A stretch of 33,998 bases of DNA, taken from NCBI GenBank assembly GCA_018822365.1, contig JAHJKL010000086.1, positions 1 through 33,998 of the forward strand, read 5' to 3'. This document shows, one piece after another, positions 1-33,998 of this stretch; the first letter of the stretch is position 1, and the number at the start of each line of letters is the position of its first letter. The notes below the pieces were generated by a model. The model did not search any database. It was given only the letters and a program-made list of their open reading frames with translations, and had not been told where the DNA came from. The stretch is from Candidatus Margulisiibacteriota bacterium (GTDB taxonomy: Bacteria > Margulisbacteria > WOR-1 > O2-12-FULL-45-9 > XYB2-FULL-48-7). A program made the translations under genes and the position numbers.

Positions 1-6
1 AAGACC

Positions 7-38
7 TGAAATTCCGGCATATTTTATTGGATAATCCT
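7..38 (+). promoter_or_regulatory. sigma-28-like promoter P1
   Basis: GAAAT at 8-12 is followed after exactly 16 bases by GGATAATCCT at 29-38. The ten bases ACCTGAAATT at 4-13 are repeated exactly before the gene at 26956. The spacing matches the other elements of this family in the window, and the -10 half starts 35 bases before the ATG at 64. The -10 half is a weaker match (G for C at its first base) than those at 4096, 6317, 19715 and 26926. Confidence 0.5.
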
Positions 39-63
39 GTAGTTCAAGTGAAAGGAATTGATT

Positions 64-504
64 ATGATCAGGATAGGAAATGCTACAATCTCGACCGTCA
101 AAAAGCAAATCTATTGTTTAATACGACCAAACATAGGCGCGTTGACCCAAAAAACCCACGCCGGAAGATTAACCAGAAACGAACTGCTACACTTGGTCGT
201 ATATTTAGCAGATAAGCCCCGCTCTTTCACCACGGAAGCTAGAAATGCCATAAAATACGACATCCTGACCCAGGTCAGGGATGAATATGACCAAAGCATG
301 CGGGAGATAGCAGTGTGCGGACTGAAACTGCTCGATGGCCAAACGCTATCTTTCCCGCCAATTAAAAACAAACCTGATATTTCTTTTGGCCATCCTTCAC
401 CAATCCAGCCACCGGCCGATGATTCGGAATTATCCGGAACTGTTGTTAAGATCGAGGAATTACCAAACTCGCACCGGGTTTATTACCATCCGGAAAAGAA
501 GTAG
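64..504 (+). CDS. small protein of unknown function
   Basis: I do not recognise this protein of 146 residues. ATG at 64 is preferred over the in-frame TTG at 58 because AAAGGA at 51-56 sits 7 bases before it. The middle (about residues 35-90) is amphipathic and probably helical, containing LTRNELLHLV and a run of charged residues. The C-terminal third is rich in Pro, Ser and Asp and looks disordered. No signal peptide or membrane segment is visible. A sigma-28-like element lies upstream. The stop codon is 2 bases from the convergent stop of the formiminotransferase gene, leaving no room for a private terminator. A short LT-x-x-EL-x-x-LV pattern recurs in the unknown protein at 6628-7023, but this is too short to prove kinship. 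Confidence 0.65.
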   Translation: MIRIGNATISTVKKQIYCLIRPNIGALTQKTHAGRLTRNELLHLVVYLADKPRSFTTEARNAIKYDILTQVRDEYDQSMREIAVCGLKLLDGQTLSFPPIKNKPDISFGHPSPIQPPADDSELSGTVVKIEELPNSHRVYYHPEKK

Positions 505-506
505 CT

Positions 507-1385
507 TTACAAGCAACGGTCAATAATCATCTCTTCCTTTAAACAAGGAAGATGTAAATACTCTTTCATCCCCTCAAAACAAGCGCTCGCCGGGATCATT
601 CCGACCAGTTCCGAGCCTTCGATCTCGACTTCATATTCTTTCGCCCATTTATTGATCTCATCAAAGAGCTTTTTGAGCGAGGTTTTTTGATGATCGACGA
701 TATTCACCGAGACCTGGGTCAAGCCGCGGCTGGGTAGCTCTAAACCAAGCGCTCTAACTCCAGGCAGACCGCCGTTTTTCTCCCTGATGTTCTTGGCAAT
801 CGATTGGGCTAGATCGAGTTCTCGGCCTTTCAAGTTAACGTTAAAGGCGATCAGGAACTCTCGCGCGCCAACCGCTACCGCGCCGGCGCTTGCGTGCAAA
901 CCTGTCCCAACGTCAGGACAGCGCCGGGGAGTATTAATCTCTTGTTTAAGGGCTCGGTAGCCCCCTTTACGGACCATTGGGAGATCACGGCGTTCTTTAA
1001 CCCGCGCGGCTTCTCCGTAGAAAAAGACCGGAAGCTTTAATTTTTCCCATAATTCTTTTCCTAACTCCCTGGCCAGGGCAACTGTTTCTGCCATTGAGCA
1101 ATCCTTCAGAGGTATAAAGGGAATAACGTCTACTGCTCCGATATATGGGTGGACGCCGGCATGCTCGCGGATATCTAAAAGTTGGATCGCTTTCTCGGTC
1201 AGCTCAAAAGCAGCCTGCTTGATCACTTGCGGCTCCCCCCACATCGTAACAACGGAGCGATTGTGATCGGGATCGGAGTGGAGGTCTCTTACCTTGGCAG
1301 ACCTAATAGCAGAAACTATTTCTTCAATAATCCCGCTATCGACCCCTTCAGAAAAATTGGGGACGCATTCGATAAGTTTAGTCAC
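507..1385 (-). CDS. glutamate formiminotransferase (stand-alone)
   Basis: The product is a 292-residue formiminotransferase, matching the N-terminal half of mammalian FTCD. It transfers the formimino group from formiminoglutamate to tetrahydrofolate (histidine degradation) or may run in the direction of folate interconversion. The start is GTG at 1385, giving the family N-terminus [14 protein letters not shown]; an AAAGG motif lies about 8 bases upstream. The catalytic His is H79 in HPYIGAVDV, corresponding to His82 of the porcine enzyme. The N-terminal domain spans about 1-178 and the C-terminal domain begins near GAREFLIAFNVNL at 173-185. No cyclodeaminase domain is fused and none is encoded nearby. 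The gene overlaps the ftsH stop by 8 bases, so it is probably co-transcribed and translationally coupled. Its role next to ftsH is not obvious from the context. Confidence 0.92.
   Translation of the reverse strand: MTKLIECVPNFSEGVDSGIIEEIVSAIRSAKVRDLHSDPDHNRSVVTMWGEPQVIKQAAFELTEKAIQLLDIREHAGVHPYIGAVDVIPFIPLKDCSMAETVALARELGKELWEKLKLPVFFYGEAARVKERRDLPMVRKGGYRALKQEINTPRRCPDVGTGLHASAGAVAVGAREFLIAFNVNLKGRELDLAQSIAKNIREKNGGLPGVRALGLELPSRGLTQVSVNIVDHQKTSLKKLFDEINKWAKEYEVEIEGSELVGMIPASACFEGMKEYLHLPCLKEEMIIDRCL
532..552. other. short perfect hairpin inside the 3' end of the formiminotransferase gene
   Basis: TCTTCCTT at 532-539 pairs perfectly with AAGGAAGA at 545-552 across a 5-base loop. It lies 28 bases beyond the stop of the plus-strand gene at 64-504 and could help end that transcript. 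It is AT-rich and no U-tract follows on either strand, so a classical intrinsic terminator is not supported. It also falls within coding sequence on the minus strand. Confidence 0.25.
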
Positions 1386-3171
1386 CCTGCAGCCCTTTGA
1401 GCGCCTCCTCCAGGGTGCTGTTCTCCAGGGTCTCTTTTTCGATAAGCAGTTTGGCCATCTCTTCAACCTTGACCCGGTTCTTTAAGAGAAGCGCTCTCGC
1501 CCGATCGTGGCATTCGGAAATAATCCTCTCGATTTCATGATCTATTTCATCGGCGGTCTGCTCTGAATAATCCTTCATCTCGGCAATGTCGCGACCCAAA
1601 AAGATCTGCCGGTCTTTGCGGCCAAAGGTCCGGGGGCCAAGCTTGCTCATGCCGAATTCGGTCACCATCCGTTTGGCCAGATCGGTCGATCGTTCCAGGT
1701 CGTTGTGGGCGCCAGAGCTTGGTTCGTTGAAGATCATCTCTTCGGCCACCCGCCCGCCCAGTAAAACAGTGATCTCTTCAACCGCTTGCGAACGGGTCAC
1801 CAGGTATTTGTCTTCAAGCGGAAGTTGCAGGGTATAACCCAGGGCCATGCCGCGCGGCAAGATCGAGATCTTGTGGACTTTGTCTGTGTTTTTTAAGATC
1901 TGGGAAAGGACAGCATGGCCAACCTCATGATAGGCGACCCTTGATTTTTCGTTGTCGGAAATAACTTTGCTCTTTTTTTCCGGCCCGGCGATCACCCGAT
2001 CGACCGCTTCTTCAACCTCCTCATTCCCAACCTCTTTTTTATCGGTCCGCGCGGCCAGGATTGCCGCTTCATTTAAAACATTCTCCAAATCGGCGCCGGA
2101 GAACCCCGGAGTCCGCCTGGCAATGATCGACAATTCAACATCATTGGCAAACGGCTTTCCTTTGGCATGGATCTTTAATATATCTTCGCGACCTTTCAGG
2201 TCGGGCTTGTCCAGCACGATCCGGCGGTCAAAGCGGCCGGGACGCAACAGTGCCGGATCAAGAATATCCGGCCGGTTGGTCGCGGCAATAACAATAGTAT
2301 TTGCTTTTGGATCAAAGCCATCCATTTCGACCAGCAACTGGTTGAGGGTTTGTTCCCGCTCATCATGCCCGCCGCCAAGTCCGGCGCCGCGATGGCGGCC
2401 TACTGCGTCAATTTCGTCCATGAAAATAATCGAGGGGGTCTGTTTTTTGGCTTGTTCGAAGACTGAACGGACCCGGGAAGCACCTACCCCGACAAACATC
2501 TCGACAAAGTCTGATCCCGAGATCGAAAAGAAAGGGACCCCGGCTTCTCCGGCAATTGCCCTGGCTAAAAGAGTCTTTCCGGTTCCCGGAGGTCCCATTA
2601 ACAGAAGCCCTTTGGGTATCTTTGCCCCTAATGCCTGATATTTGGCGGGATTCTTGAGAAAATCAACGATTTCTTTGAGCTCTTCTTTCGCCTCATCAAC
2701 CCCGGCAACATCGGCAAAGGTAACCGTTACCTTCCCTGATTGCTGCTTGGCATTTGCCCGGCCAAAAGACATCGCCTGGCTATTGGCCCCCTGCGCCTGC
2801 CGCATAATCAGCCACCAGAGAAAAAAGAAGAAGACGATCGGAAAAAGGAGCTGAATCGCCAGGTTCCAAGCCCAGCTTGATTCGACCGGTGATTCAACCT
2901 TAATGGAAACCCCTTTTTCACGGAGCATCGGGACAAGATTTGGGTAATTGAGGGCATGGGTGCGAAAGCTGGTCTTATCTTTCAACTCACCGGTGATCAC
3001 ATCGCCAGAGATCGTTACCTGGCTTAGCTTCCCTTGATCCGCGCTATCTAAAAAACTGGAAAACGGCAGTTCCGCAACTTTTTTTTCCGTGCTGAAAAGA
3101 GGGGCAATTATCGCCGCTCCCAACAGGAAAACAACCAAATATGTCGCAATAACGCGCCAATTAGCCTTCAT
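1378..3171 (-). CDS. ftsH: ATP-dependent zinc metalloprotease FtsH
   Basis: This 597-residue membrane-bound AAA+ protease degrades misfolded membrane proteins and regulatory proteins. Two transmembrane segments (about 6-26 and 103-123) flank an extracytoplasmic domain. The AAA module has Walker A GPPGTGKT at 193-200, the aromatic pore loop MFVG at 225-228, Walker B ending in DEID at 252-255, and the second region of homology around 297-316. The zinc site HEVGH lies at 415-419, with the third ligand expected at D491 in HNDLERST. All key residues are intact and the length is typical. The gene lies 36 bases downstream of mazG but also has its own extended -10 promoter in that gap, with the ATG only 7 bases beyond TATAAT. 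No Shine-Dalgarno sequence precedes the ATG. Confidence 0.98.
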
Positions 3172-3178
3172 AGAAGAT

Positions 3179-3187
3179 ATTATATCA
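3179..3187 (-). promoter_or_regulatory. extended -10 promoter of ftsH, nearly leaderless
   Basis: On the minus strand TGATATAAT (a TGn extended -10 plus a perfect TATAAT) ends 7 bases before the ftsH ATG at 3171. Transcription would begin at or one base before the start codon. No convincing -35 hexamer is present at 16-18 bases, which is usual for extended -10 promoters. Confidence 0.6.
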
Positions 3188-3207
3188 TAAAACCGTCGCC
3201 AATTCGG

Positions 3208-4032
3208 TTATTTTTCCGCAGCCTTGACCTTATTCCAGAGGGAATCCATCTCAGCCAGGGTCATTTGGCGCGCGGCCAGATCGTCTTCGATCATGCTAAA
3301 ACGGTTGATAAATTTTTTGTTCGCTCGCTGGAGGGCGTCTTCCGGATCGATCTCCAATTTGCGGGCGACATTGGCGACGGAAAAAAGAAGGTCCCCGATC
3401 TCTTCTTGAAGTTTCATTTTATTGCCTTTTTGCCTACCGCTTACCGCTTTCCCGCTTTTGCTAAGCAATTCCGCGATCTCGGCTCGCTCTTCGTCCACCT
3501 TTTCCCAGGCGCCGGCCACATCGTCCCAGTCAAAACCAACCCGGGCCGCCTTCTTCTGGACCTTATCCGCCCGAATTAGAGCAGGAAGCGATTTCGGAAT
3601 ACTTGCCATCATCCCGCCTTTGCCTTTGCCTTGGCCTTTGCCTTGGCCTTCGCCTTTGCCTCTCTCCCCTCTCTTAATCTTCTCCCACCGCTTCCAGACC
3701 TCTGCCTTATCCTTCGCCTTGGCCTTCCCAAAAACATGGGGGTGGCGGCGTATCATCTTTTCGGTAATCACTTTAACAACCTGGTTAATGTCAAATTTAC
3801 GCTTTTGGCTGGCAAATACTGCAAGCATAACCACATGAAGCAGCATGTCTCCCAGCTCTTCACATAGGTGGTCAAAATCTTTATGGTCGATCGCCTCAAT
3901 CGCCTCGTAGACTTCTTCTATTAGATATGGTTTCAGCGACTCAAAAGTCTGCTCCCTATCCCAGGGGCATTTTTGCCGTAGAATAGCCACAACTTTCACA
4001 AGTTCTTCAAATGATTGGCCGGTCTTGCTCAT
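3208..4032 (-). CDS. mazG: nucleoside triphosphate pyrophosphohydrolase MazG
   Basis: The product is a 274-residue two-domain MazG, which hydrolyses (d)NTPs to monophosphate plus pyrophosphate and so cleans the nucleotide pool. The first MazG domain has the CPWD signature at 22-25, the EExxE helix at 39-43 and EELGD at 58-62. The second has EERAE at 181-185 and EEIGD at 210-214. Two low-complexity inserts distinguish it. One is a Gly-Lys-Gln run at about 124-140, encoded by a 6-base tandem repeat. The other is a Lys/Gly/Ser-rich stretch at about 191-206. Both lie outside the metal-binding motifs, so activity is probably kept. The start ATG lies 8 bases after a perfect TATAAT and lacks a Shine-Dalgarno sequence. 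Confidence 0.95.
   Translation of the reverse strand: MSKTGQSFEELVKVVAILRQKCPWDREQTFESLKPYLIEEVYEAIEAIDHKDFDHLCEELGDMLLHVVMLAVFASQKRKFDINQVVKVITEKMIRRHPHVFGKAKAKDKAEVWKRWEKIKRGERGKGEGQGKGQGKGKGGMMASIPKSLPALIRADKVQKKAARVGFDWDDVAGAWEKVDEERAEIAELLSKSGKAVSGRQKGNKMKLQEEIGDLLFSVANVARKLEIDPEDALQRANKKFINRFSMIEDDLAARQMTLAEMDSLWNKVKAAEK
3617..3660. repeat. tandem hexanucleotide repeat within mazG
   Basis: About seven copies of a 6-base unit alternate between CCTTTG and CCTTGG, with one CCTTCG. On the minus strand they encode the Gly-Lys / Gly-Gln run in the linker of MazG. Similar pyrimidine-rich wording recurs nearby (about 3708-3727). The unit keeps the reading frame, so copy-number changes would lengthen or shorten the linker without a frameshift. 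Confidence 0.8.
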
Positions 4033-4040
4033 AACATGTT

Positions 4041-4046
4041 ATTATA
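4041..4046 (-). promoter_or_regulatory. -10 box of mazG promoter, nearly leaderless
   Basis: A perfect TATAAT on the minus strand ends 8 bases before the mazG ATG at 4032. The expected transcript would have only about two bases of leader. A -35 hexamer at 16-18 bases is poor (T-rich only). GGGAGGG lies upstream of the -10 box, so it cannot act as a ribosome binding site. Confidence 0.55.
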
Positions 4047-4071
4047 CACCCTCCCACTAATTGAAAAACTA

Positions 4072-4105
4072 TGCAAGTCCACCCCTTTATAGATCCGATA
4101 AATAA
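4072..4105 (+). promoter_or_regulatory. sigma-28-like promoter P2
   Basis: CAAGT at 4074-4078 is followed after 17 bases by CGATAAATAA at 4096-4105, whose start is 36 bases before the ATG at 4132. The wording ATGCAAGT plus CGATAAATAA is repeated before the gene at 6350. The E. coli FliA consensus can be written AAAGT-N15-CGATAA. This element lies back-to-back with the mazG promoter. Confidence 0.6.
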
Positions 4106-4109
4106 ACGT

Positions 4110-4126
4110 ATGCCATTATTTGGCAT
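4110..4126 (+). other. hairpin in the 5' leader of the 4132 gene
   Basis: ATGCCA at 4110-4115 and TGGCAT at 4121-4126 form a perfect 6-bp inverted repeat around TTATT, 5 bases before the ATG at 4132. It occupies the place where a ribosome binding site would be, and no Shine-Dalgarno sequence is visible. From promoter P2 the transcript would begin close to the hairpin. It could be an RNA 5'-end structure or a repressor site. Confidence 0.45.
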
Positions 4127-4131
4127 TATTT

Positions 4132-6240
4132 ATGAAAATAACCAGAGCCGTATTAAACGGGCCAGGAATTATCCAATTAAAACGTCCCGCGGTCGGTATG
4201 ACTATTGCCGCCGCGACCTCATTGGTATACGCCTGCCATGATACCGCTATTCAACTTATAAAAAGCTATGGCACGATCGGCCTAACAGCCGCTGCTGTTT
4301 TTCTCTATTCTGCCAATTTGGCGATCGATTATTTAAAAGACAAACGAAGTTTCATTCAAGAAAGGCTTGCCCCCTACCAAGCTAAGGTTGATAAATTGCG
4401 AGCTGAAATCACAACCACGATCAACAAGGCTATTGCCGACTATAAACACGAGGACGGGTTCGACTATGAAAGGACCATATTATTGGCGGAAGTTTTTCAA
4501 GCCGTTAAAAAGGGAGACATTACAAGCCAACCCGACCAGCTTCTTAGCAATATCACCAGATGGGAGTCGCAATTAAAGAATGTAGCAAAAAAACTGATCG
4601 CGGCACTTCGCCTTGAGCCCAACCAATTCACCCGTTTCCAGGCCGCTTACGATCTTATCAACAAACAACCCTATAATCTTCGCAATGGAGACCTTTTTTC
4701 TCTGCTAGAAACCGGGCAAGGCAATTGCTACTCGCGGACAAAACTCCTCCTTTCTTTGGGAGAATGTATTTATCCCCGAACCGAGATCGGTCAATGGCGA
4801 TTAGCCGTGGCGGTTTATGAGGACCATATTGAGCCAGTATTATTTAGTCGGCACACGAATCAGGTCTTCTGCCCTACCAAACGGACAATTGCGGAACCAT
4901 TTCACGCGCCGGTTTACGACCCGCGCTACCTGCTTTTTTCCACCCAGGAAGGAGCCGCCCAAAAAACCGAGCTCAGAAAACCAGACCCGCTTCCACGCCC
5001 TCTCCATTCAACCTGGAAAGACCTTCTTATGGATGCCGTCAGGAGTCATTTTGCGACTTCTTCGTTATCGCTTGGAAAAATCTCCCATCAACTGCCGCGC
5101 TATCAACCGGATTCTCTGCATTCGATCCGGGCAACTATAGATAGCGTACGAAGAATACAAAATAACCAGCAGTCTGAGTTTTTATTGGGAAGATGGGAGG
5201 CGCGTCTGCTGGCCACCGGAGCATTACTATTTCTCCACCATCATGCTGACTTGATCAGTAGTGATTTCGCGGACAGTGCTGCTGAATACGGCCAAACAGT
5301 TGGCTCTTGTTCTGAAACTGGCTCTCACTTCGTTATTTTCGAAAAAGAAGAGAACAACAGCGATCGCTCAAATGGGTTTGTTTTTTCGTCATGCCCCCCT
5401 TCGGAAACAAGTTTTTTATTCAGCAGCAACCAAGCTCGGCTTAAAGCTTTTACGGAACAGACCAATCGGGAATTGGCTAGCCATCGAGAAGCTGTTAAAC
5501 AAGCACAAGCTCTGTTAGAAACTGACCCGGCTGAAGCCCTGATCGTTTCTCAAGAACTTACAAATACTTTATTTAAATACGACCAACTTTTTAAATATTT
5601 TTTCGAGCATGACAAAGACAGATATCTTAGTGCAAATTTTCAATCCCTAGCCAAAGCTACCAGCCGGCATGATCTTCTGGTGGTTAGAAAAGAAGCAACT
5701 CATTCCCTTTTTGGTACTTCAGCTGGAGCCGCGCGAATAAATGAACTTACAAATGAAAAGTTAACTATCCTCCTTAATGTCGCTTTTTCACAAGAAGACT
5801 TTACGGAAGCGCTCGATCTATTATCTAATTTAATAAGTATTAGCACCCCAACAGAAACAAATAATCATAAGCCTGTTCAAACAAGCCCAACTAACCCCGT
5901 CTATCGATCAAGCCCGATAGGGATTGATATTTTATCCGCCCAGGAAATGGCGGCAATTGAGGCCGCGATTCAAGCCCAGAATAAAAACAACTTTTTGGCC
6001 GCGGTAAAAGTTATAGAAAATGTCCTGGTAAAAAATTCGGTTGGAAATCAATCTCTTAGAGAATATTTATCAGAGGGCCAACTGACTGAAAATATATATG
6101 CCTATATAAACATTTTAAAACCGCTTGCCGGACTAATAAGGACAGCTTTTTCCAATCCTTATGCTAAAATATGCTTGCCGCCGGAAACCTATAATTCCTG
6201 GGCTTCGATGCTCAATAATTTGGCTCAACCAAGCCAATAA
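4132..6240 (+). CDS. membrane-anchored protein with transglutaminase-like core
   Basis: This 702-residue protein has no full-length family that I recognise. Two hydrophobic segments lie near the N-terminus (about 20-40 and 48-65), so it is probably membrane-anchored. At about 190-250 there is a transglutaminase/cysteine-protease-like pattern. It comprises QGNCYSRTKLLL with Cys199, then His232 in VYEDHIEPVLF, then FCPTK, where the family usually has F/V-D-P-T. The spacing of about 33 residues from Cys to His and 15 from His to the third position fits the fold. The catalytic Asp appears to be Cys247, so catalysis is uncertain. The rest is mostly helical, with a Pro/Thr/Asn-rich linker around 575-600. 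ATG 4132 is chosen over TTG 4120 because it gives normal spacing from P2; neither has a Shine-Dalgarno sequence. Confidence 0.55.
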   Translation: MKITRAVLNGPGIIQLKRPAVGMTIAAATSLVYACHDTAIQLIKSYGTIGLTAAAVFLYSANLAIDYLKDKRSFIQERLAPYQAKVDKLRAEITTTINKAIADYKHEDGFDYERTILLAEVFQAVKKGDITSQPDQLLSNITRWESQLKNVAKKLIAALRLEPNQFTRFQAAYDLINKQPYNLRNGDLFSLLETGQGNCYSRTKLLLSLGECIYPRTEIGQWRLAVAVYEDHIEPVLFSRHTNQVFCPTKRTIAEPFHAPVYDPRYLLFSTQEGAAQKTELRKPDPLPRPLHSTWKDLLMDAVRSHFATSSLSLGKISHQLPRYQPDSLHSIRATIDSVRRIQNNQQSEFLLGRWEARLLATGALLFLHHHADLISSDFADSAAEYGQTVGSCSETGSHFVIFEKEENNSDRSNGFVFSSCPPSETSFLFSSNQARLKAFTEQTNRELASHREAVKQAQALLETDPAEALIVSQELTNTLFKYDQLFKYFFEHDKDRYLSANFQSLAKATSRHDLLVVRKEATHSLFGTSAGAARINELTNEKLTILLNVAFSQEDFTEALDLLSNLISISTPTETNNHKPVQTSPTNPVYRSSPIGIDILSAQEMAAIEAAIQAQNKNNFLAAVKVIENVLVKNSVGNQSLREYLSEGQLTENIYAYINILKPLAGLIRTAFSNPYAKICLPPETYNSWASMLNNLAQPSQ

Positions 6241-6293
6241 TAACAAGCTTTCTTTTGGTTCCTCCTTTGCCTCGTCCTTTTCCCCTCCCCCCA

Positions 6294-6326
6294 TGCAAGT
6301 TTTTACCCATTAAAAACGATAAATAA
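6294..6326 (+). promoter_or_regulatory. sigma-28-like promoter P3
   Basis: CAAGT at 6296-6300 is followed after 16 bases by CGATAAATAA at 6317-6326, starting 33 bases before the ATG at 6350. It is nearly a copy of P2 and contains GCAAGTTT, close to the E. coli FliA -35 TAAAGTTT. The preceding 6250-6292 stretch is strongly pyrimidine-rich with no hairpin seen. Confidence 0.6.
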
Positions 6327-6349
6327 GTGAACGGACAAGCAAACAAAAT

Positions 6350-6628
6350 ATGACAAACAACGTGCAAGAAGAGAAAAAAAGCGGCCCAAATCTTCAGGCT
6401 TTGGGTCTAAAATCGTCGATGGAAGTCATCGACATTTTAGGCTTGCTCCGGATCGACGGTGAACCGGTCATTAAGAACGACCAGTCACTGCTTGACCCCA
6501 AGGAAAAAGCCAAAGCGGTAATTGAATATTTCGTCGACAAACACAACCTGAAGCCGGGAGAATTGCCCTATTTGGCCGCCGCGATCAAAACTGATCTAAA
6601 GAGCGGCCTCTTAGCGTGGAGAAAATAA
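6350..6628 (+). CDS. small protein of unknown function, first of three coupled genes
   Basis: The protein has 92 residues and no recognised family. It is soluble and charged, with no signal peptide or membrane segment. After a hydrophilic N-terminus the pattern of hydrophobic residues suggests three or four helices. ATG 6350 lacks a clear Shine-Dalgarno sequence but sits at the expected distance from promoter P3. The stop codon overlaps the next ATG as TAATG, indicating translational coupling. Its location after the transglutaminase-like gene, with a near-identical promoter, suggests a shared function that cannot be named from sequence. Confidence 0.7.
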   Translation: MTNNVQEEKKSGPNLQALGLKSSMEVIDILGLLRIDGEPVIKNDQSLLDPKEKAKAVIEYFVDKHNLKPGELPYLAAAIKTDLKSGLLAWRK

Positions 6629-7023
6629 TGGTACCAATCACACCAGGCAGAGTAGGACAGGTTGACCAGCCCCAAAGACAAACGGGGGGAACGCCTCATA
6701 TCAACCTGACCTCAACCGAATTAAATCGGCTTGTTTATGACGTTCGAAGCCGTCTTAACCAGGCCCAGAATGGCTTCTCAACCAGACCGGCCCCAACCGA
6801 AGAAAAAACCGCCCAGGCGACAGTTCAGGCCCCTATTACCAAGACACCGCTCAACCTTCACCCGGACATAAACAACGAACCGGCGACCTATCAACCAGCC
6901 TTCTCGCTCGCTCCCGGCGCCTCTGACCTGGAAGCGCTCGCCACCCTTGCCCCGCAATTCAGGCCCCTGGCTGTGCAACTTGTGAGAGAAAGAGCGGCAT
7001 TACAAACTGGAGGACAAGCCTAA
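6628..7023 (+). CDS. small Pro/Gln-rich protein of unknown function
   Basis: The protein has 131 residues. ATG 6628 overlaps the previous stop (TAATG) and has GGAG seven to eight bases upstream, so it is preferred over the in-frame GTG at 6616. The N-terminal 25 residues are rich in Pro, Gln and Gly. A helical stretch follows containing LTSTELNRLVYDV (about 28-45). A Pro/Thr/Ala-rich linker then leads to a helical C-terminus with LAPQFRPLAVQLVRERAAL. No signal peptide or membrane segment is visible. The next gene begins at an identical TAATG overlap, so the three small genes form one tightly coupled unit. Confidence 0.68.
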   Translation: MVPITPGRVGQVDQPQRQTGGTPHINLTSTELNRLVYDVRSRLNQAQNGFSTRPAPTEEKTAQATVQAPITKTPLNLHPDINNEPATYQPAFSLAPGASDLEALATLAPQFRPLAVQLVRERAALQTGGQA

Positions 7024-7346
7024 TGTCTGAAGAAAAAAGCGCCCTGGAAAAACTTGAGGAATCGTTGAAAGAATTCTGGCGGCAGAGCGGCCAGGCCTCG
7101 GTCATTGCCGCCAAGCACACGGAATTTGTGATCGAGCCCAAGGTTTTTCTTGGCGACAAGCTCAACCCGGAGATCCTGAAGCTGCTTGTTTTGAATTACC
7201 TGACCCAGACCTCGCGTCAGGACTCGGGAATCGGCAACGTTGAAGTCTCCACCGACAAACTGATCATCAAGAGCCCTAAAGGGAAGCCGCTGGTCATCAT
7301 TAACGACCAACGGATCGTTCAGCAGTACATTAATTCCCGGCAGTAA
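7023..7346 (+). CDS. small acidic-N-terminus protein of unknown function
   Basis: The protein has 107 residues. GGAGGAC lies six bases before the ATG, which overlaps the previous stop as TAATG. A charged helical N-terminal half is followed by a section with alternating hydrophobics that reads as beta strands (about 40-90, ending KPLVIINDQRIVQQYI). No family is recognised. The gene ends inside the 3' end of the convergent mfd gene, with a 17-base overlap. The pair therefore has no intergenic terminator, and the two transcripts would be antisense at their ends. Confidence 0.7.
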   Translation: MSEEKSALEKLEESLKEFWRQSGQASVIAAKHTEFVIEPKVFLGDKLNPEILKLLVLNYLTQTSRQDSGIGNVEVSTDKLIIKSPKGKPLVIINDQRIVQQYINSRQ

Positions 7347-10326
7347 GCGCTTTCTCGGCTATAGCAACAATATCTTTCCCGGTATTTTTAAATACTTTAA
7401 CCTTTTTATTCAGCCACTCCACCCTGATCAAATTCCCCACCGCTTTAACACTCGCTACTCCGCTACTCAATGCCTTAACCTTGAGCCGCATAACTCGTAT
7501 AAGCGTTTCTAAAGGGGGTGGGACCGGCCCAAAACGGTCTTTGAACTCTTTCCTGATCTCTTCTACCCCTTCCAGCGTGGTGATCATATTTAAGCGCCGG
7601 TAAAGAGCGATCCGCTGGCGGTCGTCGGTCACATATTCCGGAGGGATCGAAGCTTCCAGCTTTAAGTCAATCTCCACCTCGCGCGGCGCGACGACCTTTT
7701 CCCCTTTCGCCTCCCTGACCGCCTCCTCTAAAAGCTCGCAATACAGGTCAAACCCGACCTCGTAGATATGCCCTGATTGCTCCGCTCCCAGCAGATTCCC
7801 CGAACCTCGGATCTCCAGGTCACGCATCGCCAGCTTGTAGCCGGAACCCAGGGCGGTAAATTCCTGTATCGCTTTCAACCTTTCAAGCGCGTGTTCGCTT
7901 AAGGACCGCTCCGGATGATAAAAAAGATACGCGTAAGCCCGGACCGGTGAGCGCCCGACCCGGCCGCGGATCTGATAGAGCTGGGAGAGGCCAAAACGGT
8001 CGGCATTGTCGATCACGATCGTGTTGACATTCGGTATGTCCAACCCCGATTCGATTATCGATGTGCAGACCAGGACATCATATTTGCGCTCCATAAATTC
8101 CTGCATCGTTTTTTCCAGCCGTTTTTCATCCATCTGGCCATGGCCGACCGCCACCCGGGCGGTGGGGAGCAATTTTTTCAATCTGTTGGCCAAGCCGGTA
8201 ATTTTATCGACAGTGTTGTGGACAAAATAAACCTGCCCCCCCCGATCGATCTCCCTCCTGACCGCTTCACTTAAGACCTGGTCGGAATACGGCAAAATGT
8301 AGGTCCTGATCGGCGAGCGGTCAACCGGCGGCGTCGTGATCAAGCTGATCTCCCGCAAGCCGGCCAGCGAAAAGTAAAGCGTCCGCGGGATCGGGGTCGC
8401 CGAAAGGGTCAAGACATCCACACTTTTCTTGAGCTGTTTTAATTTCTCTTTGTGGGCAACCCCGAAGCGCTGTTCTTCATCGACGATCAGCAGCCCCAGG
8501 TCTTTGAATTTGATGTCTTTAGAAAGGAGCCGGTGGGTCCCGATAACAATATCGACTCCCCCAAATTCCAGGGCCCTGGCTACCTCTTTTTGTTCGCGGG
8601 GTGAGCGGAAACGCGAAAGCATCTCGACGACATATGGAAGGTTTTTAAACCGTTCTTTGAAATTATTAAAATGCTGCTCAACCAGGATCGTTGTCGGGGC
8701 CAGAATAGCCACCTGCTTGCCGGCACTGGCCGCTTTGGCCGCCGCCCGGATCGCGACCTCGGTCTTGCCATAGCCGACATCGCCGCAGACCAGGCGGTCC
8801 ATCGGCCGGGCAACCTCCATGTCATTTTTAACGGCGCTGATCGCTTTGGCCTGGTCCGGGGTCTCTTCATAGGAAAAAGTTGCCGCCAGCTCTTTCTGCC
8901 AGATGTCGTCCGGCGGGAAAGCGATGCCCGGAAATTTTTCCCGGGCGGCATAGAGGACGGTCAGCTCCTGGGTCATATCGCGCAGTGCTTTTTTGACCCG
9001 GCTCCTGGTCTTGATCCACTCCTTGCTCCCCAGGCGGGAAAGACGGGGCCTGGCGTCGCCGCTGCCGGAATATTTTTCCACCAGGCCGATCATGGTCGGC
9101 GGGACATAAAGGAGGTCGCCGCTGGAGAACTCTATCAGCAGGTATTCCTGGGTCGCGCCGTCAAACTCCATCTTCTTCATGCCCCGGTAGACCCCGATCC
9201 CATAGTTTTCGTGAACAACGTAATCGCCATATTTAAGGTCGGAGAGGAGCTCGTCAGCCACCCCCTCTTTGACAATAGCGGCTTTTTTTCTGGTTAAATG
9301 GCGCTCGCCAAACAGTTCTTTATCGGAAAGTACCGGCAACCCGTTGATCTCGAACCCACCGTCAATTTTTCCGGCAACAACCGCTTTTCCCGGAAGCTCT
9401 TCCCGCAAACGGTGGGGATGTCGGCTAACCAATACCGCCTCTTTGGGGACCTCCGCCAGGCGGCCAAAAAAACTATCTACCTTACGAAAGAGCCCTTCTT
9501 CCCCAGGCAGAGCAAAACCCGAAAGCTCCGCCCTGGCCGCTGCTTCCAGCTCTTTGAATGAGGCCCCTTCAATTTCTCCGACGGCCCGGACCACTTCCAT
9601 CCTTTCCGCCAAAACAACGAGCGAGCCGGCCGGCAGCGCCTTATAAAACTGGACCGAAGCGCTCTCCCTGGCCGGCAGGATCGACGCGGCAGCCAGTTTT
9701 TCAGTCGAGCGCTGGGAATATGGGTCAAATTGGCGGATCGATTCTACGGTATCCCCGGCAAATTCAAAACGGATCGCCCTCTCCTGATTGACTGGATATA
9801 TGTCGACAATTCCGCCGCGGACACTGAATTCTCCCCGCTCGCCGACAATATCAAACCGGCGGTAGCCGAAATCGACCAGTTTTTTCAGCAAAGATTCTCT
9901 TTCGATCTCTCCTCCGACCGGAATATCCAGAGCCTGGAGACTTTTGGGTGGCTGGCAATTGGAGAGCGCCCCCCGAACAGGGGAAACAACGGTCAACCGT
10001 CGGTGCTTGCTCAGTTCGTTTAAGACCGCCAGGCGCTCCCCGGCGGTCTCGGAAAAATTATCAGCGTGAAAAAGCTCCGGGGGAGCGAAAAGGAGAGTAT
10101 TTTTGCCGGCAAAAAGGTCTATCTCCTGGCGCAGGCTCTCCGCTTTTTCGATCGTCGAAGTGACAACCAGCACCACCGGAAATTCCCGGGCCAGCGCGGC
10201 CGTGACAGCGGCAAACGCGGCGCCGGGCAAACTGGAAAAACTGGTTCTTTCATCTTTCTTGAGGCGGGCAACCTGCCGTCGGAAAAGATCGCTCCCGGCG
10301 ATCGCGGCTAAAACTTCGTCAAGCAT
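7330..10326 (-). CDS. mfd: transcription-repair coupling factor Mfd
   Basis: Mfd removes RNA polymerase stalled at DNA lesions and recruits UvrA. The 998-residue protein has a UvrB-like N-terminal half. The RNA-polymerase-interacting domain starts near LKYGDYVVHENYGIGVY (about 364-380). RecG-like helicase domains follow, with Walker A GDVGYGKT at 515-522, DEEQ at 616-619, SATPIPRT and the late helicase motif QIRGRVGRS. A C-terminal TRCF domain ends the protein. It is shorter than E. coli Mfd (1148 residues), but all motor motifs are intact. The ATG overlaps the last 8 bases of pth, so the two are translationally coupled. Both sit at the end of the glycan-related gene string. Confidence 0.98.
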   Translation of the reverse strand: MLDEVLAAIAGSDLFRRQVARLKKDERTSFSSLPGAAFAAVTAALAREFPVVLVVTSTIEKAESLRQEIDLFAGKNTLLFAPPELFHADNFSETAGERLAVLNELSKHRRLTVVSPVRGALSNCQPPKSLQALDIPVGGEIERESLLKKLVDFGYRRFDIVGERGEFSVRGGIVDIYPVNQERAIRFEFAGDTVESIRQFDPYSQRSTEKLAAASILPARESASVQFYKALPAGSLVVLAERMEVVRAVGEIEGASFKELEAAARAELSGFALPGEEGLFRKVDSFFGRLAEVPKEAVLVSRHPHRLREELPGKAVVAGKIDGGFEINGLPVLSDKELFGERHLTRKKAAIVKEGVADELLSDLKYGDYVVHENYGIGVYRGMKKMEFDGATQEYLLIEFSSGDLLYVPPTMIGLVEKYSGSGDARPRLSRLGSKEWIKTRSRVKKALRDMTQELTVLYAAREKFPGIAFPPDDIWQKELAATFSYEETPDQAKAISAVKNDMEVARPMDRLVCGDVGYGKTEVAIRAAAKAASAGKQVAILAPTTILVEQHFNNFKERFKNLPYVVEMLSRFRSPREQKEVARALEFGGVDIVIGTHRLLSKDIKFKDLGLLIVDEEQRFGVAHKEKLKQLKKSVDVLTLSATPIPRTLYFSLAGLREISLITTPPVDRSPIRTYILPYSDQVLSEAVRREIDRGGQVYFVHNTVDKITGLANRLKKLLPTARVAVGHGQMDEKRLEKTMQEFMERKYDVLVCTSIIESGLDIPNVNTIVIDNADRFGLSQLYQIRGRVGRSPVRAYAYLFYHPERSLSEHALERLKAIQEFTALGSGYKLAMRDLEIRGSGNLLGAEQSGHIYEVGFDLYCELLEEAVREAKGEKVVAPREVEIDLKLEASIPPEYVTDDRQRIALYRRLNMITTLEGVEEIRKEFKDRFGPVPPPLETLIRVMRLKVKALSSGVASVKAVGNLIRVEWLNKKVKVFKNTGKDIVAIAEKALTAGN

Positions 10327-10879
10327 TAAATTTGTTCATCGCGGAAGCCGGACCATGACTGATGATCTCAAAGACCGCGTCGGCGGCCGCCTCGACCGCC
10401 AAAGCCAGCAGTTCCTGCTGATCTTTAGTGATCTGCCCGAGGACGTAAGAGGCCACGTCTCCACTAATGGTCGGCCGGCCGATCCCAACCCTCACCCTGA
10501 TGAACGAGCCCGAATTCAATGAGCTCATGACCGATTCGATCCCATGATGACCGCCGGCAGAACCGCTCTCTCTGACCCGGACCATCCCGGCCTCAAGATC
10601 AACATCGTCATAAATAACGATCATCCTGGTCGGAGGGATCTTATGCCAGGCAAGGAGCTCCTGCGCCGCCTGACCGGAGTTGTTCATGTAAGTCTGCGGC
10701 TGGGCCAGAACGACTTTGTGGTCACCGATCTGACCATCGGCCACAAAAGAGCGGTGTTTTGTTTTAAAAGAGGATATTTTCAGCCTGGCCGCTATTTCTT
10801 CAACGACCATAAAACCAAGATTATGACGGGTCCGGGCGTATTCCTCTCCCGGGTTTCCCAACCCAACGATCAAGAACAT
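10319..10879 (-). CDS. pth: peptidyl-tRNA hydrolase
   Basis: This enzyme of 186 residues cleaves peptidyl-tRNA released from stalled ribosomes and recycles the tRNA. The family signature VGLGNPGEEYARTRHNLGF holds the catalytic His19. TYMNNSG at 63-69 and the acidic pair D91-D92 match the active-site Asn and Asp of E. coli Pth (Asn68, Asp93). One position differs from the usual motif: GGHHG at 109-113, where many Pth proteins, including E. coli, have GGHNG. GGGAGATAAAG directly before the ATG supplies the ribosome binding site and spans the stop of the upstream beta-barrel gene. The mfd start overlaps its 3' end. Confidence 0.97.
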   Translation of the reverse strand: MFLIVGLGNPGEEYARTRHNLGFMVVEEIAARLKISSFKTKHRSFVADGQIGDHKVVLAQPQTYMNNSGQAAQELLAWHKIPPTRMIVIYDDVDLEAGMVRVRESGSAGGHHGIESVMSSLNSGSFIRVRVGIGRPTISGDVASYVLGQITKDQQELLALAVEAAADAVFEIISHGPASAMNKFNA

Positions 10880-10881
10880 CT

Positions 10882-11727
10882 TTATCTCCCGATCGACATG
10901 TCGATCCCGAACCTAAGATCAGACGAAACGGTTTGCTGGGCTGCAGCTGGCTTATCTTTTAAATAAGAAACCCCAAGGATTTCAATAAAAAGCTTGACCT
11001 TTTTTAGCAGTGATTCGTTATCGGCGGTGTTGCGCCAGGGTTCGAACCTTATCCCCACCCCATAATCAGCGACATTCTGCCAATAATAGTTTTTGTTGGA
11101 ATAGGTCAGATCGGCCTTGATATACGGTTCGATCCCCCGGCCAAGGTGGCGGCCGATCCTCGGCTGGAAGAAAAAGAGCCAGTCGTTATAATCGCTGACG
11201 GTAAAGCTGGTCGTCCTAAAAGACAGGTTTGCCCAGATCTCACTCCAATAGTCGTTGAGGTTCGGCTGGTCAAGGTTCCAAACATGCCAGACTTCTACAC
11301 CGTAACGGGTATCGTTCTTGGGGAGCCCGGCCGCTTCCGCCACTCCGGCATTTTTTTGATATGAAGACGAAAGGGACTCGGCAAATATTTTAACATCGGG
11401 CAGCCATTCGTTGGTCCAATCGCGGGGCTTATAATCAAAAAAAGGTTTAAACCTTGCGCCCAAACCGTAAAACAATGAGTTGTCCCAATAATCGCTATTT
11501 TGCGAAGCGGTCCCGTAATAAACGGCGTATAGGTCAAAAGGTGATTCACCGATATTGAAACCAAGCTTCCCTTCGTAGCGGAGAAGAAGGGAAGAAAAAT
11601 CCTGTTGTTCAATATTGGTCGTGTAATACGCCAGATCGTTCCAAAGCTCGGCGAATGGCTTGATAGAAGCAGCGGCTGAGCTTATAAAAATAAGCCCAGC
11701 CGCGATGCTAACTAATAAAACTCTCAT
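10882..11727 (-). CDS. predicted outer-membrane beta-barrel protein
   Basis: A clear signal peptide (basic start, hydrophobic core, AAAS cleavage region near residue 20) precedes about 260 residues rich in Tyr, Trp, Phe and Asn. Their alternating pattern is typical of outer-membrane beta strands. Repeated segments such as YGLGARFKPF and YGVGIRFEPW, followed by LKLFIEILG-like strands, resemble the barrel part of exopolysaccharide-export or adsorption proteins, but I cannot assign a family. It starts 2 bases after the CBM11-like gene and ends 2 bases before pth, so it belongs to the same transcript as the GH26, CBM and permease genes. It may be an outer-membrane pore for the glycan that they handle. 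Confidence 0.7.
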   Translation of the reverse strand: MRVLLVSIAAGLIFISSAAASIKPFAELWNDLAYYTTNIEQQDFSSLLLRYEGKLGFNIGESPFDLYAVYYGTASQNSDYWDNSLFYGLGARFKPFFDYKPRDWTNEWLPDVKIFAESLSSSYQKNAGVAEAAGLPKNDTRYGVEVWHVWNLDQPNLNDYWSEIWANLSFRTTSFTVSDYNDWLFFFQPRIGRHLGRGIEPYIKADLTYSNKNYYWQNVADYGVGIRFEPWRNTADNESLLKKVKLFIEILGVSYLKDKPAAAQQTVSSDLRFGIDMSIGR

Positions 11728-11729
11728 CC

Positions 11730-12458
11730 TTACTCAACGATCAACGCGACATTATCAAGGTCAAAACCGACCTTCCCTTTTGATTTGGTCGCAATGCAAA
11801 TAAGCTGCAACTGCAGAAGCCCTCCGGAATTGCTCATTTGCTGGGGATTCCAGATGTCATCGCCGATAGCCGGGTTTTCATCAACAAAATCGGCCAGCGG
11901 AACAACAACCCGCCGCCAGCCGCTCCAATCAACCTTGATCTCATTGGTCCATTTATCGTCGTAGAAAGGAACGTAATTATTGGTCTTGTCCTGTTCTATC
12001 TGCCAGTTGCCGTTGTCGTCATCATAAAGCTCGATCTTCAAAGAGCCGGAATCGGGGCCCAGGCCGTAAATGTCGATCTGGACGGAATTATATTTGGACA
12101 GGTCCTGCCCTTCTTTAGCCAGATATGAGCCGATCCCCCCAACGTAAAAATTGCTGGCCGAACCAGCCAGAGAAAGAGATTTCAAGCCGACCTCCAGGGC
12201 CTCTCCGTCTTTCAAAGTATCGGTTGAAACAACGTCAGCCTTAACGTCAAACACCCACCAATCACGCGGAAATTTTAAGCTCCCCGATTCATAATCATCG
12301 ATCAAGAAGACTTTCTCCGCGAAGGCGGCCGGTCTTTCAACCCCGGCTTGCTTTTCCGGGGCCTTTGACTCCTCAGGCTTTGGTCCACCCATCGCAATGA
12401 CCGAACCGCACAAGATGGTTAACGACAACAAACTGACAATCGCTAATGAACGCTTCAT
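11730..12458 (-). CDS. secreted CBM11-like carbohydrate-binding protein
   Basis: The 242-residue protein begins with a signal peptide and then a Pro/Glu/Lys-rich linker (about 24-45). A jelly-roll-type domain follows. Its LIDDYESGS start, DLSKYNSVQIDIYG centre, LKIELYDDD, WSGWRRVVVPLADF and closing FDLDNVAL segment match the general pattern of CBM11/CIA30-like galactose-binding domains. It has no catalytic module, so it probably binds a polysaccharide at the cell surface or in the periplasm. AGGAGG lies 12 bases upstream of the ATG. It is 21 bases downstream of the GH26-CBM9 gene, consistent with joint action on one glycan. Confidence 0.75.
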   Translation of the reverse strand: MKRSLAIVSLLSLTILCGSVIAMGGPKPEESKAPEKQAGVERPAAFAEKVFLIDDYESGSLKFPRDWWVFDVKADVVSTDTLKDGEALEVGLKSLSLAGSASNFYVGGIGSYLAKEGQDLSKYNSVQIDIYGLGPDSGSLKIELYDDDNGNWQIEQDKTNNYVPFYDDKWTNEIKVDWSGWRRVVVPLADFVDENPAIGDDIWNPQQMSNSGGLLQLQLICIATKSKGKVGFDLDNVALIVE

Positions 12459-12479
12459 AATAAAAATAAACCTCCTAAG

Positions 12480-14144
12480 TTATTTAAATTCCAATATCCC
12501 CCAAACACTGGGGTCCTTGTAGAAATAAAAATCTCCATTCCAGATCAATTGTTTTTCGCGCTGACCGCTCGAGTCGGCGTCATCAAGCGCGATATCAAAA
12601 TCAACTTTTCGGCCAGCGGCCGGTTTGAACCCGTTGGTAAAAAAGTCCAGCGGAATTTTCGCCTCTAGGACGTATCCATTTAATTTTGAAGCTTTACTGA
12701 CTGAGATTTCACCTCCTCGCGGACTTCTTCTGCGTTGCCAATTCCAGATCTGCGGCTTTGTCGTTTTACCGTCGCCGGAGCTAAGCCCGAACTGATAATC
12801 ACCCTTTCCGAAGGAATTGCGCTTCGGATCGGCCGATTCGGTCCCCAGGACCATCTCGATCGCGTCGCCGTTCCAAACATCCTGATTAACCCGCTTATTG
12901 ACCAGCGGCTGCCGGTCAGTCACTTCCGCAGCCAGATAAAGATTTTGGTCGTCCCACATCAAGAAAATGCTCCCTGACAGGTCTTCCGGCCCACCCCAGT
13001 CCAACCCTTCCTTGAAAAATGAAGCGTCCTTCATAACGATCGGATAAGTCTTATCCCAATCGTTTAGATTGCCGTCGATCGTTAGCGGACATTTTGCCTG
13101 CGGCGCGAACGCGACCCGACGGACGCTCTTTTCCGATGAGATCGTTAAATTAGCCAATCCGGCCGCCGATGAGGCAAAGATCGGATCTTTCATAATGTCA
13201 CGATATGCGGCTAGCGCCTGCGGGGTCGAGCCGATCCGCCAATCGGTCTCTTTCTTCAGGTCAAACCAGATAATGGCGTCAATATCACGCATACTGGTCG
13301 CCAAATATTTGGGGATCTCCCTGATCCAGGCCGCTTTGTTCCCCCCCTGCTCAGCACTGCCAAATTCGGCGACCATAATCGGCTTGTCCGGCCAAAGCAT
13401 CCTGCTCTTTCTTGCCTGCTCCCTAAAAAGATATTTAAAAACCTGCCATTCGCTCCAGCTCTGGGTCGTCCCCCAGTTATAGCCGTCGATCCCGATCCAG
13501 TCAACATACTTATCGCCGGGGTAGGCTTTTTCCCAATCATTCCAGCTTTCGTTGGGATATGAATAATTCATAAAGCACCAAATAAACTTAGCTTTGTCCG
13601 CTTTTTCCCTTTTGAATATATCTACGATGTGGCGGTATGCTTTTGTATATGTTTCCGGGTTTTTTTCGTTATTAATTACTCCCCAGGGATAGCCGTCAAT
13701 GTTGAATTCGTGGGCGATCCTGAGCATGATCGGCTGATCGAATTCTTTTACACCTTTGGCCCAATCGCGGATATAATCATCCCATTTACCGTCAATAATA
13801 TCCTTTAAAGAAACCTTGTTATGATCGCCCCAGTACCAAGGCTCCCAAACAATGTGCGGGATCGCCCCGTATTCAGCAACTTTCTGGCAATCTTCTTTGG
13901 GAAAAGCCTGCTCCCAATCCTGGTACCACATGATCATCCCCGGCTTTTTGCCGACCTGTTTTTCGTATTGTTTAATATAGTTCATGTTGCGGGGGGCCCC
14001 TTCGCGAAAGATCCCGGTATAAACGGTTCGTTTTTCGGTCAGGCAGGTTTTATCGACCGGCGCGGAAGCGGAAACAACCATTGCCAGACTAAAAAAGCCA
14101 ATAATCAAGGTCAATACTTTCCAGGAACATTTATAATTGTTCAT
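12480..14144 (-). CDS. secreted GH26-family glycosidase with C-terminal CBM9-like domain
   Basis: The 554-residue protein has an N-terminal signal peptide (about 1-27). A GH26 (clan GH-A) catalytic domain spans about 38-330. The acid/base is E146 in LRIAHEFN and the nucleophile E260 in MVAEFGSAE, with DWIGIDGYNWG between them. The C-terminal part, about 355-554, has the LTIDGNLNDW opening and the D-rich, W-rich pattern of CBM9/DOMON-like domains. GH26 enzymes are mostly beta-mannanases, with some acting on mixed-linkage glucan or beta-1,3-xylan, so the substrate is not fixed. AGGAGGGAAACA precedes the ATG and overlaps the upstream permease stop. A second GH26 is encoded four genes upstream. 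Confidence 0.88.
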   Translation of the reverse strand: MNNYKCSWKVLTLIIGFFSLAMVVSASAPVDKTCLTEKRTVYTGIFREGAPRNMNYIKQYEKQVGKKPGMIMWYQDWEQAFPKEDCQKVAEYGAIPHIVWEPWYWGDHNKVSLKDIIDGKWDDYIRDWAKGVKEFDQPIMLRIAHEFNIDGYPWGVINNEKNPETYTKAYRHIVDIFKREKADKAKFIWCFMNYSYPNESWNDWEKAYPGDKYVDWIGIDGYNWGTTQSWSEWQVFKYLFREQARKSRMLWPDKPIMVAEFGSAEQGGNKAAWIREIPKYLATSMRDIDAIIWFDLKKETDWRIGSTPQALAAYRDIMKDPIFASSAAGLANLTISSEKSVRRVAFAPQAKCPLTIDGNLNDWDKTYPIVMKDASFFKEGLDWGGPEDLSGSIFLMWDDQNLYLAAEVTDRQPLVNKRVNQDVWNGDAIEMVLGTESADPKRNSFGKGDYQFGLSSGDGKTTKPQIWNWQRRRSPRGGEISVSKASKLNGYVLEAKIPLDFFTNGFKPAAGRKVDFDIALDDADSSGQREKQLIWNGDFYFYKDPSVWGILEFK

Positions 14145-14154
14145 TGTTTCCCTC

Positions 14155-15024
14155 CTAGCCTTTGACCGCTCCGGCGGTCAAACCGGCAACAATATATTTC
14201 TGTAGAAAGAAGAATAGCACGACCAGCGGCAGGGTCGCAACGGTCGCGGCCGCCATCATCAGGTCAAAACGGTTCTGATAATTTCCGACAAATAAACGGA
14301 TGCCGACCGGAATAGTCATGGTATCGCCGTTGGTCAGGACCCAGGCGAACATCAGCTCATCCCAGGCGGTCAGGAAGATATAAATACCGGTCGCGATGAT
14401 CCCGGGGATCGCCAGCGGCAGGGCGATATACCAAAAGACCTGAATTGCCGAGCAACCGTCGATCCTGGCCGACTCTTCCAGTTCTTTTGGTATTGAGGCG
14501 AAAAATCCGCGCAAGATCCAGATCGAAAATGGGGTAAAGAACGCAGCATAGATCAGGATCAACCCCCAGTATGTCCCTTTAACCGGGATCCCGGACATGA
14601 TCGTAAACTTCACAAACATTATATATAGTGGGATCAAATACATGATTGCCGGGATCATCTGAGTAGCTAAGATAGTATTGCTAAAAAGGTCCGATCCCGG
14701 GAACTTGAACCGGGAAAGCCCGTATGAAGCCAGAGTTGACAAGAGCATAGCGATCACCATGGTGGCGCCGCAGATAATAAGGGAGTTTTTCAAGTAGAGC
14801 CCAAAGTTCACGTTCTTCCACATATCAACATAATTTTCCCACTGGATCTTTGGCTTGCCCTCTAGCGTTTGAGAAAGGCCGACCCGGCCAATGGCGATAT
14901 CGGTCGAGCTTTTAAGCGAGGAAAAAACCATCCAGCCGATCGGCAAAAGAGTCAAAGCAAGGAACATCAACATTAAGATGTTAATGATTATATCGGTTAT
15001 TCTTTTTTTCAAATAATAAGGCAT
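14155..15024 (-). CDS. ABC sugar transporter permease, MalG type
   Basis: This 289-residue integral membrane protein has six predicted transmembrane segments. The cytoplasmic EAA-loop motif, EESARIDGCSAIQVFWYIALP, docks onto the ATPase. It is typical of the CUT1 family, which imports oligosaccharides and sugar derivatives. The ATG overlaps the stop of the other permease gene as TAATG, so the pair forms the heterodimeric channel. Neither a solute-binding protein nor an ATPase is encoded in this window. They must come from elsewhere, for example a shared MsmX/MalK-type ATPase, if the system is an importer. Confidence 0.93.
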   Translation of the reverse strand: MPYYLKKRITDIIINILMLMFLALTLLPIGWMVFSSLKSSTDIAIGRVGLSQTLEGKPKIQWENYVDMWKNVNFGLYLKNSLIICGATMVIAMLLSTLASYGLSRFKFPGSDLFSNTILATQMIPAIMYLIPLYIMFVKFTIMSGIPVKGTYWGLILIYAAFFTPFSIWILRGFFASIPKELEESARIDGCSAIQVFWYIALPLAIPGIIATGIYIFLTAWDELMFAWVLTNGDTMTIPVGIRLFVGNYQNRFDLMMAAATVATLPLVVLFFFLQKYIVAGLTAGAVKG

Positions 15025-15983
15025 TAGCGCATTTCCTCCGCCTGCTTGAAGTATTTAAACCAGACATTGACAATGCAGACCATGACGATCAAAAGGATGA
15101 CCGAAGCGGCCGCCCCGGTCCCAAAGTTCCAGAGCTGGAACGAGTTGCGGAAGATGTTGGTCATCATCAGGTCTCCCCACTCGCCCGGATAACCGGCACC
15201 GAAACCAAACATCATGATAACTATGTTAAAGGAATAAGTGTTATAGATCAAACCAAAAAGTATCAGGATGAACCAGACCGGACGGAGCATCGGCCAGGTG
15301 ATCATCCAGAACTTGCGCCAGGGCCCGGCGCCGTCAATGTCGGCCGCTTCGTATAGCTCTTCCGGTATCGTCTGAAGCCCGGCCAGCAGCATCAGCATCG
15401 ACTGCGGCCAGTAGCGCCAGATCGTCGGGATCACGATCGCCCAAAGAGTGTTTGGCCCGGTCAGCCAGGAGGGCTTGCTGGGGAGAATATGGAGCCAATC
15501 GACCAACATGACATTGATCAATCCCCCCTCTCTTAGCCACATGATCCCCCAGAGCAGTCCGGTCACGTAAGTCGGGATGATCCAGGGGAAGAGAAAGAAA
15601 GTGCGAACCGCGCCGCGGCCAAAAAATTTCCGGTTGAGCATCAACGCGACGATCATACCGGTAGAAAGGGTCCCCAGCGTTACCAGGATCGTATAAAGAA
15701 CTGTATTGCGGATCGCCTCAAAGATCCCGATCCTGACCGGGCTGTTTGGGTCGATCAGGACCTTGGAATAATTACCAAGACCAACGAACGGAGCCAGAAG
15801 ATAGCGCTGAAGGGTGAATTGGTTCAGGTCAAGGAAAGACATATAAATACCCTGCAGGATCGGGACAAGGTGGAGAAAGATCATCGCCAGGGCGGTCGGG
15901 GCGATAAAATAGTAGGCAATTTTGTTTTGCTTTATTCTAGTCCAAAGACTTTTTTGCTTCCTTTTATAATTCAAAATGATCAA
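15024..15983 (-). CDS. ABC sugar transporter permease, MalF/UgpA type
   Basis: The protein has up to 319 residues and six transmembrane segments; the EAA loop EAADIDGAGPWRKFW identifies a CUT1 permease. No ATG is available near the N-terminus. TTG at 15983 and TTG at 15974 are both possible, giving 319 or 316 residues. AAAGG lies just ahead of the first and about 11 bases ahead of the second, so neither spacing is ideal. A 93-base gap separates it from the upstream GH26 lipoprotein gene, the largest gap in this string. The gap contains an inverted repeat and a weak sigma-28-like element, so expression may be reset here. Confidence 0.9.
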   Translation of the reverse strand: MIILNYKRKQKSLWTRIKQNKIAYYFIAPTALAMIFLHLVPILQGIYMSFLDLNQFTLQRYLLAPFVGLGNYSKVLIDPNSPVRIGIFEAIRNTVLYTILVTLGTLSTGMIVALMLNRKFFGRGAVRTFFLFPWIIPTYVTGLLWGIMWLREGGLINVMLVDWLHILPSKPSWLTGPNTLWAIVIPTIWRYWPQSMLMLLAGLQTIPEELYEAADIDGAGPWRKFWMITWPMLRPVWFILILFGLIYNTYSFNIVIMMFGFGAGYPGEWGDLMMTNIFRNSFQLWNFGTGAAASVILLIVMVCIVNVWFKYFKQAEEMR

Positions 15984-16014
15984 GACCTTTCTTTGGCCGA
16001 CCGAATTAGCCTAA

Positions 16015-16046
16015 CCTTTTGTCGCAACAGTCCGGGATTAATTTCA
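16015..16046 (-). promoter_or_regulatory. weak sigma-28-like element P7 before the permease pair
   Basis: On the minus strand TGAAAT (16046-16041) contains GAAAT followed after exactly 16 bases by CGACAAAAGG (16024-16015), 41 bases before TTG 15983. Spacing and position match the six plus-strand elements, but the -10 half is a poor fit (CGACAA against CGATAW). It overlaps the inverted repeat at 16038-16057. Confidence 0.3.
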
Positions 16047-16057
16047 GTTGAAATCAA
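16038..16057. promoter_or_regulatory. inverted repeat, possible operator
   Basis: ATTTCA-GT-TGAAAT (16041-16054) is a perfect palindrome, extended by TT and AA pairs two bases further out on each side. It lies in the only sizeable gap of the glycan gene string, just upstream of the permease genes, where a transcription factor could act. No regulator gene of LacI or similar type is seen in the window. Confidence 0.4.
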
Positions 16058-16076
16058 TATGCCGCGCAAAACACAC

Positions 16077-17051
16077 TTAGCGAAACATTTTATCTAAAAA
16101 ATAGCTGTCTTGCAAGGTGTTTCTTGCGGCCGAGACGGAGGGGGGAGAAGAGTCGACCCGCCAATCCCGCTCCTTGTTGATGTTAAACCAATTAAACAAC
16201 TTGATCCGCGGATAATTATTTTTAATTTTATTAAAGGCATCGGTGACCCAGGCCGCTTTATCCCCCCCATCTTCAGCCGAAGCGAACTCGCCGATCATCA
16301 GCGGCTTGCCCGAAAGAGCGGTCAGGGTCGAATATACTTCATTAAAAACCAGGTCGAACGACCGCCAGTCGCCCCCCCCCCAATTGTAGCCATCCATCCC
16401 CATCCAGTCGACATATTCGTCCCCAGGATAATAAGCAGCGATCGTGTTCCAGCTCTCTGCCGGAAGGTTAGCATGATTTGGGGACCAGACCATGGTCACA
16501 TTGTCAGCCCCTAATGATCTTTTTATATTATATATGTATCGCCAGGCTAGTTTATATTTCTCCGGGCCGGTATCCGAGCCATTGTGGAGCCCATCCCAGG
16601 AATACCAGTTGCCGTTCATCTCGTGGCCGAAGCGGAGAAAAAAAGGCTTCCCCCAATCTTTGGCCGCTTGCAGAAAAGAACGAACATAACTCTCATAGCT
16701 GCCGGAAGCGATCGCCTCCAGGGTTCCCGCGGAATTATTAAGCCAAGGCTCCCAGGTGATCAACGGGATGCTTCCGCTGGCATCAACTTTATCGGCATCA
16801 GCTTTTGGAAACGGCTCTTCCCACGACACATACCAGAGGACAACCGCCAGGTCCCGGCCGATCAAAGATTGAAATGAAGAAATATTATCAAACCCGTTAA
16901 CAAAGGCGCCGATCGCACAGCCGGAATAGTTACCTGAAACCGGGGTTAAAGGTTTAGCCACTTCTGGCCTGGCGCAAGAGGCGCAAAACAATGCCGCGAT
17001 AATGGGGAAAACAAGAAAAACAAAACGCACCCTCCTAGCGGAGATGGACAT
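16077..17051 (-). CDS. GH26-family glycosidase, probable lipoprotein
   Basis: The 324-residue protein begins with a basic stretch and a hydrophobic segment ending LFCASC. Cys26 is the likely lipidated residue, although the lipobox is atypical (Cys at -3). A GH26 domain fills the rest, with acid/base E144 in LRFGHEMN and nucleophile E255 in MIGEFASAE. DWMGMDGYNWG and the closing WFNINKERDWRVDSSP are shared in pattern with the GH26-CBM9 protein, so the two are paralogues. No carbohydrate-binding domain is attached. ATG 17051 overlaps the upstream gene by 17 bases; GTG 17030, directly after AGGAGG, is an alternative with zero spacing. It probably trims glycan at the membrane surface. Confidence 0.87.
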   Translation of the reverse strand: MSISARRVRFVFLVFPIIAALFCASCARPEVAKPLTPVSGNYSGCAIGAFVNGFDNISSFQSLIGRDLAVVLWYVSWEEPFPKADADKVDASGSIPLITWEPWLNNSAGTLEAIASGSYESYVRSFLQAAKDWGKPFFLRFGHEMNGNWYSWDGLHNGSDTGPEKYKLAWRYIYNIKRSLGADNVTMVWSPNHANLPAESWNTIAAYYPGDEYVDWMGMDGYNWGGGDWRSFDLVFNEVYSTLTALSGKPLMIGEFASAEDGGDKAAWVTDAFNKIKNNYPRIKLFNWFNINKERDWRVDSSPPSVSAARNTLQDSYFLDKMFR

Positions 17052-17442
17052 TGCGGATCTCGAGCTTCGTCTCCGACGGCCCGACGATCATCACCTGGAC
17101 CTTGAATGGGCGTTTAACAATGCCGAGGATCGGGAAATCAAGGCGCTTGAAAAAATCTGGGGAGAGCCCTTCCATTAAATATTCTTCTTCAAAGGAGGTA
17201 GCCGGGATCTCCTGACTGTCTTTATCGAAGACTTCAACCCGAAGACGCGACCAGGCGGCTTCTTTTTTTATATACCCCTTAACTTCCAGTTCCAGCAGTG
17301 AAGGGTTTTTGATCTCTTCCTGGACCAGCAGAACACAGCCAAGATCGGTCCCCTTGCCGGAAAGATAATAGATCTCTTGTTTTTCGGCGACCTGTTCGCC
17401 CGGTTTGCCAAAACCAGCGAAGATCGGCCTTTTACTTGTCAT
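17035..17442 (-). CDS. small protein of unknown function, first gene of the glycan string
   Basis: The 135-residue protein has no recognised family. It lacks a signal peptide. Its alternating hydrophobic pattern (YYLSGKGTDLGCVLLVQ, LELEVKGYI, FKVQVMIVG, KLEIRNVHL) suggests an all-beta sandwich, perhaps a carbohydrate-binding-like fold; this is inference. ATG 17442 is chosen because a good promoter (TTGGCA-N17-TACAAT) ends exactly 6 bases before it, which would make the mRNA leaderless. The in-frame TTG at 17460 lies upstream of the predicted transcription start. The gene heads the minus-strand string that continues with the GH26 lipoprotein. Confidence 0.65.
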   Translation of the reverse strand: MTSKRPIFAGFGKPGEQVAEKQEIYYLSGKGTDLGCVLLVQEEIKNPSLLELEVKGYIKKEAAWSRLRVEVFDKDSQEIPATSFEEEYLMEGLSPDFFKRLDFPILGIVKRPFKVQVMIVGPSETKLEIRNVHLR

Positions 17443-17448
17443 GCCTGA

Positions 17449-17477
17449 ATTGTAGCACAATCAAATTCCTCTGCCAA
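17449..17477 (-). promoter_or_regulatory. sigma-70-type promoter giving a leaderless mRNA
   Basis: On the minus strand TTGGCA (17477-17472), a 17-base spacer and TACAAT (17454-17449) form a near-consensus promoter. Six bases separate TACAAT from the ATG at 17442, so the expected +1 is the A of the start codon. It fires away from the divergent P4. Confidence 0.7.
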
Positions 17478-17502
17478 GAATCGGGAAACGACCAAAATAA
17501 AG

Positions 17503-17534
17503 TGAAATTTATTCGAACTACTTACGAAATCCTT
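17503..17534 (+). promoter_or_regulatory. sigma-28-like promoter P4
   Basis: GAAAT at 17504-17508 is followed after 16 bases by CGAAATCCTT at 17525-17534, starting 41 bases before ATG 17566. The -35 context AAAGTGAAATT is repeated exactly at P5 (19689-19699 region). The -10 half is less canonical than those of P5 and P6. Confidence 0.5.
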
Positions 17535-17565
17535 TCAGAAATCATATTCATTGAAAGGAGTTAAC

Positions 17566-19674
17566 ATGACTACAAGATCAAGTTTTCGTCCCTCCACCCT
17601 TCCCAAGAACGAGGCCGCCGGTCATATTGCCCAATGGCTGACCCATCAACGAAGTTTGATCAAACAAAACCCCCATCATCGGGTCGGTGTAGACGTCGGA
17701 ATGGAAAGCGTTCGCGGCATTCACCCGACGGAAATATTATCCATGCTCCACGGAAAAGAAGCGCCCAGGACGCTTGCCGGCATGGCTCAACTGGACCTTT
17801 CCGAAGTTATCCGCGTTTTTCAATCCGAAGAAGAGAAACCGATCGGCGGCGCCGGCGGCCTGGGGATTATTGAAGAAACGATCGGTTGGACCGCAGCCCG
17901 GCACGGCGAACAGGATAATTACGGGCTGGTTTGCCTCGCTCCATTACACATAATAAGAAGGCGGCAGTCTTTCAACGGGAACCGCCAGGTCACCGAACAA
18001 TATACCGTTGCACCGGAAAGAGATCCGGATTATCTTCCGCTTGGCGAGGTCAGCACCGTCACCCTGCACAAAAAAGAAGTACCGGTCCAAACCTGGCTTT
18101 ACACCGGATTCCGCAATGGTGGAAATTCCCTGCTTACACTCCGCTTAAGCGTCCCCGGAGTGACCGACCGACTCTATCCTCCTTTTTATACTCAGGAAAA
18201 CTTTGACCAGATGCAGGTGCTGGGCCAGGGAGGGTTCCGCCTCTGTCAAAAGCTCGGCATCATTGGAGTGGACAAGCCTTTGGCCAGTCTGGTTATCGGC
18301 CATGATGGGCACACCGCGCTCTTTAAATTCAATCTATTTCTGCACTTTTTGGATAAATTCGGTTCGCAGGAAGCGGCCTTAAAAGCGACCCGGATGCTCT
18401 GCGCCGCGACAATCCACGCGCCGCAGAACGGGACCGTTCCCCGCACGACCGGCGACATGGTCCTGGCCCATTATTCAAAAGAGCACGAAGAGATGTACGG
18501 CTACTTTGGGTCGCAGCAATTTGAGCGGACCAACGCCCTCTATGTAGAGATGCGCCTGAGCGAAATGATCGGCACGGTCTCGCCGCTCCATACCATGGTC
18601 ACGGAAGCGGAAGAAAGAGCGGCCCGGCGGGCTTTTTCCAACCAGGCAAAAGAACTGCTTCCTCCAGAAATTAACAGCTCCGATCTGACCGAATTCCCCG
18701 ATACCCTTGACGTCGAAAGCTGGCTTGGGATGGGCACAGCCCTAACCCTTGACAGTTTTGTTCCCGGCTGGCGGCGCAAGCCAGGGATGCTTGGCCAGCG
18801 GGAAACGATCGATTCGCTCAGCTGCAACCTGGATTTTCGCCGAGAACTGGTTGAAGCATACGATACACAAGAGAATCATTTGTTGGGATTGCTCGACGGA
18901 CGGCTTGACCGACGCTTTGGCGTGGCAATTCCGGAAAACGCCCTGATCTTTGCCTCCCTGCGCCGGGCAACCGCCTATAAGATCAATCTTATTTCCGCTG
19001 TCTTGAACCAGCACGAAACCTACAGCGCAATTGGCCGGGAACTGGGAAGACCGATCTTCTGGCTCTTTGGCGGGTTAGCCCACCAGGACGACACCCAGTC
19101 GATCGACGCCCTGCAAAACCTTCTTTCCCAAATGGAAAGGATCAATGAAGGAAGCGGTCTGTTTAAAACTGATTTTCTCCACGGATATAGTTATGACCGG
19201 GCCCGGTTCATTTTCCCTGGATTACCAAAGAGAGGCTGCTGGGTAGGGAACACCAATCCATTTGATAACCGCTCGCAGGGAACGGAAGCTTTTGGTCCCA
19301 GCTATTTAAAAGCGATCATGAACGGCGTCCACATTTTGGGGACTTTTGACGGCGGAGCAGGTTGTCTGCGGCAGTACCCGACCGTCCTGAATTTTGGCCC
19401 GGTCGCTTTTGCCGGAAATACCAGCTTCCACAACGACATGTGGAACAATGAAGCGATCGTCAAACTTTCCCGATTTCTTTTAGCCAACGGCTTTATCGGG
19501 GCCTTTGAGAAAGTCTCTTCGCGTCTGCATGAAGATATGCTCCGTTTTGAATCGAGGCGCGGCGCTCACGCCCCCGGCCTGGGAGCCAGGATCGAATCAA
19601 TGGCCCGGGCGATCGCCGGCTATAACGGCCGGGTCCTGATGAACAAGTACTTTGAGCAAGCGAGAAGAGGTTAA
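17566..19674 (+). CDS. alpha-glucan phosphorylase-like protein (GT35)
   Basis: The 702-residue protein matches the landmarks of glycogen/maltodextrin phosphorylase, which releases glucose-1-phosphate from alpha-1,4-glucan using pyridoxal phosphate. GGAGGLGIIEE lies in the N-terminal domain. VIGHDGHTAL corresponds to the LND-x-HP segment and ATIHAPQNG to the THTP loop. RRATAYK has K472 aligned with the phosphate-contacting Lys574 of the muscle enzyme. GTEAFGPSYLK has K582 aligned with the PLP-binding Lys, and GTFDGGAG follows. The overall sequence is very diverged and shorter than GlgP (about 815 residues), so its acceptor may differ. AAAGGAG lies before ATG 17566, which is preferred over TTG 17551. 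A 75-base gap with promoter P5 separates it from the next gene. Confidence 0.8.
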   Translation: MTTRSSFRPSTLPKNEAAGHIAQWLTHQRSLIKQNPHHRVGVDVGMESVRGIHPTEILSMLHGKEAPRTLAGMAQLDLSEVIRVFQSEEEKPIGGAGGLGIIEETIGWTAARHGEQDNYGLVCLAPLHIIRRRQSFNGNRQVTEQYTVAPERDPDYLPLGEVSTVTLHKKEVPVQTWLYTGFRNGGNSLLTLRLSVPGVTDRLYPPFYTQENFDQMQVLGQGGFRLCQKLGIIGVDKPLASLVIGHDGHTALFKFNLFLHFLDKFGSQEAALKATRMLCAATIHAPQNGTVPRTTGDMVLAHYSKEHEEMYGYFGSQQFERTNALYVEMRLSEMIGTVSPLHTMVTEAEERAARRAFSNQAKELLPPEINSSDLTEFPDTLDVESWLGMGTALTLDSFVPGWRRKPGMLGQRETIDSLSCNLDFRRELVEAYDTQENHLLGLLDGRLDRRFGVAIPENALIFASLRRATAYKINLISAVLNQHETYSAIGRELGRPIFWLFGGLAHQDDTQSIDALQNLLSQMERINEGSGLFKTDFLHGYSYDRARFIFPGLPKRGCWVGNTNPFDNRSQGTEAFGPSYLKAIMNGVHILGTFDGGAGCLRQYPTVLNFGPVAFAGNTSFHNDMWNNEAIVKLSRFLLANGFIGAFEKVSSRLHEDMLRFESRRGAHAPGLGARIESMARAIAGYNGRVLMNKYFEQARRG

Positions 19675-19692
19675 GCGCTTATTTCGTGAAAG

Positions 19693-19724
19693 TGAAATTA
19701 TCAGAAAAAATATTCGATATATAT
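19693..19724 (+). promoter_or_regulatory. sigma-28-like promoter P5
   Basis: TGAAATT at 19693-19699 and CGATATATAT at 19715-19724 are 15 bases apart (16 counted from GAAAT), identical in wording and spacing to P6. The -10 half starts 35 bases before ATG 19750, and AGGAG follows as ribosome binding site. The Bacillus SigD -10 consensus is GCCGATAT. Confidence 0.65.
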
Positions 19725-19749
19725 TTAGACAGAAAGTAGGAGATAAACG

Positions 19750-21714
19750 ATGAGTTCAATTCTAATGGTTGGGCAAACCAGACCGTCCCTGGCAAAAAGG
19801 ACCCCTGCGATCAGTTACGGCAGGCGCCCTCTTCATCAGGTTATCTGGAACAGATCCGAGGAACAAAGGATCGTTCATCTTCCGACAGATTATGAATATC
19901 TTCTTCAGGGGCGCGACGGAACCCCCTGGCACCGCATGTCAGAAGAGTGGCAGGCCCAGCGGTTTGCAGACCTGGCTAAAATTCCCTGGGATACGACGGA
20001 CGACGTCAGAGGACTGGTCGGCAACCCAAGATCTACCAAGATCCGCCCCGAACAGGTCTCTTTTATCGACCAGGCCGAGATCCCGACGTTAACCGCCCTT
20101 TCTGCCGAAGGAAAGCACGAACAGCTTGGGGAACTTTTGATCCGGAGCGGCCGGTTAGCCAGGATCACCGTGGCCGGCGGAGAAGCGGCCCGATTCAGAA
20201 ACCCCGGAGATTTAAGGCCAAAGGCACTGATTGAAATAACTGACGAAGGCCCCCTGGCCAGCGAAACCTACTTATCGATCATGGCCCACGATCATTTGTT
20301 GACCCAGCAACGATTTCAGCCCGCAAGCCCTATTCCCTGGCTGTTATTCGTCAGCGCGACAATGCGCCAGGCGTTTGAAGATTATTTTAAACAGCACAAT
20401 TATTTCGGGCTCGATCCCGACTCAGTCGCTCTTTTTGAAAATACCGCTTATGTCCCAAAGTTCCGCCGGGACGGGCGGATCGCCCTGATGGCCGATATGG
20501 ACGGCGGAAATAATCAAGACGACCAGATCGCTTTTTATACGTCCGGGCACGGAGCGCTGGTCCAGGCCTACCGGGAAAACCCGGTTTTTATCCGCGGACA
20601 TCGCTACGATCAGACTCCTCATGCTTTTTTGTCCCAACGTGATGTTCGCCTGATTTTTCAATCAAACATCGACAACCTGGGAGCCAGGACCAGCACCAGA
20701 GGATACAGCATTATTCTTGGACATTACGCAGCCAAAGAAGAAGAGGCAAGCGTTCGCATGCTGGTCGAACTGACCAGGCCGCTGATCGGGATCCGCCCGG
20801 ACGGCAGCAAGTTTTTCTGGGACGAGGGGGGAGTCGCTCTAAAAGTTGACGGCGTGCCAACAATCGTTGACGGGAACGCCCTGGCCGAATCTGTCCTGCA
20901 GCAAACCAGGAACCCGGAAAAGCCATTCCCTTTTAATACCGCCAACGCCACCTACGGCATCGAATCAATTCCCGCCGGCGCCTCCCTCCCCGACCAAATC
21001 CAGGTCCGCAGCGGGCTCTACCAGTATGAGCACAATTTCTGGAACCTTGCCGGTATAATGGATACTACTTTTGTAGAAGTCCCTCGATTCCTTCCCGACC
21101 GACTAAACGAACTTCCTCCAACCAAGGTGGGACAGCCATTCAGCCGGCTCGCCCCTTTTACCGAAACCACCGGTCCAATTGACGGAGACAACCGGTTCAT
21201 CCCGGTAAAACAATGGGGTCATCGCCGACAGGCGGCATCGCTCTTTGTTTACATCACCCGTTATAACCACGACCTCCTGCTCGACCGGGTCAAGGGGACA
21301 ACCAGGGTCCTGATCGTTGACGATTCCGACAACTTCCGCGAAAACACCGCCGACCTGCTCAGGTCCGACGGCTGGACAAGCGTCACCACCGCCGGTTCCA
21401 GGGAAACGGCGCTAGCTTTGCTTGCGGAGCAGGATTTCGACCTCGTGATGCTTGACTCAATCCTGGAACCGGAAGATCAACAACAGGAAATGACCGGCGG
21501 GGTTTCCATTTTGAGAGGATTAAAAGAAAATCCGGAAGCCAGAAACCACGGAGCCCGGGTCGTTTTCTGGAGCGGACAAGAAAGCGTTGAAGCGTCAAAA
21601 GGGTTAAGCGTTTTCCAAACCCAAAGATACGAAGGCGTTGAATACGTCAAAAAAGAATCCGTTCTGCCAAACCAACTTACAGATTTCCTAGCGAAACTAC
21701 TGCTGGGGGAGTAA
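19750..21714 (+). CDS. UDP-sugar pyrophosphorylase-like enzyme fused to a response-regulator receiver domain
   Basis: The 654-residue protein has two parts. Residues about 60-490 resemble UDPGP-family uridylyltransferases (UAP/AGX and UGPase type). RITVAGGEAARF at 138-149 is the nucleotide loop and RPKALIEI follows as the PK motif. IPWLLFVSAT, NYFGLDPDSV and ALMADMDGG fit the sugar and metal regions. Residues about 515-650 form a complete receiver domain: acidic pair D524/D525, phosphoacceptor D569 in LVMLDS, S608 in FWSGQ, and Lys at 634-635. No DNA-binding domain is present, so phosphorylation probably controls the enzyme itself. A histidine kinase gene follows 18 bases downstream. The nucleotide loop AGGEAARF departs from the usual AGGxGTRL, so activity needs testing. 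Confidence 0.78.
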   Translation: MSSILMVGQTRPSLAKRTPAISYGRRPLHQVIWNRSEEQRIVHLPTDYEYLLQGRDGTPWHRMSEEWQAQRFADLAKIPWDTTDDVRGLVGNPRSTKIRPEQVSFIDQAEIPTLTALSAEGKHEQLGELLIRSGRLARITVAGGEAARFRNPGDLRPKALIEITDEGPLASETYLSIMAHDHLLTQQRFQPASPIPWLLFVSATMRQAFEDYFKQHNYFGLDPDSVALFENTAYVPKFRRDGRIALMADMDGGNNQDDQIAFYTSGHGALVQAYRENPVFIRGHRYDQTPHAFLSQRDVRLIFQSNIDNLGARTSTRGYSIILGHYAAKEEEASVRMLVELTRPLIGIRPDGSKFFWDEGGVALKVDGVPTIVDGNALAESVLQQTRNPEKPFPFNTANATYGIESIPAGASLPDQIQVRSGLYQYEHNFWNLAGIMDTTFVEVPRFLPDRLNELPPTKVGQPFSRLAPFTETTGPIDGDNRFIPVKQWGHRRQAASLFVYITRYNHDLLLDRVKGTTRVLIVDDSDNFRENTADLLRSDGWTSVTTAGSRETALALLAEQDFDLVMLDSILEPEDQQQEMTGGVSILRGLKENPEARNHGARVVFWSGQESVEASKGLSVFQTQRYEGVEYVKKESVLPNQLTDFLAKLLLGE

Positions 21715-21732
21715 TGCCACAGCAAAAACAAC

Positions 21733-23847
21733 ATGGTAGTACAAGTAGGTAAAACCCAAAAAAGCCTTTCCCCCCCGCCGTCAACCATCTCGAGACGGCG
21801 AAGATGTTTAACCTTTGGCGACCTTAGTTTGCTAAAAAAAAGCGCTTTCGCCACTTTCGACAACCAGGGAAGGTTAAAGGGATTGAATGACCGGTTTGCC
21901 AGGCTTTTCTGCGGTCCCGTTGAACGACTGGATCAATCGGTCCTGGACAGCGCTGATTTTTCAAAGTTACTGGCAACCATTGCCGCCACCACCAATGAGG
22001 TCATTTCTCCCGCCGACCTGCTGCTGGTCCGGGACCTTAATATCGTTTTTAGGAATATCAGGGTTGGGGAAGCGGCCGACACCCCCCGTTTTTCCGGGCA
22101 GATCGTCCGCGCCTCAAGCCACAAGATCCTTTGCTACCTGTTCCAAACCGACCAGGAGAACGTCGCCAGCTCCGCCCTGACCGCCGACGAACAACTTCTG
22201 CTTGAAGCGGGGGCTTACGCCTTTGGCGCCCTGCACGCGGTCAAAACCCCTATCCTGGCGATCAGAACGCTTGCCGCTCTGCTCGGAAGAATGGCTAATG
22301 ATCCGGAAGCGGTAGTTAAAAAAAGCCAGGCGATCGGCACCGAATGCGATTCCCTGCTCCGAATGGTCACCGAAACGTTTGCCATCAGCTCCGGACGGCC
22401 GGAATTCAAGCCTCTGGATATCAGACAAATACTGGAAGAGATCGTTCAGTCCAGGAAACAGCATATTGAAAACCAATTCAATCTTTGTTTAACCGGAGAG
22501 CCGGCCAAGATCCTTGGCGTTGAAGGCGGGCTGCGCAACGCTTTTGCTTCGCTGGTTGACAACGCCGTCCACGCGGTGCAGACGGCGCGGCCGGCAAGCG
22601 GCCAGGTCACGATCAGCATCCATGACGTTGCTCTGGAAGGCTGGGTCAAGATAGTTATTCAGGACAACGGCTGCGGAATCCCGGAAGAGAATAAATCAAG
22701 GATCTTTGATGTCTTCTTTACCACCAAAAAAAGCGGTTCGGGAATGGGACTGCCAACAGCTAAAAAGGTGATCGAAGATATCCATAACGGGCAATTATCC
22801 TTTACCAGTCAGCCGGGGGAAGGGACAACGTTCACGGTCCTCCTCCCCCGCCAATCATCGGTCAGGTTTCCCTCCTCTCCCTCCATTGACCTCCCCAGAA
22901 AAATCGATGATGTTAAAAAACAGGTCAAGCCGGAACACCGGCTATACGTCGGCCAATGCTTTGAGTTCATGACCCTGGAACATCTTCGGGAAAGCACCGT
23001 CACCGAACTGGTCGCGCAGGTCGACGGGCAGGTCGGCCGGCTTTTAGAATATCTAGCGACCGGCAGGCACCATCTGTCGATCAATAATTTTTCGCGCCGA
23101 ACAGAGCTGGTCATCGCCGGCGATGCCGCCTCGGTCGGCCGGGCCCATTGGGAAAATGTCATTAAATACGTCTTGCACCAACTCGGGCTTGAACACGTCA
23201 AAACAATCCCGACCAGGGTCATCAAGCTCGACGGCTCCGCCTGCCGCATTTTTGAATTGAGCAGGGACGATGAAAAACTGCCGGAAACCGAGATCGCCGA
23301 ACTGGAACCGCTCCTGCGGGCGCGGCTGATCCCTTTCCCGACCGCCAAAGAGCTGGAAGCCCAGGCAAATTTTATCGAGCTGGTCTACACCAGCCTGCTA
23401 AAACAGCCCGGCTTCATTTTAAGCGTTATCTTCAACCCGCAAACACTGGCAAATGCCGCCGCCTATCGGGCAGTCAGCTTCAAGCTCCGGTTCCATCCGC
23501 CCGCTCCGACCCACGAGTCATTCCTGCTCGACAAATACGGCGTGGAACAGCCCCAACCGGCAATGTTCCTTAGACATTACATTGATCAATATCTCTGGCC
23601 AGGCGAAGTCATGCTGGTCCACGAAAAGATCGAGCCGGCGAGGCTGCTGGCGCTTGGCATGGATGATTTCACCGCAAAAATCCTTTTTGCTTCCGGCTAT
23701 AAATCAGCGCGTGTCGCGATCTTCCCCAGCCGAAAGGGGGGCCGGGTGATCAATGCTTTCTGTTCTTCCAACCAGGAAATTGGCGAAAGCGACACCGAGC
23801 TTTTCCTCTCCCTGAACAGAGAATGGAATTTTAACGCTAATTCATGA
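21733..23847 (+). CDS. sensor histidine kinase with large unknown C-terminal region
   Basis: The 704-residue protein lacks membrane segments and is probably cytoplasmic. After a basic, Pro/Ser-rich start, a PAS-like domain occupies about 28-130. The dimerisation domain has the phospho-acceptor His168 in LHAVKTP. The ATPase domain has N277 in LVDNAVHAV, DNGCGIP at 311-317, FFTTKK and GSGMG at 335-339, so the kinase core is intact. About 330 further residues (375-704) match no family I recognise. The gene follows the receiver-domain fusion by 18 bases and is the obvious partner. ATG 21733 has no good Shine-Dalgarno; a 12-codon ORF starting at the upstream TAATG overlaps it and may feed ribosomes to it. 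Confidence 0.88.
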   Translation: MVVQVGKTQKSLSPPPSTISRRRRCLTFGDLSLLKKSAFATFDNQGRLKGLNDRFARLFCGPVERLDQSVLDSADFSKLLATIAATTNEVISPADLLLVRDLNIVFRNIRVGEAADTPRFSGQIVRASSHKILCYLFQTDQENVASSALTADEQLLLEAGAYAFGALHAVKTPILAIRTLAALLGRMANDPEAVVKKSQAIGTECDSLLRMVTETFAISSGRPEFKPLDIRQILEEIVQSRKQHIENQFNLCLTGEPAKILGVEGGLRNAFASLVDNAVHAVQTARPASGQVTISIHDVALEGWVKIVIQDNGCGIPEENKSRIFDVFFTTKKSGSGMGLPTAKKVIEDIHNGQLSFTSQPGEGTTFTVLLPRQSSVRFPSSPSIDLPRKIDDVKKQVKPEHRLYVGQCFEFMTLEHLRESTVTELVAQVDGQVGRLLEYLATGRHHLSINNFSRRTELVIAGDAASVGRAHWENVIKYVLHQLGLEHVKTIPTRVIKLDGSACRIFELSRDDEKLPETEIAELEPLLRARLIPFPTAKELEAQANFIELVYTSLLKQPGFILSVIFNPQTLANAAAYRAVSFKLRFHPPAPTHESFLLDKYGVEQPQPAMFLRHYIDQYLWPGEVMLVHEKIEPARLLALGMDDFTAKILFASGYKSARVAIFPSRKGGRVINAFCSSNQEIGESDTELFLSLNREWNFNANS

Positions 23848-23862
23848 TCGGGGGTAAAAACA

Positions 23863-25245
23863 ATGGCTAACCATCTTTCCGCCCACCAGGCGATCCAACG
23901 GGGCATGGTCCATACAGCAGTACTGGCTGGAGGGTTTGGTTCACGGCTGGACGCCGCCACCGACCCGGGACGCAACAGGTTCGCGGTCGCCAAGCCGGCC
24001 TGCACCGTCGGCAATCTCCGGATAATTGAATTTACCATCCGCGCCTTAAGAAAAGCCGGGATCAGCGATTTTCACCTGCTCCTCTGCTTCCTGCCTGAGA
24101 CTATCCGCCAGGTGGTCGGCAACGGCAAGATCTACGGCGGCAATGTCACGATAACCGAATCGACCCAGGACATCACCGACCCGCTCGACACCGCCAGCGT
24201 TGTCGGCAATTTGGTCAACAACAGCGGCTGGTCAAAAAATCCCGGTGATGTGATCATCGTCCCCAGCGCCGATATTATCCATGATGTTGATATCTCCGCT
24301 GCCCTTGACCAGCATCTTTTTAACAGGAAACAATACGGGGCCTGCGCCACAATTGTCTCAAACGCCGTCCCCTGGAGCAGCGTGGACCGCTTTGGCACAA
24401 TGCGCCTGGAAGGGATGCCGGAACGCCAGGACTACAAGAACGACCTGGAATTTGAGGACGCGGTCGGCGCCTGGCTGACCGAGCATTCCGCCTCCAGCGC
24501 CAAGATCCTGGAATTCAAGGAAAAAGCCAGACGCGGCGCCGCGTTAAGCAACCTGAATAATTCCTCCCTTTACTTTTTTGACGCCTCTTTGTTCGAGCTG
24601 ATCCTGCCACTATTAACAAAAGATGAAAAAGGCCCCCCCCTGGTACCGGAAATATTCCAGCCGGGCGGACCATCCCCCTTTTCTGACTGGGGAAGACATG
24701 TTTTTATGTGGTTGACCCATGAAGCCAGGCGCAATCAATATCCGGTCTTTACTTATGTCATGCCCGATCGCTCTTACTGGCGTGACGCCGGGATCGGCGA
24801 AGAATTGCGCCTGGCAAGCATGGATGTTCTGACCGGGAAGATCGATTCAGGCATTAAAGAAGGTGAAGGGGCTTTCTGGTTCCCGATCGGAGATAACAGC
24901 TGGCGCGGCCATAATGTTTTTGTCCACCCATCAGCTTACGTCGCCAATTCGCTGATCGGCGACAATGTCTCCATCGGGCCCGGCGCCACGGTCGAACATT
25001 CGGTAATCGGTTCAAACGCTCATCTGGAAGCAAAGGTCGGGTTAAGGAGGACTGTCGTTTTCCACCAAAGGGACCCGCAATTTTCAACCCTGATCGGTAC
25101 CGGTTCCCAACTTACCGACTCGTTGGTTTTAGGGGGAAAGATCATTCCCGGGAGCCGTTTTAACGGCGCGATGCTTTACGATCCGGTAGGCGGCGTGGCG
25201 ACCGGCTCGCTTGGCGGAAAAACCCAGTTCAGTCCGGCCAGATAA
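23863..25245 (+). CDS. GlgC-like sugar-1-phosphate nucleotidyltransferase
   Basis: The 460-residue protein starts its catalytic domain with VLAGGFGSRL at about 20-29. KPACTVGNLRIIEF then recalls the KPAVPFGGKYRIIDF-type region of ADP-glucose pyrophosphorylase. IIVPSADIIHDVD and VDRFGTMRL fit the metal and product-loop regions. A left-handed beta-helix follows from about residue 346 (repeats such as SLIGDNVSIGPGATVEHSVIG). It would join a sugar-1-phosphate to a nucleotide; the sugar and nucleotide cannot be told from sequence. An insertion follows GSRL, before the first catalytic Lys region. GGGGG lies seven bases before the ATG. It is encoded 15 bases after the kinase gene. Confidence 0.82.
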   Translation: MANHLSAHQAIQRGMVHTAVLAGGFGSRLDAATDPGRNRFAVAKPACTVGNLRIIEFTIRALRKAGISDFHLLLCFLPETIRQVVGNGKIYGGNVTITESTQDITDPLDTASVVGNLVNNSGWSKNPGDVIIVPSADIIHDVDISAALDQHLFNRKQYGACATIVSNAVPWSSVDRFGTMRLEGMPERQDYKNDLEFEDAVGAWLTEHSASSAKILEFKEKARRGAALSNLNNSSLYFFDASLFELILPLLTKDEKGPPLVPEIFQPGGPSPFSDWGRHVFMWLTHEARRNQYPVFTYVMPDRSYWRDAGIGEELRLASMDVLTGKIDSGIKEGEGAFWFPIGDNSWRGHNVFVHPSAYVANSLIGDNVSIGPGATVEHSVIGSNAHLEAKVGLRRTVVFHQRDPQFSTLIGTGSQLTDSLVLGGKIIPGSRFNGAMLYDPVGGVATGSLGGKTQFSPAR

Positions 25246-25272
25246 CATTAATTTTTTGAAAGGAAGATAGAA

Positions 25273-26889
25273 ATGAGCCACAGAACAATGCTGCTCGGCC
25301 TGGTTGGAGGGGTAGGCTCCCGGCTCTATCCACCGACCGCCCACTTTGGTTTATCCGCCAAAGAACTGAAAAAGGTCCGCCTCGGCCCACAAAGCTACAA
25401 CGCTAACGCGATCCCAAAGCCGCTTACCCATCTTGGGCAAGTACCGCTTATGGGCCCGCTTTTTGAAAGAACGATCACCCAGACTGGAGTCGAGGACATT
25501 GCCATGGCGGTCATGTACCTGGGGAACGACATCAAAGCTTTTTTCGGCGCTAACATGGAAAGACTGCGGCGCGGGACCGGAAGTAGTTTTTATTGGGACC
25601 ACCAGCAAGAGTTCAACCTCAACACCGCTGGTTGTCTGGTCCGGGGGTGGCAGTTGGACCTGAAAGGCCGGGACGGCCATGCTGAAACATATGTCGTTCT
25701 TTCCGCCGACATTCGCTCTAATGTAAATATCGGCCGGATGCAGAAATTTCATAATGAGCACAACGCGCTGATCACCATTGCTCTTGCCCCTGTTCCCTGG
25801 CAAGATGTCGGTCGTTTTGGCGTCGCTTTCCGGGAAGGGGCGACCTTTGACGGCGAGGGGCGCCAGGTCCCTCTGTCAGGCGGCAAGTTTTCCAGGATCA
25901 CCCGCTTTGAGGAAAAAAACCCGGAGGCCAAAAGCAACTTAAATAACACCTCGATCTATTTAATTGATGACCGGGTTTTCCGCCTGATCGAGGAAGATGT
26001 CGAAGTTCCCGCCAACCAAAACCAGCTTGATCCACACCTAAGCACAGAAGAACAACAAAAACTAAATCCCTATAGTTTACCGGTCGCTAAAACCTTTGAT
26101 CCCAAACGGGGAAACTATGCCAACGACTGGACCGACCCGATCACCGGCCGACACTACCGCCTTGGGGTTTTCTCTACTATTTTATTGATGTTAGGCAAAA
26201 GAAAAGAGGGGGAAGCCAACCTGCGCTTCCAGGATTGGGGGGGACATGTCTTCCCCGAGATCGTTACTCACCATCCGGAAATTTACCGGGCCGGCAAAGC
26301 GGGAGAGCGCGAAGGCTTTTTTGGCTATGTGACAGGCAGTCTTTGGGCCGATGACGGGACAAGGAAGGCGCTTCTCCAGGCGAACATCGAGATGCTCCGG
26401 GAAACAGGAGGCTATAATCAGAACGGAGGCCAGCACGATTTTTCCTGGTGGCCCAAACCCGGATATACCCTTTCACGAGACAGCGCCGGGAACAAACTCT
26501 GGGTCGCCGACAATGTGACGATCGAAGAAGGGTCGCACCTCATTGGCCCGCTGATGATCGGCCCAGGAGCAGTTATAAAAAGAGGGGCAATTATACAACG
26601 GTCGGTCATTGGCGCCAGCTGGGAAATTAGCGGCGGCGCGATCACCGACTCTGTTCTTTGGCCGGACCGGCTGGTAATCGGCCTCCCTCCAGGCCCGATC
26701 CCACTGGAGTATAAATTAACCGGAATGGTCCTGGAACATACCCTGGTCGGGAGCGGCCTCCACCCGGACAAGGACGCTTTTTTTGTCGACGATGGGGGCG
26801 ACTACGGGCTGGTCTTCACCGGCGCGCGAACGATCAAAAACCGGGTCCTGGTCGCCAACTCGTCCGGGGTGTTCATTTCCAGCTTCTAG
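25273..26889 (+). CDS. second sugar-1-phosphate nucleotidyltransferase with beta-helix end
   Basis: The 538-residue protein has the nucleotide loop in variant form, LVGGVGSRLYPPT at 9-21. An insertion of about 28 residues separates it from KPLTHLGQVPLMGPLFERTI, the usual substrate-region pattern, and VMYLGNDIKAFFG follows. VLSADIRSNVN supplies the Asp of the metal site. The protein is unusually long for the family, with insertions around 200-330. A left-handed beta-helix runs from about 406 to 480 (LIGPLMIGPGAVIKRGAIIQRSVIG). AAAGGAAG precedes the ATG. It is the third nucleotidyltransferase in a row of five genes. The G of AGG is retained, but the first Ala of the loop is Val, so substrate preference or activity may have shifted. 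Confidence 0.8.
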   Translation: MSHRTMLLGLVGGVGSRLYPPTAHFGLSAKELKKVRLGPQSYNANAIPKPLTHLGQVPLMGPLFERTITQTGVEDIAMAVMYLGNDIKAFFGANMERLRRGTGSSFYWDHQQEFNLNTAGCLVRGWQLDLKGRDGHAETYVVLSADIRSNVNIGRMQKFHNEHNALITIALAPVPWQDVGRFGVAFREGATFDGEGRQVPLSGGKFSRITRFEEKNPEAKSNLNNTSIYLIDDRVFRLIEEDVEVPANQNQLDPHLSTEEQQKLNPYSLPVAKTFDPKRGNYANDWTDPITGRHYRLGVFSTILLMLGKRKEGEANLRFQDWGGHVFPEIVTHHPEIYRAGKAGEREGFFGYVTGSLWADDGTRKALLQANIEMLRETGGYNQNGGQHDFSWWPKPGYTLSRDSAGNKLWVADNVTIEEGSHLIGPLMIGPGAVIKRGAIIQRSVIGASWEISGGAITDSVLWPDRLVIGLPPGPIPLEYKLTGMVLEHTLVGSGLHPDKDAFFVDDGGDYGLVFTGARTIKNRVLVANSSGVFISSF

Positions 26890-26903
26890 CCCGGTATTTT
26901 ACC

Positions 26904-26935
26904 TGAAATTTTCGCCATTTTTTGCCGATATATAT
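26904..26935 (+). promoter_or_regulatory. sigma-28-like promoter P6
   Basis: TGAAATT at 26904-26910 and CGATATATAT at 26926-26935 repeat the wording and 15-base spacing of P5. GCCGATAT at 26924-26931 equals the SigD -10 consensus exactly. It starts 30 bases before ATG 26956, and AAAGGAAG supplies the ribosome binding site. Confidence 0.68.
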
Positions 26936-26955
26936 ACAGAAAGGAAGCGGTAAGT

Positions 26956-29900
26956 ATGTCGGCAATGAACTATCAAAGAATTCTACCAGCAAGGATCAAC
27001 GCGCTGCCCAGCACAGCGCCGCATATCCAGGCGCTTCATCATCGGGGTGCGCGGCCAGGCTCGATTTTACCATCACGCTTCAACCCCATAACACCCGGAC
27101 AAATCGCCAGTTGTGATCCAGCAACTATCGCGCCAACCGTCACTCAACTGAATTTAACCCCGCCGATTATCGCTAAAACAAATCGCGCACCATCATTGGC
27201 GAAAAAATTAATGGTCGGCGCCGCCGCCGGAGCCGCGACAATGTTAACTTCAGCGCTGGTCCTGGCCAGCGATGTTGCCACCCCGCTGGTCACCGGCGGC
27301 AATAAAGCTTTTTTCGCCTGGGGAGCGATCGGCCTGGGACTGGCCTACACCACCTGGCGCTTATGGAAACAACTTAAACCGGGCGATTATCAGTCGCCGC
27401 AAAGCCAGCTCAACACCGCCAGTCCGACCCCAAAAAAAATATTCAAGACCCTGGTCGTCCCCGCCTGGCTGACCATGATGGCGGTCGGCAGCGCGATGCG
27501 TTTTGCCCCGGCGATTGATGCTCTTCTCATCCCCTTGACCGAAAAATATCTGGGAGTGGTCCTCCCCAACCTGACCATTCCGATCGTCGGCATGCCGCTC
27601 ACTCTCTCCTGGGCGGTCTGTTCTGTTTTGCTCGGCCGGGCGGCGATAAAAATGGCGGTCAGCTCCGCTGTCGACCTTTATCGCGCCTACCGCTTTCACC
27701 GTTACGGTGAACAGCGGAACGATATCACCCGGCCAAGGCTGATCTCCTCATTGATCACCAACAAGGGACACATCTCTTGGACGGTCGGCGCGATCTTTAC
27801 CGTCCACTTGAGCGAGATCTACGCCACGCAAGCGCTTAGCCTGCTTCGCAACTTTCTCCACAACGCCCTGTTTGAACCAAACGCCCTGACCGGCGCCGCT
27901 GTTTTGGGGGCCGTCTTTGGATTGGTCGGTTTGGCCCGGCACTTTATTGTCGGCCGGAAAGAATTGAAAGTCGGCCAGCCACTGGAAAAACATCCCTGGG
28001 TCAAAACCGCCGCCCTGGCCGCCGGCTCCGCGTTTTTAGTCGGCGCCGGAGTTTCTCTCGGCGGCCCGGCCCTGGCCGCAGCCAACCTGCTGGTTTTTGC
28101 CGCGGTCTTGGGCTTCTACCACAACTTTATCCACTCCAGCCGCTCGCAGGAAGGGGGGCTCCATCAAAAAGACAAAGTCTTCCCGGTCTTTGATCTGCAA
28201 TCGCTCTGGGAAAATGTCCGCGGCCCCTGGGGTGCGGCCAGAACAATTTTCAAGCCCGGAGTCGACATGGTCGATCCTCTCGTTTCTTCGTACATCATGG
28301 TCATGTTGACCGAAGGGTCCAATTGGGTCCTTAACGCCCTCTCCGGCTGTTTCTCCGCCGCTGATTATTCTAAGGCGATCCAAATGATCACCAAACTCCT
28401 AAACCCGGCGGCGGAAAAAATGAGGGCAATCCTTAAAACCGGTTACAACCAGGTTAAATCAGCCGCGACCGCTGAAGCGGCCCGCGACGCCTTTGCCGAT
28501 TCTCTGGAAGCGACCGCCCGATTTCTGGAAGAGCGAGCGACCGGCGATCTAAAAACAGTTTCTGGGCTCGGTTTTCTAAAAGATGGGATGTTTGCCACCG
28601 GTTTGCCGGGAATAGACAACAAACGGGGGGACCAGGACCTGCGGGTCCATGGTGAACACTTGCGTTTTGCCGCCAGGATCTATGAAGAGACCGCCCGCCG
28701 GATCCGTTCCCAGGATATCAGCCAGGTCGATCTCGCCTCATACAAAGCGACCCTGGCGACCCGCCTAAACGCTCTCTACTGTCGGGCTTTCCCGCATTCC
28801 GACACCACACCGGTCCGTTTTTACACCAACATTCTGCCGGACGGTTACAACGCCAAACAATTTGCCGTCGACTTCTGCCAGCAGGTGATGGCCGATTTTG
28901 TCGGCGCTTTTGATGTCGCCATTATCGCCCCCAACGGCCAGCTCAAACTCTGGCTCGTCCCGATGAAAGTGGTCAAAGACTTTAAAGAGGATTACCGCGA
29001 TGTTTTGGCGGTCGAAAGCCGGGACGCCGAAGGAGAAGACCTCCGCTTTGGCTGGTACGAGCGGGCTGACCATGACATCGTCAATACTACCCTTAGCGAC
29101 ATTGCTTATATTGACAACACCGACCACTTCCGCCGGCACGGGCACGACATCAGCAAATACCCGACAGCCGAGGTTTTGACCCCGCCAACCCTGGCCAATG
29201 ACGAATACTACGATGTCGTCTACCGGGACGGCACCCGTTTAAGAGTTTTTGGTGACGGAAGAGATGAATTGATCTCCGGCACCCTTGAAGGGAAAGCCCC
29301 TCTGCTAATCCTGCCGGGAACCAAACGGCACGAATACACCGCGGCCAACACCGCCGAGGTCTTAAACGGCACACCGATCGACTCCACCCTTTACGATAGC
29401 TTGCAAAAGGGAGATATTCCCCACCCCTGGGGAGGTTCGCTGATCAAAGATTCTAATATCGCCTGCCGCTGGCGCTTTATGTACCCGACCGAATACACCA
29501 GCGTCAGCGACGCCGACCAGATGGATATCAACGTCACCAACCTCCGGCTCTTCCACGTCCGGGCCAATCCCCACCTGCGGATCATGTTCCGCCGGCCGCG
29601 GGTCGAAACGGTCCCCTACTCGCCCGATATGGTTGAATCAAAAAATGATTCCCTGCTGGAAGCGGGGGTCGCGGTGGTTTGGATGATGATGAAAGTCAAA
29701 TTAGCCGACGGCCGGGAACTCTATTTCCCGCTCAACATGAACAAAGAGAACGAGCGGACCTTTGGCGGCGACCTTTGGAAATATATCGACCAGACCAAAC
29801 CACTCCAGATCGTTAAAAAAGAGACCGGCTATTTTCTGAAAATCAGCTATCGCGAAGAAGCAAAAAAAGACCCGGACTTTCGCAACGCCGTCGGGATAGA

Positions 29901-30492
29901 AACCAACACGAATGGAACCCTCCCGGTCATGAAAGGGGGCAAATACAATAACCGCGAATCGATCAGCGAGGTCCCGATGCCAATCGAAATGATCGGCCTG
30001 GCTGACCAAATCAGCACGGCTTCGATCGACCCGATTCGTTACGGCGACGTCGGCGGTCCGGTCCCGGTCATGGACTACTTCTTCATCCGACACAACGAGA
30101 ACGGCGACGTCACCGACCAGTCAAGGCAAAAAACTCTGCCGCGCCGCCTGGCCCAGCAGATTATCGCCGGGACTTATTCCCTGCTTAGCCAAAAAGAGAT
30201 GGACCATGCCGCCCTGGTCGATAAAACCATTGAACCGGGCGATCTCCCCTACACCGACGACAATGGGCTGGTCCACATGAACATGACCAGGGAAGAATAC
30301 GCTCAACTTATCGCCTGGCTCCCCAATTATCACGGCGGGCGTCAAGCAATGTTGCGCCAGGGGGAAATGACCATGGAGGTCGGCGAGTTTGTCGCCCTCT
30401 GCAACAGCGCTTACGAACAATTCTCTTATCGACGGTTTATGCCGGACGACCGCTACCGGACCTTTTGGGAAGCGGCGGAGGTCAAGCTATGA
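26956..30492 (+). CDS. giant polytopic membrane protein of unknown function (1178 residues)
   Basis: No family is recognised. A basic, Pro/Ser-rich start of about 80 residues is followed by roughly seven hydrophobic segments within 85-390. About 790 mostly hydrophilic residues follow, with a mixed helical then beta-rich pattern and many conserved-looking Asp, His, Arg and Trp residues. Segments such as SVSDADQMDINVTNL (around residue 850) contain a D-x-D-like motif, but it is not enough to call a glycosyltransferase. ATG 26956 has P6 and a ribosome binding site. The stop overlaps the start of the next giant gene (ATGA), so the two products are made in a coupled way and may form one complex. 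It lies directly after three nucleotidyltransferase-family genes, which hints at use of their nucleotide sugars. Confidence 0.6.
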   Translation: MSAMNYQRILPARINALPSTAPHIQALHHRGARPGSILPSRFNPITPGQIASCDPATIAPTVTQLNLTPPIIAKTNRAPSLAKKLMVGAAAGAATMLTSALVLASDVATPLVTGGNKAFFAWGAIGLGLAYTTWRLWKQLKPGDYQSPQSQLNTASPTPKKIFKTLVVPAWLTMMAVGSAMRFAPAIDALLIPLTEKYLGVVLPNLTIPIVGMPLTLSWAVCSVLLGRAAIKMAVSSAVDLYRAYRFHRYGEQRNDITRPRLISSLITNKGHISWTVGAIFTVHLSEIYATQALSLLRNFLHNALFEPNALTGAAVLGAVFGLVGLARHFIVGRKELKVGQPLEKHPWVKTAALAAGSAFLVGAGVSLGGPALAAANLLVFAAVLGFYHNFIHSSRSQEGGLHQKDKVFPVFDLQSLWENVRGPWGAARTIFKPGVDMVDPLVSSYIMVMLTEGSNWVLNALSGCFSAADYSKAIQMITKLLNPAAEKMRAILKTGYNQVKSAATAEAARDAFADSLEATARFLEERATGDLKTVSGLGFLKDGMFATGLPGIDNKRGDQDLRVHGEHLRFAARIYEETARRIRSQDISQVDLASYKATLATRLNALYCRAFPHSDTTPVRFYTNILPDGYNAKQFAVDFCQQVMADFVGAFDVAIIAPNGQLKLWLVPMKVVKDFKEDYRDVLAVESRDAEGEDLRFGWYERADHDIVNTTLSDIAYIDNTDHFRRHGHDISKYPTAEVLTPPTLANDEYYDVVYRDGTRLRVFGDGRDELISGTLEGKAPLLILPGTKRHEYTAANTAEVLNGTPIDSTLYDSLQKGDIPHPWGGSLIKDSNIACRWRFMYPTEYTSVSDADQMDINVTNLRLFHVRANPHLRIMFRRPRVETVPYSPDMVESKNDSLLEAGVAVVWMMMKVKLADGRELYFPLNMNKENERTFGGDLWKYIDQTKPLQIVKKETGYFLKISYREEAKKDPDFRNAVGIETNTNGTLPVMKGGKYNNRESISEVPMPIEMIGLADQISTASIDPIRYGDVGGPVPVMDYFFIRHNENGDVTDQSRQKTLPRRLAQQIIAGTYSLLSQKEMDHAALVDKTIEPGDLPYTDDNGLVHMNMTREEYAQLIAWLPNYHGGRQAMLRQGEMTMEVGEFVALCNSAYEQFSYRRFMPDDRYRTFWEAAEVKL

Positions 30493-33400
30493 GCGCTATA
30501 AGATATGAACATATTCGCCGGATGGGGTCGCTCCCCTTCGCGGCGGTCAAGCCGGCGGGAAGCCTGCCGCGCCTCAATATTGGGGGGAGCACCGCCAACC
30601 TTAACGTCATTAACTGGCAGGGGCGGAGCTGGGAATGCGACTCCCGCCAAATGGGCTACAGCTTTCTCCACGGCTCCGAACCTCATCTGCACATTGTCGG
30701 AATGGGCTTGCCGGATGTTTTCTGGCAAAGCATTGGCTCAAAACAAAAAGAACCTGGTTGGGCGGTCGGCCGTTTTCAGGGAGAACCGGGAAATCCCCAG
30801 GGGCCAATTACCTGGCAGGCGGTCAGCGACCTTCAGGTTTCTCCTATCCTTTGGAAAACCAGCTCATCTGTTCTCTCCTATCTGGGGCATGAAACGGTCA
30901 GCGGCAATATTGCCGCCTGCCGGGCCGATGGAAAAGACATTATCACCACTCACATCTCCGGCGACCAGGACCGGAGACTGATCCACATCAATCCCGACGG
31001 CTGGACTAAAACCCACCCGGAGCGGCAACAGTTGATCGAACAGCTTGACGGAATATCGCTCTCGACCGATATTGAATCGACCTCCATGTCCGCGGACCGG
31101 ACCAGGCTCCTTTTGACTTCAAAGATCAAAGACAGATCAGGCCGGCCGATCGTTCACGAGATCGACATCAGCTGGATCGCTCCGTCTGTTAGAGAGAGCA
31201 TGTATGTTGATATCCGGGATAAAAAATATAACGTCCGCCTGATCGAGTCCGACCCACGGATCGACTTTGAAGTTCTGGAAAGGGAACAGGTCACCGTTTT
31301 TCACAACGAAACGATCAGGTTCCTTGATTATCAGACGATCCGGGCTTACCGCGACGAACAAGGGGTCTTCAAAGTGACCGTTGAAAACCGGCCGACCGCC
31401 AGAGACCCCAAACCAGAACCCCCGATCGTTCTGGCCGGCAAAACTTTCCGGGAGATCAGAAAATCAGACGCGTACAAAGCGCTCCCCAGAGAAGTGCGCA
31501 GGGCGATCATCAAAACCCTGTGGGAAACCTATGAAACTCCCAACCTCCCCTGGTCGCGAGTTAAGAGCATGCGCCACCGCTATTCGCTCCAGTATTATAA
31601 TTACCGGGAAAGCCGGATCAAAAATGCATTAGAAACTCCCCTGCAGGAGGGGGAGTCGGTCGTCACCCTGCGGGTCCAGTCCTCTGCCCGGGTCGTCCAT
31701 CTTGACGAAGCAAACGGCCGCCAACCAGGAGTCACAGAAGTTATCCCCCTTCCATTTGATCCGACCGAAGGGCATCCGGACCAATTCAGGCTGATGAACT
31801 TTGATCCGCGGCCAAATTCGATCGATGCCACCCGGTTCGTCCGGCCGGTCGATACCGCCATTGCTCCCCAGCATTTGATCGACCCTTATGTCATGGGGAC
31901 AGAGATCATGGCCGCTGTCTGGCCAAAAGCCGACCAGCTCGGTTTCTTCGGACCGTTTATGCTGACTGCTATGGCCTTTCCGCACGGCAAGCAATTTACC
32001 GATTCGTTCATGAACCCATGGTTTGTCTCCTTATTTGGATCAACCTCCCACAGTATCTTTGACGGCAAACGGGATGCCGGACGAAGTTATTCCCTCTTTG
32101 GAAACGCCATGTATTCGGCCAAGATGGTCGGCGCCGCCATGGTGACCGGCCCCAACACCGACTCGGCCAGCCCGGTCAGGGAAGGTCGGCTCTTCCCGGT
32201 CAGGCTCCCGGGGCGGCCGCCGATCTTTGTCAAAACCGCTATCCCCGGTTCTTATATTGAGGTCATTGAAGACGCCCTCTCTTCGTATATGTTTATGCGG
32301 ATGTTCGGTTTTGTGACCGAAACCACCGTTTTAACCTTAAGCGCGGGAGGCGGGCTCGACAACTATATGAACGCTTTAGTCACCCAGCGCGGGGTGCGCT
32401 GGAACGCCGGGGAAAATATCTATTCCAAAGACGCCTGGGAAGTAATTTATGAGGATATGATACGTGGCCCGGTCTTCACCCCCGGTTCCATCTATTATCA
32501 GGCCAAAACTTTTGTTCTTCGCGGTAATGGAGTTGCCCCGGAAGCAACCCAGGAAAATATCGACCGGGCCGACGGCCTGGGGGCGATTAAATCGCAAAAA
32601 GCAGTCGCAGTTGCCGCGAGCGGTGGAACAAAAAGCCCGGTTAAGCTCGTTATCGCCCCGAACCAACCGGTAGCTAAAATGTTTGAACCGGCCGAGGCGA
32701 GGGAATGGCTCAACGTCGGGACCTGGTACTGGGATTCCGGCGCCAAGCTGGTCTCTTTCTCAATGGTCGCGATCGCCGTTTCGCTTGGAGTCGCTCCGCT
32801 GGCGGTCGCCGGAGCGGCCTTCTTTTTTGTTTGTCTCGCCATGACCATGTTCAGCTGGCCGTTCTGGGCGGCGCAGATGGCCAAGGTTGGGATCGCGCCA
32901 AAGACTATTATTTCTGTTTTTCCCAAGCACCTTTTCTGGGGAAATCTCTCGATGCACACCACCGTCAAAGCCAACTTCGACATGGGAAGGCTGGGGGTTG
33001 GTCGGTTCCGGATCAGCGACCGGAGCCTCGGCAATCGTGTCCCTCTGCGCGATAAACGGACCTCTTTTTGGGTCGGAATCGTTCTCCCGTCAACCGCCGG
33101 GACACTTCTTGTCGGCGGAGCCCTGGCAATCACCGTCGCGATGGGAGCGGTCCCGATCGCCCTGGCCGGTCTCCCATTTATCGCCGGCTGGCTCGCCTCC
33201 CGTTTCCTGGACAAGTGGGCAAGCCGCCTCCTGCCGAACGCCAACCAACAAAGCTTTGCCAAAGCGGCCCTCCGCTTTGCCGCCCGGAATGTTCCGTTCG
33301 CCCTGGGGATCGGCGCCTCCCTTCTGGTCCTCCCCTACTACGCGGTCTTTGCCATTCCGCTGGTGACCGCGGCAATGGCGGGAGGGTGGTCGCTCTACAT

Positions 33401-33986
33401 GGGAGCAAACATCCTTAAGGAATTTTCGATTTATCACAAAGAACAACGGGAAGCCTTCACCCGACCGGAACCGAACCCGCAAAGTATCGCTCGCCATCAG
33501 GCCGACACCTGGCGGAACACTTTTAAAGAGATATTTGGGATCAGGCCGCCGACTTTCTTTAAACAGGAATTTACCGCCAGCTCTAACCCAAAAGTCGACC
33601 CCTATAAGCTCTGGGAAGCGATCGACACTGCTAAGGCCGGCCTGCTTGACAAACCAAGCGGCAATCCAATGGCCAACCTCAATAGTTTAATTAATGGCGA
33701 GGAAAGTGCCGACAAAAAACCAGAATTAGCTCGGATCGTTTACCTCTATAACGAACTAAAAGAAAAACTGGCCGCCAGCAAGACTCCTGGATTAGAAGGG
33801 ATTATCCGCCGCTGGAAGATCAACCGTCTGGAGACCCAAACCAGGAATAATGTCGCCACCCTGCTTAGGGAACATCGCCAGGCCGGCAGATTAGAAGCCG
33901 AACAATACGACCGGATCTGTGAACTAAATCGACTGGTCATTGAAGAAGCCTTCCCCGGCAACACGCCGCGGGAACGGTGGATCTAA
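30489..33986 (+). CDS. second giant membrane protein of unknown function (1165 residues)
   Basis: No family is recognised. ATG 30489 overlaps the previous stop as ATGA, with GGAGG seven bases upstream, so it is preferred over the in-frame TTG at 30465. Like its neighbour it begins with MSA and a basic, Pro-containing stretch. About 750 residues of mostly hydrophilic sequence come first, with a beta-rich pattern in the first 300. About six hydrophobic segments lie in 750-980, and a charged, helical tail of about 190 residues ends the protein. Around 600-670 the order IED then QRGVRW followed by membrane segments recalls processive GT2 synthases (TED and QxxRW), but spacing and motifs are imperfect. 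The membrane part sits at the opposite end from that of the 26956 protein, so the pair could be complementary subunits. Confidence 0.6.
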   Translation: MSAIRYEHIRRMGSLPFAAVKPAGSLPRLNIGGSTANLNVINWQGRSWECDSRQMGYSFLHGSEPHLHIVGMGLPDVFWQSIGSKQKEPGWAVGRFQGEPGNPQGPITWQAVSDLQVSPILWKTSSSVLSYLGHETVSGNIAACRADGKDIITTHISGDQDRRLIHINPDGWTKTHPERQQLIEQLDGISLSTDIESTSMSADRTRLLLTSKIKDRSGRPIVHEIDISWIAPSVRESMYVDIRDKKYNVRLIESDPRIDFEVLEREQVTVFHNETIRFLDYQTIRAYRDEQGVFKVTVENRPTARDPKPEPPIVLAGKTFREIRKSDAYKALPREVRRAIIKTLWETYETPNLPWSRVKSMRHRYSLQYYNYRESRIKNALETPLQEGESVVTLRVQSSARVVHLDEANGRQPGVTEVIPLPFDPTEGHPDQFRLMNFDPRPNSIDATRFVRPVDTAIAPQHLIDPYVMGTEIMAAVWPKADQLGFFGPFMLTAMAFPHGKQFTDSFMNPWFVSLFGSTSHSIFDGKRDAGRSYSLFGNAMYSAKMVGAAMVTGPNTDSASPVREGRLFPVRLPGRPPIFVKTAIPGSYIEVIEDALSSYMFMRMFGFVTETTVLTLSAGGGLDNYMNALVTQRGVRWNAGENIYSKDAWEVIYEDMIRGPVFTPGSIYYQAKTFVLRGNGVAPEATQENIDRADGLGAIKSQKAVAVAASGGTKSPVKLVIAPNQPVAKMFEPAEAREWLNVGTWYWDSGAKLVSFSMVAIAVSLGVAPLAVAGAAFFFVCLAMTMFSWPFWAAQMAKVGIAPKTIISVFPKHLFWGNLSMHTTVKANFDMGRLGVGRFRISDRSLGNRVPLRDKRTSFWVGIVLPSTAGTLLVGGALAITVAMGAVPIALAGLPFIAGWLASRFLDKWASRLLPNANQQSFAKAALRFAARNVPFALGIGASLLVLPYYAVFAIPLVTAAMAGGWSLYMGANILKEFSIYHKEQREAFTRPEPNPQSIARHQADTWRNTFKEIFGIRPPTFFKQEFTASSNPKVDPYKLWEAIDTAKAGLLDKPSGNPMANLNSLINGEESADKKPELARIVYLYNELKEKLAASKTPGLEGIIRRWKINRLETQTRNNVATLLREHRQAGRLEAEQYDRICELNRLVIEEAFPGNTPRERWI

Positions 33987-33992
33987 GGAGGG

Positions 33993-33998
33993 ATGAAA
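33993..33998 (+). CDS. possible start of a further gene, cut by the window edge
   Basis: After the stop at 33984-33986 the sequence reads GGAGGG followed by ATG AAA at the edge. The strong purine tract suggests that another gene of the same operon begins here. However, the spacing from GGAGG to this ATG is only one or two bases, so the true start may lie beyond the window. Confidence 0.3.

Follow-up and report, generated by a model that had tools for sequence, protein, structure and literature searches.

The window analysed here, a contig of 34 kb (33,998 nucleotides) from a genome of 1.68 Mb, carries on its forward strand a gene (19750..21714) for a protein of 654 aa that joins a nucleotide-sugar enzyme to a signalling domain. 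Two Pfam families match this protein above their cut-offs: UDPGP (PF01704) at aa 94-317, with 33.9 bits (cut-off 22; E 1.9e-8), and Response_reg (PF00072) at aa 520-612, with 34.2 bits against a cut-off of 30.2 (E 3e-8). Combining Pfam, alignment to PDB profiles, a family alignment, AlphaFold and Foldseek, we place the UDPGP-family catalytic region at aa ~56-487 (19915..21210, forward strand), from an N-terminal helical part resembling UAP enzymes to a catalytic-type lysine, K487. It is followed by a single helix (aa 489-517; 21214..21300, forward strand), predicted from the AlphaFold model and the family alignment, and by a C-terminal receiver domain (aa 517-654; 21298..21711, forward strand), which is delimited by Pfam, residue inspection, the model and a tree of receiver domains. 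Eighteen nucleotides downstream of the fusion gene, on the same strand, starts a gene for a soluble histidine kinase of 704 aa (21733..23847). The first-pass annotation, made from the sequence alone, had given both reading frames exactly, and its proposal that a UDP-sugar-pyrophosphorylase-like domain and a receiver share one chain agrees with the two Pfam matches. A letter-by-letter check also found each receiver residue where it had been placed, namely the acidic pair D524/D525, the phosphoacceptor D569, S608 and K634; K634 is followed by K635 and a glutamate, where proline is usual.

Upstream, also on the forward strand, lies a gene for an alpha-glucan phosphorylase-like protein of 707 aa (17551..19674), which is divergent (NCBIfam TIGR02094, E 6.7e-13, below the cut-off) and keeps a PLP-lysine motif resembling that of GT35 enzymes, LKAIMNG; judging by its sequence, it could be a source of glucose-1-phosphate. 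Downstream of the kinase gene are two genes for GlgC-like nucleotidyltransferases with hexapeptide repeats (23863..25245 and 25273..26889, forward strand), and then two large open reading frames. From the phosphorylase-like gene through the fusion, the kinase and the GlgC-like genes to these two frames, the intergenic gaps are 75, 18, 15, 27 and 66 nt, followed by an overlap of 28 nt. Such short gaps (15-75 nt) suggest that the whole series forms one operon; a scan for promoters and terminators gave results at chance level. The presence of the phosphorylase and the two GlgC-like genes would fit a glucose-1-phosphate hub.

The identity of the enzyme domain is indicated by both fold and active-site motifs. 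When a profile of the family was searched against the PDB, its best matches were solved UDP-GlcNAc pyrophosphorylases (E 5.5e-22); structures of UDP-glucose pyrophosphorylases matched at E 6.5e-6. In this alignment R148, K158, G266 and D308 correspond to R115, the PK lysine, G222 and D253 of human AGX1, residues with functional roles in that enzyme. The motifs GGEAAR148F..PK158, TSGHG266-268, SNID308NLG, GG360-361, FNT395-397 and RFIPVK487 can be followed along the chain, and when the protein is aligned with 15 canonical UGPs from its phylum the GHG, SN-DNLG, GG, FNT and RF-PVK elements are kept. R148, K158, GHG266-268, D308 and K487 are all retained in the fusion protein. The nucleotide loop, GGEAARFRNPGDLRPK, is atypical, in that it does not follow the GG-GT-(M/L)G consensus of canonical enzymes and contains an insertion. 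An AlphaFold model built with 28 sequences, which superseded a run with 5 sequences (pLDDT 55), has a mean pLDDT of 77.7 and a pTM of 0.70, and pLDDT exceeds 85-90 over most of the catalytic core; it does not establish how receiver and enzyme are placed towards each other. Foldseek comparison of this model retrieved UAP1 and UGP structures, the best being UAP1 (E 8.5e-21, TM-score 0.67 on the target). Because the model matches UAP1 and UGP and the family profile matches pyrophosphorylases in the PDB, the nucleotidyltransferase fold on which the first-pass annotation had staked its structural prediction is upheld; an N-terminus of some other kind is ruled out by fold and motifs together. The N-terminal helices are UAP-like and the C-terminal motifs UGP-like, so that the enzyme may be of UDP-glucose or UDP-GlcNAc type, and the N-terminal part is most likely a UTP:sugar-1-phosphate uridylyltransferase with glucose-1-phosphate as its likeliest substrate. 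No PF01704 protein besides the fusion occurs in this genome, nor any besides its counterpart in a genome of the same genus (G001), and neither genome has a GalU-type enzyme above the family cut-off. The fusion may therefore be the main source of UDP-glucose, a suggestion only, as the genome does hold other nucleotidyltransferases.

A scan of genome contigs returned one relative, the candidate division WOR-1 record MEUD01000001.1 of G001, which encodes the fusion at full length with 86% identity and next to it the kinase with 76% identity. In G007, a genome that belongs to the same family but to another genus, the full-length fusion is 66% identical and its adjacent kinase 48% identical. The pair is thus present in three genomes from two genera, all in one WOR-1/Saganbacteria family, and a survey of 74 genomes of the phylum yielded no UDPGP-receiver fusion beyond these three; no relatives were found on plasmids. 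Other UDPGP proteins of the class stand alone or are joined to other sequence, such as the GT5 starch-synthase domain to which one of them is fused (genome G014). Since the full-length fusion and its adjacent kinase recur in G001 and G007, the architecture is not an artefact of reading frame, chance or assembly. The phosphorylation residues are kept in all three fusions, with threonine in place of S608 in G007. Between the window and G001, dN/dS is about 0.07 for the enzyme domain (dN 0.066, dS 0.98), 0.15 for the receiver (dN 0.102, dS 0.67) and 0.14 for the kinase core (dN 0.153, dS 1.11); purifying selection acts on all three, and the receiver has evolved faster than the enzyme domain.

These patterns of conservation bear on whether the nucleotidyltransferase domain is an enzyme at all. 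It might instead be a degenerate sensor of a sugar phosphate or nucleotide, whose status the receiver relays to the kinase. The divergent nucleotide-binding loop would suit such a role, as would the many other sugar nucleotidyltransferases in the genome, including the two GlgC-like enzymes of the operon. However, the equivalent of AGX1 D253 is invariant among the fusions, as are K158, K487, R148 and the GHG motif. Against a sensor also stand the slower evolution of this part relative to the receiver and its standing as the sole PF01704 protein in a genome where no GalU-type enzyme exceeds the cut-off. We therefore consider a degenerate sensor very unlikely.

A second receiver fusion occurs in a genome from another genus of this family (G005, L018:8375-10231). 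Like the fusion in the window, it lies at a locus with GH26 genes and sugar ABC transporter genes, the two loci being syntenic and their binding-protein-dependent permeases 84-85% identical, and in the receiver tree its receiver groups with those of the window type (support 91/91), on a long branch. Unlike the fusion in the window, it begins with a GlgC-type enzyme (PF00483), its acidic pair is DK rather than DD, and no kinase gene was found in the 19.5 kb examined around it. The DK pair suggests that this may be a pseudo-receiver, perhaps not phosphorylated. The G005 protein thus strengthens the link of this receiver lineage with the synthesis of sugar nucleotides, and at the same time warns that phosphorylation is not universal within the lineage.

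The kinase next to the UDPGP fusion consists of a weakly PAS-like N-terminal region, a DHp region with H168, a HATPase_c domain at residues 263-374 (Pfam E 1.6e-25) and a C-terminal domain of ~325 aa; no transmembrane segment is predicted in it. It had been described as intact, and residue inspection and alignment do show H168, N277 and the DNGCGIP and SGSGMGL boxes. The description needs qualifying at the H box, HAVKTP in the window and HTFKGP in G007, in which the histidine is followed by alanine or threonine and not by the usual acidic residue; the HisKA match (E 0.047) is below the Pfam cut-off, with H168 itself conserved. The C-terminal domain has no Pfam match, is conserved (50% identity to G007) and, among the matches listed from a search of 30 related genomes, occurs only in the three genomes that bear the fusion. 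The position of the kinase gene beside the fusion, also proposed at first, holds in all three genomes, even in G007, where the flanks are rearranged so that the end of a homologue of the first GlgC-like gene (57% identity over 126 aa) lies directly upstream and an HD-domain gene downstream.

Whether this kinase is the partner of the receiver is a separate matter, as the genome contains about 16 kinase and about 14 receiver matches above the cut-off, and so the partner could be another kinase. A different kinase or a small phosphodonor might act on the receiver, or the neighbouring kinase might act elsewhere, and both its atypical H box and the G005 fusion, which has no such neighbour, are compatible with this. 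Strict adjacency in three genomes in spite of the rearranged flanks, together with gaps of 18 nt in both the window and G001, argues for partnership, and we regard an unrelated neighbour as quite unlikely.

The position of the receiver within the protein suggests how it could act. In canonical UGPs the RF-PVK motif is followed by a C-terminal left-handed beta-helix domain. According to the family alignment and the AlphaFold model, this continuation is missing from the fusion, with the helix and the receiver there instead; the predicted helix begins two residues past K487 and runs into the first strand of the receiver. The receiver is thus attached beside the probable catalytic lysine, and the helix could plausibly couple it mechanically to the active site. 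In yeast and human UGPase the C-terminal domain is essential for dimer formation, and oligomerisation regulates UGPases (PMC5832301). The receiver, sitting where that domain would be, might hence be mainly a module for interaction or oligomerisation that replaces it, with phosphorylation changing the partners of the enzyme (the GlgC-like enzymes, the phosphorylase or polysaccharide machinery being candidates) rather than its turnover. That the G005 fusion retains a receiver despite the loss of a conserved acidic residue is in keeping with this idea. The maintenance of the phosphorylation residues and of an adjacent kinase in all three UDPGP fusions argues instead for a phospho-switch, and we thus rate the interaction module as unlikely.

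Direct phospho-control is, on the sequence evidence, the best explanation of the fusion and kinase pair. We give a probability of roughly 0.6 to the reading in which the protein is a UTP:sugar-1-phosphate uridylyltransferase, acting most probably on glucose-1-phosphate, and in which phosphorylation of D569 by the downstream kinase switches its activity or its oligomeric state. The kinase would sense a cytoplasmic cue and autophosphorylate at H168, and, as the residues and the conserved adjacency suggest, the phosphoryl group would pass to D569. The receiver would then shift its conformation or dimerise, and the active site or the oligomer would be altered through the helix at 489-517, a coupling suggested by the model and by the position that the receiver occupies. 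Such a switch would set the flow of glucose-1-phosphate into UDP-sugar, beside the two GlgC-like enzymes, and the phosphorylase of the same operon could free that glucose-1-phosphate from alpha-glucan.

Compared with UAP1/AGX1 and A-type UGP (PF01704), the fusion shares the fold, the GG loop with its arginine, the PK lysine and the GHG, DN, GG, FNT and RF-PVK motifs, but differs in its altered nucleotide loop and in the receiver that replaces the beta-helix, and it is bacterial and lineage-specific. The first-pass annotation had presented a biosynthetic enzyme as an unusual output for a receiver. It is indeed uncommon, but the idea is not new: fusions of receivers to standard metabolic enzymes are known, mostly with narrow phyletic spread, such as the fusion to a BcsA-like glycosyltransferase in MTH_548 and KaiC-REC, and have been described as environmental control of metabolic enzymes (PMC5847659). 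As in these examples, the receiver here is joined directly to an enzyme and its spread is narrow; unlike in them, a sugar-nucleotide pyrophosphorylase serves as output, the receiver lies at the C-terminus and a kinase gene is adjacent. In the text examined from a 2024 review on alpha-glucan enzymes of prokaryotes, the terms 'receiver domain', 'response regulator', 'histidine kinase' and 'two-component' do not occur (PMC11046441). Our search, confined to the literature, found no report of a UDPGP-receiver fusion, although such fusions may occur elsewhere. The combination therefore appears to be an unreported member of a known and usually lineage-restricted class.

At the synthesis of UDP-sugars and ADP-sugars, the routes to storage and to envelope polysaccharides part; allostery and oligomerisation are known means of controlling this step. 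We tentatively propose, at somewhat less than even odds, that in this family of WOR-1 bacteria receivers of common descent have been joined to pyrophosphorylases of two types, UDPGP and GlgC, at one chromosomal locus, and that they represent a class of response regulators controlling the supply of activated sugars, in which the receiver replaces the oligomerisation domain as the regulatory handle. The system consists of two soluble proteins and is thus amenable to study in vitro. If the proposed switch is real, a His-Asp phosphorelay acting directly on a pyrophosphorylase would connect signal and carbon flux by a short path that does not require transcription, along which an intracellular signal may raise or lower the supply of sugar building blocks directly, bypassing gene expression.

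Two tandem proteins of G005, a genome of the same family as the window, are 58% identical to each other (L018:10237-12861, 874 aa, and L018:12930-15557, 875 aa), and both have a starch-synthase-like GT5 domain at the N terminus. The remainder of each protein appears by eye to be GlgC-like with hexapeptides, and its Pfam match is weak. In a protein of G014, another genome of the phylum, a GT5 starch-synthase domain and a UDPGP domain are found in one chain (L017:2385-4454), and parts of the nucleotide loop are missing from the UDPGP domain.

At the 3′ end of the window, two overlapping large ORFs (26956-30492, 1178 aa; 30465-33986, 1173 aa) contain multiple hydrophobic segments, and a Pfam scan of both gave nothing above cut-off. 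Both are found again as a pair in genome G010 (L096:12606-18004), with 23-29% identity. Giant ORFs were found in G004 (L086:4161-16256, 4031 aa), at the variable locus adjoining the sugar transporter, and close to the UDPGP gene of G020 (L016:1447-8406, 2319 aa), the latter with no significant match in a Pfam scan. A 654-aa ORF of G007 (L094:3790-5754), which combines a GH26-like protein and a transport permease, could be either a genuine fusion or an assembly frameshift.

The histidine kinase encoded downstream of the uridylyltransferase-receiver fusion (window:21733-23847) has a conserved C-terminal domain (aa 381-704) that lacks a Pfam match. Among the matches listed from a search of 30 related genomes, this domain is limited to the three fusion-bearing genomes, and it is possibly the sensor.

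Follow-up and report, generated by a model that had tools for sequence, protein, structure and literature searches.

Cellulose-synthase-type enzymes (BcsA/CesA; GT2, TIGR03030) are known from work on single-chain forms, where the same polypeptide makes the polymer and threads it and also has membrane blocks on either side of its catalytic domain. GH8 enzymes, of which BcsZ is one, and NDP-glucose-type nucleotidyltransferases occur both among the neighbours of these synthases and among those of the gene pair described here. A glycosyltransferase built from two polypeptides is known in Alg13/Alg14, which has the GT-B fold. It is a bipartite UDP-GlcNAc transferase, and it differs from our pair in being an N-glycan pathway enzyme that is not processive and has no channel. 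Our literature search returned no split or giant cellulose synthase in the bacteria considered here, and none of the terms searched for in PMC6349859 was present.

The pair lies on the forward strand of a Candidatus Margulisiibacteriota contig (JAHJKL010000086.1), and the window that we analysed is this one whole contig (33,998 nt), which runs out at the start codon (33993) of the following gene. The first gene (P0001, ORF1; 26956–30492) starts with ATG and encodes 1178 aa, with an N-terminal membrane block and a soluble part of ∼800 aa, and the second (P0002, ORF2; 30489–33986) starts with ATG and encodes 1165 aa, with a soluble N-terminal part, a C-terminal membrane block and a BcsA-like region at residues 459–878. 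An in-frame TTG upstream, at 30465, is an alternative start for P0002 that would give 1173 aa. Unlike the usual synthase, which is one protein about one-third of their combined size, the pair comprises two polypeptides totalling 2343 aa and has its membrane blocks on two chains. The stop codon of P0001 (TGA, 30490–30492) and the start codon of P0002 (ATG, 30489–30491) overlap as ATGA (30489–30492), as the original prediction had stated. Kyte–Doolittle hydropathy averaged over homologues, with mean cut-offs of at least 1.6 and at least 1.0, gives 4 and 8 segments, respectively, in P0001 residues 85–384 (27208–28107) and 3 and 4 in P0002 residues 747–959 (32727–33365), with 6 in a single P0002 homologue (G059). 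The mirror-image layout that had been proposed, with hydrophobic segments near the N-terminus of P0001 and near the C-terminus of P0002, is therefore seen in the averaged hydropathy, and the predicted ‘about seven’ and ‘about six’ segments fall within the uncertainty of the counts. Two further, weaker P0001 segments at residues 640 and 899 are probably not membrane segments.

Of 74 genomes of the phylum (WOR-1/Margulisbacteria), the same 5 contain both genes, namely the source genome (G000), G064, G061, G059 and G047, and they are adjacent in each. G064 and G059 also have ATGA at the junction, the two genes of G047 overlap briefly and those of G061 are separated by 1 nt. Since the G064 orthologues are 93% (P0001) and 90% (P0002) identical, with dN/dS of 0.108 and 0.117, both genes are under purifying selection and are not chance ORFs. 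Measured against G059, conservation is highest at P0002 residues 451–640 and P0001 residues 851–950. Independent occurrence of the two genes, which would have spoken against a joint function, was seen in none of the 74 genomes, and this strict co-occurrence, the conserved coupling and the single-chain and split relatives in similar clusters described below give good support to the idea that they are two halves of one membrane machine. Candidate carriers judged to be chance or peripheral matches were G023, with a weak P0001 match (E 7e-4) containing two internal stops, G296, where the match is a low-complexity repeat, and G053, where it covers just the C-terminal 34 columns.

Direct searches of Pfam, NCBIfam and PDB sequences gave no match that names either protein; the C-terminus of P0002 showed only a weak DUF1707/SHOCT-like hit (0.015), with all other hits sub-threshold. 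The best TIGR03030 score in the source genome (12.7 bits) fell on another contig, neither protein had an NCBIfam hit, and AlphaFold2 monomers of the two proteins, built from a 3-row alignment, had pLDDT values of 31.6 and 32.5 and were unusable as models. We then have the comparison of full-length profiles of P0002 (6 rows) and BcsA-type proteins (10 sequences), in which the best hit scored 38.6 and the collinear chain 106.5, values reached by 0 of 150 window shuffles (maxima 31.2 and 78.5). The chain joins P0002 residues 248–265, 459–493, 590–641 and 746–878 to BcsA-type residues 205–222, 338–372, 402–450 and 496–604. Among the controls, the highest of 17 templates reached 19.8 on P0002 480–920, compared with 33.4 for BcsA, and the highest of 17 queries reached 26.4 on BcsA. 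One result is discordant: when the insert columns of the template were taken out, the full-length P0002 score was reached by 9 of 100 shuffles, compared with 0 of 150 when they were kept. The match of P0002 to a profile of nine GT2s from the phylum was not significant (19/100 shuffles), nor did P0001 show significant profile similarity to BcsA, with 26 of 150 shuffles reaching its top score and 45 of 150 its chain. The earlier statement that neither protein matches a nameable family thus holds for direct searches but not for P0002 at the profile level, where the comparison places it among the putative kin of BcsA/cellulose-synthase-type GT2 enzymes.

The matching chain takes in a membrane segment as well as ED, RW and FRISDR, and the pair and BcsA/CesA follow one common order: first ED, then RW, then membrane segments, then the gating-loop-like F-x-[IVA]-S-x-[RK], and finally more membrane segments. 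E594-D595 (32268–32273; TED in G047) is the only invariant ED across both proteins, is kept in all 5 covering rows and is paired by hhalign with the BcsA ED, and it matches the ED (TED) catalytic-base motif expected of a BcsA/CesA-type GT2. QRGVRW (residues 633–638; 32385–32402), with RW invariant in 5/5 covering rows, matches QxxRW with one extra residue (QRxxRW). FRISDR (840–845; 33006–33023) lies between membrane segments and is hhalign-paired with the BcsA gating-loop FxVTxK; in this gating-loop-like FR[IVA]S[DE][RK] the last residue is Arg in the window, G064, G061 and G059 (4/5) and Lys in G047. According to PMC10592267, the K-to-R change in the BcsA gating loop abolishes activity. Further upstream, VVHLD[D/E] (402–407; 31692–31709), with D406 invariant in 5 rows, is paired by hhalign with BcsA VVLCDD in a low-confidence stretch, and FDPRP (438–442; 31800–31814), with D439 invariant, sits at the BcsA DxD position with the second Asp absent, within a segment (438–466) that hhalign pairs with the BcsA stretch from DxD to TPH..DP. 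In contrast to BcsA/CesA, no DxD was located in the pair with profile support and neither protein has KAG at the corresponding place, a motif invariant in the 10 BcsA-type sequences; there is also no PilZ match in the pair, and the cluster proteins that were scanned gave no match to BcsB or BcsC.

Sister lineages contain giant single-chain synthases (G046, ∼2290 aa; G073, 1836 aa) that are related to each other at E 5e-60, and in G070 a protein of this type occurs as two adjacent ORFs (1022 + 1166 aa) with a TAATG overlap and the same layout as P0001/P0002, the split falling before its DxD. These proteins carry DAD/DVD, SED, RWxRG and F..S.K. Compared with BcsA, the C part gives E 3.2e-9 (0/100 shuffles) and the N part P 3.4e-4 (0/60 shuffles), and all 3 have a GH8 giant as the next gene. 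They share with the pair a membrane–soluble–membrane layout, total size (G046), a GH8-giant neighbour and kinship to BcsA, and G070 also shares the split with overlapping genes. They differ in retaining DAD/DVD and SED, and their sequence similarity to the pair is not significant, either for P0002 (15/60 shuffles) or for P0001, for which targeted re-tests gave 18/200 and 60/200. The search for a fused gene yielded none with detectable similarity to both proteins, and the fused genes of G046 and G073 are equivalents of the pair by cluster position, layout and BcsA kinship. Two proteins from similar clusters were not counted: G044 (2319 aa, many hydrophobic segments), which was outside the 30 best of 226 ORFs against BcsA, and G060 (1332 aa, N-terminal hydrophobic segments), whose BcsA hit was 15 columns long.

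Judging from sequence, the two polypeptides of the pair probably form a single giant synthase of the BcsA (GT2) kind, a processive membrane enzyme for polysaccharide that has diverged strongly. P0002 would be the glycosyltransferase part, with ED as catalytic base, RW as acceptor/diphosphate contact and FRISDR as a gating-loop-like element, and would also build the export channel's C-terminal half. Translated just ahead of it, P0001 would contribute a sizeable soluble domain and is the probable source of the N-terminal membrane bundle missing from P0002; the two would assemble into a single enzyme that pushes its polymer through the cell membrane. Neighbouring UDPGP-like and GlgC-like enzymes would supply NDP-sugars, GH26 and GH8 would trim the polymer, a histidine kinase/response regulator, Ser/Thr kinase and PP2C would regulate the process, and PKD, Ig-like and SLH proteins would anchor the product at the surface. 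We class the pair as a known kind of synthase in a split and strongly diverged form, which lacks several strict cellulose-synthase signatures: QRxxRW, the missing KAG, DPRP in the DxD place, the gating-loop Arg in 4/5 genomes, the lack of significant similarity of P0001 to BcsA, the non-significant comparisons of P0002 with the single-chain relatives and the phylum GT2s, and the absence of a Pfam GT2 match in any of 11 members all count against the synthase reading. If it is correct, a natural two-chain version, together with its single-chain and split relatives, would show how far a synthase can be enlarged and cut and yet still work, would offer a system for studying catalysis and channel separately, and would indicate that a 52-kb giant-gene cluster in these uncultured relatives of cyanobacteria makes a surface polysaccharide not described before.

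How catalysis might be divided between the chains depends on the aspartates. P0001 D852-A-D854 (29509–29517; DAD/DSD, invariant in 5/5), a candidate GT2 DxD assigned by eye and without profile support, stands at the start of the P0001 region best conserved against G059, and possibly supplies metal-binding aspartates. A tentative and somewhat doubtful extension is that the active site is shared, P0001 giving the metal/nucleotide-binding DxD lost in P0002 (DPRP) and P0002 giving ED595, RW638 and the gating loop, in which case this GT-A polymerase would be processive and active only as a heterodimer. P0001 735–769 (YPTAEV...FADGS), tried as a GT2 domain start, was dropped because profile tests gave P0001 no support. 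That same silence of P0001, together with the hhalign pairings at 402–407 and 438–466 and the 459–493 hit within the significant chain, would suit an arrangement in which P0002 alone is the whole GT2 catalytic domain plus half a channel, with VVHLD[DE] as its DD and FDPRP as a changed DxD, and P0001 is an accessory membrane partner in a BcsB-like role. We regard this as unlikely: BcsA-type proteins and the single-chain relatives alike have N-terminal membrane segments and P0002 has none, its DxD place lacks the second Asp, and a sub-test of P0002 340–500 was marginal (14/200 shuffles).

The altered DxD, shifted QxxRW, gating-loop Arg and strong divergence from all GT2 profiles could also mark a pair that descends from a GT2 synthase but is catalytically dead or repurposed, serving as membrane scaffold or polysaccharide exporter. 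This appears quite unlikely, as ED and RW are invariant in all covering rows within conserved stretches, dN/dS is about 0.11, no gene in G000, G064 or G059 matches TIGR03030 at E ≤ 1e-10, and the G064 cluster encodes no polytopic membrane proteins besides the pair, which leaves it without another candidate channel. Were the BcsA similarity convergent or due to chance, the pair could be an unrelated two-component membrane system for transport or signalling, consistent with the missing family match and the non-significant direct comparison with the single-chain BcsA-like relatives; the collinear match that beats 150/150 shuffles, the lower-scoring negative controls and the polysaccharide gene neighbourhood make this very unlikely.

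The neighbourhood in question is a 52-kb giant-gene cluster of nucleotidyltransferases, GH26/GH8, kinase, phosphatase and S-layer proteins, and the G064 and G061 clusters also contain a GH8 giant. Five co-directional cluster genes precede the pair in the window (17551–26889), in an order kept in G064; family searches identify them as phosphorylase-like, UDPGP + response regulator, histidine kinase and two GlgC-like nucleotidyltransferases with left-handed beta-helix. The next gene, of which the window holds the start (33993–33998), is preceded by a GGAGG ribosome-site-like stretch and encodes 468 aa in G064.

The two genes, both on the plus strand, occupy the right end of the window, where P0001 (26956–30492, 1178 aa) is directly followed by P0002 (30489–33986, 1165 aa), and the bases ATGA are common to the stop of the first and the start of the second, as in the original prediction. 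The mirror-image layout proposed there is also real, since the hydrophobic segments sit at residues 85–384 of P0001 and residues 747–959 of P0002. In a search of all 74 phylum genomes, P0002 was present in five (the window's own genome G000, G064, G059, G061 and G047), and P0001 in the same five plus one chance-like match in G023. The genes are neighbors in every carrier and overlap in four, with a 1 nt gap in G061. Compared with the G064 orthologues, dN/dS is 0.108 for P0001 and 0.117 for P0002. A P0002 profile run against 383 genomes from the phylum and elsewhere gave two further matches, both weak, one being low-complexity and the other 34 columns long. The window is itself an entire contig from a WOR-1 (Margulisbacteria) genome, and the nearest named record to it is the complete MAG RIFOXYB2_FULL_45_9 (MEUD01000001.1). 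Additionally, a separate 390-aa protein in G053 (L066, ORF 582–1754, minus strand) carries the C-terminal motif of P0002 (ELNRL-type, SHOCT/DUF1707-like), which suggests that this motif is a small detachable module.

The pair had been thought to match no nameable family, and this holds for direct family and sequence searches, which returned none for P0002, but not for profile comparison of P0002. Using hhalign, we compared P0002 with a BcsA-type (bacterial cellulose synthase) profile built from BcsA of E. coli K-12 together with nine bcsA-like genes carried on plasmids. Residues 248–265, 459–493, 590–641 and 746–878 of full-length P0002 match BcsA-type positions 205–222, 338–372, 402–450 and 496–604 collinearly, with a best score of 38.6 and a chain score of 106.5, which none of 150 window shuffles reached (maxima 31.2 and 78.5). 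The matched blocks contain ED595, RW638, a membrane segment and FRISDR, and the alignment places ED595, RW638 and FRISDR on the BcsA ED, QxxRW and FxVTxK motifs, which passages of PMC6821405 and PMC10592267 describe as the catalytic base, the site of acceptor stacking and diphosphate contact, and the gating loop, respectively. As controls, 17 unrelated window families scored at most 19.8 as templates against P0002 480–920 and at most 26.4 as queries against BcsA. An earlier, cruder set-up gave a contrary result, with 9 of 100 shuffles reaching the full-length score, and a profile of nine GT2s from the same phylum did not match P0002 significantly (19 of 100 shuffles).

P0002 nevertheless differs from BcsA in that KAG is missing, DPRP stands in the place of DxD, QRxxRW replaces QxxRW, and the gating loop contains Arg, a change that abolishes BcsA activity according to a passage in PMC10592267. 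Because of these departures, an inactive or altered enzyme is a real rival to the reading that the pair works like a BcsA-family enzyme, to which we assign a moderate probability. Since some defining features of the BcsA family were tested and differ here, we do not class the pair within it.

GH8 genes occur in 35 of the 74 phylum genomes, several of them within giant ORFs, and for some we inspected the surroundings (15 stretches in 10 genomes). A single gene lies upstream of the GH8 giant in G046 (∼2290 aa) and G073 (1836 aa), and homology between the two proteins extends along most of the sequence (E 5e-60). In G070 the homologue (L108:2020–8579) is split between neighboring ORFs, ORF1 of 1022 aa and ORF2 of 1166 aa, which overlap at TAATG; membrane segments lie at 349–405 of ORF1 and late in ORF2, at 946–1077. 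All three retain, in order, DAD or DVD, SED, RWxRG and F..S.K, with 130 or 131 residues from RW to F..S.K; the DD-type aspartate region reads VAD.S in G046 and G073 and VAALS in G070. Against BcsA, these relatives give E 3.2e-9 with their C part (0 of 100 shuffles) and P 3.4e-4 with their N part (0 of 60). Among 226 ORFs scanned against BcsA, an ordinary GT2 came first, followed by the G073 gene and G070 ORF2. Clusters of this kind therefore contain giant BcsA-like synthases, both one-chain and two-chain, and the pair holds a corresponding place. Direct similarity of the pair to the one-chain giants and to the G070 ORFs is not significant, and the link therefore consists of where the genes lie in their clusters, how the proteins are laid out and the kinship with BcsA that they share, rather than of sequence alone. 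Giant polytopic proteins in similar positions in G044 (2319 aa, L105:11447–18406, minus strand) and G060 (1332 aa, L098:11012–15010), which have no convincing match to the pair or BcsA, may be still more diverged versions. Literature searches turned up no split glycosyltransferase or cellulose synthase from these bacteria, and in a term search of PMC6349859, the main paper on these lineages, terms including cellulose, giant and glycosyltransferase were absent from the text.

None of the profile tests gave support for a resemblance of P0001 to BcsA or the single-chain relatives. It contains two invariant DxD pairs (559/561 and 852/854) and an N-terminal membrane block; P0002 has neither. We infer that P0001 is part of the synthase from co-occurrence, coupling, this membrane block and the layout of the relatives.

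In the complete genome G064, the pair lies within ∼19 co-directional genes (963986–1016541, 52 kb), many of them giant, and no other component of the run is a polytopic membrane protein. An ordinary cellulose synthase (TIGR03030, E ≤ 1e-10) was not found in G000, G064 or G059; other GT2s are present in G061 and G047, on contigs other than the pair's. Upstream of the pair, window 17551–26889 encodes a protein weakly similar to glucan phosphorylases, a UDP-sugar pyrophosphorylase-like domain (UDPGP, PF01704) fused to a response-regulator receiver (PF00072; 19750–21714), then a histidine kinase, and two GlgC-like nucleotidyltransferases with a left-handed helix. The fusion followed by the kinase apparently places a nucleotidyltransferase under two-component control. 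Downstream in G064 are a 468-aa protein, a GH26 protein (1295 aa), a GH8/TPR protein (1841 aa), a PKD-repeat protein, a Ser/Thr kinase, a PP2C phosphatase, TIG/Ig-like proteins and two SLH-domain proteins; this giant run (L021–L022, L032–L033; C1 981785–1016541) has the same orientation as the pair.

Most likely, P0001 and P0002 would assemble in the inner membrane during their synthesis into one synthase. The cluster nucleotidyltransferases would supply NDP-sugars, the GT2-like domain of P0002 would polymerize them at the cytoplasmic face, and the chain would exit through a channel of helices from both proteins. The GH26 and GH8 giants would edit the polymer and the PKD, Ig-like and SLH proteins would keep it at the surface. 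Of this picture, the analysis shows the layout, the coupling, the co-inheritance and the profile match of P0002 to BcsA, whereas assembly, substrate and transport are inferred. A beta-glucan and a mannan are both candidates for the polymer, and the presence of GH8 and GH26 does not distinguish between them.

Elsewhere in the window, 4120–6240 (plus strand) encodes a 706-aa protein without a Pfam match at E 0.01, then three small genes. Divergently oriented genes at 11730–17051 (minus strand) encode a pair of GH26 proteins, of which one carries CBM9, along with two permeases of the ABC sugar type and a protein weakly matching CBM11, in an order kept in G064 and G047; these genes may act in importing and degrading the same polymer.
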